From positions 248,001 to 312,000 of the forward strand of contig NZ_AUGR01000002.1 in the NCBI RefSeq assembly GCF_000422765.1: 64,000 bases of DNA, in the 5' to 3' direction. Below are positions 1 to 64,000 of the stretch, piece by piece. Each line of letters opens with the position of its first letter. The stretch's first letter is position 1. Both the position numbers and the translations under genes were made by a program. Below the pieces are notes generated by a model. That model saw nothing but the letters and a program-made list of their open reading frames with translations. It was not told where the DNA came from and ran no database searches. This stretch comes from Neptunomonas japonica DSM 18939 (GTDB lineage Bacteria > Pseudomonadota > Gammaproteobacteria > Pseudomonadales > Balneatricaceae).

Positions 1-194
1 GTAAGCAATAACGAGCTTTTTGCAGAAGTGAGCTACGGTAGCGTTGGTAGGCCAGAAAGAAAATATAAAAGTGTTTAAGGCAGGTCTTCGTTGTCGGTAT
101 TGAGGAGAGCTTTGTAGCGCTTGTGAAAGCAGAGGTTTCCCTCCGCTGTCATACATTCTTGCCAGCAATGTTTGCTGGCAAGAAAAGTCACTTA
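1..194. other. window edge, no secure gene
   Basis: The first 78 bases are open in + frame 1 and end with TAA at 76-78, so they could be the last 25 codons of a gene cut by the window edge. The stretch is too short to recognise. The rest, up to the mmsA stop, holds only the hairpin listed separately. Confidence 0.25.
156..184 (-). terminator. 13-bp hairpin after mmsA
   Basis: Positions 156-168 and 172-184 form a perfect 13-bp inverted repeat with a 3-base loop. It starts 11 bases past the mmsA stop codon on the minus strand. No long U tract follows, so it may act as a weak terminator or an RNA 3' end stabiliser. Confidence 0.5.
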
Positions 195-1694
195 TTACTT
201 CATAGAAATAGTAGTGTGGACTTTATTAGACGTTGTACCAGGTTCAAACCATCGAGCAGATACTGTCTTTGTTTGAGTCCAGAACTGAACGGCTTGTTGG
301 CCGTTAGGCCCTAAGTCGCCAAGCTTAGATGCACGTGACCCAGTAAAGCTGAAGTAGGCAACAGGTACTGCAATTGGGATATTGATACCCACTTGCCCTA
401 CATCTACGTTATTTTCGAACCAGCGAGCGTTCCAGCCTGAGTTGGTAAAGATGGCAGTACCATTACCATTTTCGTTAGCGTTGATAATATCAGTAGCACT
501 CTCTAGATCATCAGCGCCCATCACACACATGACAGGACCGAAGATTTCCTGAGTGTAGATATCCATTTCAGTAGTGACATCTGAAAACAAGGTAGGGCCG
601 ACGAAGTTTCCTTGTGGATAACCTTCAACAGCGACACCGCGGCCATCGAGTAATAAGGATGCACCTTGCTGAACACCTGTTTCAATAAGCCCTTCAACAC
701 GTGCTTGTGCTTGTGGAGAAACAAGCGGGCCTAAATCTGCGTCGCGATTGCTACCAGGGCCTATGATCATGCTTTTGGCGCGCTCAACCATTTCTGGTAA
801 CCACTCACGTGCTTCACCCACTAAAATTACAATGGAGTTAGCCATGCAGCGTTGACCTGCAGCACCAAAGCAAGAACCCAGCATATGGTTAATTGCTTGG
901 TCTTTATTGGCGTCAGGCATGATAACTGCGTGATTTTTTGCCCCCATCATGCACTGTGCACGTTTACCTGTGCTGCTAGCGCGATTATAAAGAGATGTGC
1001 CGACATGAGTAGAACCGATAAAAGACAGCGCCTTAACATCAGGATGCTCTGCAAGACGGTTAGCAACATCGGCGCCACCGTGCACGACATTCAATACACC
1101 AGCAGGAACACCCGCTTCCATCGCCAACTCAACTAAGCGCATAGTTGATGTAGGGTCTTGTTCAGAAGGCTTTAAAACAAATGTGTTACCGCATGCGATT
1201 GCTATCGGGAACATAAAGCAAGGCAGCATAATTGGGAAGTTAAACGCAGTAATACCCACACCAACACCTAGTGGTTTGTTGAGCGTATATACATTAACGT
1301 CACCCGCAACATTGTCAGCTATCTCGCCCAGCTGGAGTTTAGTGATGAGGCAAGCATTCTCGATGGCTTCTAGTCCACGGCCAACTTCACCTTCGGCATC
1401 AGGTAGTGTTTTACCGTGTTCTAAGCTTATTAGCTCAGCGATTTCTTTGGTGTTGTCGCGTACCAATTGCTGGAATCGCAGCATAATCGCTTGGCGTTTG
1501 GCGACGGACACTTTACGCCAGCTTTTGAAAGCTTCTTTTGCGCTAGCAACGGCAGTATCGACTTCATCAAGTGTTGCAAACGGTACTTGGGCAACAACTT
1601 CTTGAGTGGCTGGATTAAGTACATCAGCCCAAATGCCGCTGGTGGTTTCAACTTTTTCGCCGTTAATAATCATAGATACTTGGGGAATGCTCAT
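195..1694 (-). CDS. mmsA: CoA-acylating methylmalonate-semialdehyde dehydrogenase
   Basis: Aldehyde dehydrogenase superfamily, 499 aa. The family oxidises (methyl)malonate semialdehyde with NAD and CoA to propionyl- or acetyl-CoA plus CO2, in valine, beta-alanine, inositol or 3-hydroxypropionate breakdown. The catalytic Cys lies in GQRCMA (C283). The motif MGAKNHAVIMPDA (250-262) has Asn where ordinary ALDHs carry the general-base Glu, which is the hallmark of the CoA-acylating MMSDH group. A longer reading frame begins at 1715, but the ATG at 1694 follows GGAGG (1700-1704) by five bases and is preferred. A LysR gene is divergent upstream and is a likely regulator. The exact substrate is not fixed by sequence: malonate semialdehyde from acrylate or 3-hydroxypropionate is also possible. 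Confidence 0.93.
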   Translation of the reverse strand: MSIPQVSMIINGEKVETTSGIWADVLNPATQEVVAQVPFATLDEVDTAVASAKEAFKSWRKVSVAKRQAIMLRFQQLVRDNTKEIAELISLEHGKTLPDAEGEVGRGLEAIENACLITKLQLGEIADNVAGDVNVYTLNKPLGVGVGITAFNFPIMLPCFMFPIAIACGNTFVLKPSEQDPTSTMRLVELAMEAGVPAGVLNVVHGGADVANRLAEHPDVKALSFIGSTHVGTSLYNRASSTGKRAQCMMGAKNHAVIMPDANKDQAINHMLGSCFGAAGQRCMANSIVILVGEAREWLPEMVERAKSMIIGPGSNRDADLGPLVSPQAQARVEGLIETGVQQGASLLLDGRGVAVEGYPQGNFVGPTLFSDVTTEMDIYTQEIFGPVMCVMGADDLESATDIINANENGNGTAIFTNSGWNARWFENNVDVGQVGINIPIAVPVAYFSFTGSRASKLGDLGPNGQQAVQFWTQTKTVSARWFEPGTTSNKVHTTISMK

Positions 1695-1879
1695 TATTAC
1701 CTCCAGAGACATCATTAATAGATATCTGGGTTATGTTGCGCTGCATATAAAACTGCATTTATGCAAACAGTGTATTTATATTGATATCGAGGATAGCGGC
1801 AGGGTATCTTGTTAACAATAGACAGTTTGGCAATACAGCCTTGCATAATTGCAAAGCTATGATCATAAAGAGAATAGAT

Positions 1880-2773
1880 ATGAACTGGGATGACTTAAAG
1901 GTCTTTTTAGAAGTCGCGCGTACTGAGAAGCTATCACAAGCCGCTAAGCGCTTGGGTATAGATGCATCGACCGTTTCGCGGCGCTTACACCGTCTAGAGG
2001 ACCAGTTGGCGACTCAGTTGTTTGATCGCAGCACCGAAGGTCATAGTCTCACAGAGCATGGCCAGTTACTGTTACAAACTGCGCGTGATATGGATCAGCG
2101 TGCCCAAGCGGCTAATGATATTTTACAGGGTAAAAATTTAGAGAACCAAGGTAAGGTTCGCCTTGGTGTTACTGAGGCTTTTGGTAATGACTTTATTGCG
2201 CCTGAGCTGGCGCGTTTTTGCCAGCACAATCCCCAGATCATTATTGATCTATTGCCTTTACAGCGCTTCGTTAAGTGGTCTCATCAGGAAGTAGAGATTG
2301 CCGTTACGATTGAAAAACCGCCAAATACCTCGCTCGTGGTTTCAAAGCTCTGTGATTATGGTCTTAGCATGTATGCCTCTCGTGATTATCTTGAGCACTG
2401 TGAGGTTATTAATGTGCCAGAAGATATTTATAAGCACCCACTGATTGGTTATGTAGATGACTTGGTGTTTAGTGATCAGTTGTCCTATTTAGAGCGCTTA
2501 CTACCCAATTCAAACCCGTGCTTTCGCAGCACCAGTGTTGTCACACAATCGGTTGCCGTACGTGAAGGTCTTGGGCTGGCGATGCTGCCTCATTTTTTAG
2601 CACGAAGGCATCCGGATTTAATTCCGATCTTACCCCAGCAAACGAGCGTCGTGCGGACTTTTTGGATAGCTGTTCATCCCGAGCAGAAAAAACTAGCCCG
2701 TGTGAACAAGGTTTGGCAGCACTTAAAGCGCCATGCAGAGAACAATGCGATTATGCTGATGGAAGGAAACTAA
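1880..2773 (+). CDS. LysR-family transcriptional regulator
   Basis: 297 aa. The N-terminal winged helix-turn-helix (about residues 1-60, core motif AAKRLGIDASTVSRRLHRLE) is followed by a LysR-type effector-binding domain (about 88-290). I start at the ATG at 1880 because the family begins with a short lead like MNWDDLKVFLEVA; the upstream frame to 1781 has no family similarity. The gene is divergent from mmsA across about 185 bases, so it probably controls mmsA, as LysR regulators often do for their divergent neighbour. The effector is unknown. Confidence 0.88.
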   Translation: MNWDDLKVFLEVARTEKLSQAAKRLGIDASTVSRRLHRLEDQLATQLFDRSTEGHSLTEHGQLLLQTARDMDQRAQAANDILQGKNLENQGKVRLGVTEAFGNDFIAPELARFCQHNPQIIIDLLPLQRFVKWSHQEVEIAVTIEKPPNTSLVVSKLCDYGLSMYASRDYLEHCEVINVPEDIYKHPLIGYVDDLVFSDQLSYLERLLPNSNPCFRSTSVVTQSVAVREGLGLAMLPHFLARRHPDLIPILPQQTSVVRTFWIAVHPEQKKLARVNKVWQHLKRHAENNAIMLMEGN

Positions 2774-2828
2774 CCTAATGCTGATAAAGAGCACTTCTTA
2801 GTTGATAGGTTCTCTTGGCATTAGGTTA
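2771..2828. terminator. inverted repeat between convergent genes
   Basis: An 11-bp perfect inverted repeat (2771-2781 with 2818-2828) lies between the convergent LysR and fhs genes. The inner sequence can extend the stem imperfectly. No clear U tract is present, so a bidirectional terminator role is plausible only. Confidence 0.4.
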
Positions 2829-2847
2829 GGGGGGATTTACAACGTCG

Positions 2848-4512
2848 TTACTCTAACCCTTCAATAATGCCGCTTTTTAGTAGCTTAATGCTATTGGCTG
2901 CAGGCTTCTTTGGCAGTCCCGGCATACGCATGATTTTTCCGGTTAATATAACTAAAAATCCCGCTCCAGCATTAATTTGAATGGAGCTAACGGTGACTTC
3001 AAAGTCTCGTGGTCTACCGTGTAAAGCCGGGTCGTCAGATAATGAGCTAGGTGCTTTTGCAATGCAGACGGGAAGGTGGGTAAGCCCTAGTTTTTCGACA
3101 TGCTTAAGATCTTTTTCAGCATCTTTAGAGAAGGCGACATCATCTGCCCCGTACATGGCTTTACATACGGCACGCACTTTTTCTAATACGCTAGCATCCA
3201 GTTCATAGAGCGGCTTGAAAGGGCGGTTTTTTTCTACAGACGACATAACGACTTTAGCCAGTTCAATCGCTCCTTTACCTCCCTCTGCGTGGTGGTTTGT
3301 TTCGGCAAAAGAAACGCCATGTTCTTCGCAACGCGCACGAATTAAGGCAATTTCAGCATCGGTGTCGGTGGCAAAACGATTCAGGGCAACGACCGGGTGC
3401 TTATTAAATATCTCTACACTTTCTATATGTTTATCTAGGTTTTCTAGGCCTTGTTTCACGGCGATAAGGTCTTCATTCTCTAAGTCGCTTTTATTTTTAC
3501 CACCATGCATTTTTAATGCTCGCACGGTTGTGACCAGCACGACAGCATCAGGATCTAACTCAGCTACCCGACATTTGATGTCAAAGAACTTTTCGGCACC
3601 TAAATCAAAACCAAATCCTGCTTCTGTGATTGTCCAATCTGCATGATGCATCGCCATACGTGTGGCAATTACACTGTTGCAACCATGAGCAATATTGGCA
3701 AAAGGCCCGCCATGAACAAAGGCTGGAGTACCTTCAAAACTCTGCACTAAATTAGGCTGTAAAGCGTCACGAAGCAGAGCCATCATTGCACCGGTAATGT
3801 CTAGTTGCTTAGCATAAACGGGGTCGCCTTGGTAAGTGAAGCCAATTAAGGTTCGCTCTAAGCGTCGCTGTAAATCTTCAGCATCATTAGCTAAACAGAG
3901 CATGGCCATGACTTCGGAAGCCGCGGTTATATCGAAGCCGCCTTCGCGAGGGATGCCCTGCATCTTGCCGCCAAGACCAAGTACGATTTTTCGTAGGCTG
4001 CGATCATTCATGTCCATGACACGACGCCATACAATTTGGCGAGGGTCGATACTAAGCGCGTTCCCTTGGTAGATATGATTATCCAGGGCAGCAGAGAGTA
4101 GATTATTCGCACTGGTAATAGCATGAAAGTCGCCGGTAAAGTGCAGGTTGATTCGATCTGCGGGCATTATCTGGCTATAACCCCCGCCCGTTGCTCCACC
4201 TTTCATACCTAAACAGGGGCCAAGAGAAGGTTCGCGTAGCGCCATACATACCGATTCATTCAGCTGGGTAAATGCTTGCCCAAGGCCAATCGTAGTTGTG
4301 GTTTTACCTTCACCGGATGGGGTGGGAGTGGTCGCTGAAACCAGAATTAACAGCCCCTTTTTTTGGGTTGGTGTTGTGAGTGCTGTTAAGTCGACCTTTG
4401 CGATGTCACGGCCATAAGAGTAAAGATATTGCTCCTCAATACCCAGTGCTTCACTGATGTGGGTAATAGGCTTTGGCGTAAACTGTTGAGCTATTTCTAC
4501 ATCTGTCGGCAT
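2848..4512 (-). CDS. fhs: formate-tetrahydrofolate ligase
   Basis: 554 aa, normal length for the family. It joins formate and THF to 10-formyl-THF using ATP, or in reverse releases formate and makes ATP. The P-loop TPTPSGEGKTTTT is at residues 63-74, and the family blocks LRDALQPNLVQSFEGTPAFV and VTTVRALKMHGG are intact. With folD and purU at 22-27 kb it completes a THF route for methyl groups released by the two dehydrogenases in this region. It stands alone, convergent with the LysR gene. The direction in vivo cannot be told from sequence; in methyl-oxidising marine bacteria the formate-releasing direction is often assumed. Confidence 0.96.
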   Translation of the reverse strand: MPTDVEIAQQFTPKPITHISEALGIEEQYLYSYGRDIAKVDLTALTTPTQKKGLLILVSATTPTPSGEGKTTTTIGLGQAFTQLNESVCMALREPSLGPCLGMKGGATGGGYSQIMPADRINLHFTGDFHAITSANNLLSAALDNHIYQGNALSIDPRQIVWRRVMDMNDRSLRKIVLGLGGKMQGIPREGGFDITAASEVMAMLCLANDAEDLQRRLERTLIGFTYQGDPVYAKQLDITGAMMALLRDALQPNLVQSFEGTPAFVHGGPFANIAHGCNSVIATRMAMHHADWTITEAGFGFDLGAEKFFDIKCRVAELDPDAVVLVTTVRALKMHGGKNKSDLENEDLIAVKQGLENLDKHIESVEIFNKHPVVALNRFATDTDAEIALIRARCEEHGVSFAETNHHAEGGKGAIELAKVVMSSVEKNRPFKPLYELDASVLEKVRAVCKAMYGADDVAFSKDAEKDLKHVEKLGLTHLPVCIAKAPSSLSDDPALHGRPRDFEVTVSSIQINAGAGFLVILTGKIMRMPGLPKKPAANSIKLLKSGIIEGLE

Positions 4513-4874
4513 GTGAGGCTCCTAGGCTTTTGTTCATGTTTATCAGACATCATATAGCTGATTTAACAATGAAAAATTGATGAGCAACAAGTAGTAAGCT
4601 TATCTATTTTGATGCTAGATAATGCAGTAATGTTTATGCAAGGTAGCACTTTTTTGGGGAATTACATAAAGCGCTTAACTGATTCGTCTGTATATTAAAC
4701 TTGTTTATAATTATCAGATAACGGTTCTCAGTTACTTGTATTAGGCGGGTGTTCTTTGTAATAGTGATAGTCGGTTTACTTCGCTATTTTGAGAAAACTT
4801 TAGTCTTGTTTGATGTTGATGTGCACTAAAATTTTACTAACAGTCAGTATCCAAATAATTTCCCAGAGGTAATT
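4513..4874. other. 362-bp intergenic region, no gene
   Basis: AT-rich divergent spacer between fhs and the dehalogenase gene. It must hold promoters for both, but I see no convincing -35/-10 pair. A TATAAT-like hexamer occurs near 4706 without a good partner. The AAGCGCTT core near 4667 has no flanking symmetry beyond that core. Confidence 0.5.
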
Positions 4875-5558
4875 ATGGCGATCACACTAGCATTTGATGT
4901 ATATGGAACCTTGATTAACACTCATGGGTTGCTGACACAGCTCGAAGAGTTAGTCGACGATAAAGCACAAAGTTTCTCGAATACGTGGCGTGAAAAACAG
5001 CTGGAATACTCGTTTCGCAGAGGCTTAATGAAACGCTATCTTCCCTTTTCTGAATGTACCCGCAGCGCACTCGAATATGCCTGCAAGTTACATCGGGTAG
5101 ATATGAGTACTGAACAGAAATCCCAGTTGCTGTCATTGTACGCTGAGCTGCCTGCTTTTCAGGATACTCTGTATGGATTAGCGGCGCTGAGTCATAAACA
5201 GTTCCGTCCATACGCATTTTCTAACGGTACCGAAGCTGCCGTTAGAAAGTTACTTCAAGCTTCTGGAACCGAGCAGTACTTGCTCGATATTGTCAGCGTT
5301 GATGATCTCAAAAGCTTCAAGCCAGACCCCGCCGTATATGATTACTTTTTACAACGCAGTGCTTCGGACAAAGAGCAAAGCTGGCTAATATCGAGTAATC
5401 CTTTTGATGTTATCGGTGCCTTAAATTTTGGCATGAAAGCGGCGTGGGTTAAACGCAGTGAAGCCGCTTTGTTTGATGATTGGGAGGCCAAACCTACGCT
5501 CGTTGTTGATTCTCTTGAGCATATTGGTGAGAAAATTTTACAAGAGTCTGTTGTCTAG
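4875..5558 (+). CDS. haloacid dehalogenase type II family hydrolase
   Basis: 227 aa HAD-superfamily protein. The nucleophile Asp lies in FDVYGTLINT (D8). Motif II is SNGTE, the Lys motif is in LKSFKPDPAVY, and motif III is SSNPFDVIGALNFG, a form typical of L-2-haloacid dehalogenases. Such enzymes replace the halogen of short 2-haloacids with OH through an aspartyl ester, although many members act on phosphoesters or are unassigned. AGAGGT just upstream of the ATG is a ribosome site. It appears to be a single-gene unit; its link to the surrounding C1 genes is unclear. Confidence 0.85.
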   Translation: MAITLAFDVYGTLINTHGLLTQLEELVDDKAQSFSNTWREKQLEYSFRRGLMKRYLPFSECTRSALEYACKLHRVDMSTEQKSQLLSLYAELPAFQDTLYGLAALSHKQFRPYAFSNGTEAAVRKLLQASGTEQYLLDIVSVDDLKSFKPDPAVYDYFLQRSASDKEQSWLISSNPFDVIGALNFGMKAAWVKRSEAALFDDWEAKPTLVVDSLEHIGEKILQESVV

Positions 5559-5788
5559 GACATGTAAAAGGCAGCATTGTTAGGAAGGGTTAGTAGCGCC
5601 GAATCTATAAAACTAAATCGTTTTGTATAGAATTCTTCGTTTAGATAACCTATTTGTGAATGTTTTTATATGTGATTTGTTGGTGCATGAATATTTCTAA
5701 TTTATATTCATAATAATGATATCTGATACAATAAATAAAGAGAGATTGAAATCAACTTTATTATATAAGACAGCACAGAAAGGACTTC

Positions 5789-6358
5789 ATGGAGAAAGAG
5801 AGCTTGCGCATTGGACGGCAGATTCGCGATCTGCGCAAAGCCAAAGGTATTACTTTGATTACATTGGCAGAAAAAATTGGTCGCTCTGTCGGTTATGTTA
5901 GCCAGGTAGAGCGGGGAGTTTCTTCGTTACCTATTCCGACTTTACAAGCGATCAGCGCAGTATTTGGCGTTCAGATTAGCTGGTTTTTCCATGCTGATAA
6001 TGAAGCGCCAATGGATGAGTTAAATCATATTGTTCGAAGGAATGCTCGTCGAAGCTTGAATTTCTCTGGCACAGGTATTCGGGAAGAATTGTTATCACCT
6101 CGATTGAGTGGGCAGCTACAAATGATTCTGACAACTTTTGCTCCAGGTGCAGGAAGCCAGGAATCTCGCCAACGAAAAGATGAAGAGGCAGGTGTTGTAC
6201 AGTCAGGCTCACTTGAACTAGGTATTGGTGATAAACGCTTTATATTAGTCGCTGGAGATAGTTTTTCCCTGACAGGTAATGAATCTCATTGGGTACGCAA
6301 CCCTTCTGATAAAGAAGAGGCGGTTGTGCAGTGGGTATTAACAGGCGGTAATTACTAA
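5789..6358 (+). CDS. XRE-family regulator with C-terminal cupin
   Basis: 189 aa. An N-terminal helix-turn-helix (about 9-62, with LAEKIGRSVGYVSQVERG) is joined to a cupin_2 sensor domain (about 108-186, with GAGSQESRQRKDEEAGVV and GDSFSLTGNESHWVRNP). The family usually represses amine, amino-acid or osmolyte catabolism genes in response to a small ligand held by the cupin. AAGGA sits four bases before the ATG. It is convergent with sdaA; candidate targets are the neighbouring serine/glycine and methylamine genes, by position only. Confidence 0.88.
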   Translation: MEKESLRIGRQIRDLRKAKGITLITLAEKIGRSVGYVSQVERGVSSLPIPTLQAISAVFGVQISWFFHADNEAPMDELNHIVRRNARRSLNFSGTGIREELLSPRLSGQLQMILTTFAPGAGSQESRQRKDEEAGVVQSGSLELGIGDKRFILVAGDSFSLTGNESHWVRNPSDKEEAVVQWVLTGGNY

Positions 6359-6382
6359 TTTAGTAACTCAAGTAAGCCGGAT

Positions 6383-6408
6383 AAAAAAAGACCCGGTTGG
6401 TACCGGGT
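6383..6408 (-). terminator. rho-independent terminator of sdaA
   Basis: A perfect stem ACCCGG/CCGGGT (6391-6408, 6-base loop) is followed on the minus strand by a run of seven T. It sits 42 bases past the sdaA stop. Confidence 0.8.
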
Positions 6409-6449
6409 TAAATGTGGGTGAGACAAAGGGTAAAACTTGATGAAAAGGT

Positions 6450-7832
6450 TTAACACTCGATAACGTTAACGGCTAATCCTCCTCTTGATGTTTCTTTATA
6501 TTTATCGGACATATCGCAGCCTGTTTCTCGCATAGTATTAATTGCATGGTCCAGTGATACAAAATGAGTACCATCTCCGCGAAGCGCCATGGATGCGGCG
6601 TTAATGGCCTTCATTGACGCCATCGCATTACGCTCAATACAGGGTACCTGTACCAAACCTCCTATCGGATCGCAGGTTAAGCCTAGGTTATGTTCAATGC
6701 CTATTTCGGCAGCATTTTCGACTTGTGCGGGAGTGCCTCCAGTTGCTTCTGCTAGGCCCGCTGCCGCCATAGCGCAGGCGGATCCTACTTCTCCTTGGCA
6801 ACCAATCTCAGCACCGGAAATAGAGGCGTTGAGTTTACATAAAATGCCTACTGCGGTGGCCGTTAGTAGAAATTGGATAACGCCTTCATCATCAGAGTTG
6901 GGGCAAAACCGATCATAGTAGTGTAATACCGCTGGGATGATCCCTGCTGCACCGTTAGTCGGAGCAGTAACCATGCGTCCACCGGCAGCATTCTCCTCGC
7001 TCACTGCCAGCGCGTATAGGTTGACCCAATCCATAGCCCCTAGTGACGGGGTAATCATATCCATACGAGTGCGCTGTTTAAGGTCTTTGTGAAGACTTGC
7101 AGCACGGCGTTTAACCTTTAGCCCGCCAGGTAATATACCTTCGTTAATAAAGCCACTTTGTACACACTCTTGCATTACCTTCCATAAGTGCAAAATGCCA
7201 GCGCGGACTTCCTCTTCACTACGCCAAGCTTTTTCATTCTCCATCATCAGTTCGCTAATGCTGAGATTATCTTTCTCACACATAGCAAGAAGCTCGGTAC
7301 CATTGGTGAACGGGTAAGGTAGTTTTGTCGCATCTTCCATAATGCGGTCTGCGCCAGCGGCTTCTTCATCAACCACAAAGCCACCACCCACTGAGTAATA
7401 GACTCGGTGCGATAGCACTTCACCGTCGGCATTCCAAGCAGTTACCGTCATACCGTTAGGGTGATATGGCAGGCTTTCCTTACGGTGAAAGACAATGCCG
7501 GTATCGATATTAAAGAAAATATCACTACTACCCATTAGCTTAAGGCGTTTAGTTTGGCTAACCTCAGCTACACGGGAGTCGACGATATTTGGGTTAATGC
7601 TCTCTGGAGCATGTCCTTCTAGCCCCATGATGACGGCTGAACCGGTACCGTGCCCTTTACCCGTAGCACCCAGTGACCCGTATAGTTGTACTTGTACGCG
7701 TGCAACGACATTGAGCAGCTGGTTCTTTTTTAATTCTTCAACGAACATTAAGGCGGCTTTCATTGGGCCCACGGTATGTGAGCTTGATGGGCCGATTCCC
7801 ACTTTTAGCAAGTCGAACAGACTAATAGCCAT
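6450..7832 (-). CDS. sdaA: L-serine ammonia-lyase, iron-sulfur type
   Basis: 460 aa, single-chain (beta plus alpha) form like E. coli SdaA. It deaminates L-serine to pyruvate and ammonia using a [4Fe-4S] cluster. The N-terminal block [17 protein letters not shown] is intact, and the cluster cysteines fit C345 (GCQGEVGSA), C387 and C398 ([13 protein letters not shown]). GAGGTG lies before the ATG. It is downstream of glyA in the same direction (106-bp gap with a hairpin), so the pair can convert glycine plus methylene-THF to serine and then pyruvate, which would be the carbon exit of the betaine/sarcosine pathway here. Confidence 0.96.
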
Positions 7833-7891
7833 GGTGAGTCACCTCTAGTAAGTGTGCTCACCGTTACCGGCGATGCAGCTTAATTTATGGC

Positions 7892-7920
7892 AATGACTGG
7901 CTGTCGAGTCGCCAGTCATT
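7892..7920. terminator. hairpin between glyA and sdaA
   Basis: Perfect 10-bp stem (7892-7901 with 7911-7920) with a 9-base loop. There is no U tract on either strand, so it more likely stabilises or processes a glyA-sdaA transcript than ends it. Confidence 0.45.
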
Positions 7921-7938
7921 ATTTATAAAACGTGATGA

Positions 7939-9192
7939 TTACTGGTAAACAGGGAAGTCCGCACACAGTGCAGTTACATTCTGTTTTACTTGTGCAATCA
8001 CAATGTCATTATTTAGGTCTGCCAATATGTCGCAGATCCAGTGAGTGAGTTGGCGACACTGCTCAGTTTTAAAGCCACGGCTGGTAACAGCAGGGGAGCC
8101 TATTCGCAGACCGCTGGTAACAAATGGGGATTGAGGATCGTTTGGTACGGAGTTTTTGTTTACCGTAATATTGGCACGCCCCAGCGCTGCATCGGCATCT
8201 TTTCCGGTGATTTCCTGTTTGATCAAACTCAGTAAAAATAGGTGGTCATCTGTTCCACCGGATACTACGTCATAGCCACGCTCGATGAACACTTCTGCCA
8301 TAGCTTGGGCGTTCTCGATGACCTGCTGTTGATAAGTTTTGAATTCTGGTTCTAGCGCTTCTTTAAAAGCGACCGCTTTTGCAGCAATAACATGCATTAA
8401 CGGGCCTCCCTGACCTCCGGGGAATACAGCTGAATTGAGTTTCTTTTCAAGGTCAGGATTTGACTTTGCAATGATCAATCCGCCGCGTGGTCCACGCAGA
8501 GTTTTATGTGTGGTTGTTGTCACGACATCCGCCAGAGGAACTGGGCTTGGGTACAGGCCGGCGGCTACTAAACCTGCAATATGAGCCATGTCGACAAACA
8601 GATAAGCACCCGTTGCGTTGGCAATATCACGGAATCGCTGCCAGTCAACTATGCGTGAATAAGCTGAGAAACCAGCAACAATCATTTTTGGCTTATGTTC
8701 ATGTGCAAGGCGTTCGACTTCATCGTAGTCGATTTCACCGGTTGCTTCGTTCAGGCCATACTGAACGGCATTATACATCTTGCCTGAAAAGCTGACTTTA
8801 GAGCCATGGGTAAGGTGACCACCGTGGGCTAGGCTCATACCTAAAATAGTATCACCAGGTGCGCACAGCGCCATATACACAGCGGCGTTGGCTTGAGAAC
8901 CTGAATGAGGCTGCACATTTGCATAGTCGGCACCAAATAACTGCAAAGCTCTGTCTATTGCTAGTTGCTCGACTTTATCGACATACTCACAACCACCGTA
9001 GTAGCGTTTGCCAGGGTATCCTTCTGCATACTTGTTGGTTAGGGCGGAGCCTTGTGCCGCCATAACGCGAGGGCTAGTGTAGTTTTCTGAAGCAATCAGT
9101 TCGATATGCTCTTCCTGGCGAGTGTCTTCCTGTTGCATTGCTTGCCAAAGTTGATCGTCGTAGCCTTGAATACCGTCTTTTTTGTTAAACAT
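7939..9192 (-). CDS. glyA: serine hydroxymethyltransferase
   Basis: 417 aa, full length. A PLP enzyme that interconverts glycine plus 5,10-methylene-THF and serine plus THF. The PLP lysine is K230 in [16 protein letters not shown]; the [11 protein letters not shown] and HSGSQAN motifs are intact. AGGAGAG precedes the ATG. It is followed by sdaA and preceded by a GlcG-like gene and a class V aminotransferase gene in the same direction. This copy is probably the catabolic one, using glycine and C1 units produced by the two GcvT-fusion dehydrogenases. Confidence 0.97.
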
Positions 9193-9273
9193 TATTAATC
9201 TCTCCTGAAGTACAGTAACGGACCTCGTTATGGGATATACGCGCCAAAGCGAGGTGGGTAATGTGGGTAGTGG

Positions 9274-9702
9274 CTACTGGTAAGCGAGTGCTTTAAAAGC
9301 ATCTATACCCGCTAGAGCAACAATTTCATCCTGATCAGGTGTGCCTGAACTGCAGCCCACGCCGCCGACTATTTGCTCACCAGCAAATAATGGCAAGCCG
9401 CCAGCGACGATGGAAAATTTACCCTGATTACTGGTGTTGATTCCAAATGCTGGTTTACCAGGGACACTGATTTCGCCATAAGCACGGGTTGATTTTCGTG
9501 CAGCTGAGGCTGTGAATGATTTTCCAAGAGAGATATCTATGCTGGTAATGCGCGCATTATCCATGCGTTGGAACATCAGCAAGTTGCCACCGTCATCGGT
9601 GATGGCGATATCCATATCGACACCGATTACCTCGGCTTCTTCGATGCAGGCCTGCATAATGACTTGAGCATCACTCAGCGTGAGTTTTGGTACCATCTTC
9701 AT
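9274..9702 (-). CDS. GlcG/HbpS-like protein (DUF336)
   Basis: 142 aa, one domain of the GlcG/HbpS family (family motifs MDIAITDDGGNLLMFQRMD and GGLPLFAGEQIVGGVGCSSG). Members bind haem, cobalamin or small cofactors, and many sit in glycolate, alcohol or amine operons with no proven activity. The gene lies 81 bases before glyA in the same direction and after the aminotransferase. AAAGG lies nine bases before the ATG; a second ATG two codons later is possible. The specific role is unknown. Confidence 0.8.
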   Translation of the reverse strand: MKMVPKLTLSDAQVIMQACIEEAEVIGVDMDIAITDDGGNLLMFQRMDNARITSIDISLGKSFTASAARKSTRAYGEISVPGKPAFGINTSNQGKFSIVAGGLPLFAGEQIVGGVGCSSGTPDQDEIVALAGIDAFKALAYQ

Positions 9703-9734
9703 CGTTGATAACCTTTTATTTTTATTTGAAAACG

Positions 9735-9778
9735 TTGAGCTAGCGGCTCAAAGAATGGAGGCCTTAGGTACAGGCCTC
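9735..9778 (-). terminator. two tandem hairpins after aminotransferase gene
   Basis: Stems 9758-9763/9773-9778 and 9735-9740/9746-9751 are perfect 6-bp repeats between the aminotransferase stop and the next gene. On the minus strand the second ends with CGTTTTC. Possible partial terminator within an operon. Confidence 0.4.
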
Positions 9779-9829
9779 TATTAGCGTTGAGCAGTTAGGC
9801 GAATATGGGTTAAAAAATGATGTGGTAAT

Positions 9830-10960
9830 CTAGCGAGCCAGTATCTGCTCCAGCGCTTGTTCAAACCGAGAGACTGCGGTATCAACGTCATACAGTTTGT
9901 CTAAGCCAAACAAGCCAAGCCGGAAGGTTCTGAAGTCTTCAGGTTCATCACACTGCAGGGGAACACCGGCAGCGATCTGCATACCTTGTGCAGCAAACTT
10001 CTTGCCGTTGTGAATAGATTCATCTTGTGTATAGCTAACAACAACGCCTGGTGCCTGGAAGCCTTCAGCGGCTACACTTTTGATGCCTTTACTGGTAAGT
10101 AGTGCACGAATTTTGTCGCCTAACTCTTGTTGTGCTGCGTGAAGTTTATCGAAACCATATTCTTGAGTTTCTTTCATCACTTGGTTAAAGCGGACAAGGG
10201 AATCAGTTGGCATTGTGGCGTGATAAGCATGGCCGCCATTTTCGTAGGCTTCCATTATTTGCAACCATTTTTTCAGATCGCAGGCAAAGCTTGAGCTTTG
10301 CGTGTTTTCAATTCGGTGGCGTGCAGTTTGGTTTAGCATGACTAAGGCACAACAAGGAGATCCGCTCCAGCCTTTTTGAGGGGCGCTGATGAGAATATCC
10401 ACACCACATGCTTCCATATCCACCCAGATAGTACCTGAGGCGATACAATCCAAAACGAAAAGCCCTCCTACGCAATGAACAGCATCGGCTATCGCTTTAA
10501 GGTAACCATTCGGAAGAATCATCCCTGAAGAAGTTTCTACATGGGGTGCGAACACAACATCGGGCCGCTCTGCTTTAATCTTAGCAACTACTTCTTCGAT
10601 TGGAGCTGGAGCAAAGGGTGCATCAAATGCATCTGACGTTTTGCGGGCTTTCAAGACGGTGCAAGCCGAAGGGATGCTGCCCATTTCTAAGATTTGAGTC
10701 CAACGGTAACTGAACCAACCGTTTCTGATAACCATGCATTTTTTGTCGCTGGCAAATTGGCGGGCAACAGCTTCCATACCAAATGTGCCACTACCAGGAA
10801 CGACTACAGCAGAGTGAGCGTTGTAGACCCCCTTTAAAGTGCGAGATATGTTGTTCATTACGCCTTGGAATGACTGGGACATATGGTTAAGAGAGCGATC
10901 AGTGTAAACCACTGAGTATTCAAGAAGGCCATTAGGGTCAATATTAGATATTGTGTTCAT
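9830..10960 (-). CDS. class V aminotransferase, likely alanine/serine-glyoxylate type
   Basis: 376 aa PLP fold-type I enzyme. The PLP lysine is K196 in ISAPQKGWSG; VVVPGSGTFGMEAVARQF (52-69) is the phosphate-cradle region and VLDCIASGT holds the PLP-ring Asp. Closest known groups are alanine-, serine- or aspartate-glyoxylate aminotransferases and 2-aminoethylphosphonate transaminase. No phosphonate genes are nearby, while glyA, sdaA and glycine-forming dehydrogenases are, so glyoxylate/glycine exchange is favoured (inference). It heads the minus-strand run aminotransferase-GlcG-glyA-sdaA. Confidence 0.8.
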   Translation of the reverse strand: MNTISNIDPNGLLEYSVVYTDRSLNHMSQSFQGVMNNISRTLKGVYNAHSAVVVPGSGTFGMEAVARQFASDKKCMVIRNGWFSYRWTQILEMGSIPSACTVLKARKTSDAFDAPFAPAPIEEVVAKIKAERPDVVFAPHVETSSGMILPNGYLKAIADAVHCVGGLFVLDCIASGTIWVDMEACGVDILISAPQKGWSGSPCCALVMLNQTARHRIENTQSSSFACDLKKWLQIMEAYENGGHAYHATMPTDSLVRFNQVMKETQEYGFDKLHAAQQELGDKIRALLTSKGIKSVAAEGFQAPGVVVSYTQDESIHNGKKFAAQGMQIAAGVPLQCDEPEDFRTFRLGLFGLDKLYDVDTAVSRFEQALEQILAR

Positions 10961-11400
10961 TGTGCTTTCCGTGAAATTAAATTGTTATTTTTCATAATAC
11001 TGCCTTGGTGTTATTTCTAAGGCAAGTGGATTTGCTTGTTTTTTATTCAATTATTTTTAAAGTACTTATAAAACAACAGGTTATGTTTTGTATTTTTAAT
11101 GCATAAGCTACGTTTATGCTAACTATCATAAATTTGATAGATGATTGAGTAAGTACTTAAAAAAGTTGTTTAAATATTTATAACTTGTTGAAATAAATGA
11201 TTTATTATGAATTTTAATGAGGTTTTATATTTTTTCTTTTTCAGCTGTTATTAGTTAATTTGATTTATATTTGATGAAAATTTGACTTAGAAATTTCATA
11301 TAATTATAAATGTAACCTTGGTTTCACTTCAGGCTCTGCTGAATAGGTCGCAGTGTTGGTCGTTGATACGTTATTTACAGTTATGATTGAGGAGAAGAAT
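10961..11400. other. 440-bp AT-rich divergent spacer
   Basis: Separates the aminotransferase and ETF-QO genes. Strongly AT-rich. A 6-bp hairpin TGCCTT...AAGGCA lies near 11001-11024. Promoters for both directions must be here, but none is clear enough to place. I see no gene. Confidence 0.5.
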
Positions 11401-13050
11401 ATGGAGCGGGAAGCGATGGAGTTTGATGTCGTTATAGTAGGCGCTGGTCCTGCTGGACTTGCAACTGCTTGCCGTCTAATGCAACAGGCGCAAGAAAATG
11501 CGTCAGAACTCACGGTTTGTGTCGTTGAAAAAGGGTCTGAGGTTGGAGCGCATATTTTATCCGGTGCTGTGATCGAAACTCGAGCACTAGATGAGTTGTT
11601 CCCGGACTGGCAGTCGCGTAATGCTCCATTGAATACTCCCGTAACTGAGGATCAGTTGTTCCTGCTTAAAGATGCAGAAACAGCACAAAAGTTACCTAAT
11701 ATGCTAGTGCCTAAAACTATGCATAACATGGGTAACTATATTGCCAGCTTGGGGAATTTCTGTCGTTGGTTAGCGGAGCAAGCAGAAAGCTTAGGCGTAG
11801 AAGTCTTCCCTGGCTTTGCTGCTTCAGAAGTGCTTTTCAGAGAAGATGGCAGTGTAAAAGGTATTGCTACCGGTGATATGGGCATTGGAGCTGATGGCCA
11901 GCCTAAAGACAGCTATATGCCTGGAATGGAGTTACATGCTAAGTACACAGTTTTCTCTGAAGGCTGTCGTGGGCACTTGGGTAAACAGTTGAACCAGAGG
12001 TTTAATTTAAGTGAAGGGGTGGATGCCCAACATTATGGCCTAGGTATGAAAGAGCTGTGGGATATTGCCCCTGAACTGCATCAGCCTGGCCTTGTATTGC
12101 ATGGGACGGGATGGCCGCTAAGTGGTAACGCCAGTGGAGGGTTCTTCCTCTACCATACGGACAATTGCCAGGTGGTGGTGGGTCTGATTGTTGACCTTAA
12201 CTATGACAACCCTTATCTAAGCCCCTTTGATGAGTTTCAAACGATTAAACAGCACCCCGTCTTAAGACAGTATCTTGAAGGAGGAAAGCGTGTTTCCTAT
12301 GGTGCTAGAGCTATAACCAAAGGCGGTTTGAATGCTTTGCCACGTATGACCTTTCCAGGTGGTTTACTGGTGGGCTGTGATGCTGGCACGTTGAACTTCT
12401 CTAAGATAAAGGGGACGCATACGGCTATGAAATCCGGCATGCTTGCCGCAGAAGAGATTTTTGCTGCGATTAGTGCGGGTGAGGACGAAACTAAAGAGCT
12501 GGATGGCTACCAAGAGCGTTTTGAAGCATCTTGGTTACATGATGAACTATATCGTAGTCGCAATTTTGGGCCTGCGTTACATAAGTTTGGCATGGTTATG
12601 GGCGGTGCATTTAATTTTGTCGACCAGAATATATTTAAGGGAAAACTGCCTTTTACACTGCATGACAATAAAGCAGACTATGCTCAGTTAAAGCTGGCTA
12701 AAGAATTTTCTATGATTAATTATCCGAAACCGGATGGTAAAATTAGCTTCGATAAATTGTCTTCAGTCTTTCTCTCAAACACGAACCATGAAGAGGATCA
12801 GCCCTGCCATTTGCAGCTTGCTGATGTTTCTATTCCGCTGACGACTAACCTGTCTATGTATTCTGAACCTGCGCAGCGTTTTTGCCCAGCGGGTGTGTAT
12901 GAAATTATTGAAGAAGAAGAGGGGGCGCGTTTCCAAATTAATGCTCAGAACTGTTTGCACTGTAAAACATGCGATATAAAGGACCCGGCGCAAAACATTC
13001 ATTGGGTCACCCCTGAAGGGATGGGAGGGCCGAACTACCCGAATATGTAG
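11401..13050 (+). CDS. electron transfer flavoprotein-ubiquinone oxidoreductase
   Basis: 549 aa. It takes electrons from reduced ETF and passes them to membrane ubiquinone. The N-terminal FAD motif VIVGAGPAGLATAC is intact. The C-terminal ferredoxin-like domain has cluster cysteines near C495 (RFCPAG) and C518, C521, C524 (NCLHCKTC). The ATG at 11401 follows GAGGAG (11390-11395); a longer GTG-started frame from 11353 is less likely. ETF subunits are encoded at 20.9-22.7 kb, and the acceptor makes sense for the two flavin dehydrogenases nearby. This gene is also known as etfD/etf-QO. Confidence 0.95.
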   Translation: MEREAMEFDVVIVGAGPAGLATACRLMQQAQENASELTVCVVEKGSEVGAHILSGAVIETRALDELFPDWQSRNAPLNTPVTEDQLFLLKDAETAQKLPNMLVPKTMHNMGNYIASLGNFCRWLAEQAESLGVEVFPGFAASEVLFREDGSVKGIATGDMGIGADGQPKDSYMPGMELHAKYTVFSEGCRGHLGKQLNQRFNLSEGVDAQHYGLGMKELWDIAPELHQPGLVLHGTGWPLSGNASGGFFLYHTDNCQVVVGLIVDLNYDNPYLSPFDEFQTIKQHPVLRQYLEGGKRVSYGARAITKGGLNALPRMTFPGGLLVGCDAGTLNFSKIKGTHTAMKSGMLAAEEIFAAISAGEDETKELDGYQERFEASWLHDELYRSRNFGPALHKFGMVMGGAFNFVDQNIFKGKLPFTLHDNKADYAQLKLAKEFSMINYPKPDGKISFDKLSSVFLSNTNHEEDQPCHLQLADVSIPLTTNLSMYSEPAQRFCPAGVYEIIEEEEGARFQINAQNCLHCKTCDIKDPAQNIHWVTPEGMGGPNYPNM

Positions 13051-13065
13051 TTGCTCAGTTTTATG

Positions 13066-13110
13066 CCTGTGGTGCTGTTGTAAGCCTCTGTCGCATCACA
13101 GGTCTTTTTC
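13066..13110 (+). terminator. terminator after ETF-QO gene
   Basis: A 10-bp stem with one G-U pair (13066-13075 with 13093-13102) and a 17-base loop is followed by TCTTTTTCT. It starts 15 bases after the stop codon. Confidence 0.7.
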
Positions 13111-13222
13111 TACTATTTCCCTTCCTAACAAACTTCCCCTTTTTTAAACCAGTATGGCTTATTAGGTAGCTGCAATCTAAGATCGGTAACTATTGGCAAA
13201 CTCATCTCTTTTTTTAGACATA

Positions 13223-13245
13223 AAAAAGCCCGGCTGGAGCCGGGC
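13223..13245 (-). terminator. terminator of dehydrogenase 1
   Basis: A 7-bp GC stem (13228-13234 with 13239-13245) and a 4-base loop are followed on the minus strand by a run of T. It lies about 35 bases after the stop of the gene at 13279. Confidence 0.85.
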
Positions 13246-13278
13246 AAACGAAGTAGGAGATACTTCAGTCATGAAAGT

Positions 13279-15711
13279 TTAGCCGTTAGACTTAAGACGC
13301 TCATTTTTCAGATCGTAGTTGCACTGTGGCACTGGTTTAGCTGGGTATTTAGTGCCAAGAATCTTAACCGTTAACTCCTTGTCTTTAGCATCAACATCCA
13401 AGAAGGCTAACGCTAGACTTGTGCCTGTTCTGTGGCCATAACCACCCGAGCTAACTTCACCAACAATTTTGTCATCGTGGTAGACCGGTTCCATGCCCGT
13501 AGATGCATCAACATTAGTGTCCACTTCAAGCAGCATTAGCTTGCGCGTAACCCCCGCTGCTTTTTGTGCAATAAGAGCCTCTTTACCTTGGAAGTCAGCT
13601 TTATCACTATCAAGCTTAGCGAAGAAGCCTAGGTTGGATTCAAGCAATGTGTACTCAAGTGTCAGATCGTGAGCCCACATTGGGTAGCCTTTCTCAAGGC
13701 GCATGGAATCCATGGCTCGTAGGCCGAAGTCTGAGATGTTGAACTCTTTACCTGCATCATTAAGTGCATCGTAGATAGCTGTTTGATGCTCGATAGGGTG
13801 ATGGATTTCCCAGCCAAGTTCACCAACAAAGTTCATGCGAATAGCGCGAACTGTTGCGCCTGCAATAGTGATTTCTTGGCTTGTGAACCATGGAAATCCT
13901 TCGTTGCTTAGATCAGCATCAGTCGCTTTAGATAAGACTTTACGAGCATTAGGGCCTGCAATAACGAGCGTGCCGTAATTACGCGTAATATTAACTAAAT
14001 TAACCGAACCATCTTTAGGTAAACGCTGTGTTAACCAGTCTTCTACAAGTAGCTCTGCTGCAGCGGGAGCCATCATATAGTAGCTACCGTCTGGCAATTT
14101 AGTGATAGAAAATTCCCAAGCAACACCGCCTTCTTTTGTAAGAGGGTGGGCTAGAGTAGTACCGCCAATTTTCGTAGGAATACGGTTAGGAGAAATAGAC
14201 TCTAACCATGCATGGGCAGCATCGCCGCTAACATCAAACTTAGTGAACGGTGATAAGTCGAGTAGACCTACATTGTTCATTACGTTTTTACATTCAGCAT
14301 CGACAGCGTCGAACCAGTTACCACGACGAAAGCTATGCTCTTCTACTGGCGCAGTGCCTTTTGGCGCGAACCAGCTCGCACGTTCCCAGCCATAGTAAGC
14401 GCCAAATACGGCGTTTTTCTCAGCTTGTTTTTCGTAGATAGGTGCTTTTTTCTGGCCTCGAACAGCTGGGCGCATAGCGTATTCGTTAGGGAAGCCTAAT
14501 TGGTATTCGTTAGCGTAAACTTCTGTACCTTTAGCAACGTTAAACTCTGGAGTTGCGTAGTCACCGAAACGGCGTGGATCAAGTTCCCAGAGGTCTAGTT
14601 CTGGGTGACCATTGACAATCCACTCGGCCATGAACTTACCTGAACCACCACCTTGTACGATACCGAAGTTAAAGCCGGTGCAAACAAAGTAGTTTTCAAA
14701 ACCATGAATAGGGCCGATTAACGGGTGGCCGTCTGGTGTGTAGGTAATAGGGCCGTTGACCACTGTTTTAAAACCAGCATTAGCTGTAATGCCAACTTGC
14801 TCCATAGCGGTACACAAAATATCTTCGATTCGGTCAAGGCTTGGCTGTAGAAGTTCTTGGCCAAATGCAGCTGGGACACCATCCACAGCCCAAGGAATAC
14901 CGCCTTTTTCGTAAGGGCCTAAGATAAAGCCTTTACCTTCTTGGCGTAAGTAGTAAGAAACATCGGGGTCACGCAGCATAGGGAGCATCTGGTCACGCTC
15001 TTCCAGTTCAGGTACGTTATCCGTCACGATGAACTGATGTTCCATGCTATTCATTGGCAGCTGGTGGCCAACCATGTCAGCAATTTCTTGAGCGCGGAAG
15101 CCGCCAGCGTTGACGATGACACCAGCATCAATAACACCTTTTGCTGTTGTTACATTCCAACGACCATTTTCTTGTTGTTCAATGGCAGATACTGGGTTGT
15201 GGCGAACAATTGTTGCGCCGCTAGCACGCGCGCCTGCGGCCAGTGCGTTAGTCACACTGGTTGGGTCGATATGGCCATCCAGTTTATCCCATAATCCACC
15301 GACAAGGCCTGTGGTATCAAGGAATGGGTATAGTTCTTTTAGGCGGTCATTATCAATGATCTCAAGATCTAGGCCACAGATCTCACCCATAGCCGCGACG
15401 CGCTTGAATTCGTCGAAACGTTCCTGCGTATGTGCTAAGCGTACTGCGCCTGTTTGGTGATGGTCTACAACTTGGCCTGTCTCTTCCTGTAGACGGCTAT
15501 ATAGATCGATACTGTATTGCTGTAATTTCATGACATTAATGCTGTTACTAAAGTGCGGAAGATTGCCCGCAGCATGCCATGTAGAGCCAGACGTGAGTTC
15601 CAGCTTCTCTGTCAGCATTACATCAGTACAACCCATCTTTGTCAGATGATAAAGCGTACTTACACCTGCAATGCCGCCGCCAATGATTAACACTTCTGTT
15701 TTATTTTTCAT
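13279..15711 (-). CDS. dimethylglycine/sarcosine dehydrogenase-type FAD-GcvT fusion (1)
   Basis: 810 aa. Order of domains: FAD-dependent oxidoreductase (GGGIAG at 11-16, about 1-380), FAO_M-type linker (about 385-440), GcvT folate-binding domain (about 445-690) and GcvT C-terminal barrel (about 700-800). This is the mitochondrial DMGDH/SARDH layout: the flavin oxidises an N-methyl group and the GcvT part captures formaldehyde as 5,10-methylene-THF. H46 in SGSTWHAAGN matches the histidine that carries covalent FAD in that family. The ATG at 15711 is chosen; the frame upstream has only a TTG. Divergent from a GcvA-like LysR gene. Whether it prefers dimethylglycine or sarcosine cannot be read from sequence. 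Confidence 0.88.
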   Translation of the reverse strand: MKNKTEVLIIGGGIAGVSTLYHLTKMGCTDVMLTEKLELTSGSTWHAAGNLPHFSNSINVMKLQQYSIDLYSRLQEETGQVVDHHQTGAVRLAHTQERFDEFKRVAAMGEICGLDLEIIDNDRLKELYPFLDTTGLVGGLWDKLDGHIDPTSVTNALAAGARASGATIVRHNPVSAIEQQENGRWNVTTAKGVIDAGVIVNAGGFRAQEIADMVGHQLPMNSMEHQFIVTDNVPELEERDQMLPMLRDPDVSYYLRQEGKGFILGPYEKGGIPWAVDGVPAAFGQELLQPSLDRIEDILCTAMEQVGITANAGFKTVVNGPITYTPDGHPLIGPIHGFENYFVCTGFNFGIVQGGGSGKFMAEWIVNGHPELDLWELDPRRFGDYATPEFNVAKGTEVYANEYQLGFPNEYAMRPAVRGQKKAPIYEKQAEKNAVFGAYYGWERASWFAPKGTAPVEEHSFRRGNWFDAVDAECKNVMNNVGLLDLSPFTKFDVSGDAAHAWLESISPNRIPTKIGGTTLAHPLTKEGGVAWEFSITKLPDGSYYMMAPAAAELLVEDWLTQRLPKDGSVNLVNITRNYGTLVIAGPNARKVLSKATDADLSNEGFPWFTSQEITIAGATVRAIRMNFVGELGWEIHHPIEHQTAIYDALNDAGKEFNISDFGLRAMDSMRLEKGYPMWAHDLTLEYTLLESNLGFFAKLDSDKADFQGKEALIAQKAAGVTRKLMLLEVDTNVDASTGMEPVYHDDKIVGEVSSGGYGHRTGTSLALAFLDVDAKDKELTVKILGTKYPAKPVPQCNYDLKNERLKSNG

Positions 15712-15843
15712 TATTTGATTCCCATCGGTCGCAAAAAGTGGAAACAACCACTCGATCTCTTGTAAATGAATATCTATCGATGTTATGAATGTGTTCGACT
15801 AGTTACAAACGATAAATAAAGCCTAGATGGATAAGCTCTACTT

Positions 15844-16734
15844 ATGAAAGATATTTTGACAAATAATATTCAGCTAAATTGGCTCAGAACCTTTGAGGCG
15901 GCGGGACGAAAGTTAAGCTTTACGCTCTCTGCTCAAGAGCTGAATATGAGCCAGTCTGCAGTGAGTCAGCAGATTCAGTTACTAGAACATCATCTGAATC
16001 AGCAACTATTTGTACGTGCGAACCGAGCTATTCAATTAAGTGATGCGGGGCGTTCTTTTTTGCCGCTAGTACAGGAAAGTTTGCGTCAATTGAATGCAGG
16101 TGCCGCGCAAATATTCACACCATTGAATCAGGCCGTGGTAGAGGTCAATGTGAATACGTCATTCAGTGTGTTGTGGCTTGCGACACGATTACAGCGCTTT
16201 AATGCGATATACCCACAAATAACCATTCGCCAATTAGGCACTAACTGGTCTACTGATTTTGATATATCAACAGCAGAGTTAGAGATTCGGTACGGTTCTG
16301 GGACTTGGTCAGGGTACGAGTCTCATCCTTTAGTCACTCCGCTGTTACGGCCTTATTGCTCAATGGCTAATGCTAAACGAATGCGTAACCCATCGGATTT
16401 AGAAGGAGTACCGCTACTAGATGTGATAGGAACTCCACAGGGGTGGAGTGGCTGGTTAGAAAAAATGCAGCTTGACCACTTACAAGATCAAACGCGCCAG
16501 TATATGGATAGCCATGCGACTGCGGTGACCATGGCTGCCAATGGGTTTGGTGTATGCATGATGTACGATGAGTTAATGCGTGAAGGGGTGTTAGCAAGGC
16601 AACTGGTTGCGCCATTTGCGGATAGTATTACCACTGAAGGTAGCTATTATCTGTGTTATCAAGGTGATAAAAACTTATCTGATGCGTCACGTATTTTTAG
16701 AGATTGGTTATTAGGGTCATGGACTGAAAGCTAG
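15844..16734 (+). CDS. GcvA-like LysR regulator
   Basis: 296 aa. Winged helix-turn-helix near residues 12-70 (LNMSQSAVSQQIQLLE) plus the GcvA-type effector domain. GcvA homologues control glycine cleavage or amino-acid genes. It is divergent from dehydrogenase 1 across 132 bases and is followed, 103 bases later, by a second GcvA-like gene in the same direction, so it is the best candidate for control of dehydrogenase 1. The effector is not known. Confidence 0.87.
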   Translation: MKDILTNNIQLNWLRTFEAAGRKLSFTLSAQELNMSQSAVSQQIQLLEHHLNQQLFVRANRAIQLSDAGRSFLPLVQESLRQLNAGAAQIFTPLNQAVVEVNVNTSFSVLWLATRLQRFNAIYPQITIRQLGTNWSTDFDISTAELEIRYGSGTWSGYESHPLVTPLLRPYCSMANAKRMRNPSDLEGVPLLDVIGTPQGWSGWLEKMQLDHLQDQTRQYMDSHATAVTMAANGFGVCMMYDELMREGVLARQLVAPFADSITTEGSYYLCYQGDKNLSDASRIFRDWLLGSWTES

Positions 16735-16837
16735 ATAGATCAAAACCCTAATTTTAATGTGAGAGACACAATAGTATGAATAATGGAATGTATATGAAGC
16801 TTACGTGCCTGTTATTCAGGGGGCGGGAGCAGGGCTC

Positions 16838-17746
16838 ATGAGACGTCATATACCCTCACTACAAGCGTTAAAAGCTTTTGAGGCAACAGCGCGCTTACTT
16901 AGCTTTCAACAGGCGGCAAAAGAGTTGAATGTGACACATTCGGCGATAAGTCATCAGATTAAAAAAATGGAACAGGAGTTGGGAAAGTCTCTGTTTGAAC
17001 GGTTAGGGCGTAGCATTGCACTGACCAGTGTTGGAGCTCAGTATGCATCAGAAATCCGTCAGGCCTTGTATGACATAGAGAACAGCACTTACCGTATATT
17101 TGGTGATCCCGATAAAGGTGATTTATCGGTACAGGTCTATATGGGTATTGCTTCGCGCTGGTTGGTGCCAAGGTTAGGCTATTTTAGGGATCAGTTCCCG
17201 GATATACATATAGAACTCTATAGCTCTTATTATGACTGGGAATTTGAAATAAATGCTGCAGATATCGGTATTATTTACAGTGAAAAAACAGAGCCTGGCT
17301 TGATCTATCAACAGTTGTTTAAAGGTGTTTTAATCCCGGTATGCAGCCCTTCACTGATTGAAGAAAATGGCCCGATAACGGTTGATAAACTACTAGAAAT
17401 GCCTTTTCTGAGTATTGCAGAATCCCCTTTGAACCTACCTAGTTGGTTGAGAAGTGTTGGCTTAACTGAGGGGCAGGTCACTGTTGTTAGTGAACATGAT
17501 AATCATCAACTAGCATTAGAAGCGGCGATTGCAGGGAAGGGCGTGGCTATTGTGCAATCATTTTTCGCCAGTGGTGATATTGCCAATAATAAGCTGGTGG
17601 TGCCAGTAAACCTTCAAGTACCTGAAATTGGTGCTTGGTATCTAGTGCAACCGTCACGCAGCTTGTCTGATTCCAAGATTAATTACTTTGCTCGCTGGTT
17701 ACATCACCAGATAGTTGAAGATAAAACGCTACTGCGCATTAACTAA
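16838..17746 (+). CDS. GcvA-like LysR regulator
   Basis: 302 aa from the ATG at 16838 (a GTG at 16805 would add 11 residues). The start MRRHIPSLQALKAFEATARL is typical of GcvA-group LysR proteins. The helix-turn-helix includes LNVTHSAISHQIKKMEQELG. It is convergent with the ABC transporter operon and tandem with the preceding LysR gene. It may control the transporter or the dehydrogenases (inference from position). Confidence 0.86.
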   Translation: MRRHIPSLQALKAFEATARLLSFQQAAKELNVTHSAISHQIKKMEQELGKSLFERLGRSIALTSVGAQYASEIRQALYDIENSTYRIFGDPDKGDLSVQVYMGIASRWLVPRLGYFRDQFPDIHIELYSSYYDWEFEINAADIGIIYSEKTEPGLIYQQLFKGVLIPVCSPSLIEENGPITVDKLLEMPFLSIAESPLNLPSWLRSVGLTEGQVTVVSEHDNHQLALEAAIAGKGVAIVQSFFASGDIANNKLVVPVNLQVPEIGAWYLVQPSRSLSDSKINYFARWLHHQIVEDKTLLRIN

Positions 17747-17748
17747 AA

Positions 17749-17783
17749 AAGGAAAGACCGAGATAGCCTCGATCTTTCCTTAA
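17749..17783. terminator. bidirectional terminator between LysR and ABC operon
   Basis: A 13-bp stem around loop ATAG has one mismatch on the plus strand that becomes a G-U pair on the minus strand. The minus strand then has a run of T after the stem, so it mainly ends the ABC transporter operon. Confidence 0.7.
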
Positions 17784-17826
17784 TATCGCACTAAAAATAC
17801 TGGCAGAAGTCGTTAAAAACTCTCTA

Positions 17827-18684
17827 TTATGCTTTTCCTTTCCAAGGGATCAGCTTATCTTCCAGCTTACGCATCAGTATATCGATCGCATAACCAATTA
17901 CCCCGACGACAATTACCCCGAGTATTACAATGTCTGTCGCTAGGAATTTACTAGCGGCCATGATCATAAAGCCAATGCCGGATTCAGCGGCAACTAGCTC
18001 AGCGGCAACTACCGTTCCCCAGCAAATACCCATAGCGACACGCATACCGGTAAATATTTCTGGTAGTGAGTTAGGTAAGATTACATGCATCAATATTTGG
18101 CGTTTAGTAGCCCCTAGAGAGTAAGCCGCATGAATTTTAGAAAGCTTAACACTCCCAACACCCGCTCTGGCTGCAATAACCATAATCCAGAGAGCTGCAA
18201 AAAACAGCAGTAAAATTTTAGAGCGCTCACCAATACCTGACCAAATAATGACCAATGGTATAAAGGCTAATGGCGGAATTGGGCGAAAAAACTCCACAAT
18301 AGGGTCAAACCAGCCGCGTATTATCTCGGATAGTCCCATAGCGAAACCCAGAGGTATACCGATTAGGCAGCCCAGAGCAAAGCCGACTAATATTCTGTAT
18401 AGGCTGGCCCATACATGTTCCCAAAGAGTAAAATTTCGGTAACCGTCCTGCGAGATATTAATAAACTGATCCCAGACGGCTGAAGGTGCGGGCCAGAAGA
18501 TGGGGTTTACCAACTCAAGTGCGCTGCCTAGATACCAGGCCATTGATAGCGTAATTACCGAAATGATACTCCAGAAGCGGCCATTGCCTACGGCGGTGGT
18601 GTCGCCAAAGGTGACAGTTTTTCGTTTAGTTAGTCCGTCTGTACTAAGACCGACGCTTTGCTTCAGCGTTTGAATAAATGACAT
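17827..18684 (-). CDS. taurine-family ABC transporter permease
   Basis: 285 aa, about six membrane segments, BPD_transp_1 domain. The EAA loop that contacts the ATPase is visible as SLGATKRQILMHVILPNSLP. It belongs to the TauC/SsuC/NitT group of inner-membrane permeases. It starts 12 bases after the ATPase gene and is last in the operon binding protein-ATPase-permease. The substrate is probably a small organic solute. The location among dimethylglycine/sarcosine-type genes argues for a methylated amine or a zwitterion; the family name argues for a sulfonate. Confidence 0.87.
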   Translation of the reverse strand: MSFIQTLKQSVGLSTDGLTKRKTVTFGDTTAVGNGRFWSIISVITLSMAWYLGSALELVNPIFWPAPSAVWDQFINISQDGYRNFTLWEHVWASLYRILVGFALGCLIGIPLGFAMGLSEIIRGWFDPIVEFFRPIPPLAFIPLVIIWSGIGERSKILLLFFAALWIMVIAARAGVGSVKLSKIHAAYSLGATKRQILMHVILPNSLPEIFTGMRVAMGICWGTVVAAELVAAESGIGFMIMAASKFLATDIVILGVIVVGVIGYAIDILMRKLEDKLIPWKGKA

Positions 18685-18696
18685 TATTTAGGCTCC

Positions 18697-19497
18697 TTAT
18701 TCTTCTGCCTGGCCCATGATTTCTTCTTCCATCTCCCAGATCATATTAAGAATTTCTTCTCTTTTAGCACCGAAATCGGGATCAGCTTTCACATCACGAG
18801 GATCTTTTGTAACGCCTGCTTCAGCAAACGGTAGTGAATATTCTTTTTTAATTCGACCAGGGCGTGGAGCCATAACGAATAATCGTTCGCCCAGGAATAG
18901 GGCTTCTTCAACACTGTGAGTAATTAATATGATGGTTTTGCCAGTCTCTTTCCAAAGCTTTAATACCAAGCCTTGCATCTTTTCACGTGTTAAAGCATCC
19001 AGTGCTCCTAGAGGTTCATCCATGAGAATAACATCGGGGTCATTGGCAAGGCAGCGTGCAAGAGCTACGCGCTGTTGCATTCCTCCAGAGAGTTCGTAAA
19101 TCGCTTTTTCACCAAAATCATGCAAGCCCACAGTTTCTAGAAGATGATCAACTGTTTTTTTGATCTCATCTTTCGGAGTTCCTTTCATCGTTAAACCAAA
19201 GCCGATGTTTTCAGCGACGCTTAACCATTCAAACAAGGCTCCTTGCTGAAATACCATGCCTCGATCAGACCCTGGGCCGTGGATTTCAGTAGATGCTAGT
19301 TCAACGGTGCCATCTGTTGGCGCAAGGAAACCTGCAATAATGTTTAATAGGGTACTTTTACCACAGCCGGAAGGACCCAGAATGGACAGCAATTCACCCT
19401 GCTTTAGGGAGAATGAGACGTTTTCAAGTGCATGAACTTGTTCACCGCTAGGTGTATCAAATACCATGGACACGTCATTAACAACTAGATCAGACAT
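18697..19497 (-). CDS. taurine-family ABC transporter ATPase
   Basis: 266 aa. Walker A is GPSGCGKSTLL, the Q-loop is MVFQQGALFEWLSV, the ABC signature is LSGGMQQR and Walker B is VILMDEPLGALD, all intact. TauB/SsuB type. It energises import through the adjacent permease. It lies 105 bases after the binding-protein gene and 12 before the permease gene, so the three are probably cotranscribed. Confidence 0.9.
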   Translation of the reverse strand: MSDLVVNDVSMVFDTPSGEQVHALENVSFSLKQGELLSILGPSGCGKSTLLNIIAGFLAPTDGTVELASTEIHGPGSDRGMVFQQGALFEWLSVAENIGFGLTMKGTPKDEIKKTVDHLLETVGLHDFGEKAIYELSGGMQQRVALARCLANDPDVILMDEPLGALDALTREKMQGLVLKLWKETGKTIILITHSVEEALFLGERLFVMAPRPGRIKKEYSLPFAEAGVTKDPRDVKADPDFGAKREEILNMIWEMEEEIMGQAEE

Positions 19498-19602
19498 AGC
19501 TATTTCCTTAAAACAAAAGAATTAATAAAGTGTGTAGGGCATCAGAGCAGCTAATATCTACTGCCCTGATGCGTCCAGGCCGAAAGACCTGTTAAGAGAT
19601 TA

Positions 19603-20604
19603 TTAATTCACTTTTTCAAAGAAGCTGCTGTCAATTGTAGCGCTATAGTCTGGCAACGCTTTTGGGATCTGCTTGTGCAGTACAAAGAAATCAGCGACTT
19701 CTTTTGTGAACTCCTGAACAGCACCACCTAGCCACTGATCAGATACCTGTGAGTCTTTCAACGGGAAGTCAAAAAGAGCAAGAACCTGATTAGAATCTTC
19801 TAGGTTTAGGCCAGAGGCTTTAGCGATAACTGGCTGGTATTGTTCAGGGTTATTAGTGAAGGCGCTATTTGAATCATTAGTAACCTGTAGGAATTGAGTA
19901 ACGAGTTCAGGATGCTTTTTTGCAAACTTATTGTTTGTAGAAATCACATCAAATACACGAATCCCCAGCTTTTCTTGTTCAGCGGCAGTCATTAGTACTG
20001 GTCCGTACGCTTTCATGCGGCGTAATGCACCACCCCAACCGCATGCCATAGCTACATCACCACGGGCGATCGCTGCAGCACTGTCGGCTGGTGCCATATC
20101 GAGTAGACGGACCTTCGTGCTATCAACGTTTAAATGGCTCATCACACGCAACATTTTGTAATGTGCAACTGTACCGAATGGCACTGCGACTCTCTGACCT
20201 TCTAGGTCTTTAGCGTTGGCCTGACTGATACCTGATTTTGTACTAACAACGCAGTTGTCGTTTTCTGCGTAAGAGACGGCGATACCAACCATAGTGATTG
20301 GCAATCCTTGTGAAACAGCGACAGTGAAAGGTACAAGTCCCTGAGAGTAAGCCATATCAACATCGCCAGAAGCCATCGCTGCTGACATTGCAGTGCCTGA
20401 GTCAAAAGCGCGCCATTCCATGTTGACACCCATGACCTTATCGTAAGTTTTCTCGACCTGAGCAATTTGGTTGGCCGTTGGCCATTCAAGAAAATAGCCA
20501 ACAGTAACAGTATCTGGCTTGTCGGCGGCAATAGCTGAACCTGCTGCTAAAACTGAAGTAGTTAAAGCCATTACTTTGAACGTGTTAGAGACGATCGATT
20601 TCAT
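19603..20604 (-). CDS. taurine-family periplasmic binding protein
   Basis: 333 aa. The signal peptide MKSIVSNTFKVMALTTSVLA continues to an AxA site (about residue 26), then a TauA-like periplasmic domain starting VTVGYFLEWPTANQ. The ATG at 20604 follows GAGGT and starts at the signal peptide; the frame is open 81 bases further upstream but without a sensible signal. First gene of the ABC operon and divergent from the ETF operon across 338 bases. The ligand is unassigned. Confidence 0.87.
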   Translation of the reverse strand: MKSIVSNTFKVMALTTSVLAAGSAIAADKPDTVTVGYFLEWPTANQIAQVEKTYDKVMGVNMEWRAFDSGTAMSAAMASGDVDMAYSQGLVPFTVAVSQGLPITMVGIAVSYAENDNCVVSTKSGISQANAKDLEGQRVAVPFGTVAHYKMLRVMSHLNVDSTKVRLLDMAPADSAAAIARGDVAMACGWGGALRRMKAYGPVLMTAAEQEKLGIRVFDVISTNNKFAKKHPELVTQFLQVTNDSNSAFTNNPEQYQPVIAKASGLNLEDSNQVLALFDFPLKDSQVSDQWLGGAVQEFTKEVADFFVLHKQIPKALPDYSATIDSSFFEKVN

Positions 20605-20942
20605 AATTACCTCTACATTATCGCTTGTGCGAATTCTTATTTTATTGGTTCGGTGCACGTTAAGTGGACCGGTTTTGAACTTCATTAAATCAATGAACTT
20701 CTATCGATACTGCCCCGTATTAGAGAGCGGGACAATTGAGAAAAATTCCTACATTGTTAGTTTTAATAACAAGTAAATACTGTTTGGCTTTGAAAAAAAC
20801 AAATTAACTTAAAACATTAATGAACATTTATTGAACAAGTGAATTGACATGAATAAAAAAATATATGTAAATACGAGCATGAAAATTTAAATAATAATTT
20901 CATTTGTTAGTTTTGAAGCAACTTACTTATGCTGAGGTCACC
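20605..20942. other. 338-bp divergent promoter region
   Basis: Holds start regions of the ABC operon (minus) and ETF operon (plus). AT-rich. The plus promoter candidate is listed separately. No gene is seen. Confidence 0.55.
20844..20873 (+). promoter_or_regulatory. possible promoter of the ETF operon
   Basis: A perfect TTGACA (20844-20849) is followed after 18 bases by TAAATA (20868-20873), a weak -10. It lies about 70 bases before the etfB start. Confidence 0.35.
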
Positions 20943-21692
20943 ATGAAAGTACTGGTCGCGATAAAACGCGTTGTCGATGCCAACGTAAAAATACGAGTTA
21001 AGCCTGATAATTCTGATGTAGATCTGGCTAACGTAAAAATGGCTATCAATCCGTTCTGTGAGATTGCTGTTGAAGAAGCTATTCGCCTGAAGGAACGCGG
21101 AGTGGCCAGTGAAGTGCTGGTGGTGAGTGTAGGCGATGACCGCTGTCAGGAGCAGCTACGAACGGCTTTGGCGTTGGGGGCCGATCGTGCTGTACAAGTT
21201 AAAACGGATTCTACAGTTGAGCCTCTGGGCATTGCCAAAATTCTGAATGCTATCGTTAAGAAAGAAGAATGTCAGCTCGTTGTATTGGGTAAGCAGTCTA
21301 TTGATAACGACAATAACCAGACCGGTCAGATGTTGGCTGCTATTGGTAATATGCCGCAAGGCACTTTTGCTTCAGAAGTTGTATGTGAAGGGTCTGAAGT
21401 GTTGGTGACTCGTGAAGTAGATGGCGGCTTGCAAAAAATTGCTTTGCAACTTCCCGCAGTAATCACAACTGACCTGCGGTTAAACGAACCTCGTTTTGCT
21501 TCGCTACCTAATATAATGAAGGCTAAGCGTAAGCCTCTAGAAGTTATTTCCCCTGAAGAGTTAAGTGTTGATGTAACGCCGCGTCTGACAACGGTTAAAG
21601 TTGTTAGTCCAGCAGAGCGCGAAGCGGGTGTCATTGTCAGCAGTGTTGCTGAGCTGGTTGAAAAACTTAAAACAGAAGCAGGGGTACTTTAA
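20943..21692 (+). CDS. etfB: electron transfer flavoprotein, beta subunit
   Basis: 249 aa. Starts [19 protein letters not shown] as in ETF beta and carries the conserved ETF-beta stretch [15 protein letters not shown]. With the alpha subunit it holds FAD and AMP and shuttles electrons from flavin dehydrogenases to ETF-QO. The ATG at 20943 has GAGGT upstream. One base separates its stop from the alpha-subunit start. First gene of the run etfB-etfA-purU-dehydrogenase 2. Confidence 0.96.
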
Positions 21693-21693
21693 G

Positions 21694-22650
21694 ATGAGCG
21701 CATCTATTCTAGTGATTGCCGATCACAACAATGAAACCCTTAATGCTGCAACGCTGAATACCTTGCAGGCGGCCGCAGAGCTTAAAGAAAAAACCGGTTC
21801 ACCAATTACTGTATTGGTAACGGGTAATGCGTGCGGCGCTGTTGCTGATCAAGCTGCTGGAGTGCCTGTCACCGATCATGTTGTTCTTGTTGATGACGCC
21901 GTTCTGCTCAATCAATTGGCAGAGAATGTGGCTCCTGTTGTAGTAGAGCTTTGTAAAGAGGGTGGTTATAGCCACATTCTTTGTGCTGCCTCAACCACGG
22001 GTAAAAACCTGTTACCACGTGTTGCTGCATTATTAGATGTTGCACAGATTTCTGAGATCGTGGGAATTGTTGATGCTGATACTTTTGAGCGTCCTATTTA
22101 TGCAGGCAACGCATTAGCTACCGTTCGTAGTAGCGACTCTATTAAAGCAATGACCGTTCGTGGTACTGCGTTTGCTGCGGTGGCAGATAATGGTGGCCAG
22201 GCAGAACAAGCTAGCTTGTCTGTCGTAGCTGAGAGCGGCTTGTCTCGTTTTATCAGCGAAGATAAGAACATTTCTGATCGTCCAGACCTCACCTCTGCTC
22301 GGATAATTATATCCGGAGGCCGAGGCATGCAAAGCGGTGATAACTTCCCAATGCTGGAACGCATAGCTGACAAGGTTGGCGCTGCGGTAGGCGCTTCTCG
22401 TGCTGCGGTAGACTCTGGGTTTGTATCTAACGATATGCAGGTAGGACAGACCGGTAAAATTGTTGCACCTGATCTATATGTGGCAGTGGGTATCTCCGGT
22501 GCGATTCAGCATTTGGCAGGCATGAAAGACTCTAAAGTTATCGTCGCTATTAACAAAGATGCAGAAGCGCCGATTTTCGGTGTGGCTGACTACGGCCTAG
22601 TTGCTGATTTGTTCGATGCTTTACCTGAGCTTGAGAAAGCATTGAGCTAA
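21694..22650 (+). CDS. etfA: electron transfer flavoprotein, alpha subunit
   Basis: 318 aa. The C-terminal FAD-binding part shows the family motif [20 protein letters not shown], then [20 protein letters not shown] and [17 protein letters not shown]. The start at 21694 is set by the preceding etfB stop; the frame extends upstream inside etfB, but the family N-terminus [12 protein letters not shown] begins here. Shares the operon with purU and the second FAD-GcvT dehydrogenase, its likely electron donor. Confidence 0.96.
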
Positions 22651-22740
22651 TTCTTTTTAAATATAAAAAGTTTCTAAAAATAACAAAGTAATGCAGGCGT
22701 GAAAAAATTTCAGTGACTGCATTATTAAAGGATGAATACT

Positions 22741-23595
22741 ATGAAGCGTACTTTTCGTTTAATTCTCGATTGTCCGGACCAAGTTGGAATCGTTACTCGT
22801 GTTGGCGAGATGATCACCCGTAATGGTGGCTGGATATCTGAAGCTGCGCATCATTCTGATGAAGACAGCAATCGTTTTTTCTCCCGCTTTGAAATTCAAG
22901 CTGATTCTTTACCGTTCGGAATTGAAGAGTTGCGCGAAAAGTTTAAACCGATGATTGAAGAGTACCAGATGAATCTTCGTCTCGTTGATAGTGGTACACC
23001 TAAAAAAGTCGTGTTGATGGCGAGCAAAGGTAGTCACTGCCTATCTGACCTTTTGGACCGCTGGAGAAGTGGCGATCTTGATTGCGAAATCAGCTGCGTT
23101 ATCTCAAACCATACCGATATGCAGGGGTTGGTTGAATGGTACGGTATTCCTTACCACCATGTTGTTATTGATAAAGATAATAAAGCCCCTGGGTTTGCTC
23201 AGGTAGAAGGTTTGGTTGATGAATATGATGCGGACTGTATTGTCTTGGCGCGTTATATGCAGATTCTGCCGCAAGCGCTATGTGAAAAATATCGACATCA
23301 GGTAATCAATATTCATCACAGTTTTCTGCCATCGTTTATTGGCGCTAAACCTTACCACCAAGCTTCACGCCGTGGTGTGAAATTGATTGGTGCGACATGC
23401 CACTATGTAACAGAGCAGTTGGATGAAGGCCCGATCATTGATCAAGATGTAGCACGAGTGACCCATAGCGATAAAGTTGAAGACCTCGTTCGTTTAGGTA
23501 AAGACGTCGAAAAGACCGTGCTTGCTCGTGGCTTACGTGATCATTTGGAAGATCGTATTTTAGTACACGGAAATAAAACAGTTGTATTCAGCTAA
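22741..23595 (+). CDS. purU: formyltetrahydrofolate deformylase
   Basis: 284 aa. An N-terminal ACT domain (about 6-80) is joined to a formyl-transferase fold (about 88-280). The catalytic triad Asn-His-Asp is N190 and H192 (NIHHSFLPSF) and D228 (LDEGPIID). It hydrolyses 10-formyl-THF to formate and THF. The ATG at 22741 is eight bases after AAGGA; the ATG at 22732 would overlap that site. In purine metabolism PurU balances C1 pools; here, in an operon with ETF and a methyl-oxidising dehydrogenase, it more likely clears formyl-THF made during demethylation. Confidence 0.94.
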   Translation: MKRTFRLILDCPDQVGIVTRVGEMITRNGGWISEAAHHSDEDSNRFFSRFEIQADSLPFGIEELREKFKPMIEEYQMNLRLVDSGTPKKVVLMASKGSHCLSDLLDRWRSGDLDCEISCVISNHTDMQGLVEWYGIPYHHVVIDKDNKAPGFAQVEGLVDEYDADCIVLARYMQILPQALCEKYRHQVINIHHSFLPSFIGAKPYHQASRRGVKLIGATCHYVTEQLDEGPIIDQDVARVTHSDKVEDLVRLGKDVEKTVLARGLRDHLEDRILVHGNKTVVFS

Positions 23596-23651
23596 TAATA
23601 ACTTTACCAACTTAATCCTGCGCCAGGGCCGTGGGATTTTGGAGAATAATA

Positions 23652-26102
23652 ATGACTAAGCAACTACCTACTTCTGCTCAGGTTGTCATCGTTGGCGGCG
23701 GCGTTATCGGCTGCAGCGTGGCATATCACTTGACTAAACTTGGCTTTACCGATGTTGTGCTGCTAGAACGCCGCCAGCTGACGTGTGGTACTACATGGCA
23801 CGCAGCTGGCCTAGTACCCACTCTTCGCGCCACCTATAACATGTCGATGTTAGCTAATTATAGCGCCACTCTTTATGAGCAATTAGAAGCTGAAACTGGA
23901 CAAGCAACAGGCTTTGTTCGTAATGGTTCGTTGACTATCGCTACCAATAAAGAGCGGTTAGCAGAATTGAAACGTGGTGCATCGATGGCCAAAGTTGCAG
24001 GTTTTCCGTGCGATGTGATTTCACCAGATCAGGCTAAAGAACTTTGGCCGCTGATGAACGTTGACGATGTATTAGGTGCTATTCATCTGCCAATGGATGG
24101 TATGACCAGCCCGGTTGATGTCACACAAGCATTAGCTAAAGGCGCACGATTGGGTGGAGCGAAAATCATTGAAGGCGTAAAAGTGCTGGATATGAAAATA
24201 CGTGATGGTAAAGCCGTAGGTGTTATCACCGAACAGGGTGATATTGATGCAGAGTACGTAGTTAACTGTTCAGGTATGTGGGCTAGAGAGTTCGGTAAAA
24301 AAGCGGGCGTTAATGTACCGTTACATGCTGCTGAGCACTTTTATGTTGTTACTGAGAACATGCCGGATCTGACACGTGGTTTGCCAACAATGCGTGATAT
24401 GGACGGTTATTGCTATTACAAGGAAGATGCCGGCAAGTTGCTCGTCGGAATGTTCGAGCCGCATGCAAAACCATGGGGTATGAAAGGCATACCAGAAGAC
24501 TTCTTCTTCGATTCGTTACCGGATGACTTTGAGCACCTTGAGCCGTATCTTGAAGCTGCAATGCACCGTTTGCCGATTTTAGAACGCACTGGCTTACAGT
24601 TATTCTTCAATGGACCAGAATCTTTCACACCAGATGATCGCTACCACTTAGGGGAAGCGCCAGAATTGCGTAACTACTTTGTAGCAGCAGGCTTTAATTC
24701 TGTAGGCATTCAGTCTGCAGGTGGTGCTGGTAAAATGCTGGCCGAGTGGATTCATAAAGGCCATGCGCCACAAGATCTATGGGATGTTGATGTTCGTCGT
24801 AACCTGCCATTCCAAGGTACACAAAAGTATTTGGAAGAGCGTACGACTGAATCATTGGGGTTGTTGTATGAAACGCACTTTCCATTTAAGCAGTATAAAA
24901 CAGCCCGCGGTGTTCGTCGTTCGGTTTTACACGATCAGCTAAAAGCACAAGGCGCCGTGTTTGGTTCAGAAAATGGTTGGGAACGTGCTAACTGGTTCGC
25001 AAGAGAAGGACAAAAGCCTGAATATGAACTCTCTTTTGGTCGCCAGAACTGGTTTGATAATAACCGCGAAGAGCATGAAGCTGTACGTACTTCGGTAGGC
25101 GTTATAGATCAGAGCTCATTCTGTAAGTACCAGATTGAAGGCCCTGATGCTGAAACTCTGCTGAACCGTATCTGTAGCAACAATGTGTCGGTTGCCGTAG
25201 GTAAGATGGTGTATACCCAGTGGCTTAATGATCGTGGTGGTATTGAAGCTGATGTCACCGTGACTCGTTTGGCTGAAGATCGCTATCTGGTTGTTTCAGG
25301 TGTGGCTTGTCAGACCCGTGATATGGACTGGTTACGCCGAAATAAACCCGCTGATGCGATGGTTGTGTTTACCGACGTGACCTCTGCCTACGCTGTAGTG
25401 ACGGTAATGGGACCGAAGTCTCGTGAAACATTGAGTAAACTAACAGGTGCTGATTTATCTCACGAGAGCTTTGCGTTTGCTACATCTCAAGAAATTGAGA
25501 TGGGTTATGCGATGGTTCGCGCATCACGAATTACCTACGTAGGTGAGTTAGGTTGGGAATTGTATATCCCAACTGAATATGCACCGAGTGTTTATGATTT
25601 AGTGATGGAAGCCGGTGAAGAGTTTGCTATCAAGCCATACGGCTACCATACGATGAACTCGTTACGAATGGAAAAGTGTTACCGCCATTGGGGGCATGAC
25701 ATTACAGACGAGGATACCGCTCTGGAAGCAGGTCTGGGTTTTGCTTCTAATTTTGACAAAGAAGGCGGTTTTATTGGTAAAGAAGCTTTATTAGCACAGA
25801 AGGCTGAAGGTCCGTTGAAGAAGCGCTTCATTGCATTTCTATTCGAGAACCCAGAACCTTTGTGTTACCACGAAGAACCTATCTATGCCAACGGCAAGAT
25901 TGTTGGGCGTACCACAGCAGGTATGTTTGGCCATACGGTAGGTGCGACAGTAGCGATGGGTTATGTTGAGCATGCAGAGGGCGTAACAAAAGAATGGTTG
26001 GATAACACTGACTTTGAAATTGAAGTTGAGTGTGAGCGTTACTCAGTAAAACCATCTTTACGTTCGTTCTATGACCCGTCCATGGAGAAAATTAAGTGTT
26101 AA
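23652..26102 (+). CDS. dimethylglycine/sarcosine dehydrogenase-type FAD-GcvT fusion (2)
   Basis: 816 aa with the same domain order as the 13279-15711 gene: FAD oxidoreductase (GGGVIG at 15-20), linker, GcvT folate domain, GcvT C-terminal barrel. H50 in CGTTWHAAGL is the likely covalent-FAD histidine. It is a paralogue, not a copy: identity looks moderate and indels are spread throughout. GGAGAA precedes the ATG at 23652. Last gene of the etfB-etfA-purU operon, which supports electron transfer to ETF and C1 transfer to THF. One of the two probably acts on dimethylglycine and the other on sarcosine, but which is which is not visible. Confidence 0.88.
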   Translation: MTKQLPTSAQVVIVGGGVIGCSVAYHLTKLGFTDVVLLERRQLTCGTTWHAAGLVPTLRATYNMSMLANYSATLYEQLEAETGQATGFVRNGSLTIATNKERLAELKRGASMAKVAGFPCDVISPDQAKELWPLMNVDDVLGAIHLPMDGMTSPVDVTQALAKGARLGGAKIIEGVKVLDMKIRDGKAVGVITEQGDIDAEYVVNCSGMWAREFGKKAGVNVPLHAAEHFYVVTENMPDLTRGLPTMRDMDGYCYYKEDAGKLLVGMFEPHAKPWGMKGIPEDFFFDSLPDDFEHLEPYLEAAMHRLPILERTGLQLFFNGPESFTPDDRYHLGEAPELRNYFVAAGFNSVGIQSAGGAGKMLAEWIHKGHAPQDLWDVDVRRNLPFQGTQKYLEERTTESLGLLYETHFPFKQYKTARGVRRSVLHDQLKAQGAVFGSENGWERANWFAREGQKPEYELSFGRQNWFDNNREEHEAVRTSVGVIDQSSFCKYQIEGPDAETLLNRICSNNVSVAVGKMVYTQWLNDRGGIEADVTVTRLAEDRYLVVSGVACQTRDMDWLRRNKPADAMVVFTDVTSAYAVVTVMGPKSRETLSKLTGADLSHESFAFATSQEIEMGYAMVRASRITYVGELGWELYIPTEYAPSVYDLVMEAGEEFAIKPYGYHTMNSLRMEKCYRHWGHDITDEDTALEAGLGFASNFDKEGGFIGKEALLAQKAEGPLKKRFIAFLFENPEPLCYHEEPIYANGKIVGRTTAGMFGHTVGATVAMGYVEHAEGVTKEWLDNTDFEIEVECERYSVKPSLRSFYDPSMEKIKC

Positions 26103-26144
26103 TAGGCCGTTTTTGCTATTGCACCTGAAAAGTTAGAAGCACTG

Positions 26145-26214
26145 TATAGCCCACCCGTTTATAAACCGGTGCTAGGTTGCTGTCGGTTTATGGGGGCCCT
26201 GAACTCGGGCTATA
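26145..26214 (+). repeat. long-range hairpin before folD
   Basis: TATAGCCC (26145-26152) pairs perfectly with GGGCTATA (26207-26214). Inside, ATAAACCG (26161-26168) pairs with CGGTTTAT (26184-26191), with CCC/GGG continuing the stem. The 70-base element lies between dehydrogenase 2 and folD, has no U tract, and could be a leader structure or a repetitive extragenic palindrome. Confidence 0.5.
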
Positions 26215-26266
26215 TGGTTGCTTCCCTATATGAAAACAACCCAAGAACAATGATGAGGTTTGATTG

Positions 26267-27112
26267 ATGTCTGCATTAATTTTGGATGGGAAAGCACTGG
26301 CTAAGAGTCGTGAGCAACAACTACAAGCCGCTGTTAAAAAGTTTCAGGATGGGGGTGGTTTACAACCTATTTTGGCAACTATTTTAGTGGGTGATGACCC
26401 TTCTTCTGCAACCTATGTGCAGATGAAAATTAATGCATGCGCTCGGGTGGGTATGGGCTCTCGTTTTATCAGTTTGCCAGCAGCCACTACCACACAAGAG
26501 TTACTATCCAAGATTGACCAGCTGAATAAAGATCCAGACGTCTGCGGGATTTTGCTACAACATCCAGTACCGGAGCAGATTGATGAACGTGCCTGTTTTG
26601 ACTCTATAGCAATAGCGAAAGATGTCGATGGTGTGACTACTCAAGGGTTTGGTCAGATGTCTATGGGGGAGCAGGCATTTGGTTCAGCAACACCTGCAGG
26701 TATTATGACTCTACTCAAGCACTATGACATCCAGCTCTCAGGTAAGCATGCCGTAGTGCTAGGGCGTAGCCCTATTTTGGGTAAGCCGATGGCTGCTATG
26801 TTGCTTAATGCCAATGCGACAGTAACGGTTTGCCACTCGCGTACAACGAACCTTGCTGAGCTGGTAGCTCAAGCGGATATCATTGTGGGTGCAGTAGGTA
26901 AGCCTGAACTTATTAAAGCTGCATGGATTAAGGACGGCGCCGTTGTGGTCGACGCCGGTTATCATGCTGGAGGTATCGGAGACATCGAGAAAGCCGGTCT
27001 AGAAAACAGAGTTGCAGCATTAACACCCGTACCAGGTGGAGTGGGGCCAATGACTATTAATGCTTTGATTAGTCAAACGTTAGAGTCAGCAGAAAATCTA
27101 GAAACACGCTAA
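26267..27112 (+). CDS. folD: methylene-THF dehydrogenase/methenyl-THF cyclohydrolase
   Basis: 281 aa, bifunctional. The motif [14 protein letters not shown] holds the cyclohydrolase Lys; [30 protein letters not shown] (nucleotide-binding) and [14 protein letters not shown] are intact. It oxidises methylene-THF to methenyl-THF with NADP and hydrolyses that to 10-formyl-THF. The ATG at 26267 follows TGAGGT; a TTG one codon earlier is less likely. It links the GcvT-type dehydrogenases to purU and fhs. Confidence 0.96.
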
Positions 27113-27249
27113 TGGCGCAACTCATCACACTTTATAGTTAATAACAGTTGGGTGGGTAGCGGTGCGCTGAAAATAGCAATACATTGCGCCTAGTTAGATA
27201 TCATTACCTGAGGGTCAGGAGTGAGCCTAATGAGGCGTAAATGTATGGC

Positions 27250-28149
27250 TTAAGATAAGGATAGTTCATCGTTAGCGGTAACGAAGCTTTGCCACAACAT
27301 TGTGGCTACTGGGCCCAAGGTTTGTTCTTGTCGGCGAATCAGGCGAATCTCACCATTAATAGTGTGTTCCATATCTTCAGGTTGTAATGCAACTAGAGTT
27401 CCTTGGATGAGTTCATTTTGGACCATGTGCTCTGGAATAAAGCCCCATCCTAGCCCTCCTAGTAGCATTTGTTTTAGCGTGTGTGCATCTTGAGTTTTCC
27501 ACTGTCTCAGCCCTTTCATCATCATCAGGTTTTCTGAATCAAAGTTTAGGCCGCTCTCCTCAACGGTTAGATGGCATTGAGGTTTGAGCTGGTCGGCACA
27601 TGTTACTTCTCCGGGTTGAAACAGTTCGGGTGAGGCAACAAGCAACACTTTGAAGTGGCTGATAGCCACGGTATCTAAATCCCCTAAGCTATATAGTGTT
27701 GGCCACCAAGGGCCGACTGCAAGGTCTGCTTGGCCATTTTGTAATAGCTCTAATGCTCCGAAGCGTGATTTGCAAAGGACATGTAGTTCGGTCTCAGGGT
27801 ACTGACGTTGGCACTGTTTTAATGCTTTAAGAATAAGTGCATGTGGAGAAGTTAGATCATAGGCAAAACGTACTAAAGGTTCATTACCTTCCCCTAAGTG
27901 CCTCCCCATAGAGTTGAGTTGGTCGGCATTTAACAGCAGTTCCTGCGCCTTACGATAAAACGGTTTCCCCTCAGGGGTAAGATTTAGTCTGTAACTTTGG
28001 CGGTTAAATATCTTGAAGCCATATTCAGCCTCTAGATTTTTGATCGCCATTGATAATGCCGGCTGAGTTTTATGTAGGCTTTCCGCTGCTAGTTTAAGTG
28101 AGCCACACTCGACAATATGGCAAAGAGTACGTAGTTGATCTAGCGTCAT
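27250..28149 (-). CDS. LysR-family transcriptional regulator
   Basis: 299 aa from the ATG at 28149 (MTLDQLRTLCHIVECGSLK). The helix-turn-helix includes LHKTQPALSMAIKNLE, followed by the effector domain. Divergent from the RND efflux operon across 205 bases, so it is the probable local regulator of that pump. The upstream TTG is not favoured. Confidence 0.87.
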   Translation of the reverse strand: MTLDQLRTLCHIVECGSLKLAAESLHKTQPALSMAIKNLEAEYGFKIFNRQSYRLNLTPEGKPFYRKAQELLLNADQLNSMGRHLGEGNEPLVRFAYDLTSPHALILKALKQCQRQYPETELHVLCKSRFGALELLQNGQADLAVGPWWPTLYSLGDLDTVAISHFKVLLVASPELFQPGEVTCADQLKPQCHLTVEESGLNFDSENLMMMKGLRQWKTQDAHTLKQMLLGGLGWGFIPEHMVQNELIQGTLVALQPEDMEHTINGEIRLIRRQEQTLGPVATMLWQSFVTANDELSLS

Positions 28150-28354
28150 ATAAATTTTATTTAACAAGTTGGCAATAATTAGTGAATATTATTTAAGCAG
28201 ATTTAGACATATTCTTCACCCGTTAATTATGCCGGGAAAAAATAGCGGGCTAACTTAATGATCTTAAGCGTGGCTTTGTCTGCGCTTTTCTGTCCGGTCT
28301 TTAGTCACCGGTCACACCCTATCTGATCTATCGTAAGCCATAAAGAGGTTTAAT

Positions 28355-29467
28355 ATGCCTGTTCTACCCCAGACTCCTTTGAATAAAAGGCTGCTTTCAG
28401 CCGTTGTATTACTGCTAATTGGTCTTGCGGGTTGCAGCGAGCAGACGGCTGACCAGCCGAGCGTTAAAGTGGTTCGTCCTGCCAAAATTTTTCAGGTGCT
28501 AGACCCTGCTAGTGAGACTTTTCGTAACTATCCAGCCGAAGTAGAAGCAAACGCTGATTCTAAGCTGGCATTCAGGGTGAGCGGCCAGCTTATTGAATTT
28601 CTGGTAAAACCGGGAAATGAAGTGAAAGAGGGGCAGTTGCTAGCACGGTTGGATCCTAAGGACTTTAAACTTAGCCTAGATGATCGCCGAGCTCGCTATG
28701 CACTGGCTAAATCTCAGTTTAAACGAGCTCAGAAGCTGCTGAAACGCAAATTATTAGCCCAATCTGATTACGATAAGGCGAAAGCGGAGTTGAATGTAGC
28801 GTTGTCGTCTCTCAACGTAGAGAAAGCAAACCTAGAGTACACATACTTGCGAGCACCTTTTACCGGCAGTATTGCTAAAGTAATGGTAGAACAACATGAG
28901 AATATTCAGGCCAAGCAGACCGTTTTGATACTCCAAACTCGGGATCAGGTCGATATCTCAATTCAAATGCCTGAAAGTATCGTCTCGCGCATTAAAAAAG
29001 ATACTAAATATCAACCAACGGTGATTTTTGATTCTCATCCGGGTAAAGAATTTCTGGTCACTGTGAAAGAGTGGGATACTCAGGCCGACCCATCCACGCT
29101 AACCTACAAGGTTGTCTTTTCTTTATCCTCACCCAAAGCGTTCACTGTACTTCCGGGAATGTCAGCCAATATTAGAATTGATCTCGCTCAAGTGACTGAC
29201 GTCAGCAGCAATAACTTTATACTGCCTGTGAGTGCTGTATTTGCTGCAGAAGATGCTCCACTTTCTACTAGTGTCCGTTATATCTGGAAAGTGAGTCCAG
29301 AAACTATGAAAGTCAGTAGAGCAGAGGTAACCGTAGGAGATATACGGGATCAGGGTATTGAAATATTAAGTGGTATTGAGCCAGGAGATCAGCTGGTTTC
29401 CGTTGGTGTGCATTTTCTTTCTGAAGGTATGCAGGTTCGCCCCTGGAACAGGGAAGAGGGGTTATAA
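28355..29467 (+). CDS. RND efflux membrane fusion lipoprotein
   Basis: 370 aa. The N-terminal signal ends in the lipobox LAGC (Cys about residue 27), so it is a lipid-anchored periplasmic adaptor. HlyD/MFP pattern: biotinyl-lipoyl-like halves (GQLIEFLVKPGNEVKEGQLL and APFTGSIAKVMVEQHE) around a short coiled coil (about 105-150), then the beta-barrel. It couples the inner-membrane pump to an outer-membrane channel. The stop codon directly abuts the pump gene start. Confidence 0.9.
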   Translation: MPVLPQTPLNKRLLSAVVLLLIGLAGCSEQTADQPSVKVVRPAKIFQVLDPASETFRNYPAEVEANADSKLAFRVSGQLIEFLVKPGNEVKEGQLLARLDPKDFKLSLDDRRARYALAKSQFKRAQKLLKRKLLAQSDYDKAKAELNVALSSLNVEKANLEYTYLRAPFTGSIAKVMVEQHENIQAKQTVLILQTRDQVDISIQMPESIVSRIKKDTKYQPTVIFDSHPGKEFLVTVKEWDTQADPSTLTYKVVFSLSSPKAFTVLPGMSANIRIDLAQVTDVSSNNFILPVSAVFAAEDAPLSTSVRYIWKVSPETMKVSRAEVTVGDIRDQGIEILSGIEPGDQLVSVGVHFLSEGMQVRPWNREEGL

Positions 29468-32400
29468 ATGAAACTAACTGAATATTCGATCACAAACCCC
29501 GTTACTAGCTGGATGTTTGCTCTGATCTTACTGCTCGGTGGTATTGTTTCTTACAATGGTTTGGGGCGGTTAGAGGACCCAGAGTTTACTCTTAAAATGG
29601 CGATGGTAATGACTAACTACCCTGGTGCTTCGCCGGCGCAGGTAGAAGAGGAGGTCACTTACCCTATTGAGAATGCTCTGCAACAACTGCCTTACGTAGA
29701 TTTTGTTACCTCTGTATCGTCTACAGGCTTGTCGCAAATCATTGTTGAAATGAAGGGGACCTACCGTAAAGATGACCTGAAACAGATTTGGGATGAACTC
29801 AGGCGTAAGGTGAATGACCTTAGCCCAAATTTACCTCCTGGCGTGTTGACCCCCAATGTTATGGATGACTTTGGCGATGTCTATGGTGTCTTGTTAGCCA
29901 TTAACGGTGAAGGGTATTCTTACGAGGAGCTTAAGGACTATTCCGACTATTTGCGACGTGAATTAGTGCTGATTCAAGGTGTCGGAAAAGTAACAATGGC
30001 GGGCGAGCAACAGGAACAAATAGTGGTTGAGGTTGCCCGAAATAAGCTATCGTCTTTGGGCATTTCTCCCGATCGAATTTATCAGCTTTTGCAGACTCAA
30101 AACCAAGTGTCTAATTCTGGTAGCATCAAGATAGGAAGCGAGTACATTCGCTTGCATCCAACGGGTGAGTTTCAAAGCGTTGAAGAGTTGGAAGGTTTAT
30201 TAATTTCTAACTCCGGAGCTTCTGAGCTGATTTATCTGGGTGATGTCGCTAAGGTTAGCCGAACCTATGCTGAAGTACCGCAAAACATTACTAACTACAA
30301 TAACCAGCAAGCTTTATTACTGGGAATCTCTTTTGCTAGTGGGGTTAATGTTGTCGAGATAGGTGAGAAAATCGAAAAACGTATGGCTGAACTAGAATAT
30401 GTTCGTCCTATCGGTATGGAAGTCTCTCATGTCTATAACCAGCCAGCTGAAGTAGATAACTCTATGCAAGGTTTCATGCTGAGTCTAACGGAAGCTGTAG
30501 CAATTGTGATTGCAGTACTGCTGGTCTTTATGGGCCTGAAAAGTGGCATCTTGATCGGCCTGATTCTGATGCTCACTGTGTTTGGTAGCTTTATATTTAT
30601 GAAGCTCTTTGCTATTGATCTGCAACGAATTTCATTGGGCGCACTCATTATCGCCTTAGGTATGCTGGTGGATAACGCTATTGTTATCACTGAAGGTATT
30701 TTGATAGGCATTAAAAAAGGCCAAACAAAGCTACAGGCCGCCTTAGATATTACACGCCAAACTAACCTTCCATTGCTAGGTGCAACGGTGATAGCCATTA
30801 CGGCTTTTGCTCCTATCGGTCTCTCTTCTGATGCGACAGGGGAGTTTGCCGGCAGCTTATTTTGGGTGCTATTGATATCCCTGCTGTTGAGTTGGGTTAC
30901 GGCTATCACGCTAACGCCCTTTTTTGCCGATTTAATGTTTAAAGAAAACGCAGGCAATAATATAAATGAAGACAAGGATGAGCAGCTTTATAAAGGCGCG
31001 ATATTCACCGCTTATAAGGTTCTATTGAATTTTTGTATGCGCTTTCGTATCTCCACTTTATTGTTAATGGTGGCGCTTTTTGTTGCAGCAGTTGTGGGTT
31101 TTGGGCAAGTTAAGCAGTCGTTCTTCCCTCCGTCTAATACGCCGATGTTTTATCTGGACTATTGGCGCTTTCAAGGATCAGATATCCGTGAAACGCAGAA
31201 AGATATCGAGGAAATACAAGCTTATCTTTTAACGCAGGAATCTGTAGAGCAAGTCACGACTACGGCCGGGCGTGGCGCTCCACGGTTTATGCTGACTTAT
31301 GGCCAGGAAAAATCTTATGCAGCCTTTGGGCAGGTGATAATTAGAGTAGATAATCGAGAGGCGCTGCGGCCTATGATGGCCAACCTCCGTGATTATATGG
31401 CTAATAACTATCCTCAAGCCGAATTTAAGGTTAAGCGGATGGAGATAGGGCCGTCAACGGACGCAAAGATCGAGGCCCGTTTTACAGGTCCCGATCCGGA
31501 TCAGTTACGTAAGTTAGCAGGTCAAGCTATAGAGATATTACAAGCTGACGCTGGTGCCCATAATATTCGCCACGACTGGCGACAGCGAACCAAGGTCATT
31601 CGTCCGCAGTTTAACGAAGCGATGGGACGTAGGGTCGGTATCAGCAAACAGGACCTTGATCAATTACTACTCTCTAGTTTTTCTGGTCAGCAAGTAGGAT
31701 TGTATCGTGAAGGCACTCAGTTGCTGCCAATTATTGCTAGGGCTCCGCAGTCGGAGCGTCTAACCATTGATAGCTTACCCGAACTTCAAGTCTACAGTCA
31801 GGCTGCTAACGCTTACGTGCCTATCGCTCAAGTGACCAACGGCTTTGAAACTGACTGGGAGGATTCATTGATTGTACGTCGTGATCGTAAGCGTACACTC
31901 ACAGTGATGGCCGACCACGATGTATTGGGCGATGAAACGGCCGCCACATTGTTTAGCCGAGTTCGACCGGGAATAGAGGCCATTGATTTACCGCCGGGCT
32001 ATAAAATGGAATGGGGTGGTGAGTATGAGTCCGCTGGTGATGCGCAAGCGGCACTATTTGGTGGCTTGCCATTAGGTTATCTAGGAATGTTTGTCATCAC
32101 AGTGCTTCTATTTAACTCGATTCGAGCTCCGTTGGTGATCTGGGCTACCGTACCGTTGGCTCTCATTGGTGTTTCTGTTGGCCTGTTGGTTATGGGAGCT
32201 CCATTCAGTTTTATGGCGTTGTTAGGCTTACTTAGCTTGTCGGGAATGTTGCTAAAAAATGGGATAGTGCTGGTTGATCAAATCAACCTTGAACTTTCAC
32301 AAGGTAAAGATCCTTACCTCGCCGTTTTCCACTCGGCGGTTAGTCGAGTAAGACCCGTAGCTATGGCTGCAATCACAACGATTCTTGGTATGATTCCACT

Positions 32401-32539
32401 GCTATTTGATGTCTTTTTTGAATCTATGGCGGTTACCATTATGTTTGGTTTAGGCTTTGCTACGGTGCTGACATTGATCGTTGTCCCCGTGCTATTTACC
32501 TTGCTTTACCGGATTCCCTATCAACCGCATGTTAAATAG
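29468..32539 (+). CDS. RND efflux pump, HAE1-type permease
   Basis: 1023 aa, expected length for AcrB-like pumps with about 12 membrane segments and two large periplasmic loops. The family start ITNPVTSWMFALILLLGG is present. The TM4 motif is ALGMLVDNAIVITEGI: one Asp of the usual Asp-Asp pair is Asn, as in several non-AcrB RND groups. It exports drugs, dyes or metabolites with proton uptake. Translationally adjacent to the fusion protein; no TolC-type channel gene is in the operon. Confidence 0.92.
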   Translation: MKLTEYSITNPVTSWMFALILLLGGIVSYNGLGRLEDPEFTLKMAMVMTNYPGASPAQVEEEVTYPIENALQQLPYVDFVTSVSSTGLSQIIVEMKGTYRKDDLKQIWDELRRKVNDLSPNLPPGVLTPNVMDDFGDVYGVLLAINGEGYSYEELKDYSDYLRRELVLIQGVGKVTMAGEQQEQIVVEVARNKLSSLGISPDRIYQLLQTQNQVSNSGSIKIGSEYIRLHPTGEFQSVEELEGLLISNSGASELIYLGDVAKVSRTYAEVPQNITNYNNQQALLLGISFASGVNVVEIGEKIEKRMAELEYVRPIGMEVSHVYNQPAEVDNSMQGFMLSLTEAVAIVIAVLLVFMGLKSGILIGLILMLTVFGSFIFMKLFAIDLQRISLGALIIALGMLVDNAIVITEGILIGIKKGQTKLQAALDITRQTNLPLLGATVIAITAFAPIGLSSDATGEFAGSLFWVLLISLLLSWVTAITLTPFFADLMFKENAGNNINEDKDEQLYKGAIFTAYKVLLNFCMRFRISTLLLMVALFVAAVVGFGQVKQSFFPPSNTPMFYLDYWRFQGSDIRETQKDIEEIQAYLLTQESVEQVTTTAGRGAPRFMLTYGQEKSYAAFGQVIIRVDNREALRPMMANLRDYMANNYPQAEFKVKRMEIGPSTDAKIEARFTGPDPDQLRKLAGQAIEILQADAGAHNIRHDWRQRTKVIRPQFNEAMGRRVGISKQDLDQLLLSSFSGQQVGLYREGTQLLPIIARAPQSERLTIDSLPELQVYSQAANAYVPIAQVTNGFETDWEDSLIVRRDRKRTLTVMADHDVLGDETAATLFSRVRPGIEAIDLPPGYKMEWGGEYESAGDAQAALFGGLPLGYLGMFVITVLLFNSIRAPLVIWATVPLALIGVSVGLLVMGAPFSFMALLGLLSLSGMLLKNGIVLVDQINLELSQGKDPYLAVFHSAVSRVRPVAMAAITTILGMIPLLFDVFFESMAVTIMFGLGFATVLTLIVVPVLFTLLYRIPYQPHVK

Positions 32540-32569
32540 CAAAAGTTGTTTATTATAAGGCCCTACGAG

Positions 32570-32601
32570 CTTATAAAAGGTCCATAAGGGCCTTTTATAA
32601 G
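32570..32601. terminator. palindromic hairpin after RND operon
   Basis: A 14-bp stem (one G-U) with loop ATAA, 31 bases after the pump stop codon and before the convergent hydrolase gene. No U tract beyond the stem arms. Confidence 0.55.
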
Positions 32602-32682
32602 CATGAGTTATCATCCTCTATTGTGATAGTTTTGTTGATGTAAGCTGTCAGCATTTAGTCAATGCTTTACCTACTTGATATA

Positions 32683-33432
32683 TCAATCATGCGTTAGAAA
32701 GTCATATAGCAATTGATTAAACAGCTGTGGGTTCTCTAAATGTGCATTGTGTGAACACAGTGGCATAACCGCCAAACTAGAATTTTGTATCTCTTGCCAC
32801 AGGGCGTAAGGTTGCTGCCAGATATAGCTGCGGTCTATGTCCCCCCATATCACCAATGTGTGGGATTGGATCTGATCCAGCCGTCCGACAGCGCTCCAAC
32901 CAGCCATCGCATTCAATCCATTGATATAGGTTTGCAATGACACGCCTTTGGCCAACTCCATTCCGGGTTCAAAATTAGCGTCTTTTGCCCCTTGTTTAAA
33001 CCAGCTTGCTACCGTGTAGTGCTTGGCCTCTCCGGTGCCATCCTTTTCTACCTTTTCCATGCTGACTTTTAGAGGCTCGAAGCGACCGGGCAATTCACCC
33101 ATCGGCCCGGTTCCATAAAGCACAAGACGATTGACTCTTTCTGGCGCTTGAAGGGCTATCTCCTGAGCAATCATGCCGCCCATAGAGTGGCCTACTAGGT
33201 GAAAGTTTTTCACGCCTAATCTATCTAGTTTTTCGAGTATCGTATTCGCAAAGCTAGCGACTTTGTCGTGCCCAGTTTGTTGTGTTTCTCCGCCATAACC
33301 GGGCAGGTCCATGGCGATAACTTCAAAGCGTGTACTTAAGCTTTCAATCTGTTTATCCCAGTAAGAAAGCCCGCTTAAGAACCCATGAACTAAGACCAAC
33401 ACGGGTCCCTTCCCGACTCTAATGCATCCCAT
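32683..33432 (-). CDS. alpha/beta-fold hydrolase
   Basis: 249 aa. The nucleophile Ser is in LVGHSMGGMIAQ, the acid Asp in IWGDIDRSY and the His in CSHNAHLENP; the oxyanion region is VLVHGFLSGLSYW. Resembles the 3-oxoadipate enol-lactonase/epoxide hydrolase group, so an ester, lactone or C-C bond hydrolase. AGGAGAGA lies before the ATG. It starts 10 bases after the TRAP large-subunit gene and is last in that operon, so it may act on the imported compound. The substrate is unknown. Confidence 0.85.
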   Translation of the reverse strand: MGCIRVGKGPVLVLVHGFLSGLSYWDKQIESLSTRFEVIAMDLPGYGGETQQTGHDKVASFANTILEKLDRLGVKNFHLVGHSMGGMIAQEIALQAPERVNRLVLYGTGPMGELPGRFEPLKVSMEKVEKDGTGEAKHYTVASWFKQGAKDANFEPGMELAKGVSLQTYINGLNAMAGWSAVGRLDQIQSHTLVIWGDIDRSYIWQQPYALWQEIQNSSLAVMPLCSHNAHLENPQLFNQLLYDFLTHD

Positions 33433-33442
33433 AATCTCTCTC

Positions 33443-34744
33443 CTAATCCATGATGCTCGGTAACCACAGTGCTATGTCGGGGATCATGACCATCAAGCCC
33501 AATAAAATGATCAGGGAACCAATGAAAGGTAGGCAGCCAATAATGACGTCTATGATGGTGATTTCCTTTCGGGCTAGGGCTTGTATGACATACAAGTTGA
33601 GCCCTACGGGGGGGGTGAGCACCGCCAACTCCATGGTGATGGTATATATCACGCCAAACCAGATCAGATCGAAGCCAGATGCGGCTACGAGCGGGTACAT
33701 GGTTGGTAGGGTAATGAAGGTCATGGAGACCGGTTCAAGGAACATGCCGAGAATGACGTAAAACACGATGATTATTGCCAGCACTAAGTAGGGCGATAGC
33801 TCCATTGCACTGAAAATTTCAGTGAACTGCTGTGGCACGCGATAGTAGGTCATCACAAAACCGAACAGCACACCGGCCGATAGCAGTAGACCGAGGTATC
33901 CCATGGTTTGCATGGTGGCGCGTATCGCCCCAAGAAAGCCATCCCAACGTAATCCACCGACAGTAAAGGCCATAATCATGGTGGCGACACAGGAGATCCC
34001 TGCCGCTTCAGTGGGCGTTGCTATACCAGTATAGATCGATACCGTGATAATCAGACCGATAAAAATAACCGGCAAAACGGCGCTCAACGCTAATCCCCAA
34101 GGGATCGGGTTGGTGTTATCACGCTCTGGTACATCTTGCGGGCGTAACCAGCCCCAGATAGCGACGATAATGATAAAGAACGAGACTAAAATGATGCCCG
34201 GAATAACGCCGGCAATAAATAGATCGCCAATTGATTGGTCTGTCACGATACCGTAAAACAGCAGAATCAGGCTCGGTGGGATCAATACGCTGAGCGTACC
34301 ACCGGCAGCTAACACACCACTGGATAAACGTTTGCCATAACCCAGTTTCAACATCTCAGGAAGGGCTACCCCTCCAATGGTAAGTGATCCCACCATGCTG
34401 GAGCCGCAGACCGCGCCAAAACCTGCACAGGCACCGATACTCCCGTAGGCGGCAGAGCCTCTGACAGGAACCTTACTGTGCATAAACCAGTAGAGATTGG
34501 GGCCAATCGACGATCGCCCGATGAGCTCGCCTAAGAGCACAAAGAGTGGCACAGCCAGCAGTATGTAATCGACCCATACCCCCCAGAGTTTTAGCTCGGC
34601 GGTGATGAGTGATGTCGACAGCGACTGAATACTGAGAAGAAACGGTACCGACGCCGCCGCCAGTGCGAATGGGATTGGAAGACCAATCGAGATGAATAGA
34701 ATGAGCAGACCAAGTAAACCTAGACCGACAGTGTACCATTCCAT
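33443..34744 (-). CDS. TRAP transporter large permease DctM (system 1)
   Basis: 433 aa with about 12 membrane segments, DctM family (FGAVCGSSMVGSLTIGGVAL, GVLAAGGTLSVLIPPSLILL, LTPPVGLNLYVIQAL). It moves an organic acid with sodium. The start codon overlaps the small-subunit stop (TAATG). Part of the order DctP-DctQ-DctM-hydrolase on the minus strand. Confidence 0.93.
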   Translation of the reverse strand: MEWYTVGLGLLGLLILFISIGLPIPFALAAASVPFLLSIQSLSTSLITAELKLWGVWVDYILLAVPLFVLLGELIGRSSIGPNLYWFMHSKVPVRGSAAYGSIGACAGFGAVCGSSMVGSLTIGGVALPEMLKLGYGKRLSSGVLAAGGTLSVLIPPSLILLFYGIVTDQSIGDLFIAGVIPGIILVSFFIIIVAIWGWLRPQDVPERDNTNPIPWGLALSAVLPVIFIGLIITVSIYTGIATPTEAAGISCVATMIMAFTVGGLRWDGFLGAIRATMQTMGYLGLLLSAGVLFGFVMTYYRVPQQFTEIFSAMELSPYLVLAIIIVFYVILGMFLEPVSMTFITLPTMYPLVAASGFDLIWFGVIYTITMELAVLTPPVGLNLYVIQALARKEITIIDVIIGCLPFIGSLIILLGLMVMIPDIALWLPSIMD

Positions 34745-35256
34745 TAGGGAGCCTCCTGTACAGCATCTACCCGGCGCGATGGATGTTCGTAGTTAAGTAG
34801 ACGAACAATCGCTAGCAGGGTAAAAATTAACAATGAAATAGCAACGGGAATCCAGAAATAGAATCGCGGCCAGAGCAAAATCTCTGAAGCGGCCCCCGAA
34901 TGAAAGGCGCGATAAGCAGCTTCGCACGCGGAGACACTGAAAAACATCCCTGTCAGTGTCATGATTAGTAAGTTGATTCTATCGATGATTCCTTGAACCT
35001 TTACAGGCAGTAAATCCCGCAGCAATGTGACCTTTGGATAGGCGTCGTTGCTAAGCGCATACGCCAACCCAAAGAATGCAACAGGCACCAGCATTAATGC
35101 TGTTGCCTCGGTCACCATGCCGTCAGGGCTATCAAGTACATAGCGCATGAATACGCCATAACTGATCCAAACTGCCTGAATGAGGACGATTACACCACCG
35201 CAATACAGCAGTACCAGTGCTAGTCGTTCTAGTAGTCGAGCCAATGCCTGTCGCAT
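34744..35256 (-). CDS. TRAP transporter small permease DctQ (system 1)
   Basis: 170 aa, four membrane segments, DctQ family. GAGGGTG lies before the ATG. One base overlaps the DctM start, suggesting translational coupling. It lies 29 bases after the binding-protein gene. Confidence 0.88.
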   Translation of the reverse strand: MRQALARLLERLALVLLYCGGVIVLIQAVWISYGVFMRYVLDSPDGMVTEATALMLVPVAFFGLAYALSNDAYPKVTLLRDLLPVKVQGIIDRINLLIMTLTGMFFSVSACEAAYRAFHSGAASEILLWPRFYFWIPVAISLLIFTLLAIVRLLNYEHPSRRVDAVQEAP

Positions 35257-35285
35257 ATTGACACCCTCTTATTGCAAAAAATAAC

Positions 35286-36281
35286 TTAGTTAGCGTGCTT
35301 AGCAAATAAAGCTCTAACCTTGTTAGCAAGAGGTTTTCCACAGGCTGCATCAACTTCACTATTCCATGAAGATTGCGCCTTTTCGATCATGGCATGACGG
35401 TCTTCTTGAGAGACCGTGACAGCGGCACCGCCACCTTTCATTACCGCGTTACCCACACGCTGATCGACCCAGTCTTCATAACGAGGTTTTAACCAGGTTT
35501 CTGCTTCTTTTGCCGCTTCTAGCAATGCGGTTTGGTTGCTTTCGCTGAGTGAGTCGAACTTGTTTTTATTCATCATGTACATGATGTTGCCGTAGAATAG
35601 GTTGGCATTGACCATGTAAGGCATAACACTCCACAGTTTCCATGAACTGTAGGTTGCGACGCCCATATTGATGCCATCGACGACACCACGTTCCGCTGAC
35701 TGGAAGACTTCTTTTGGTGCAACAAAAACGGGTTTTCCGCCCCATGATTCAATCATGCTACTAACCAGTGGGCCGATAGATCGAACCAGCTTTCCGTCCA
35801 AATTACTCAAGTCCTGAATAGGTTCTTCGAACCACCATTCCTGGTCGTAGGAATAGTTAGAATTGATCAAAGGAACCAAGCCTACTTTTGCGGACTCGCT
35901 ACGCATTAACTCAGCGTATTCAGCATCCAGATCGATTTGGTTTTCAAGGCTGACGGCTGCAGGGTATAAGGATGTAACGCGATAACACGCTAGACGCTTA
36001 TCTGCCGGAATCCAGCTAACATCCGAGACACCGCCCTGTACGGCATCAACACCCTCACTCCAGCCATGCAACGTAGACGACGGGAAAATCTGTATGTCTA
36101 AATCGCCATTGGATTTTTGGCTGGCTAACTCAGCAAACTTTTTAAATCCGTCATAACGAATATCTGACTCGTTCACGTAGGTGGATACACGAATCGTTTC
36201 TTTTGCCTGAACAACGCTTGCCGTCATACCGAGTACTACGGCGCTGGCTAAAACTGTTCGTAAGAATGTAGTTTTCATCAT
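35286..36281 (-). CDS. TRAP transporter binding protein DctP (system 1)
   Basis: 331 aa. The signal peptide runs to VVQA (about residue 28), followed by the DctP domain (ETIRVSTYVNESDIRYDG). The double ATG at 36281/36278 lies after GGTGA; the frame continues 63 bases upstream without a better signal. Its ligand is unknown: the family binds carboxylates and some sulfonates. The next genes, two LysR regulators and a cysteate sulfo-lyase, allow a link to cysteate uptake, as inference. Confidence 0.88.
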   Translation of the reverse strand: MMKTTFLRTVLASAVVLGMTASVVQAKETIRVSTYVNESDIRYDGFKKFAELASQKSNGDLDIQIFPSSTLHGWSEGVDAVQGGVSDVSWIPADKRLACYRVTSLYPAAVSLENQIDLDAEYAELMRSESAKVGLVPLINSNYSYDQEWWFEEPIQDLSNLDGKLVRSIGPLVSSMIESWGGKPVFVAPKEVFQSAERGVVDGINMGVATYSSWKLWSVMPYMVNANLFYGNIMYMMNKNKFDSLSESNQTALLEAAKEAETWLKPRYEDWVDQRVGNAVMKGGGAAVTVSQEDRHAMIEKAQSSWNSEVDAACGKPLANKVRALFAKHAN

Positions 36282-36688
36282 TTGAATCACCATTATTTTT
36301 ATTGTCGTCATAGTCATATGAGTTGGGTTTATGTTCTTACTCATGTTTTTAGTATTTCCATTTTTTTTAATTTTTGGCTAATGCTTATTCAGACTGACCC
36401 CATGCTGAAAATGGCAAGCCCGCATGTTTACACGTCTTGCAACGCAGTTATTCAGCGGAAGACGTATTTTATGTTGTATGACGAAAGAGGCTTTGGAAGC
36501 AGAAAAATGGCTCTTGAAGGTATTCTTCTTGCACTATTTGACCCTGCTAGTGCATGCTGAAAAGCAGTTTGTTCTAGAATGTTTGTGGCCACTGCTATTT
36601 TGCAGCATTGTTGTTAGCGAATATCTTTAGGGCCGACTTATACTGTTGATAATAATAACTAAAAGATCTTATTTGAAAGGAAGGGTTG
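36282..36688. other. 407-bp divergent spacer, no gene
   Basis: Between TRAP system 1 and a LysR gene. It contains open frames of up to 92 codons with no ribosome site or family features, so I take them as chance. LysR target sites are likely here but cannot be placed. Confidence 0.5.
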
Positions 36689-37615
36689 GTGGATATAAAG
36701 CTACTCGAAGACTTTGTATGCCTTGCAAATTTACAAAATTTCACAGCTGCCGCTTTAGAGCGGCATGTTACGCAGTCTGCTTTGAGTCGGCGTATCAAGG
36801 CGCTGGAAGAGTGGCTGGGTACAACACTTGTTAATCGTGATAGTCCCTCGTTTGATCTTACTCCGCAGGGTGTGGCATTTGTTGCGGAGGCTGAAGTTAT
36901 TTTGAGGCGTTTATATAATGCGCGTGAAGCTGTGCGAGCATTGGGTTCTAGCGGTGAAAGTGAGATTAGAGTGGCGGCACAAAGCTCTATCGCTCAAACG
37001 TTGTTTCTTGACTGGACCAAACGATTTGAGAAACGTTTAGACTCTGTGTATGTCCGTTTGATTTCAGAAAAGCTTACCGACTGCATCGACCTGCTCAATC
37101 AGGGCCATGTTGATTACATGCTCTGCTATGCGAATGAGAACGTAAGCTTGCCCATCGATGAGAACAAGTTCTCTTACACGACGATCGGTAAAGATACATT
37201 GATTCCGGTGACAACACCGCTCAATGGAGATGACATCCAAGAACCCGCTTTTACTTTGCCGGGCAGCCCTGAAAACCCTACCCCTTTTGTTGCTTACACC
37301 CATGACTCACTGTTTGGTAAAACAGTCGATAAGCTGATACAGGATAAGGGCAGGCATTGTTATTTATCTCGACGCTACGAAAATGCATTTTCCCATGTGC
37401 TTAAGTCAATGATTATTGAACGGTTAGGCTTTGCATGGCTTCCCAAGTCCTCAATTCTTTCAGAGCTCAAAGACGGTAAGCTCTGCAGTGCTGGGGATAA
37501 AAGCTGGGATATTGAGTATGACATTCGTCTGTATTATCACCACTCGGCCAGCTCTGCCCGCGAACAGGTTATTATGGAAACCTCTCTTGAAATGGCAGCA
37601 GAGCTTATAAAGTAA
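36689..37615 (+). CDS. LysR-family regulator, paralogue A
   Basis: 308 aa from a GTG at 36689 (MDIKLLEDFVCLANLQNFT); a TTG one codon earlier also sits near GGAAGG. Helix-turn-helix core ALERHVTQSALSRRIKALEEWLG. It shares this layout closely with the convergent gene at 37626-38525 (RFVTQPAFGRRIRALENWLG). Divergent from TRAP system 1, so a likely regulator of it. Confidence 0.86.
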   Translation: MDIKLLEDFVCLANLQNFTAAALERHVTQSALSRRIKALEEWLGTTLVNRDSPSFDLTPQGVAFVAEAEVILRRLYNAREAVRALGSSGESEIRVAAQSSIAQTLFLDWTKRFEKRLDSVYVRLISEKLTDCIDLLNQGHVDYMLCYANENVSLPIDENKFSYTTIGKDTLIPVTTPLNGDDIQEPAFTLPGSPENPTPFVAYTHDSLFGKTVDKLIQDKGRHCYLSRRYENAFSHVLKSMIIERLGFAWLPKSSILSELKDGKLCSAGDKSWDIEYDIRLYYHHSASSAREQVIMETSLEMAAELIK

Positions 37616-37625
37616 TAGTGAGAGT

Positions 37626-38525
37626 TCAGGCCTTCATGTTTTTCAGATAATCCCAGATGAGCTCAACTTCTTTTAGCCTTGGGTCTTTCTTGCGATAAAG
37701 CATGATTTTTAGTTCGGGAGCAGGGAGGTGTTCGTAAATCCGTACCAGTAGGCCTCGTTTCAATTCTTGCTTAATGGCACTGGCGGGCAACCACGCCATA
37801 CCGTTACCTGCTAATGCCAGTGCTTTAAGCCCCTCAACCAATGCATTTTCACATTGAATCTGAAATTTAATGGTATTTTTTCTACGTGAAAAATAGTCTC
37901 GTTGTAATAATCTTCCGAAAAATGATTCATCAGGATAATTCAGAAGCTTTAGAGGCTCATGCAAATGGGGAGCATGTAAGGGTGTTCCGTTTTCGTCAAT
38001 GGCAGATACCGGAATTAACTCATCAGTTCCAACCTGTAGGCTCAGTACATCATCCCGCTCTAGTTGGGGGAATATCTCAGGAGAGTGATAACTCAGCAAG
38101 AAATCACCCTGATCGGACAGCAGCGTATCAAGACAATCATGGAGGTTATAGGCATTGATCCTCATGCAGGTATCATTAATCAATGGCTGTAGTGATTTAA
38201 CCCAATAGGGTATGAAAGAGACGGTCAGTGAGTGTTGGGCTACGAAGACAATCCGTTTTGTGCTGGTAAGTCGCTCCCGCATCTGTGCGCGAGTATTGTA
38301 GAACTGCTCTACCCATTGCTGGGCTTGTTCAACAAACTCTACTCCCATAGGGGTGAGAGCAGTAGGGTATTGCTGCCGGTCGACCAGCTCAACACCCAGC
38401 CAGTTTTCTAAGGCTCTGATACGGCGCCCGAAAGCGGGTTGTGTTACAAACCGGGCTTCAGCACCTTTTGAGAAGCTGCTGTATTCTGCCAAAGCAAGGT
38501 AGTCTTCCAACCATTTTAGCTCCAT
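37626..38525 (-). CDS. LysR-family regulator, paralogue B
   Basis: 299 aa, starting MELKWLEDYLALAEYSSFSK. It is convergent with paralogue A (10 bases apart) and divergent from the cuyA-like gene across 215 bases, which makes it the natural regulator of that gene. Each paralogue faces one of the two adjacent units (TRAP, CuyA), suggesting a duplicated control pair over one pathway. Confidence 0.86.
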   Translation of the reverse strand: MELKWLEDYLALAEYSSFSKGAEARFVTQPAFGRRIRALENWLGVELVDRQQYPTALTPMGVEFVEQAQQWVEQFYNTRAQMRERLTSTKRIVFVAQHSLTVSFIPYWVKSLQPLINDTCMRINAYNLHDCLDTLLSDQGDFLLSYHSPEIFPQLERDDVLSLQVGTDELIPVSAIDENGTPLHAPHLHEPLKLLNYPDESFFGRLLQRDYFSRRKNTIKFQIQCENALVEGLKALALAGNGMAWLPASAIKQELKRGLLVRIYEHLPAPELKIMLYRKKDPRLKEVELIWDYLKNMKA

Positions 38526-38740
38526 TTCTTACTCCTGCTTTATCTCTACTCATGCTTATGTTTGGCCCCGGATGTGCCCCAGAAGCAACGCTATATCTAG
38601 AGTATGCCAAAAAGTACCAAGCTGTACAGAAAACAGCATTGGTCAGTTGTTGTTGAGAAATCCTATGATAAATCACCGTTCAATAGCGTCACTTGAACAA
38701 AGCCTATGAGCTGCACAAGTATAATAACAGGAGCATTACG

Positions 38741-39751
38741 ATGCATTTATCTCGCTTTCCCCGCTTACAATTTGCACATTTGGCAACACCACTTGAGCCC
38801 ATGAAAAACCTTAGCAAGCTTCTTGGAGGGCCTAATCTTTGGATTAAACGGGATGATTGCACGGGTTTGGCTGGTGGCGGCAACAAGACTCGCAAGCTAG
38901 AGTTCCTGATGGGCGATGCCATTGCTCAGGGTGCTGATACCATTATTACTCAAGGCGCAACACAGTCTAACCATGCTCGCCAGACGGCAGCAATCGCGAC
39001 TAAAATGGGTATGGAATGCCATGTACTATTGGAAGACCGTACTGGCAGTAAAGACGTTGACTATAACTACAATGGTAACGTGCTACTGGACCAGTTATTT
39101 GGTGCATCTTTAAGCAAGTTCCCTGCTGATACTGACATGAATCAAGCGATGGAAGAAGTTGCCGAAAAACTACGTGCACAAGGCAAGACTCCTTATATTA
39201 TTCCAGGTGGTGGATCTAACCCTATTGGTGCTTTGGGTTATGTGAATGCGGCTTTAGAGCTTCTCACACAGGCGAATGATATGGGCCTTAAGATCGATAG
39301 AGTCGTTCATGCCACAGGTAGCGCGGGTACACAGGCTGGCTTGGTCACAGGTTTAGTGGCCTCTAATAGCCTGATCCCTGTTTTAGGGATTGGTGTTCGT
39401 GCTCCACGTGAACTGCAAGAGGGTAATGTATTTCGCCTCGCAGAAAAAACTGCTGAGCATCTGGGCATCCCAGGAGTGGTTAAGCGCGAAGATGTTGTGG
39501 CTAACTGTGATTATGTGGGTGAGGGCTACGGAATACCAACAGAAAGCGGTATCGAAGCGATCGAACTTTTTGCCCGCCAAGAATCTATTATGCTAGACCC
39601 AGTTTATTCTGCCAAAGGTGCAGCAGGCTTTATCGATCTGATCCGTAAAGGCCATTTTGATAAAGATGACAATATCGTTTTCTTACATACAGGCGGTGCT
39701 CAGGCTCTGTTTGGCTATCGCCAAGCCTTGGACTTTGAAGACTACTGCTAA
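38741..39751 (+). CDS. cuyA: L-cysteate sulfo-lyase, CuyA type
   Basis: 336 aa, PLP fold-type II (ACC deaminase/D-cysteine desulfhydrase group). The PLP lysine is K49 in [12 protein letters not shown]. It matches the CuyA pattern I know from Ruegeria: MHLSRFPR start, [50 protein letters not shown] and [16 protein letters not shown]. CuyA splits L-cysteate to pyruvate, ammonia and sulfite. AGGAG precedes the ATG at 38741; the upstream frame is not conserved. Databases often label such genes D-cysteine desulfhydrase, which remains the alternative. No sulfite exporter gene is beside it. Confidence 0.8.
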
Positions 39752-39791
39752 ATCTAGTAATTAGCGATTAGATTGCCTCCAGCCATATTTC

Positions 39792-39834
39792 AGCGGGCTC
39801 CCATTGGCTTTTGTCGATGGGAACCGCTCTTTTT
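39792..39834 (+). terminator. terminator after cuyA
   Basis: The stem AGCGG/CCGCT with inner CCCAT/ATGGG (39792-39828) is followed by CTTTTT. It starts 41 bases after the stop. Confidence 0.8.
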
Positions 39835-39844
39835 GAAGTTATTG

Positions 39845-40864
39845 CTATGTCATATTCTGCTTGATCAGCTGGTGCATCATATCGATATGAGCTTGGCTGT
39901 CATTTAGGCAGGGGATGTAATCGTAAGACTCGCCTCCGGCATTAATAAAATAGTCTCTATTCTCAACCTCGATCTCTTCAATTGTTTCTAGGCAATCTGA
40001 GGAAAAACCAGGGCAGATAATAGCGACTCGCTTCACGCCTTGCTCAGCAAACGATTTTAAAGTGACATCTGTATAGGGTTGCAGCCATGCAGCCTTACCG
40101 AAGCGTGATTGAAAACTGCTAATAACAAGTTCATTGTCTAACCCCAATGCCTCAACGACTAGGCGAGTGGTTTGTATACAAAAACAATAATAAGGATCAC
40201 CTTGTTCTAGATAGCGTTGTGGTGTGCCATGGTATGAGAATATCAAGCGTTCGGGCATGCCGAACTGCTCGATATAGTTTGTTATCGACAGGCTAATAGC
40301 GTTTACATATTCAGGCGTTTGGTGATAACCGTTAATAAAGCGGATAGAGGGGACCCAGCGATAGCTTTGCAGTTCTTTGGCAATGGCGTCAAAAGTAGAA
40401 CCTGTAGTCGCCGCACAGTATTGTGGGTACAGCGGTAGGACTGTGATATCACGGACATTTTGTTCAGTAAGTGACTTGAGTGCACTTTTAATAGATGGGT
40501 TCCCATAGCGCATACTAATCACCACTGGTAACTGCCCTTCACCATAGTGAGTATCTAGCTGTTGCTGGAGTGCCGTTCCTTGGCGTTTAGTGATGGCTAA
40601 TAAGGGAGATCCTTCGTCTGTCCAAACGGATGCATATAATTTAGCTGAGCTTTTGGAGCGAAAGGGTAAGATAAATAGGTGCAAAATTATTAGCCATAGC
40701 AAGCGAGGAATCTCAACCACTCGATGGTCACTTAAAAATTCTTTTAGGTAGCGCCGCAATGCTCTGGGTTCAGGTGCATCGGGTGTGCCGAGATTAACCA
40801 GTAATATTCCTTTTTTAGGCTTAGGGCTTTTATGCTCATACTCTGTCTGACCTTGAAAGCTCAT
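39845..40864 (-). CDS. hemH: ferrochelatase
   Basis: 339 aa. Inserts Fe(II) into protoporphyrin IX to make haem at the inner membrane face. The metal-site His is in LIFSYHGTPQRYLEQG and the Glu in SDCLETIEEIE; the start GILLVNLGTPDAPEP is standard. Third gene of the minus run glutathione peroxidase-kinase-hemH (66 bases after the kinase). Confidence 0.96.
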   Translation of the reverse strand: MSFQGQTEYEHKSPKPKKGILLVNLGTPDAPEPRALRRYLKEFLSDHRVVEIPRLLWLIILHLFILPFRSKSSAKLYASVWTDEGSPLLAITKRQGTALQQQLDTHYGEGQLPVVISMRYGNPSIKSALKSLTEQNVRDITVLPLYPQYCAATTGSTFDAIAKELQSYRWVPSIRFINGYHQTPEYVNAISLSITNYIEQFGMPERLIFSYHGTPQRYLEQGDPYYCFCIQTTRLVVEALGLDNELVISSFQSRFGKAAWLQPYTDVTLKSFAEQGVKRVAIICPGFSSDCLETIEEIEVENRDYFINAGGESYDYIPCLNDSQAHIDMMHQLIKQNMT

Positions 40865-40930
40865 GTAATTCTCTTCGCGAAGTTGGATAGTGACGATAAA
40901 ACATGAATAACTTCATGTTATCCATTTGTG

Positions 40931-42265
40931 TTAGCTTTTCAGATACTGCGTAAACAAAGCTTGCACGTTGACCGAGGCATTTAATCTTGTTGCCATCAAA
41001 TATAAACCGGCCATTTTTCGATGCAAAAAAAGCACATCCGGTGGCGGTGTATGCCAGGCATCAGGATCACTACTGACACTTAAACCGCGTGCTTGAATCC
41101 GCTTGGCCAGGTCTGATTGTCCAAATGCATAGTCGTTGTTATAACGCAGTGGCTCTGCTGCCATCATAAAGATATCTAATACCACTTCCCGGTTAGCTGC
41201 TTTCATACCGTTCTGGAAAAAACCTAAATTCTGTAACGCAGCATCTAACGCTTGTCTATCTTGAGTAACGGCTGCACTCATCGCATCTTGGTACTTATTG
41301 ACGAAGTCTGGATTAAAAGCTCTAACGGCTCCAAAATCTAATAATACCAGTTTATGAGTGTCGGTCTGGTAGAGGTAGTTCGCCAGATTTGGGTCGGTTT
41401 GCACGCATTTAAAGTCAAATAATTCTGCAAAAAATAGGCTAAATATCAACGACATAATATCCGTTCGTTTTTCAGCGGACATTGAGCGCAGAGTATCCAG
41501 TGAATCACCTGTCACATAGTCCATCGTTAATATTTCAGGGGTAGACAGGTCTGCATGAAAAGCCGGTAGAACTAAATCTGTATTGCGCTCAAAGGTTTGT
41601 AGATGCTGTCGATAAGCATCTAGATGAGCACCTTCCATCAGGTAATCGGCTTCTTGTTTTAATTGTTGGCGAGCTTCATCGAGTAACGGCTGTAGATCTA
41701 GTGATTTAGGAATAAGCCCCGTCATACGTAACAAGCTATAAACGTTATCAATATCGCTGTCGATGCTTTGACGTACACCTGGGTATTGCACCTTGATGGC
41801 CAAGTGGCGGCCTTGCGTACAGGTGGCTTCATGGACTTGACCTATAGAGGCGGCGGCAAGAGGTTTAAATGAAAAGCGACTAAAGCGCTCATTCCAATCT
41901 TCACCCCAATGTCGTTCCAGTACCATTACCAGTTGCGACATGGGCATAGTCACCGCATCTGAGCGTAACCGTTCCAGTATTGATGAAAGCTCATCAGGCA
42001 ATAAATTACCTGAATCCATAGACAGCAGTTGACCCATTTTCATGGCTGCACCGCGCATGCTTGATAGCTTGTCGGCTACCTGATGAAGGTTGCTCGGTGT
42101 TAGTAACAGGTCAGACATGACGGGCCTTTTGCCTTGAGCTAAATGCTTGCTACCTTCTAACACGACATTACTGGCAATACGTCCGGCTAATGAGCCCATG
42201 CGTGCTAAACGCGACATTCTCGATTGGGGTACCGGTGCACTTTTCCGGTCTCGCGGCTCACTCAT
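40931..42265 (-). CDS. UbiB/ADCK-like atypical kinase
   Basis: 444 aa, ABC1/UbiB family. The KxGQ helix motif is GAAMKMGQLLSMD, the ATP Lys is in AIKVQYPG, the catalytic block is QTDPNLANYL rather than the bacterial HADPHPGN, and the metal-binding motif is LLDFGAVR. This form is closer to mitochondrial COQ8/ADCK3 than to E. coli UbiB. The family supports ubiquinone synthesis as an ATPase or lipid kinase. The start overlaps the peroxidase gene by eight bases, so the two are coupled. Confidence 0.88.
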   Translation of the reverse strand: MSEPRDRKSAPVPQSRMSRLARMGSLAGRIASNVVLEGSKHLAQGKRPVMSDLLLTPSNLHQVADKLSSMRGAAMKMGQLLSMDSGNLLPDELSSILERLRSDAVTMPMSQLVMVLERHWGEDWNERFSRFSFKPLAAASIGQVHEATCTQGRHLAIKVQYPGVRQSIDSDIDNVYSLLRMTGLIPKSLDLQPLLDEARQQLKQEADYLMEGAHLDAYRQHLQTFERNTDLVLPAFHADLSTPEILTMDYVTGDSLDTLRSMSAEKRTDIMSLIFSLFFAELFDFKCVQTDPNLANYLYQTDTHKLVLLDFGAVRAFNPDFVNKYQDAMSAAVTQDRQALDAALQNLGFFQNGMKAANREVVLDIFMMAAEPLRYNNDYAFGQSDLAKRIQARGLSVSSDPDAWHTPPPDVLFLHRKMAGLYLMATRLNASVNVQALFTQYLKS

Positions 42266-42875
42266 AAGTTGCTACAGCGGGTAAATTTTTCTCTATCATA
42301 TTAATCACTACCGCATCATTCGGTTTGATATGGCTCTTAAAGCTGGCAAGTATTTTTCCATCAGAGCTGATCAAATATTTATGAAAGTTCCAGCCCGGAT
42401 ATTCTCCAGATATTTTTGCTAGTTGCTTAAAAAAAGGAGATAGGTTTTTACTTCCCTTTTTTACGTGTACTTTTTCGAACATGGGAAAATTGACACCATA
42501 GGTTAGCTGGCAAAAATCTTTTATCTGCTTTTCTGTGCCAGGTTCTTGGCCTGCAAAGTCATTAGAGGGAAACCCTAGCACCACAAACCCCTGCTCTTTG
42601 TAGCGCGTATAGAGCGATTCCAGACCATCGTATTGGGGTGTAAAGGCGCATTTGCTAGCGGTATTTACGACCATAATTAATGTGTTGGCATAGGTCTCAC
42701 ACAAATTTACCTGTTGCTCATTACCGAGTAATGAAAAGCTATAGTTAAGGGCGTGCATGGATGCATCTGAGCAACTGCTTCTTTTGAGGTTGGTCTCACT
42801 GTTAGCCGTGCTGTAGGGGGGTAGGGTTAACATGACAAGCAAGAGCACTGCTGCTAAAGGCAGAGAATATTTCAT
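42258..42875 (-). CDS. exported glutathione peroxidase-family protein
   Basis: 205 aa. The N-terminal hydrophobic signal (1-24) is unusual for the mostly cytosolic family, so it should be periplasmic. The peroxidatic Cys is C76 in NTASKCAFTP. The Gln motif is present as GFPSNDFAGQEPG, with Ser for the usual Cys, and the Trp motif is WNFHKYL. It reduces peroxides with thioredoxin-like or glutathione donors. The ATG at 42875 follows GGAGG by four bases; an earlier in-frame ATG at 42890 is less likely. Confidence 0.9.
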   Translation of the reverse strand: MKYSLPLAAVLLLVMLTLPPYSTANSETNLKRSSCSDASMHALNYSFSLLGNEQQVNLCETYANTLIMVVNTASKCAFTPQYDGLESLYTRYKEQGFVVLGFPSNDFAGQEPGTEKQIKDFCQLTYGVNFPMFEKVHVKKGSKNLSPFFKQLAKISGEYPGWNFHKYLISSDGKILASFKSHIKPNDAVVINMIEKNLPAVATYE

Positions 42876-43043
42876 GTAACCTCCGATCATGTTTGTAGAG
42901 CTTGGAATAGTTATACGCAGGTTATTGCAAATCAGATTAAAAAAGTTGTTTTTTACATACGTTCTTTAAGAAGAGAGCTTTATTCTGTGCCCAAGAGGTA
43001 TTTATATATTGAAGCTTAAAAGGAATAGGGTTGTTGCCTCTAC

Positions 43044-43877
43044 TTAGATGTCTAGTAAACGCCGGGTACTGCGAGGTGTTTCATGATAATGCTTTTTATA
43101 AGAGCGAGAGAAACTAGAGGCGTCTGAAAAACCCAGTTCGGCTGCCAATATTGTTAACGTTATCTTGCTGTTAGTCAGCAGAAAATGTGCACGTTGCATT
43201 CGTCTGTTCATCAGGTACTGCTGTGGTGTCATACCAAACTGACTCTGACAGAGACAGTAAAAGTGACTCTCGCTTACATAAAGCGCATTCGCCAACTCTA
43301 AATTACTCGGAGGGTTAGAAAGCCGTTGGTCAATAAAGTCGTTGAGTCGTGCTGTGTTGAGTCGGTTGTGAGTTATGGGTTGAGCTAAATTAGGGGAGTA
43401 CATTTGGCATAGCTGAGTCATGAACAGGGAGACTAGCTGACAGTTTAATTGTGGGTTTATTTGATCTTTTCCGCTTAGTAGTTGTTTTGCGGCAAAGTCT
43501 AGCAATGGCAATATCTCAGGGTTTAATGAGACAAACTCAGGCTGCTGAAACAAGGTGTCTTTGAACGAAATATTACAGGCTTGTTCTAGTGCTTGGATGT
43601 ATGGATCAGACGGCGCCAAGTCGATTACCAGTAATTCACAATCATCATTTAAACCGCTGAACAGGTGAGCCGTACTCTCGGGAATGATTGCCACAATTCC
43701 GTTCGAAAGTTGGCCTGCTTCTTTGTGAAACTCACATTCCATTTGGCCACGCCAACCAAATAGTAATTGAGAATACCCATGACAATGCTCACCGCTTTGA
43801 CGTGCAATTAAATTGCGGCGTGCCTTGCTAGTTATCACAGCGGGCGGTCCGAAAAAAAAGTTCTTGGGACAATTCAA
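43044..43877 (-). CDS. AraC-family transcriptional regulator
   Basis: About 277 aa. An N-terminal cupin-like AraC ligand domain (with QSGEHCHGYSQLLFGWRGQ) is followed by a C-terminal double helix-turn-helix (about 180-277, with LTILAAELGFSDASSFSRSY). The start is uncertain: the frame opens with TTG at 43877 and a GTG lies 13 codons later; neither has a clear ribosome site. Divergent from the ornithine cyclodeaminase-like gene, its likely target. Confidence 0.85.
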   Translation of the reverse strand: MNCPKNFFFGPPAVITSKARRNLIARQSGEHCHGYSQLLFGWRGQMECEFHKEAGQLSNGIVAIIPESTAHLFSGLNDDCELLVIDLAPSDPYIQALEQACNISFKDTLFQQPEFVSLNPEILPLLDFAAKQLLSGKDQINPQLNCQLVSLFMTQLCQMYSPNLAQPITHNRLNTARLNDFIDQRLSNPPSNLELANALYVSESHFYCLCQSQFGMTPQQYLMNRRMQRAHFLLTNSKITLTILAAELGFSDASSFSRSYKKHYHETPRSTRRLLDI

Positions 43878-43969
43878 GAGTTTGGGTCAAAAGCATCATA
43901 GTTTGAGTCAATTATATCAATTTGCTAATTGTTATCATTGGTTTAAGACTAACAATAAGAGATTCCCTC

Positions 43970-44923
43970 ATGCAACTTAACGCAACTCAAATTCAAAATG
44001 CACTTCCCTGGGATGCACTAATCATCGCGTTGAATGATATTTTCGTTCGCGAAGTTTGCTCGCCGGTTCGTCATCATCATACGATCAATGTACCTCAGGA
44101 GCCGGATGCAACTTTACTGCTGATGCCTGCATGGCTAGAAGGGGAATTTCTAGGCGTTAAGCAGGTTAATGTGTTCCCTGGCAATAATGCTCGCAATATC
44201 CCAGGTCTTAGTAGTCATTATATGCTGAGTTGCGGAAAAACTGGACAGCCTTTGGCACAGTTGGATGGCAATGAGCTGACTGCACGTAGAACGGCCGCCG
44301 CTTCAGCATTGGCTTCGAAACTTCTCTCACGTGAAGATGCGAGTGAGATGCTGATGGTTGGAAGTGGCCGAATGAGCCGCCGATTGATTCCAGCGCATAT
44401 GAGTGTTCGCCCAATTAAAACCGTTCGGGTGTGGGATCGCAATCAGGATGCAGCGCAAGCGCTGGTTACAGAGCTGCAGGCGGAAGATATCAATGCCGAA
44501 GTCTGTGCTAAAGACCAGCTAGAAGAGGCGGTTAGAAAATCTGACATTATTAGTTGCGCCACGATGGCAACTACGCCTTTGATTTTGGGGGACTGGTTAA
44601 AGCCGGGAGCGCATCTTGATCTGGTGGGAAGCTTCACACCCACAATGCGAGAAACTGATAATACTGCGATGCAGCGTAGTGCGGTATTTGTGGATACCCG
44701 AGCCGGCGCGTTAAGTGAAACCGGCGATCTAATTATCCCTATCCAGGAAGGCGCAATTACTGAAAATAACGTTATTGCTGAGTTTTCAGAACTATGCAGC
44801 GGCCAGCATCTTGGTAGACCAGGCTTAGACGATGCTAACAACGCTGTGACGATTTTTAAATCTGTGGGTGATTCAAGGGAAGATCTTGCAGCAGCCATTC
44901 TTGCTTACCAGCGACTAGTTTAG
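43970..44923 (+). CDS. ornithine cyclodeaminase/mu-crystallin family reductase
   Basis: 317 aa, OCD/mu-crystallin Rossmann protein with LMVGSGRMSRRLIPAHM as nucleotide motif. Members are ornithine or lysine cyclodeaminases, or reductases of cyclic imines such as pyrroline-2-carboxylate. The next gene is a DadA-like FAD amine oxidase, so a role in D-amino acid, lysine or proline-derivative catabolism is favoured. The ATG at 43970 begins the conserved part. Confidence 0.85.
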   Translation: MQLNATQIQNALPWDALIIALNDIFVREVCSPVRHHHTINVPQEPDATLLLMPAWLEGEFLGVKQVNVFPGNNARNIPGLSSHYMLSCGKTGQPLAQLDGNELTARRTAAASALASKLLSREDASEMLMVGSGRMSRRLIPAHMSVRPIKTVRVWDRNQDAAQALVTELQAEDINAEVCAKDQLEEAVRKSDIISCATMATTPLILGDWLKPGAHLDLVGSFTPTMRETDNTAMQRSAVFVDTRAGALSETGDLIIPIQEGAITENNVIAEFSELCSGQHLGRPGLDDANNAVTIFKSVGDSREDLAAAILAYQRLV

Positions 44924-44945
44924 GTTTCTCGTGACCTAACTTTGG

Positions 44946-44972
44946 GCCTTACTTTCGGTAAGGCTCCTTTTT
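44946..44972 (+). terminator. terminator after OCD-family gene
   Basis: A perfect 7-bp stem (44946-44952 with 44958-44964), 5-base loop, then TCCTTTTTA. It lies 22 bases after the stop. Confidence 0.75.
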
Positions 44973-45021
44973 ACTCTTTATAATAAAATAATAGAGGCGC
45001 ATGACGTCTTATGGAGTTTTT

Positions 45022-46299
45022 ATGCAACAAAGTGGTTTTAGCACTGCAACAGATTATTCATCTAAAACTGTCGTGGTTGTTGGAGCCGGAGTTGTTGGTC
45101 TGTGTACTGCGCTTGAGGCGCAGCGAAAAGGCTACCAAGTAACACTTATTGATAGAGATGAAGCAGGGATGGGGGCTTCGTTTGGTAATGCCGGATATTT
45201 GGCTACTGAGTTGATTGACCCTTTGTCTACACCAAAAACACTCCTTTCTAGTTTCGCTATGTGGCTTAATTCTCACGGGCCTTTGTCTTTACCGCTAGGT
45301 TATTTGCACCGCATCCTGCCTTGGCTAGTGCGTTTTATTTGCGCCGCCGCTCCCAAGACTACTAAAAAAAGTCGTTTAGCACTTGAGCAGTTAAACCGGG
45401 CTTCGGTGCCGGCTTGGCGGCGCTGCTTGGAAGATATCGGCGCACAAGAACAGTTGGTTCAATCAGGTTATCTGTTGGTTTGGGAGTCAGCAGATAAGCT
45501 GGAAGATGCCAAGCAACATGCCGCCTATATGCAAGAGAACGGCATTAAAACGGAGTTAGTGCAGGGAGAGCGCCTCGCGCAACTGGAGCCTGAATTGGCT
45601 GAGAACCTTAGCCATGCACTGTTTTTTCCTGAAGCCTGTCGTGTTAAAGAGCCTTACGAGCTCTGTAAAATTCTTTTATCTGCTTTTTTAGCGCGTAAAG
45701 GGGCATTTTTACAGCAAGGTGTTACTTTCTTACAGCCTGAAGACAAAGGCGTATTGGTGCAAACTGAGGCGAGCTCATTGAAGTTCGATCACGCTATTAT
45801 TTGCGCAGGAGCTTGGAGTAAACAGCTGTTGAAGAGTGTTGGTCTAGACGTGCCGCTGGAAGCAGAGAGGGGATACCATCTATCCATTGATGCGGAGCAT
45901 ATTAAGCTTAATCATCCAATAGGGTCTGCAGAACGTCGTTTTGTTATGAGCCCGCTGGATTCAGGCTTACGCGTGGTGGGCATAACCGAGTTAGGTGGCC
46001 TGAAGTTAACGCCTTTTAAGCAGCGCTTTGATTCGCTCCAACATCATAGTGGTAAGTTATTACCGCGACTGAATAATTCAACATTAGAGGTCAGTAAGTG
46101 GATGGGGCATCGTCCCACATTGCCTGATTCGCTTCCCGTGATTGATAGGCACCCCGAGCACTCTCAGTTACTATTTGCCTTTGGAAATCAACATTTGGGG
46201 CTGACACAAGCGGCAATCAGTGCCGAGCTGGTAGTCGGGTTAATGACGGGGGATTTGCCTACCATTAACTATGAGCCATTTCGCGTGGATAGATTCTAG
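45022..46299 (+). CDS. DadA-like FAD-dependent amine/D-amino acid dehydrogenase
   Basis: 425 aa from the ATG at 45022, which follows GGAG by five bases; an ATG at 45001 would add seven residues. The Rossmann FAD motif is VVVVGAGVVGLCTA, then a DAO domain up to the C-terminal substrate/FAD region (FGNQHLGLTQAA). Oxidises a D-amino acid or a cyclic imino acid at the membrane. A terminator separates it from the OCD-family gene, but direction and context suggest one pathway. The substrate is not known. Confidence 0.86.
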   Translation: MQQSGFSTATDYSSKTVVVVGAGVVGLCTALEAQRKGYQVTLIDRDEAGMGASFGNAGYLATELIDPLSTPKTLLSSFAMWLNSHGPLSLPLGYLHRILPWLVRFICAAAPKTTKKSRLALEQLNRASVPAWRRCLEDIGAQEQLVQSGYLLVWESADKLEDAKQHAAYMQENGIKTELVQGERLAQLEPELAENLSHALFFPEACRVKEPYELCKILLSAFLARKGAFLQQGVTFLQPEDKGVLVQTEASSLKFDHAIICAGAWSKQLLKSVGLDVPLEAERGYHLSIDAEHIKLNHPIGSAERRFVMSPLDSGLRVVGITELGGLKLTPFKQRFDSLQHHSGKLLPRLNNSTLEVSKWMGHRPTLPDSLPVIDRHPEHSQLLFAFGNQHLGLTQAAISAELVVGLMTGDLPTINYEPFRVDRF

Positions 46300-46350
46300 A
46301 CAAACGCAGAGAATCGCAGTGAAATCATGTAGTAAATATAAGGAAGACTA

Positions 46351-46536
46351 ATGGCAATTGTTTTGCATAACTACAACATTGTACGTGTGATTGATGACGG
46401 TAAAATTGTCAATTGTACAGTGATTAAAATGTGTCTTAACTATGCATTAATCAAATACAAAGGGTCTAAGTATAAAGTTCCCTATGGCTTGATTGATAAG
46501 GTTATTGGTCATGAGCTTTTACTACACGCAGAGTAG
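46351..46536 (+). CDS. small hypothetical protein
   Basis: 61 aa, not recognised. AAGGA lies six bases before the ATG, and the gene follows the DadA-like gene by 51 bases in the same direction. The sequence is rich in Ile, Val, Tyr and Lys and looks like a small beta-rich, SH3- or KOW-like fold (NIVRVIDDGKIVNCTVIKM). No signal or membrane segment. Confidence 0.5.
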   Translation: MAIVLHNYNIVRVIDDGKIVNCTVIKMCLNYALIKYKGSKYKVPYGLIDKVIGHELLLHAE

Positions 46537-46661
46537 AGGGCTCTTTGCTCAGTTTGTTAGTACGTTCAATCACGCGTGGGTATCTTTAGCGGTCATGATG
46601 AGAAGTACTCAACCTGATATCTAGATATACCTGTTGTTAATAATCGACATCTAATTGAAAA

Positions 46662-46675
46662 TGTAAGCGCTTGCA
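46662..46675. promoter_or_regulatory. LacI-type operator upstream of FMN dehydrogenase
   Basis: TGTAAGCGCTTGCA, a 14-bp palindrome with one mismatch, is the LacI/GalR consensus type. It lies 113 bases before the FMN dehydrogenase start and matches the perfect site at 49060-49079. Confidence 0.6.
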
Positions 46676-46787
46676 AGAAAGTGTTAACTTATGTTCTCCT
46701 GTTTGTTATGGGCTGAGTGTTGTGTTCGATTCTTGAACAAAATAACGGTTCTGCAAACAGTCAAACTACACTCTTAGGGAGCATAAG

Positions 46788-47933
46788 ATGCCAGAATCCT
46801 TGTTACACCGGGCGGCCTGTATTGAAGACATGAAAACCTTGACGCGTAGGCGCATTCCCCGGTTTGCTTTTGAGTATCTGGCAGGGGGCTGTAATGCAGA
46901 AAATACGCTGAGGCAAAACCGTCAGGCTTTGGATCAGGTGTATCTACAACCCAGTTACTTATCAACATCTGCAGGGGCTGATCTGAGTACAGAGGTTTTT
47001 GGTCAGCAGTACGCTGCGCCTTTTGGCGTGGCGCCTCTGGGTTTGAGTGGGCTGATTTGGCCGAAGGCATCGGAGTTCCAAGCGTGCGCCGCGCGTGAGG
47101 CAAATATTCCTTATATCCTCAGCACTCTGGCGAGTACTTCGATAGAGCGAGCTGCTGAGTGTTCGGGAGATAATTTTTGGTTTCAGCTTTATCCACCTTC
47201 AGACTTAGGAATTCGGTCTGACCTTATGCGTCGTGCTGAAGCCGCTGGGTGTCGTCATCTGGTGGTGACTATCGATGTGCCGGCAGCAGGAAGGCGCCCA
47301 CGTGATATTCGTAATGGTCTTGCTGTGCCGCCTAAAATTAGTGTGGACAGTATTACCCAGACAATGCTGCGCCCTTCTTGGGCGATGGCAACGGCCTTAC
47401 AGGGAATGCCGCAATTCGCATCGATGATGCCTTATATGAAAAACATGTCAAACCTGCGTGATATCGCCAATTATATCCGTACAACCCTGAAGGATGTTGT
47501 GGATTTTCCGATGTTGCAGCAGATCCGCCATGCTTGGGCGGGAAAGTTGATTGTTAAAGGAGTCTTGAGTGTTGCTGATGCTGAGCTAGCACTGGCAGCA
47601 GGTGCTGATGGCCTCATTGTATCTAATCATGGTGGCAGACAACTTGATGCCGCGTACCCTTCTGTTTCAGCGCTGAAAGAAATTGTTGCTGCGGTTGGTG
47701 ACCGTACGGTGGTGATGGTTGATAGCGGAGTAGAGTCCGGCCCTGATATTGCGCGCTTTTTGGCTCAAGGGGCGCAGATGGTGTTTGCCGGTCGGGCCTT
47801 TATGTATGGCGTGGGTGCTTTTGGTGAGCTAGGGGCTGCGCATACTATTGATTTGTTGCGTAATGAGCTGCTCCAGGTAATGGAGCAGCTACGATGTCCG
47901 ACACCACATCAGTTGCCTCAGTATCTGCTCTGA
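46788..47933 (+). CDS. FMN-dependent 2-hydroxyacid dehydrogenase, likely sulfolactate dehydrogenase (SlcD-like)
   Basis: 381 aa, lactate/glycolate oxidase family. Active-site residues fit K257 (LIVKGV), H281 and R284 (SNHGGRQLDAAY); the N-terminal RRIPRFAFEYLAGG is typical. It oxidises an L-2-hydroxyacid and passes electrons to the membrane or to oxygen. It adjoins DHPS-type genes through a shared LacI operator, so 3-sulfolactate to sulfopyruvate is the favoured reaction (inference). Plain L-lactate dehydrogenase is the alternative. Confidence 0.82.
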   Translation: MPESLLHRAACIEDMKTLTRRRIPRFAFEYLAGGCNAENTLRQNRQALDQVYLQPSYLSTSAGADLSTEVFGQQYAAPFGVAPLGLSGLIWPKASEFQACAAREANIPYILSTLASTSIERAAECSGDNFWFQLYPPSDLGIRSDLMRRAEAAGCRHLVVTIDVPAAGRRPRDIRNGLAVPPKISVDSITQTMLRPSWAMATALQGMPQFASMMPYMKNMSNLRDIANYIRTTLKDVVDFPMLQQIRHAWAGKLIVKGVLSVADAELALAAGADGLIVSNHGGRQLDAAYPSVSALKEIVAAVGDRTVVMVDSGVESGPDIARFLAQGAQMVFAGRAFMYGVGAFGELGAAHTIDLLRNELLQVMEQLRCPTPHQLPQYLL

Positions 47934-47939
47934 CTTTTG

Positions 47940-48962
47940 CTACATAGAGTGGGTCATGTCGGTGGTTTCTCGCACTTTCAAGTCTGCCGGTAATTGAACC
48001 CGGGTAATGTCACGGTTGCCGGTTTGGATGCAGTTTAATAAGTAGGTTGCGGCAAGTGTGCCCATACGACGCGCCGGTACATCGATGGTCGTCAGGCTAG
48101 GGGATAATGCGGCGGTTATCTCAAGGTTATCAAAACCTGTGACAGCAAGTGTTTTAGGCACTGGAATATCCAGTTGTCGCAAAGCAGATAGTGCGCCCAA
48201 TGCGAGTATATCGTTACCGCAGATTACCGCGCTGAAAGGGTGGCCGGCGACGATGAGCTCTGTGAGTGCAAGGCTGGACTGCTCCGCACTATAGCGGCAT
48301 TCGCGAACTAGTTCAGGTTTAAGTTCTAGGCCTTTTTCTTGGAGGTATTGCCTAACACCTTCGATGCGCTCTCTGGCTCGATCATTGTCGATCTGGATAC
48401 CAGATATGACGGCAATATCTTTGTGCCCCATATTAACAAGGTGCTCAGCAATCTTGCGCCCAGCGGCGGCATTATCAAAGCCGATACAACTATGTATGGA
48501 CTGGCTGTTGTAGGTCCACAGGTTGACCACAGGAACTTGGTGGCGATCGAGCATTTCGTATACTTCGGGATGGTGTTCTTCACCAATCAGTACCATGCCG
48601 TCAATACCCCGGGTGATAAGGCTTCGCACCTCTCGGAGTTCTTCATCAAGGGAGTAATTGCTGCTAGCTAAAAGTAACGTAAAGTTAGCTTCTGATAAGC
48701 CCCGTTGCAGGTAGTGTATACCGTTAGCAAAGATGCCATTGTCGATGGTAGGTATGACTGCGCCTATCGTGTGAGAGCGGCGCGAGGCGAGTGCTCGTGC
48801 TGCACCATGGGGTGCATATCCGAGGCGGTTTATAACCTCATTGACCTTATCACGTAATTTTTCTTTTACTTGCGCGGGTTGGTTTATACAGCGAGAAACC
48901 GTTGCCGTTGAAACCCCGGCAGCCGTTGCAACGTCTTGTAATGTTGGTTTTGAATTACGCAT
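47940..48962 (-). CDS. LacI-family transcriptional regulator
   Basis: 340 aa. The N-terminal LacI helix-turn-helix (TLQDVATAAGVSTATVSRCI, about 6-25) has the hinge helix at about 50-60 (PHGAARALASRR), followed by a periplasmic-binding-like sensor domain. It is divergent from the TRAP system 2 operon, and the perfect palindrome at 49060-49079 lies in the shared spacer, so it should repress the DHPS-type genes and perhaps itself. The inducer may be a C3 sulfonate or a derivative. Confidence 0.9.
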   Translation of the reverse strand: MRNSKPTLQDVATAAGVSTATVSRCINQPAQVKEKLRDKVNEVINRLGYAPHGAARALASRRSHTIGAVIPTIDNGIFANGIHYLQRGLSEANFTLLLASSNYSLDEELREVRSLITRGIDGMVLIGEEHHPEVYEMLDRHQVPVVNLWTYNSQSIHSCIGFDNAAAGRKIAEHLVNMGHKDIAVISGIQIDNDRARERIEGVRQYLQEKGLELKPELVRECRYSAEQSSLALTELIVAGHPFSAVICGNDILALGALSALRQLDIPVPKTLAVTGFDNLEITAALSPSLTTIDVPARRMGTLAATYLLNCIQTGNRDITRVQLPADLKVRETTDMTHSM

Positions 48963-49033
48963 ATATCTCCCTTTTCACAGTCTGCATGATAACAACAATT
49001 CATACAAACCCAGATAGTTATTTGCAATCAGGG

Positions 49034-49061
49034 TTGACAGTGCAATCATTTAAAGTTTAAT
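49034..49061 (+). promoter_or_regulatory. promoter of TRAP system 2 operon
   Basis: A perfect TTGACA (49034-49039), 16-base spacer and TTTAAT (49056-49061). The LacI operator overlaps the -10 end and the expected start, so repression by blockage is expected. Confidence 0.65.
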
Positions 49062-49079
49062 TTGTAAGCGCTTACAAAT
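49060..49079. promoter_or_regulatory. 20-bp perfect LacI-type operator
   Basis: ATTTGTAAGCGCTTACAAAT is fully palindromic and carries the GTAAGCGCTTAC core of LacI/GalR sites. It sits between the divergent LacI gene and the TRAP operon, at the promoter. Confidence 0.8.
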
Positions 49080-49099
49080 ATTGTCTTCGGAGTATTCCA

Positions 49100-49318
49100 A
49101 TGTTTACAGAAAGACTAATAAAACATGCTTATCGAATTGCCATTGTGTTGTTTTTGGTTTTTTTCACCAACGTGCTGGTGGGGAAAATATCAATGTGGTT
49201 GTTCGGTCTTCAGCTGCCTCTGGGGTTCAGTGGAGTGGTTGAATTCTTGGTTCTGTGTGTTGCATGTATCTTTTTTGTGATCGGAATACTTCGAAGTGAA
49301 AGCCTGAACCAAAAATAA
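49100..49318 (+). CDS. small membrane protein, unknown
   Basis: 72 aa with two hydrophobic segments (about 12-32 and 44-64). GGAG lies seven bases before the ATG, and the TRAP binding-protein gene follows after 22 bases, so it is first in the operon. I do not recognise the family. It might be a small accessory subunit of the transporter. Confidence 0.65.
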   Translation: MFTERLIKHAYRIAIVLFLVFFTNVLVGKISMWLFGLQLPLGFSGVVEFLVLCVACIFFVIGILRSESLNQK

Positions 49319-49340
49319 TTAGATCAATCAGGAGCAACCC

Positions 49341-50486
49341 ATGAGCAAAGCAAATCAACCTGTCTGCCCGGAACGTCGTCGCTTTATGGCGCTGACCAGT
49401 AAATTTGGTTTTACCGCAGTGACTCTGGCTGCCGCATCAGGGCTTATGATGTCAGACCAGGCCGTTGCAGCGATATCCAAAGAGGAAAAAGAACGCGAGG
49501 CGAAAGCAAAATATAAGATGGTGATTGCCACCGCTTATGTTTTGGGCTCATCGCGTAGCTATCCGATTATGCAGCTGGATTTTAAAGAAAATATCCAGAA
49601 TCTAACGAACCGCGAGGTTTATGTGAAACTCGCACCGGGTGGCCAATTAGGTGCAGGTGGTGCACTGGCTCAAAAAGTACAGCAGGGTACTATTCAGGCA
49701 GCTCAGCATTCTCTTTCAAATTTTGCAGCATTTGCTCCGGTGGTTGATTTGATCAACATTCCTTATTGGTGTGGTGAAAACCAAAAATTCACCAACCTTG
49801 TGAGTTCTGATGCTTGGCATCGTGAGGTAAACCCGAAAGTAGAAGAGAGAGGTTTCTTGCCGTTATGGTATGTCAACATTGATCCTCGTGTTGTGGCTGT
49901 ACGACATGGTATTGATGGGCCTATTAAGACACCTGATCAAATGTCCGGTATTAAGTTTCGGGTACCAGGCTCGAAGATCTTGCAGCAGTTCTATCGCTTA
50001 TTAGGTGCTAACCCAACACCGGTGGCTTGGGGTGAAACGCCTTCTGCCATTAAGCAAGGTGTTGCCGATGCACTCGACCCTTCTGTTGAAGCGCTGAATG
50101 TCTTTGGTTTTCGTGATGTTATTTCGCATGTTTCCTTTATTCGTTCGGTTCCTGATGCCCAAGTATATTCCTGCAACCTAGCTTGGTTTAAATCGTTACC
50201 TGCCAAAATTCAAGACGGCATTATGTTCGCCGCTGAAGTCACGGCGCAGCAAAACTTGGCGAAAGTGCCTGCCGCACGAGGGTTTGCAATGGCTGAATTA
50301 GCAACTGCCGGAGTTAAGTTCTACTCACCAACAACGGGTGAATTGCAACAATGGAAAGATGCGGCTGGACACCAGTTACCTGTGTGGGATGACACTAAAA
50401 TTGAACTGGCTGGGTCTCTGGATATCTTTGACAGCTTGCATGATGCGGCCAATACCCAAGGGCGTCATTTCGTACACGATATTTAA
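49341..50486 (+). CDS. TRAP transporter binding protein DctP (system 2)
   Basis: 381 aa, DctP family. The N-terminus has a Tat-like region (ERRRFMALTSKFG) before the hydrophobic stretch and a cleavage site near AVAA (about residue 45), so export by Tat is possible. GGAG precedes the ATG. It binds the ligand for the adjacent DctQ/DctM pair. Position before HpsN/O/P genes matches the HpsKLM DHPS uptake system of Cupriavidus and roseobacters. Confidence 0.88.
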   Translation: MSKANQPVCPERRRFMALTSKFGFTAVTLAAASGLMMSDQAVAAISKEEKEREAKAKYKMVIATAYVLGSSRSYPIMQLDFKENIQNLTNREVYVKLAPGGQLGAGGALAQKVQQGTIQAAQHSLSNFAAFAPVVDLINIPYWCGENQKFTNLVSSDAWHREVNPKVEERGFLPLWYVNIDPRVVAVRHGIDGPIKTPDQMSGIKFRVPGSKILQQFYRLLGANPTPVAWGETPSAIKQGVADALDPSVEALNVFGFRDVISHVSFIRSVPDAQVYSCNLAWFKSLPAKIQDGIMFAAEVTAQQNLAKVPAARGFAMAELATAGVKFYSPTTGELQQWKDAAGHQLPVWDDTKIELAGSLDIFDSLHDAANTQGRHFVHDI

Positions 50487-50582
50487 GTTGATCTGCTAGA
50501 GCGATGGCACTGAGCATCCATGCCCTGTGCCTAGTTTTCTGTAGCTGTAGTAACGCTACTGTTCAATTTAGAGGTGTATGTT

Positions 50583-51110
50583 TTGAATACAGACAAGATA
50601 ACAATTTGGCAAAAGCTGGATGAAAATGCTGAACGGTGGCTGTTGTTAGTTTTTTACGTCGTGATTGTTCTAACCGTCGGTGTGGAAGTGATACGCCGCT
50701 TTACACTCTCTTATTCGTCAATCTGGGGGGAAGAGGTCGCTCGTTACGCCTTTATTTATCTCGCTTGGATTGGTGCCGCATCGGCTGTTAAAGATCGTGC
50801 TCATATTCGGATTGATGTGATCCTGAATTTCCTGCCTCGCAACGGCAAGTTACTCGTTTATATCTTAGGTGATGTGGTGATGATCGGCGTTTCGGGACTC
50901 GCTTTTTCATATTCGGTGGAAACGCTTCTGGTCTCAATTAAGTTTGGCTCGGTCACTCATGGTTTAGGCATTAGCCAGGCTTGGTTTATCGCCGCAGTTC
51001 CATTGGGCTTCTCCTTGATGCTTTTTCGCCTGTGGCAATCCTTGAGTCGTGACATTCGCGCACTTAGAAATGATTCGCCGATCTACACCGGAAAACGGTT
51101 GTTCGATTAG
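50583..51110 (+). CDS. TRAP transporter small permease DctQ (system 2)
   Basis: 175 aa, four membrane segments, DctQ family (VEVIRRFTLSYSSIWGEEVA). A TTG at 50583 six bases after GAGGTG is the best start; a GTG at 50574 lies inside that ribosome site. Followed by the large permease 15 bases later. Confidence 0.85.
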   Translation: MNTDKITIWQKLDENAERWLLLVFYVVIVLTVGVEVIRRFTLSYSSIWGEEVARYAFIYLAWIGAASAVKDRAHIRIDVILNFLPRNGKLLVYILGDVVMIGVSGLAFSYSVETLLVSIKFGSVTHGLGISQAWFIAAVPLGFSLMLFRLWQSLSRDIRALRNDSPIYTGKRLFD

Positions 51111-51125
51111 ACAGGAAACCTTCCT

Positions 51126-52448
51126 ATGTATAACTATTTGAATCCTGAAGTCACCCTAGATTGGGGGTGGGAGTTAGGTGGGCCATTATTGATTGGCGTG
51201 ATTATGTTCGCATTAGGTGTGCCGGTTTGGGCAGTATTGGGCGTTATCTCTGTACTGATTCTAGAACTTAGCGGAGCCTTGCCACTGTCGTTACTGGGTG
51301 AAGCATTGTTTGATGGCATTGATGCTTTTGCTTTGATTGCCATACCTTTATTTATTCTCACCGGCGATGTGTTGGTGCGTACCGGACTGTCGCGTAAGTT
51401 GCTGGATATAGCCGAAGCGCTGACGGGCGGTGCCAAATCAGGCTTTGGTACTGCAACGGTACTGGTTTGTGGTTTCTTTGCCTGTATCTCCGGTTCAGAT
51501 GCTGCCGGTGCTGCTGGGGTTGGTCGTATGACCATTGATCGCCTGGTAGAACAGGGTTACCCCAGACCATACGCTTGTGCCTTGGTTGCCGCTGGAGCTT
51601 GTACCGGTATCCTGATCCCACCGTCTATCGCCTACATTATCATCGGGTTGGTGTTGGGCATCTCCGCATCGACGTTGTTCTTGGCGGCCTTGGTGCCGGG
51701 TCTTTTGGTGATGGGCTGCATTATGGTGTGCAACATCATTCTTAATCTGACTCATGGTTTTGAGAACGCAGGAGGTGGTTTCTCTTTACGCCGCATTATT
51801 ACTGCGATCTATGTGGGTCGATACGCGCTGATTGTACCGGTCATTATTTTAGGAGGTATCTACAGCGGTGTATTTACCCCAACAGAAGCGGCAGCCATCG
51901 CGGTAATCACAACGATCATTATTGGATTGTGGCAAAAAACTATTAGCCTGAGTGAGTTTCCGGCCATGCTGGCCAGCTCCGCTAAAGTCAACGGAGTGAT
52001 CCTACCTATTATTGCGTTCTCTTTACCGTTAGCTCAAGCGTTGGCTGCACTCGAGGTTCCGCAAGGGTTTGTATATATGGTGACGGATATCACTGATGAT
52101 CCGACCATGATCATTTTACTGATGATCAGCATTCTTATCTTGGCGGGCTGTGTGATGGAAACTACACCCAATATCGTCATCCTTGCGCCTATTATGCTGC
52201 CCTTAGCACAAGAGATCGGTATGGCCGATATTCAGTTTTGCATCATGATGATCACCGCTCTTGGGGTTGGTTTTATTACCCCACCGTTGGGGCTCAATCT
52301 CTTTGTTGTTTCAGGTCTGACTGGTACCCCCATTCTGGGTATTGCACGCAATGCTGTGCCCTTCGTGCTGGCAATGCTCAGTGTTGTACTGCTACTGGGA
52401 TTTGTGCCTGAACTCTCTTTGTGGGCTCTGCCTAGTTACAGCTACTGA
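51126..52448 (+). CDS. TRAP transporter large permease DctM (system 2)
   Basis: 440 aa with about 12 membrane segments, DctM family (ISGSDAAGAAGVGRMTIDRL, LVAAGACTGILIPPSIAYII, FITPPLGLNLFVVSGL). Followed by the HpsN-like gene. Probable sodium-coupled uptake of DHPS or a related sulfonate; the substrate is inferred from context only. Confidence 0.92.
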   Translation: MYNYLNPEVTLDWGWELGGPLLIGVIMFALGVPVWAVLGVISVLILELSGALPLSLLGEALFDGIDAFALIAIPLFILTGDVLVRTGLSRKLLDIAEALTGGAKSGFGTATVLVCGFFACISGSDAAGAAGVGRMTIDRLVEQGYPRPYACALVAAGACTGILIPPSIAYIIIGLVLGISASTLFLAALVPGLLVMGCIMVCNIILNLTHGFENAGGGFSLRRIITAIYVGRYALIVPVIILGGIYSGVFTPTEAAAIAVITTIIIGLWQKTISLSEFPAMLASSAKVNGVILPIIAFSLPLAQALAALEVPQGFVYMVTDITDDPTMIILLMISILILAGCVMETTPNIVILAPIMLPLAQEIGMADIQFCIMMITALGVGFITPPLGLNLFVVSGLTGTPILGIARNAVPFVLAMLSVVLLLGFVPELSLWALPSYSY

Positions 52449-52452
52449 TTAG

Positions 52453-54548
<2,096 letters not shown>

Positions 54549-54556
54549 GGTGCCAA

Positions 54557-55576
54557 ATGAGCAGTAAAACAATGAATGCACTGGTCTATACCGACAGGCA
54601 GGAGATTACCTATCGCCGAGAGCCGCTGCCACAGCCACGCGAAGGTGATGTACGGGTAGACATTACAGCAACGGCGATATGTGGATCCGACATGCATGCT
54701 TACCATGGAAAGGATGCGCGTAGAGTGCCGCCGTTGATTCTGGGGCATGAGGTGAGCGGTATTGTGTTAGATGGTCGTTATGCGGGGCAACGCATGGTCA
54801 TTAATCCGCTGATGACCTGTGGAGAGTGTGAAGACTGTGTTGGTGGGCGTAGTAACCTGTGCCGCCACCGCGAACTCATTGGTATGTATCTGCCCGGTGC
54901 TTTTGCTGAACAGGTAGCTATTGCAGAGCGAAATTTATTACCCATTCCTGCTGATATGAACCCTATACATGCAGCCCTGACCGAACCCACCGCGACAGGG
55001 TTGCATGCGGTGGCACTGGTGGAGAGAGTTTTACCACGGCCACTATCAGAAGCACGTTGTTTGGTTATCGGCGGCGGTGCTATCGGGTTGCTCACGGCGC
55101 TCATCTTAAAAGCTAAAGGCTGTATTTCGGTTGATCTGGCAGAAACTAACGCGTTACGACGAAGCAGTATTGAGCAACAGGATTGTGCTAATTGCTTTAA
55201 CCCGCTAAAGGAGGCGCTACCGTACCCTAATGGTTATGAGGTGGTGTTTGATTGTGTGGGTTGCGGAGCTACAAGGCGAAGGGCCAGTGAAGCGGTGCGC
55301 CCAGGAGGGATTATTTCCCACGTAGGTCTACAGGATGATGGAGAGGGGCTGGATACACGTAAGCTAACTCTACAGGAGGTTATTCTACTGGGTAACTACT
55401 GCTATACACGTGCTGATATGCAGGCATCGATCGATATGCTCTATCGCGGTCAGTTGGGAAACTTGTCTTGGATTGATGTTCGGCCTTTATCGACAGGCGC
55501 TCAGGCCTTTACAGATTTGCATAACGGTAAGGTAGCTGCCGCAAAAATAGTGCTACAACCGGACACCCTGCTGTGA
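54557..55576 (+). CDS. hpsP: zinc alcohol dehydrogenase (HpsP-like)
   Basis: 339 aa MDR enzyme. Catalytic zinc region AICGSDMHAYHG and ILGHEV; structural zinc cysteines in CGECEDCVGGRSNLC; Rossmann motif CLVIGGGAIGLLTA. The ATG at 54557 follows GAGGTG, eight bases after the hpsO stop; the frame runs back inside hpsO but without conservation. Third gene of the hpsNOP-type set. Confidence 0.78.
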   Translation: MSSKTMNALVYTDRQEITYRREPLPQPREGDVRVDITATAICGSDMHAYHGKDARRVPPLILGHEVSGIVLDGRYAGQRMVINPLMTCGECEDCVGGRSNLCRHRELIGMYLPGAFAEQVAIAERNLLPIPADMNPIHAALTEPTATGLHAVALVERVLPRPLSEARCLVIGGGAIGLLTALILKAKGCISVDLAETNALRRSSIEQQDCANCFNPLKEALPYPNGYEVVFDCVGCGATRRRASEAVRPGGIISHVGLQDDGEGLDTRKLTLQEVILLGNYCYTRADMQASIDMLYRGQLGNLSWIDVRPLSTGAQAFTDLHNGKVAAAKIVLQPDTLL

Positions 55577-55655
55577 TCGGTTAGTCTTTCAAAAACCACT
55601 ATAGGTACTTTTCTATGTTTGTCGCCAAGGGCGGCTGAGCAGGGTGAACTGCTGT

Positions 55656-55677
55656 CTTAAGTAAGCGCCTGTAAGTA
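55656..55677. promoter_or_regulatory. degenerate LacI-type half-site
   Basis: GTAAGCGCCTGTAA at 55661-55674 keeps GTAAGCGC of the operator at 49060-49079 but loses the other half. It lies about 45 bases before the comDE-like gene. Weak. Confidence 0.3.
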
Positions 55678-55709
55678 TATAAATATAATAATCAGAGGAT
55701 TGTAAAACC

Positions 55710-56828
55710 ATGAATAATAGCGAAATGATCTGGCATGCGTTGTCACAAAATCAGGTAGATAAAATTGCCTTTAATCCCTGTAATAAGCTCAATCTGGTGA
55801 TGAAGTACGTGCCAAAAGAGATGGAAGTATGGGATATCACCAAGGAGTCTGCTGGCTTGGCACTGTGCTTTGGGCGCAGCTTGGGAGGCAAGCGTTCGGC
55901 GATGTTTATTCAAAATACCGGTATAGGTAACTTGATTACCGAGCTATACACGATGCAAAAGCTATATCAGGAAGGCTTACCGATTTTTGCTTCCTTTCGA
56001 GGTTACTTCCAAGAACCGATCGAAGCCCAGATTATTTATGGCAGCAATATGGAGACCCTTCTAACAGCGATAGATGTTGAGTATCGAATACTAGAAAAAG
56101 CTGAAGACCTAGTTGATCTTGCAGCAGATGTAGCTAACTGCTTTGCTGAGAAAAAGGTCAAGGTGTACCTGTTATCTCCTGAGCTGTGGGAAGAGAAAGT
56201 CGATGACTATCACGTGTTTGGTCAGCCTCATTTCACTCCTGTCAGTGTTAGTACCGGAGCGTATGAAGGTAACCCTAGCCAGACTCGTGCTGAAGCTATT
56301 AAGGTGATTATGGATAACGTGAGTGCTGAGGATTTGGTCATGTCACAAATTGGCTTCCCTTCCAAAGAGGTATACAACGCGAACGATCGTGCTGAAAACT
56401 TTTACATGTTAGGGGCGCTGGGTTCTGCTACCGAAGTCGGCATTGGTCTGGCAGATACCATTCAGGGGCGTCATGTATACATCGTAGATGGTGATGGTTC
56501 ATTTTTCTTTAACCCTAACCAGCTGGTCGACCTAGCGGCCTTAAAGCCGAAGAACTTAACTGTAATTTGCCTTGATAATGGCAGTTACGGCTCGACAGGT
56601 AACCAGCCAACGCTTAGCTCTAGCGGTATGAATCTGAGTTCTTGGGTGCAGACTATGGGCGTTGAGAGTTCAGCTATTACCGATCAGCCCGATACTTTTT
56701 CTGAACTTATTAAAGAGAAGCCAACGTTTATTCACTACCTTATCAAAGCCGGCAATGAAAAGTCGGGCGAAGAAATACCTCTCAAAGCGGTGCAAATAAA
56801 ACAACGCTTTATGAGCGCTATCATTTGA
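55710..56828 (+). CDS. comDE: fused sulfopyruvate decarboxylase (ComDE-like)
   Basis: 372 aa thiamine-diphosphate enzyme with the two halves in one chain. The N-terminal Pyr domain has E47 (WDITKESAGLALCFGRSLGG), the C-terminal PP domain has the ThDP/Mg motif GDGSFFFNPNQ (261-271) to DNGSYGSTGNQ (289-299). It decarboxylates 3-sulfopyruvate to sulfoacetaldehyde. Phosphonopyruvate decarboxylase is the nearest alternative, but no phosphonate genes are present and hps-type genes are. It lies 133 bases after hpsP, next to a weak operator half-site. Confidence 0.8.
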   Translation: MNNSEMIWHALSQNQVDKIAFNPCNKLNLVMKYVPKEMEVWDITKESAGLALCFGRSLGGKRSAMFIQNTGIGNLITELYTMQKLYQEGLPIFASFRGYFQEPIEAQIIYGSNMETLLTAIDVEYRILEKAEDLVDLAADVANCFAEKKVKVYLLSPELWEEKVDDYHVFGQPHFTPVSVSTGAYEGNPSQTRAEAIKVIMDNVSAEDLVMSQIGFPSKEVYNANDRAENFYMLGALGSATEVGIGLADTIQGRHVYIVDGDGSFFFNPNQLVDLAALKPKNLTVICLDNGSYGSTGNQPTLSSSGMNLSSWVQTMGVESSAITDQPDTFSELIKEKPTFIHYLIKAGNEKSGEEIPLKAVQIKQRFMSAII

Positions 56829-56880
56829 TTCTCTGCTGTTTCAATAACGGATCCATCAGATAATGATGCAAAGTAAGGTC

Positions 56881-56912
56881 AGAGAAGGGGCTTAGGCCTC
56901 TTCTCTATTTTT
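56881..56912 (+). terminator. terminator after comDE
   Basis: An 11-bp stem with one G-U and loop TTAG (56881-56906), then ATTTTTA. It lies 52 bases after the stop and closes the sulfonate region. Confidence 0.85.
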
Positions 56913-56978
56913 AGCACGTTTGTTTTTTGTGAGAGGGGAAGATACTTTCGCCAAGTGGCTTGTTATAGCGGATGCCAT

Positions 56979-57554
56979 TTATTTGGGCTTTTCCTCATGA
57001 ATAAGCATTGTCATGTATTTTGTAAATCGTCTTTGTCTGGTTTCAGGCTTCTTTGCACTGGTTAATCCGTAAGCGATAACATAACGACTCGATTTATTAA
57101 GTGTTTCAAAAAACTGTTTTACGCTCGGCTGACTTTCCAGTGCTGCTAAGAAATCTTCGGGCACTTCCATTTCACTTACCACATAGGCGTTTTCCCAACG
57201 ACCGTCAGCTTTCGCTGCTCGAATATGCACAAGGCCAGACTCCTTCATCCGATCTTCGCTTATCAAACGTTCCACATGCTCGGTGTTCCTCTTAGACCAG
57301 TTGCTTCGTGCTGTTCTGGGAGTGATGCGCTGAAGGTAGGCTTGATCATCTAGTGACTTCTTCACACCGTCAATCCAACCCCAGCATAAAATCTCTATCA
57401 CTACATCATTCCAAGTAACGCTTTGAGTCCCAGAGTTTTTCTTAAATATCTTTACCCATAACTCACTTTCGGTTGCGTGATTCTCTTGAAGCCACTTGTT
57501 GAGATCTTGCGGTGTTGCAAATGTCATGATTCTTAACGGATCTGGTTCAGGCAT
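56979..57554 (-). CDS. YdeI/OmdA-family protein
   Basis: 191 aa, YdeI (DUF1905 C-terminal type) family with the typical blocks SELWVKIFKKNSGTQSVTW, EILCWGWIDGVKKSLDD and RITPRTARSNWSKRN. Members are small cytosolic proteins linked to stress or bacteriocin resistance; the biochemical role is unknown. GGAG lies 11 bases before the ATG. Convergent with the sulfonate operon. Confidence 0.85.
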   Translation of the reverse strand: MPEPDPLRIMTFATPQDLNKWLQENHATESELWVKIFKKNSGTQSVTWNDVVIEILCWGWIDGVKKSLDDQAYLQRITPRTARSNWSKRNTEHVERLISEDRMKESGLVHIRAAKADGRWENAYVVSEMEVPEDFLAALESQPSVKQFFETLNKSSRYVIAYGLTSAKKPETRQRRFTKYMTMLIHEEKPK

Positions 57555-57640
57555 TTAATTTGATTCTCCGGCATAACGCGCGTTGTTGCGAAGCAATGCT
57601 TTTAGCGGTCCAGCACGGAGTGCATTCGTTGACAGGTTTG

Positions 57641-58120
57641 TTAAATGTTGTTTGCACTGAAGAACGATTCCCAATTACTTACTACTTGGTTTGCAAAATC
57701 CAATATTTCAACTTCTTTACCAGAAGTCAGAGCCAGTCGTACAGTGTGCCCATTAATGGGTATAGTTGCATCACAAGTGATTGTAGTCATGTCACATGTT
57801 AGCTCAGAGTTATTAATGGATGTTACGGGATCAATTACCTCTCTAGGAGAATTCAATAATTTGTGTTTACTCCCGTTGCATAGATCGGCGCAAAGACGAA
57901 GCATTGGACTTTCGTTTATATGAGACTCTACGTCAGATATACCCTCATTCTTTAGCCAGTCTTTAATGTGATAGCCTGTTACTGCGAAATTAAACACTGC
58001 ATCTGAAATGCTGTCTGGGTTTTGTGAAATTACAGCATTATGGAGTGTGTTTTGGTCGCGCTTAACTTTTTCGAAAAGCTTCTTGGCGTTACCGAATCCA
58101 TAATTAAGATCTATGCTCAT
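57641..58120 (-). CDS. hypothetical protein beside the prophage
   Basis: 159 aa from the ATG at 58120, which follows GGAG by five bases; a longer frame reaches 58159. Not recognised. The segment AVTGYHIKDWLK...LRLCADLCNGSKHKL recalls HEPN-like all-alpha proteins with an Arg/Lys-His motif, followed by a beta-rich tail. This is a weak fold guess. It lies just outside the proposed prophage end. Confidence 0.6.
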   Translation of the reverse strand: MSIDLNYGFGNAKKLFEKVKRDQNTLHNAVISQNPDSISDAVFNFAVTGYHIKDWLKNEGISDVESHINESPMLRLCADLCNGSKHKLLNSPREVIDPVTSINNSELTCDMTTITCDATIPINGHTVRLALTSGKEVEILDFANQVVSNWESFFSANNI

Positions 58121-58159
58121 TCTATCTCCAGACATATAATATTTATCCATACTAGACAT

Positions 58160-58724
58160 CCATCTATCTGATTTACATATGTTTTTAACTCACCCCCTGA
58201 AGCAATACAAGTATTTTTCCCGTTACAACTAATGTGAAAACAGGATATATCGTACGCTCATAAATACACTGTTTATTTGAAGAAGAGTTATTCGATAGTG
58301 GCTCTAAATTTCAGAGCGCTATTTGATAGCTGTATTTTGTGTGCGGAGGTCGTGATTGATATCCACTGACGAGTTTTTATTTATAGGGAGTTTGTGAAGT
58401 TAAGCGTAGAGAGTGTGCTAAAAAGTGTGACTTAGTGATCTTATTGGCACTCTTTAAAGCGGGAGTATCTGAAATTAGGCGGTAGCCAGTGGGCACGGAA
58501 TACGCGGGATACAGGTGAATATAGGTGGATGTCAGCAAAGTTTAGCCCCGTTAGAATTTAGCGTGCAAAATCTGCAAAATTCATAGAATTAGCGGCTTTT
58601 TTGTCACTTGGTGTCAAAAGTAGTGCTAAGCGCTTGATTACAGAAGGGTAAGCACAGTTATTGATGATGTTTTGGCGTCAGTTTTTCTTCTATTAACTCT
58701 GACCTGAAAATAGGCATTCCTTGC
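58160..58724. other. 565-bp junction, host to Mu-like prophage
   Basis: No gene. The left part is host; an imperfect hairpin lies at 58294-58323. From about 58393 it holds repeated short motifs that fit transposase binding sites, listed separately. Confidence 0.5.
58393..58607. mobile_element. proposed left end (attL) of a Mu-like prophage
   Basis: A TGT start at 58393 leads TGTGAAGTTAAGCG. Related motifs occur near 58470 (GAAATTAGGCG), 58552 (AGAATTTAGCG) and 58585 (AGAATTAGCGG). Mu-like phages begin with TG and carry several transposase sites at each end. The element would extend from here past the window end. The exact edge needs the right end. Confidence 0.4.
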
Positions 58725-58728
58725 CTAT
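58710..58728 (-). terminator. hairpin overlapping repressor stop
   Basis: A perfect 7-bp stem (58710-58716 with 58722-58728) and 5-base loop; on the minus strand TTTTC follows. It includes the last codon region of the repressor. Confidence 0.55.
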
Positions 58729-59444
58729 GCATCCTTTCCTATCCACACGACGCGGCCAATTACTTCCAGGTCGTCGGCTTCGTTTGGTTCTACCAGCTGC
58801 TCTTTGTACTCTTTGTTGTCGCTGAGTAGCAGTATGCCTTTATTCCAGAGCTTTTGGATGCGTTTAACAATCAGGTGGCCGTCTGTTCTGATAACGTAGA
58901 TCTGACCGTCATTAAGTTCGCGCTGAGTGGTGTCGATCATCAGCGTATTGTTGGTGCTGATTGTCGGCTCCATGCTATCGCCTCGGGCGAAGACCAGTAC
59001 CAGGTTGTCTGGCGATAGGCCGCGATAACGTAACCATCTGTGACGAAACGCCAGCTTACGCGTGGGTTTTTCTTCTATAGGGAATGCGCCTATACCTGCC
59101 GCCACTTCTACATTGTAGCCAGGTATCAAGGCGAACTCATCAGTCATATCTTCAGCAGAAGTGCTTGTGCTGACTGGCGTAGCTGGGCCTTTGCCAGTTA
59201 ACAGCCAGATTGCAGAAACGCCTGATGCTTCAATAATAGCAGCTAGCCTCAGGGCTTTAGGCTCTGACTTTCCAGCCAAATATGTTTCTAGTGTCCTGCG
59301 TGGTATTCCCGCTTTTCTTGCTAGGTCATCCCCGCTACCTACTATTTCTGCGCACTTTCTTATTCTATCCGACAAGGTTTTTAACGTTTCGGAGTTGTTT
59401 TCGTTAACTCCGAAATCCATTTCGGACTTATTTTTATTGTTCAT
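58725..59444 (-). CDS. phage repressor, S24/LexA-type
   Basis: 239 aa. The N-terminal helix-turn-helix (about 38-70, DDLARKAGIPRRTLETYLAG) is joined to a C-terminal S24 peptidase domain with the Ser nucleophile in ARGDSMEPTI and the Lys near GHLIVKRI. Such repressors keep the lytic genes off and may self-cleave on RecA activation. Divergent from the early lytic operon. The ATG lacks a strong ribosome site; codons 5-20 carry operator-like repeats, so a later start (M9 at 59420) is possible. Confidence 0.9.
   Translation of the reverse strand: MNNKNKSEMDFGVNENNSETLKTLSDRIRKCAEIVGSGDDLARKAGIPRRTLETYLAGKSEPKALRLAAIIEASGVSAIWLLTGKGPATPVSTSTSAEDMTDEFALIPGYNVEVAAGIGAFPIEEKPTRKLAFRHRWLRYRGLSPDNLVLVFARGDSMEPTISTNNTLMIDTTQRELNDGQIYVIRTDGHLIVKRIQKLWNKGILLLSDNKEYKEQLVEPNEADDLEVIGRVVWIGKDA
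59387..59429. promoter_or_regulatory. operator-like inverted repeats in repressor 5' end
   Basis: TTTCGGAGTT (59387-59396) and AACTCCGAAA (59406-59415) are a perfect inverted pair; TTTCGGACTT (59420-59429) is a third near-copy. A fourth, AACTCCGAAA, is at 59510-59519 in the divergent spacer. Confidence 0.6.
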
Positions 59445-59509
59445 ATGAAAATAATACCATTTAAAAACAATATGTTACGCCCTTATTGCTATGCCGAAGG
59501 CAGAAAGCT

Positions 59510-59519
59510 AACTCCGAAA
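59510..59519. promoter_or_regulatory. operator-like half-site upstream of ner
   Basis: AACTCCGAAA is identical to the copy at 59406-59415. It lies just before a possible early promoter, so it could be the repressor site that blocks lytic transcription. Confidence 0.5.
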
Positions 59520-59532
59520 TCGCAGATGCTGC

Positions 59533-59561
59533 TTGATTAGTTGGCAGTATGTTACTAGTAT
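59533..59561 (+). promoter_or_regulatory. possible early lytic promoter
   Basis: TTGATT (59533-59538), 17-base spacer and TAGTAT (59556-59561); each hexamer matches consensus at four of six. It lies 58 bases before the ner-like start. AGTTG/CAACT at about 59570-59585 is a short inverted repeat that could be a Ner site. Confidence 0.4.
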
Positions 59562-59619
59562 GTATCACAAGTTGGTCGCACAACTAAGTATTAAAAGTAA
59601 TACATATAAGGGCAAAAAA

Positions 59620-59910
59620 ATGAGCAAATCGGCGATTCACTCAGCATCTAAAGACTGGTCTCAAAACGAGGTGCTTTTCGCGGTTAGAAACCGTGGTAAC
59701 AACCTTGCTCAACTGGCCGCAGAAAATGGGTATAAGCATAACCTGCGTGCTTTGTATGTGGTGTTCTATCGCAAGAACGCACCCACAGCGCAAAAAATCA
59801 TTGCTGACTTTTTGGGCTTACCACCTGAAGAGATTTGGCCGTCTCGTTATCAGTCTTCAATTCCTAAGTGTACCTCACCTGCTGAGCGTCCGCATGTTCG
59901 GCTTGCTTAA
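59620..59910 (+). CDS. Ner-like phage DNA-binding protein
   Basis: 96 aa. SfsB/Nlp/Ner-type helix-turn-helix (LAQLAAENGYKHNLRALYVV, about 29-48) followed by the family end LGLPPEEIWPSRYQ. Ner is the Mu early regulator that shuts off repressor and early transcription. The ATG at 59620 is the first with family similarity; GGGC lies weakly upstream. First gene of the early operon. Confidence 0.85.
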   Translation: MSKSAIHSASKDWSQNEVLFAVRNRGNNLAQLAAENGYKHNLRALYVVFYRKNAPTAQKIIADFLGLPPEEIWPSRYQSSIPKCTSPAERPHVRLA

Positions 59911-60026
59911 AGTCATGAGTTTTCCTCTTGTTGATATGTGTATTCAGGCTAGATCTGAAAAACACCAAAGCATAGAGGCAGCACAAGAATCTTTTTGTAA
60001 CCACTTTGTTTAGAAGGCATGCAGTG

Positions 60027-60512
60027 ATGAAAGGTATTTGGAAGCACAAGCGGGGTAACAGTGTTAGTGACTCAATGCATTTGTGTGCTCGCTATGCTGA
60101 AAAGAACCACAACTTGTCAGTACCGCGCATTGCGGAACTGATGGGCATGGATAGTTACAACACGCTTTATAAGTGGATGGGTAGCGGCAACATGCCAGCC
60201 AGTAAAATCCGCTCATTTGAGAATGCGTGTCAGTGCAGCTATGTGACCCGCTATATAGCGCAGAGCGCCAACCTGTTAGTGCTAGATATGCCGACTGGGC
60301 GCAAGCCTTCCCACCGAGAACTTAACGAACTGAGCGTTCATGCCCTTTCAGTGATTGGACACCTGATCAGCTTTTTTAATGAGTCCGAATCAAGCGAAGA
60401 CGAAAACGAGCTGATCCAGTCAATCACCACCTTGATTGAAGACCTGGCGCATCAGCGTGGAAATGTCGAAAAACATCAGCAGCCGGAATTGCTGCTAGGA
60501 GACGAATCATGA
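60027..60512 (+). CDS. phage early protein, unknown
   Basis: 161 aa. The N-terminal half looks like a helix-turn-helix (PRIAELMGMDSYNTLYKWMG), so DNA binding is likely; the C-terminal part is acidic and helical. Mu-like phages carry such genes between ner and the transposase. AAGG lies before the ATG. It overlaps the next gene by four bases (ATGA). Confidence 0.75.
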   Translation: MKGIWKHKRGNSVSDSMHLCARYAEKNHNLSVPRIAELMGMDSYNTLYKWMGSGNMPASKIRSFENACQCSYVTRYIAQSANLLVLDMPTGRKPSHRELNELSVHALSVIGHLISFFNESESSEDENELIQSITTLIEDLAHQRGNVEKHQQPELLLGDES

Positions 60513-60763
60513 GCACAGTTAATGAGTACTCAATGACAGAACAGGAAGTTGTAGCCCGCCTTGCTAAATGGTGTGGCACCTCAAAAATGCCAGATAACCG
60601 CAGCCGCATGATAAAGCTGTTACATACCAACAAACCTGCGCCAGAAGTCTTTGCTGAGTTTTGCCAGTTATCGGGTATGACCCGAGGTGAAAGCGAATTA
60701 GTGCTAACAGCCCTTGCTGACAACTTAAGTGCCCTGCGCCGTAAAAAAGTAGTAGGTAGCTAA
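60509..60763 (+). CDS. phage early protein, unknown
   Basis: 84 aa, helical, coupled to the previous gene through an ATGA overlap and directly before the transposase gene (one base gap). Not recognised beyond its position in a Mu-like early operon. Confidence 0.7.
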   Translation: MSTVNEYSMTEQEVVARLAKWCGTSKMPDNRSRMIKLLHTNKPAPEVFAEFCQLSGMTRGESELVLTALADNLSALRRKKVVGS

Positions 60764-60764
60764 G

Positions 60765-62834
60765 ATGAAACAGTGGCTAACCGCTAAAGAAATTGCTGAA
60801 GCAAGATTGTCGAAAATGCCTAGTACTGAACGTGCTATTCAGATTCGTGCAAAGCGAGAACACTGGGAATGCCAACAGCGATTGGGTCAAGGTGGCGGCT
60901 ATGAATACCACATTAGCAACCTGCCCGCTGACGCTCGCAAAGCCCTAGAAGTACAGGCCATCACCGAATTACTACCAAGTGTTGCCTCAAGTACAGAGGT
61001 GGTTGCCAGCACAGACGCTCTTCTGACTCAGCGCCAGCGCGAAGCCTCCGATGCCCGCACAACCATTGTTCGCACCATCGAAAGCATGAACAAAAAAGGT
61101 ATTTCTAAAGAAGCGGCAATGACAACTTTATTGTCACAAGCCGCCCTAGGGGCGTTAGAAGAGAGTAACCCCGTGTTAGATAAAGCGCTACGCATGGCGA
61201 AAGACTCTCGGGGAAGAGGTGACACCTCCTACCCTAGCGTGCGCACTTTAAAACGTTGGTTATCACCTAACACCAAAAGCCTCGCCCCAAAAGGCAAGCG
61301 AGAGCTGGCGATACCCGTTTGGGCAAAGGCTTTTTTAAACTGTTATCAGCGCCCGCAAAAACCCTCTGTAGCCCAGGCATATGAGGATTTTTTGGAAATA
61401 TTTGAAGGCGAGCCGGTGCCGTCTATCCATGCCATACGTCGCTTCATGAAAAAAGTCGGCAGCGTTTCTTTACAACATGGGCGCATGGGATCACGTGAGA
61501 TTAAAAATATTAAAGCGTTTAAGCGCCGCTCTGTTGATGACCTGTTCCCTGGTGATGTGTACAGCCCAGACGGTCATACATTCGATGCCGAAGTAGCGCA
61601 TCCATACCACGGACGGCCGTTTAAGCCAGAGATCACATCCTATATAGATATAGCCACCCGTAAATTGGTGGGCTACTCAGTCGACCTTGCAGAAAGCGGC
61701 GTCGCTGTATTGGATGCACTGATTGCTTCATCAGAAGAATGCGTGCCTGCCATTGTCTATTCAGATAACGGCTCGGGTTACTGCAACGCACTGCTTAAAG
61801 ACCAAGGGCTTGGCGTGCTTGCACGGCTAGGGAGCGAAATTACTCACTCATTGCCCTACAACTCACAAGCACGCGGAGCAACTGAGCGTGCCCATAAAAG
61901 CATCTGGATAAAAGCCGCTAAAAAGCTGGATAGTTATTTGGGTGTAGATATGGACCGCCAAGCCGCCCAACTTAACCACAAAATTACCCGTAAAGCCGTA
62001 CGAAAAGGCGGAGCCACGCACATTATTAGCTGGGTTGATTTTCTGAGATTTTGTGAAGAGACAGCCGCACGATACAACAACTCGCCACACTCATTTTTAC
62101 AGAAAATAACCGATGTAGATGGCTACCGTCGCCACATCACACCCAACGAGCGCTGGGCACAATTCCAAAATAATGGATGGAAAGCCGTCACTCTCTCCCG
62201 TGATGAAGCTGCCGACATTTTCCGCCCGCGTGTTAAGCGCAAAGTGGCGCGCTGCGAGATAAAGCTTAACACCAATATCTACTTCAACAACACGCTTGAA
62301 GAGCATCACGGGGACTTTGTTCAGGTCGCATTTGATATGCGTAACCCCGACTTTATCTGGGTATATGAGTTAAAAAGCGGTGCATTGATTTGCAAAGCCG
62401 AGTGGAACGCCAACCAGACTAGCTACTTCCCTAAAAGCTTTGTTCAACAAGGCCGTGAAAAGCGTGCAGATGGCCGCTTAAAACGCCTTGATATCAAGCG
62501 TGACGAAATTGAAGCCGAGCGTGATGGTATCTATGCCATAGACCAAGAGCAAGGCGACACCATTGAGCTGGCCTCTACCTGCAGAATTAAAGAAAAAGTC
62601 GCTAGGCAAATTGAAGATGCTGAGGTTATCGACGTCGAGCCTGTTCCCGTTAATGGCATTAAAAGCCCAGAGCAGATGACGTTTGACGAACGAATGGAGA
62701 CCTTTGAGCAATACCAAAGCGGCGCAAAAGAAATACCCGAAGCTCATAAGTTTTGGGTGAAGACCTTCCCGCGCACCAAGGCTTATAAAGCCGCCGTAGC
62801 ACGACGAGAAGATATAGCAGAAAACTGGAATTAA
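60765..62834 (+). CDS. Mu-type transposase A
   Basis: 689 aa. The N-terminal Mu-type DNA-binding domain (about 1-65) is followed by a linker/second DNA-binding region, rve core (about 255-400) with DDE residues D269 (YSPDGHTFD), D334 (VYSDNGSGYC) and E374 (GATERAHKS), then the Mu_transpos_C barrel (about 460-560) and a C-terminal tail that would contact MuB. It cuts and joins phage ends in replicative transposition. Full length (Mu A is 663 aa), with no frameshift. Confidence 0.95.
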   Translation: MKQWLTAKEIAEARLSKMPSTERAIQIRAKREHWECQQRLGQGGGYEYHISNLPADARKALEVQAITELLPSVASSTEVVASTDALLTQRQREASDARTTIVRTIESMNKKGISKEAAMTTLLSQAALGALEESNPVLDKALRMAKDSRGRGDTSYPSVRTLKRWLSPNTKSLAPKGKRELAIPVWAKAFLNCYQRPQKPSVAQAYEDFLEIFEGEPVPSIHAIRRFMKKVGSVSLQHGRMGSREIKNIKAFKRRSVDDLFPGDVYSPDGHTFDAEVAHPYHGRPFKPEITSYIDIATRKLVGYSVDLAESGVAVLDALIASSEECVPAIVYSDNGSGYCNALLKDQGLGVLARLGSEITHSLPYNSQARGATERAHKSIWIKAAKKLDSYLGVDMDRQAAQLNHKITRKAVRKGGATHIISWVDFLRFCEETAARYNNSPHSFLQKITDVDGYRRHITPNERWAQFQNNGWKAVTLSRDEAADIFRPRVKRKVARCEIKLNTNIYFNNTLEEHHGDFVQVAFDMRNPDFIWVYELKSGALICKAEWNANQTSYFPKSFVQQGREKRADGRLKRLDIKRDEIEAERDGIYAIDQEQGDTIELASTCRIKEKVARQIEDAEVIDVEPVPVNGIKSPEQMTFDERMETFEQYQSGAKEIPEAHKFWVKTFPRTKAYKAAVARREDIAENWN

Positions 62835-62888
62835 AAAAGGACTGATGGTTGCCCCCATCAGCCCCTAACACACTATAAGGAGCACAGT

Positions 62889-63623
62889 ATGAGTAATGAA
62901 TCTTACGCTATCAATGGCATAGCTGACATCGTTAATTTGAGCCTATGCGATGTAGCCCTTGAGCGCGCCATGTCACGCACTAACAGCCTGCCTGGCATGG
63001 TGTGTATGTATGGTCCATCGGGTTTTGGTAAATCGGTATCCGCGACCCACGTAGCCAACCGCCGCCGTGCTTACTACGTGCAAGCCAAAAGCGTGTGGAC
63101 GAAAAAAGCCACGCTCAAAGCAATTCTGCAAGAAATGGGGATACGCCCACTGGCCACGATCCCAGACATGCTTGATCAAGCAGCCGAAGAGCTGGCCAAA
63201 TCTGGCCGCCCTCTGATTATCGACGAGATGGATCACTTAGTGGATAAGAAAGCCGTTGAGCTGATCCGTGATCTATACGAAGCCAGCCAAGCCGCCATCC
63301 TGTTAATCGGCGAAGAACAGCTACCCAACAAGCTGAAAAAATATGAGCGTTTCCATGGCCGCATTCTGGCATGGGTACCTGCTCAACCAGTGACGTTAGA
63401 AGATGCCAAAAAGCTAACGCCGCTCTATGCGCCGTTTGTCGAGATAACCGGCGACCTGCTCAGCCACATTGTGCAGTTATCTGCAGGAAGTGTGCGCCGT
63501 GTTGCTGTGAATATGGAAATGATCCAGGAAGAGGCCAATGAGATGGGCTGGTCGAGCGTCGACAAGGCCACTTGGGGCAAGCGTGAACTCTACACAGGCG
63601 AAGCGCCTAAGCGCCGAATTTAA
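62889..63623 (+). CDS. MuB-like AAA+ ATPase
   Basis: 244 aa. Walker A GPSGFGKS (42-49), Walker B PLIIDEMDHL with D112-E113. It is the target-capture ATPase of Mu-like transposition. Shorter than Mu B (312 aa): the N-terminal helix-turn-helix of Mu B is missing, as in several B3/D3112-like phages. Starts 54 bases after the transposase gene with AAGGAG upstream. Confidence 0.93.
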   Translation: MSNESYAINGIADIVNLSLCDVALERAMSRTNSLPGMVCMYGPSGFGKSVSATHVANRRRAYYVQAKSVWTKKATLKAILQEMGIRPLATIPDMLDQAAEELAKSGRPLIIDEMDHLVDKKAVELIRDLYEASQAAILLIGEEQLPNKLKKYERFHGRILAWVPAQPVTLEDAKKLTPLYAPFVEITGDLLSHIVQLSAGSVRRVAVNMEMIQEEANEMGWSSVDKATWGKRELYTGEAPKRRI

Positions 63624-63636
63624 GGTGAGAGCTGAG

Positions 63637-64000
63637 ATGGGGACGATGATGCAAGTAGCAGAGGAACAACACGTGGCAGAGCTGCAACGTAAAACACCGC
63701 GTAAAGGTATACGAAAGCCTTTACAGATGGAGTTGATAGGCGGTAAGCCCGCACGCCAGCGTGTGTGGGAGCAGATCAAACAACATAAGGAACTGTTCAA
63801 AATCTACGATATATCTCGCCAGGCAAATGCAGACGACGAAACCGTAAAGACTTACCTGCAAAGCTTGGTAAACGGTGGGTATGTGGTTCGCCTAACAGAA
63901 TCGAAGTTTGAAAAATCTGAGTTCCAACTCATTAAAGACACGGGCATTGAAGCGCCTCGCCTTAACCGCGACGGCACTCCTGTCACGCTGGGGCTAGGGC
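63637..64000 (+). CDS. phage early gene, cut by window end
   Basis: Open from ATG 63637 to the last base, 121 codons so far; the stop is outside. The translation has a basic start and then a winged-helix-like stretch (KIYDISRQANADDETVKTYL), typical of small DNA-binding proteins after MuB in Mu-like phages. ATGs at 63646 and 63649 are alternative starts. Confidence 0.7.
   Translation, partial: MGTMMQVAEEQHVAELQRKTPRKGIRKPLQMELIGGKPARQRVWEQIKQHKELFKIYDISRQANADDETVKTYLQSLVNGGYVVRLTESKFEKSEFQLIKDTGIEAPRLNRDGTPVTLGLG

Follow-up and report, generated by a model that had tools for sequence, protein, structure and literature searches.

The window analysed here is the 64,000-nt stretch at positions 248,001-312,000 (forward strand) of NZ_AUGR01000002.1, from Neptunomonas japonica DSM 18939 (GCF_000422765.1). 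Between positions 46788 and 56828, it encodes an FMN-dependent dehydrogenase, a LacI-family regulator, a small membrane protein, the TRAP transporter proteins DctP, DctQ and DctM, the dehydrogenases HpsN, HpsO and HpsP, and a single-chain ComDE. Every ORF of the original prediction is present, in the place and on the strand that it gave, and Pfam and NCBIfam agree with the family assigned to each, except for the small ORF, which matched no family in either. DHPS, a diatom sulfonate, is important in the exchange of carbon and sulfur between phytoplankton and bacteria. The region very probably serves inducible DHPS catabolism in this marine gammaproteobacterium, with TRAP import, HpsNOP, the FMN enzyme, single-chain ComDE, an unlinked Xsc, and LacI control. 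The predicted path, in which DHPS is taken up and converted to sulfolactate, sulfopyruvate, and then sulfoacetaldehyde, has good support from the sequences, the residues, the synteny, and the genome content. However, the gene set had been described as complete, while the cluster alone is without Xsc, which is encoded elsewhere in the genome.

HpsN, HpsO and HpsP, and the fate of sulfopyruvate

HpsN, the proposed (R)-DHPS 3-dehydrogenase (52462-53793, + strand), scores 593 bits to PDB 8v35 (from Cupriavidus) and 544 bits to 8wwe, both solved HpsN, versus 251 bits to HisD 4g07. The genome's own HisD (540 bits) has 32% identity to HpsN. According to PMC11382572, the sulfonate is contacted in Cupriavidus HpsN by H126 and K353, Glu318, His319, and Asp352 are active-site residues, and His411 is a metal ligand. 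In the alignment, H135 and K362 of the window's HpsN match H126 and K353, and E327, H328, D361, and H420 match Glu318, His319, Asp352, and His411, respectively, confirming that the zinc and catalytic residues are retained, as had been predicted. The genome's HisD has Tyr at both columns matching H135 and K362. Thus, the bit scores and the sulfonate-binding His/Lys pair rule out HisD, the best match that the original prediction had named as evidence against itself, and HpsN is, as judged from its sequence, a true DHPS dehydrogenase.

The putative SDR-type DHPS dehydrogenase HpsO (53790-54548, +) matches Cupriavidus HpsO at 52% and that of Leisingera at 56%. The putative zinc-type DHPS dehydrogenase HpsP (54572-55576, +) matches Cupriavidus and Leisingera HpsP at 46-47%, and the alignment makes ATG 54572 a likelier start than GTG 54467. 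The roseobacter enzymes have Gln147 (HpsO) and His59 (HpsP) (PMC11131964), and Q and H stand at those columns in the window's proteins; columns were counted manually in the alignment, using Leisingera numbering in place of that of Ruegeria and Dinoroseobacter.

Xsc is encoded on a separate contig, in a taurine-type locus (C3:241071-242813), with 999 bits against a cut-off of 676.4, which none of the 14 control genomes exceeds. Xsc-type genes also lie on 4 of the 11 comDE loci that bear an hps gene (L037, L038, L051, and L054), and three of these proteins, when checked, score 895-905 bits, with L026 standing for L054. A search of the N. japonica genome with PF04295 (GD_AH_second), a model that recovers the Cupriavidus SuyB-type protein at 114 bits, gave 0 matches to a SuyB-type gene, and the SuyAB route was rejected on this result.

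Outside 46788-56828, but in the same window, cuyA for D-cysteate sulfo-lyase (38693-39751, +) lies 7 kb upstream of the cluster; like the unlinked Xsc, it had been missed in the original prediction. Because of this gene, sulfopyruvate may go two ways. It is possible, although we consider it unlikely, that the main outlet is amination to cysteate, followed by CuyA cleavage to pyruvate, ammonia, and sulfite, with ComDE and Xsc as a minor route or with both in use. The score of CuyA with its equivalog NF052482 (562 bits, cut-off 450) favors this, as do a second CuyA homologue at C2:44621, just under the cut-off with 441 bits, and the 29 organisms with both pathways reported in PMC11382572. However, it is comDE and not cuyA that follows hpsP in the same orientation, the neighbors of cuyA are LysR-type genes and a ferrochelatase gene, the 64-kb window has no operator site with ≤2 mismatches besides the two described below, and the required aminotransferase is only presumed.

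Uptake and transcriptional control

The HpsK-like solute-binding protein DctP (49341-50486, +; PF03480), the HpsL-like small permease DctQ (50574-51110, +; PF04290), and the HpsM-like large permease DctM (51126-52448, +; TIGR00786 above cut-off) match their Leisingera hps counterparts at 67, 59, and 68%. DHPS uptake is the role of hpsKLM in R. pomeroyi, where a SPO0591 (hpsK) mutant is impaired on DHPS (PMC10130141). The cluster might instead serve primarily for another C3 sulfonate, for example sulfolactate imported as such, and handle DHPS only on the side, since the TRAP substrate is deduced and sulfolactate would join at the FMN step; but hpsNOP sit between the TRAP genes and comDE, and this, together with the role of the R. 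pomeroyi transporter, makes such a reading very unlikely. What is the small ORF ahead of the DHPS transporter genes? It encodes a membrane protein of 72 aa with two hydrophobic segments (49100-49318, +), precedes the TRAP genes in each of the 9 TRAP-type hps clusters that could be read, with sequence similarity that extends across classes, and was not found in the remaining loci searched.

The proposed regulator, HpsR (47940-48962, − strand), is assigned to the LacI family by profiles and matches its LacI counterparts in the hps clusters of Leisingera and Sulfitobacter at 42-46%. Its candidate operator 2, TTGTAAGCGCTTACAA (49062-49077), is a perfect palindrome before the small ORF and has its single exact occurrence in the 4.39-Mb genome there. 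There are five sites in the genome with 2 mismatches, one of which is candidate operator 1, ATGTAAGCGCTTGCAA (46661-46676), starting 127 bp before the FMN start; the other four adjoin genes without evident relation, as judged by eye. The shared operator that had been predicted to tie the FMN gene to the cluster is real. Near the xsc gene at C3:241071, there is no site with ≤2 mismatches, and the idea that this operator also controls xsc was rejected. The palindrome also occurs at hps loci of Alphaproteobacteria, and with 1-2 mismatches in Betaproteobacteria. The conserved operator offers a simple lead to the regulon. The palindrome resembles the general one of the LacI family, and because of this closeness, it is no proof of binding by HpsR.

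A promoter-like TTGACA-16-TTTAAT (49034-49061, +), read by eye, abuts operator 2. It is missing from the list of the sigma-70 scan, which gave a number of promoters not above that in shuffled sequences. With a 133-bp gap ahead of it, comDE may have a separate promoter. For the operon structure, repression, and inducer, we infer that HpsR, at the two TGTAAGCGCTTRCA copies, would repress both the FMN gene and the TRAP-hps-comDE genes, and that repression would be lifted once DHPS or a product is present.

The single-chain ComDE and the FMN enzyme

The putative sulfopyruvate decarboxylase ComDE (55710-56828, +) matches both NCBIfam equivalogs below the cut-off, TIGR03846 with 182.9 bits (cut-off 221.5) and TIGR03845 with 112.5 bits (cut-off 147.95). 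The fused ComDE of Cocleimonas and of L047 are likewise below the cut-offs, while Leisingera ComD and ComE are above. The GDG...N motif and the Pyr-domain Glu, which we read as the ThDP motifs, are kept in 18 of 18 aligned ComDE, so these motifs are intact, as predicted. Predicted folding gave a weak model (mean pLDDT 65), whose best matches are ThDP enzymes, including one chain of the phosphonopyruvate decarboxylase RhiEF; the fold does not discriminate between the candidate substrates. For ComC, there was a single match, under the cut-off and spanning 129 of 333 positions. A scan with the fused form as query found fused ComDE in full at 25 further loci and in part at one, nearly all gammaproteobacterial. 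The single chain and the FMN enzyme had been considered the unusual parts of the cluster. Both are less unusual than that: the former recurs in this way, and the latter regularly adjoins comDE in hps clusters.

The FMN-dependent L-2-hydroxyacid dehydrogenase (46788-47933, +), the proposed (R)-sulfolactate dehydrogenase in the SlcD role, matches PF01070 with 392 bits, and the next match in the genome has 52 bits. It keeps Y30, Y135, D163, R170, K257, H281, and R284, presumably the catalytic residues of the family, and among solved proteins, lactate oxidase and mandelate dehydrogenase are nearest to it in sequence. An FMN gene is present on 8 of the 11 comDE loci that have an hps gene and on 0 of the 15 that have none (Fisher p = 1e-4; the loci differ in length, and some are related to one another). 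Cultured relatives in which hps, comDE, and FMN genes occur include Cocleimonas flava DSM 24830 and Leucothrix pacifica JCM 18388. Five hps clusters of a different type yielded neither an FMN gene nor comDE genes. The comDE loci L034 and L053 have hpsN without hpsO or hpsP, and L034 is also without the FMN gene.

A pairing of a phosphonopyruvate decarboxylase (the ThDP protein) with an unrelated lactate or mandelate dehydrogenase (the FMN enzyme) is most improbable: three annotated phosphonopyruvate decarboxylases are also single chains (366-389 residues), the ComDE cut-offs are not reached, and the solved FMN relatives are those just named, but ComDE has 151.8 bits with the phosphonopyruvate decarboxylase model TIGR03297 (cut-off 312.5), versus 402-446 for these three controls, its two halves reach 183 and 112.5 with the ComDE models versus 152 for the whole, no PEP mutase is among the ten neighboring proteins scanned, and the FMN-comDE linkage is found in two separate genome sets. 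Thus, the best match to phosphonopyruvate decarboxylase that had been named as grounds for refutation did not occur.

The enzyme in the proposed SlcD role is not the orthologue of the roseobacter one, which had been missed. A joint clade was rejected by the AU test with p-AU = 7.1e-4 and a lnL difference of 36.6 when L107, the row outside the roseobacter FMN clade that lies closest to it, was included; the first test, with L107 left out, gave 9.4e-14 and 99.7, and the former is the fairer figure. Because the two are not orthologous, it seems that each FMN lineage was recruited on its own, and the substrate of the N. japonica enzyme rests on context. Arg231 is found in all 9 gammaproteobacterial and all 12 roseobacter-type rows, yet 5 of the 43 other rows, including LldD types, have it as well, and it was rejected as a sulfonate-binding residue common to both clades; it is a weak lead. 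It seems that the gammaproteobacterial lineage acquired a different enzyme for one of the steps, and that its enzyme for another is a single fused protein. At the level of sequence, the FMN non-orthology in gammaproteobacterial hps clusters and the family-less membrane protein before the TRAP genes are new. It is possible, although less likely than not, that the sulfolactate-oxidizing step of the DHPS pathway has at least two origins, here with an own gammaproteobacterial FMN enzyme in the same operator-controlled set, and that the TRAP importer also has an undescribed small fourth membrane subunit.

Proposed pathway and related clusters

For the substrates, stereochemistry, and electron acceptor, we infer the following scheme. 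Periplasmic DctP would bind DHPS, and the DctQM permease would import it, possibly with the small membrane protein as a helper. HpsN would convert (R)-DHPS to (R)-sulfolactate, and HpsO and HpsP would channel DHPS of either configuration into the pathway. The FMN enzyme would oxidize (R)-sulfolactate, a spatial analogue of L-lactate, to sulfopyruvate, with the electrons probably passing to the respiratory chain. ComDE would then give sulfoacetaldehyde, from which the unlinked Xsc would release sulfite and acetyl phosphate.

The Cupriavidus pinatubonensis cluster, hpsRNOUPsuyAB, shares the LacI regulator, hpsN, hpsO, hpsP, and operator-like sites ahead of hpsN, but has MFS uptake and the SuyAB lyase instead, and an FMN enzyme, ComDE, and the small ORF were not found in the stretch. 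The order in Ruegeria pomeroyi (PMC4334477) is hpsR-hpsKLM-hpsNOP-hpsQ-slcD. The likeness extends to the LacI regulator, TRAP transporter, hpsN, hpsO, and hpsP in one order, and a sulfolactate dehydrogenase gene, the family of SlcD being read from its gene position, whereas the N. japonica cluster is without the UspA gene, has the FMN gene beyond the regulator, and has comDE inside the cluster. Roseobacter plasmid clusters have the order LacI, small ORF, TRAP PQM, hpsN, hpsO, hpsP, UspA, comD, comE, and, last, in the slcD position, the FMN enzyme. The roseobacter clusters of Leisingera caerulea (L024), Sulfitobacter sp. S190 (L025), and Alisedimentitalea (L132) resemble N. japonica in gene content, and the first two also have the small ORF and operator palindrome, while the L132 stretch ends short of both. 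They differ in their separate comD and comE, the UspA gene, and the FMN clade.

Since the HpsNOP-SlcD-ComDE-Xsc pathway, with enzymatic steps identical to those in our proposal, is already in print (PMC11382572), the N. japonica cluster represents a variant of an established system. The clusters suggest that marine Gammaproteobacteria carry Xsc-route DHPS degradation in which the FMN enzyme is non-orthologous and the decarboxylase is fused. A roseobacter FMN query would not single out the gammaproteobacterial enzyme among other L-hydroxyacid dehydrogenases, and the fused ComDE falls under the equivalog cut-offs, so surveys may undercount gammaproteobacterial DHPS degraders. PMC11382572 places the Xsc pathway in Alphaproteobacteria only, yet names Granulosicoccus, which belongs to Gammaproteobacteria in NCBI taxonomy; in the present analysis, hps, FMN, and comDE genes occur together in Oceanospirillaceae, Thiotrichaceae, and Arenicellales records.

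Gene content and identity of HpsN, HpsO and HpsP

The window spans C2:248001-312000 in a genome of 4.39 Mb. All ten genes originally predicted at 46788-56828 are present, on the strands stated, and Pfam and NCBIfam place their products in the FMN_dh, LacI, DctP, DctQ, DctM, histidinol-dehydrogenase fold, SDR, zinc ADH and ThDP enzyme families. The HpsNOP-SlcD-ComDE-Xsc pathway has already been published, and a statement in PMC11382572 confines it to Alphaproteobacteria; Granulosicoccus, named in that paper, is a gammaproteobacterium. The N. japonica cluster is a gammaproteobacterial variant of this pathway, from which it differs in its fused ComDE and in a non-orthologous FMN enzyme, whose gene sits behind its own predicted operator copy.

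Among solved structures, the window HpsN matches Cupriavidus HpsN best (593 bits), then an (R)-DHPS dehydrogenase (544 bits), with HisD far behind (251 bits). In the alignment, the window protein holds H135, K362, E327, H328, D361 and H420 at the columns described in PMC11382572 and at that of the metal ligand His411, so the zinc and catalytic residues (E327, H328, D361 and H420) are kept, as had been proposed. The true HisD of the same genome (540 bits) has Tyr at both sulfonate positions, those of H135 and K362. The bit scores and the sulfonate His/Lys pair thus rule out HisD as the identity of HpsN. Identity to the Cupriavidus counterparts is 52% for HpsO and 46% for HpsP, and the Gln (HpsO) and His (HpsP) named in PMC11131964 are kept, by hand count in an alignment with Leisingera numbering. 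The start of HpsP, the zinc ADH, is most likely ATG 54572, judging from where its relatives begin.

A third HisD-family protein, at L057:1438-2745 (G000:C3:200457-201635), is 55% identical to the window HpsN and has the same His/Lys pair; it is perhaps a dehydrogenase for another sulfonate. Its gene adjoins a DegT-type aminotransferase gene and, by eye, a LysR-like gene. Directly upstream of the FMN gene, at 43922-46299, are pyrroline-2-carboxylate reductase-type and D-amino-acid dehydrogenase-type (below cut-off) genes. Downstream of the cluster, at 58725-63623, an S24-type repressor gene, a Mu-type transposase and an AAA protein are found, where a Mu-like prophage seems to begin.

The fused ComDE

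The 372-residue ComDE scores 183 bits with the ComE model, 152 bits with the phosphonopyruvate decarboxylase model and 112.5 bits with the ComD model, below the cut-off in all three. Leisingera ComD and ComE both exceed their own cut-offs, and the three annotated phosphonopyruvate decarboxylases used as controls reach 402-446 bits with their own model. By these scores and controls, which do not favor a phosphonopyruvate decarboxylase, the fused protein belongs to a divergent lineage of ComDE. A weak fold prediction (pLDDT 65) has ThDP enzymes as its structural matches.

A scan of the genome collection, using patterns drawn from the fused form that split forms may escape, gave 26 loci, 25 of them whole in one frame (62-67% identity) and one partial (46%). 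Their titles are Gammaproteobacteria or subgroups, except for three 'Proteobacteria bacterium' and one Osedax symbiont. Sampled whole genomes rarely contain the gene: one of 369 does in the class (N. japonica itself; E limit 1e-30), and 3 of 194 do in the order (N. japonica, its family member G495 and a single 26% match; E limit 1e-20). At L029-L031, L033, L036, L040-L043 and L046-L050, the fused ComDE gene has no hps or FMN gene as a neighbor, and the last five loci have a common run of neighbors resembling, by eye, housekeeping genes.

Context and origins of the FMN enzyme

The FMN enzyme is the sole strong full-length FMN_dh match in the N. japonica genome (393 bits; next, 52). An hps gene is present on 11 of the 26 comDE loci, and an FMN gene on 8 of these 11 vs none of the other 15 (Fisher p = 1e-4, for loci of unequal length that are partly related, as in the pairs L032/L035 and L037/L051). 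Among the three hps-bearing loci lacking it, L039 stops inside hpsP, L045 stops about 650 bp past comDE, and L034 has none within 19 kb. At L034 and L053, hpsN is present and hpsO and hpsP were not seen. The FMN gene follows comDE in G495, Cocleimonas and Leucothrix.

Beyond the class, nine genomes of the phylum encode an FMN protein with ≥59% identity to that of Leisingera, a limit chosen after viewing the list; eight of these genes follow a split comD-comE, and the ninth is at a contig end. A tenth protein, that of L107, is 53% identical, and no comDE lies within 1.5 kb of its gene. Three plasmid clusters likewise have the FMN gene after comD-comE, and in R. pomeroyi slcD occupies this position, after hpsQ (PMC4334477). 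In a different type of hps cluster, represented by L055 and L133-L136, tblastn (E 1e-8) detected no FMN or comDE gene; UxaA-type genes are beside hpsNOP in three of these five, farther off in one, and absent from the stretch in one.

A tree of 64 FMN_dh proteins, omitting 13 redundant loci and matches below 300 residues, resolves the nine gammaproteobacterial hps proteins and the twelve of roseobacter type into two clades, each with full support and separated by other FMN_dh proteins. Groups were fixed per locus before the tree was viewed, by gene context or, for L101, by identity. Forcing the 21 hps rows into one clade is 99.7 lnL units worse (p-AU 9.4e-14) when L107, sister to the roseobacter clade, is kept outside; when it is included, the difference is 36.6 lnL units (p-AU 7.1e-4). 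Orthology is rejected even with L107 counted, and this tree, which is without R. pomeroyi SlcD, indicates that the gammaproteobacterial enzyme is an analogue of the roseobacter one. We found no report of two origins of this step in the literature searched, which covers few subscription journals. Arg231 is common to both clades, yet is also in 5 of 43 other rows; it might be a mark of convergence.

PMC11382572 gives the HpsN product as (R)-sulfolactate; PMC11131964 calls SlcD an (R)-sulfolactate dehydrogenase. By our reasoning from the CIP rules, (R)-sulfolactate has the same spatial form as L-lactate; therefore, an L-2-hydroxyacid FMN dehydrogenase suits, and no racemase is required.

Predicted operator, small membrane protein and candidate pathway outlets

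The sequence TTGTAAGCGCTTACAA occurs exactly once in the genome, upstream of the small ORF. Two of the six sites with ≤2 mismatches are inside the cluster, in agreement with the proposed operator common to the FMN gene and the main unit; ≤3 mismatches give 41 sites, vs 13 for the reversed control. The palindrome TGTAAGCGCTTACA (≤2 mismatches) has 22 sites in 495 kb of L024-L054, vs 1 when the pattern is reversed and 0-11 across 20 permuted palindromes. It is found in 10 of 11 gammaproteobacterial loci with hps genes, the exception being L045, which begins inside dctP, vs 1 of 15 without. The two predicted copies in the window lie apart, one per transcription unit, whereas a tandem pair precedes the small ORF in L024, L025, L133, L134 and L135. 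Sites with 1-2 mismatches are in L055 and L136, and the short stretch of L132 has none. At L034, L039 and L053, comDE is ahead of hpsN with a variant operator, TGAAAGCGCTTTCA, also seen in L042, a locus without an hps gene.

The product of the small ORF (49100-49318) is 72 residues long and has two hydrophobic segments. Its relatives, 61-77 residues in length, precede the TRAP genes in all nine clusters where this place is readable (the window, L024, L025, L133, L134, L135, L038, L039 and L053). With these nine proteins, tblastn (E 1e-3) of 37 loci gave matches in those eight loci alone, some across classes (e.g., window vs L025 at 2e-5). The window protein matched no Pfam family, and four proteins tested matched no NCBIfam family, apart from two weak chance-level matches, both for L135. 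No description was found in the literature searched; the R. pomeroyi tags SPO0590 and SPO0591 are consecutive as cited in PMC4334477, with no tag in between. In R. pomeroyi, hpsKLM is a transporter for DHPS, as a mutant with lower growth and drawdown is reported to show (PMC10130141). Our guess is that the small protein acts in the TRAP complex.

The N. japonica genome has Xsc on contig C3 (999 bits, cut-off 676), beside what we take, from sequence, to be ald, pta, a MocR-type regulator and a class III aminotransferase gene. The last is probably a taurine-pyruvate aminotransferase, and the locus is taurine-type. Four of the 11 comDE loci with hps genes (L037, L038, L051 and L054) also carry Xsc-type genes, which score 895-905 bits in L038, L051 and L026, the last being the L054 contig. 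ComC gave nothing above cut-off in the N. japonica genome, where no PF04295 protein was found either; the PF04295 model detects the Cupriavidus SuyB-type protein. A CuyA (D-cysteate sulfo-lyase) equivalog is at 38693-39751 (562 bits, cut-off 450); since it is in the same window, sulfopyruvate could also exit by a cysteate route. On either side of cuyA are LysR-type genes and a gene for ferrochelatase, and a TRAP set (Pfam DctM, DctQ and DctP) is nearby at 33443-36344. Another CuyA-like gene, at G000:C2:44621-45565, falls slightly short of the cut-off.
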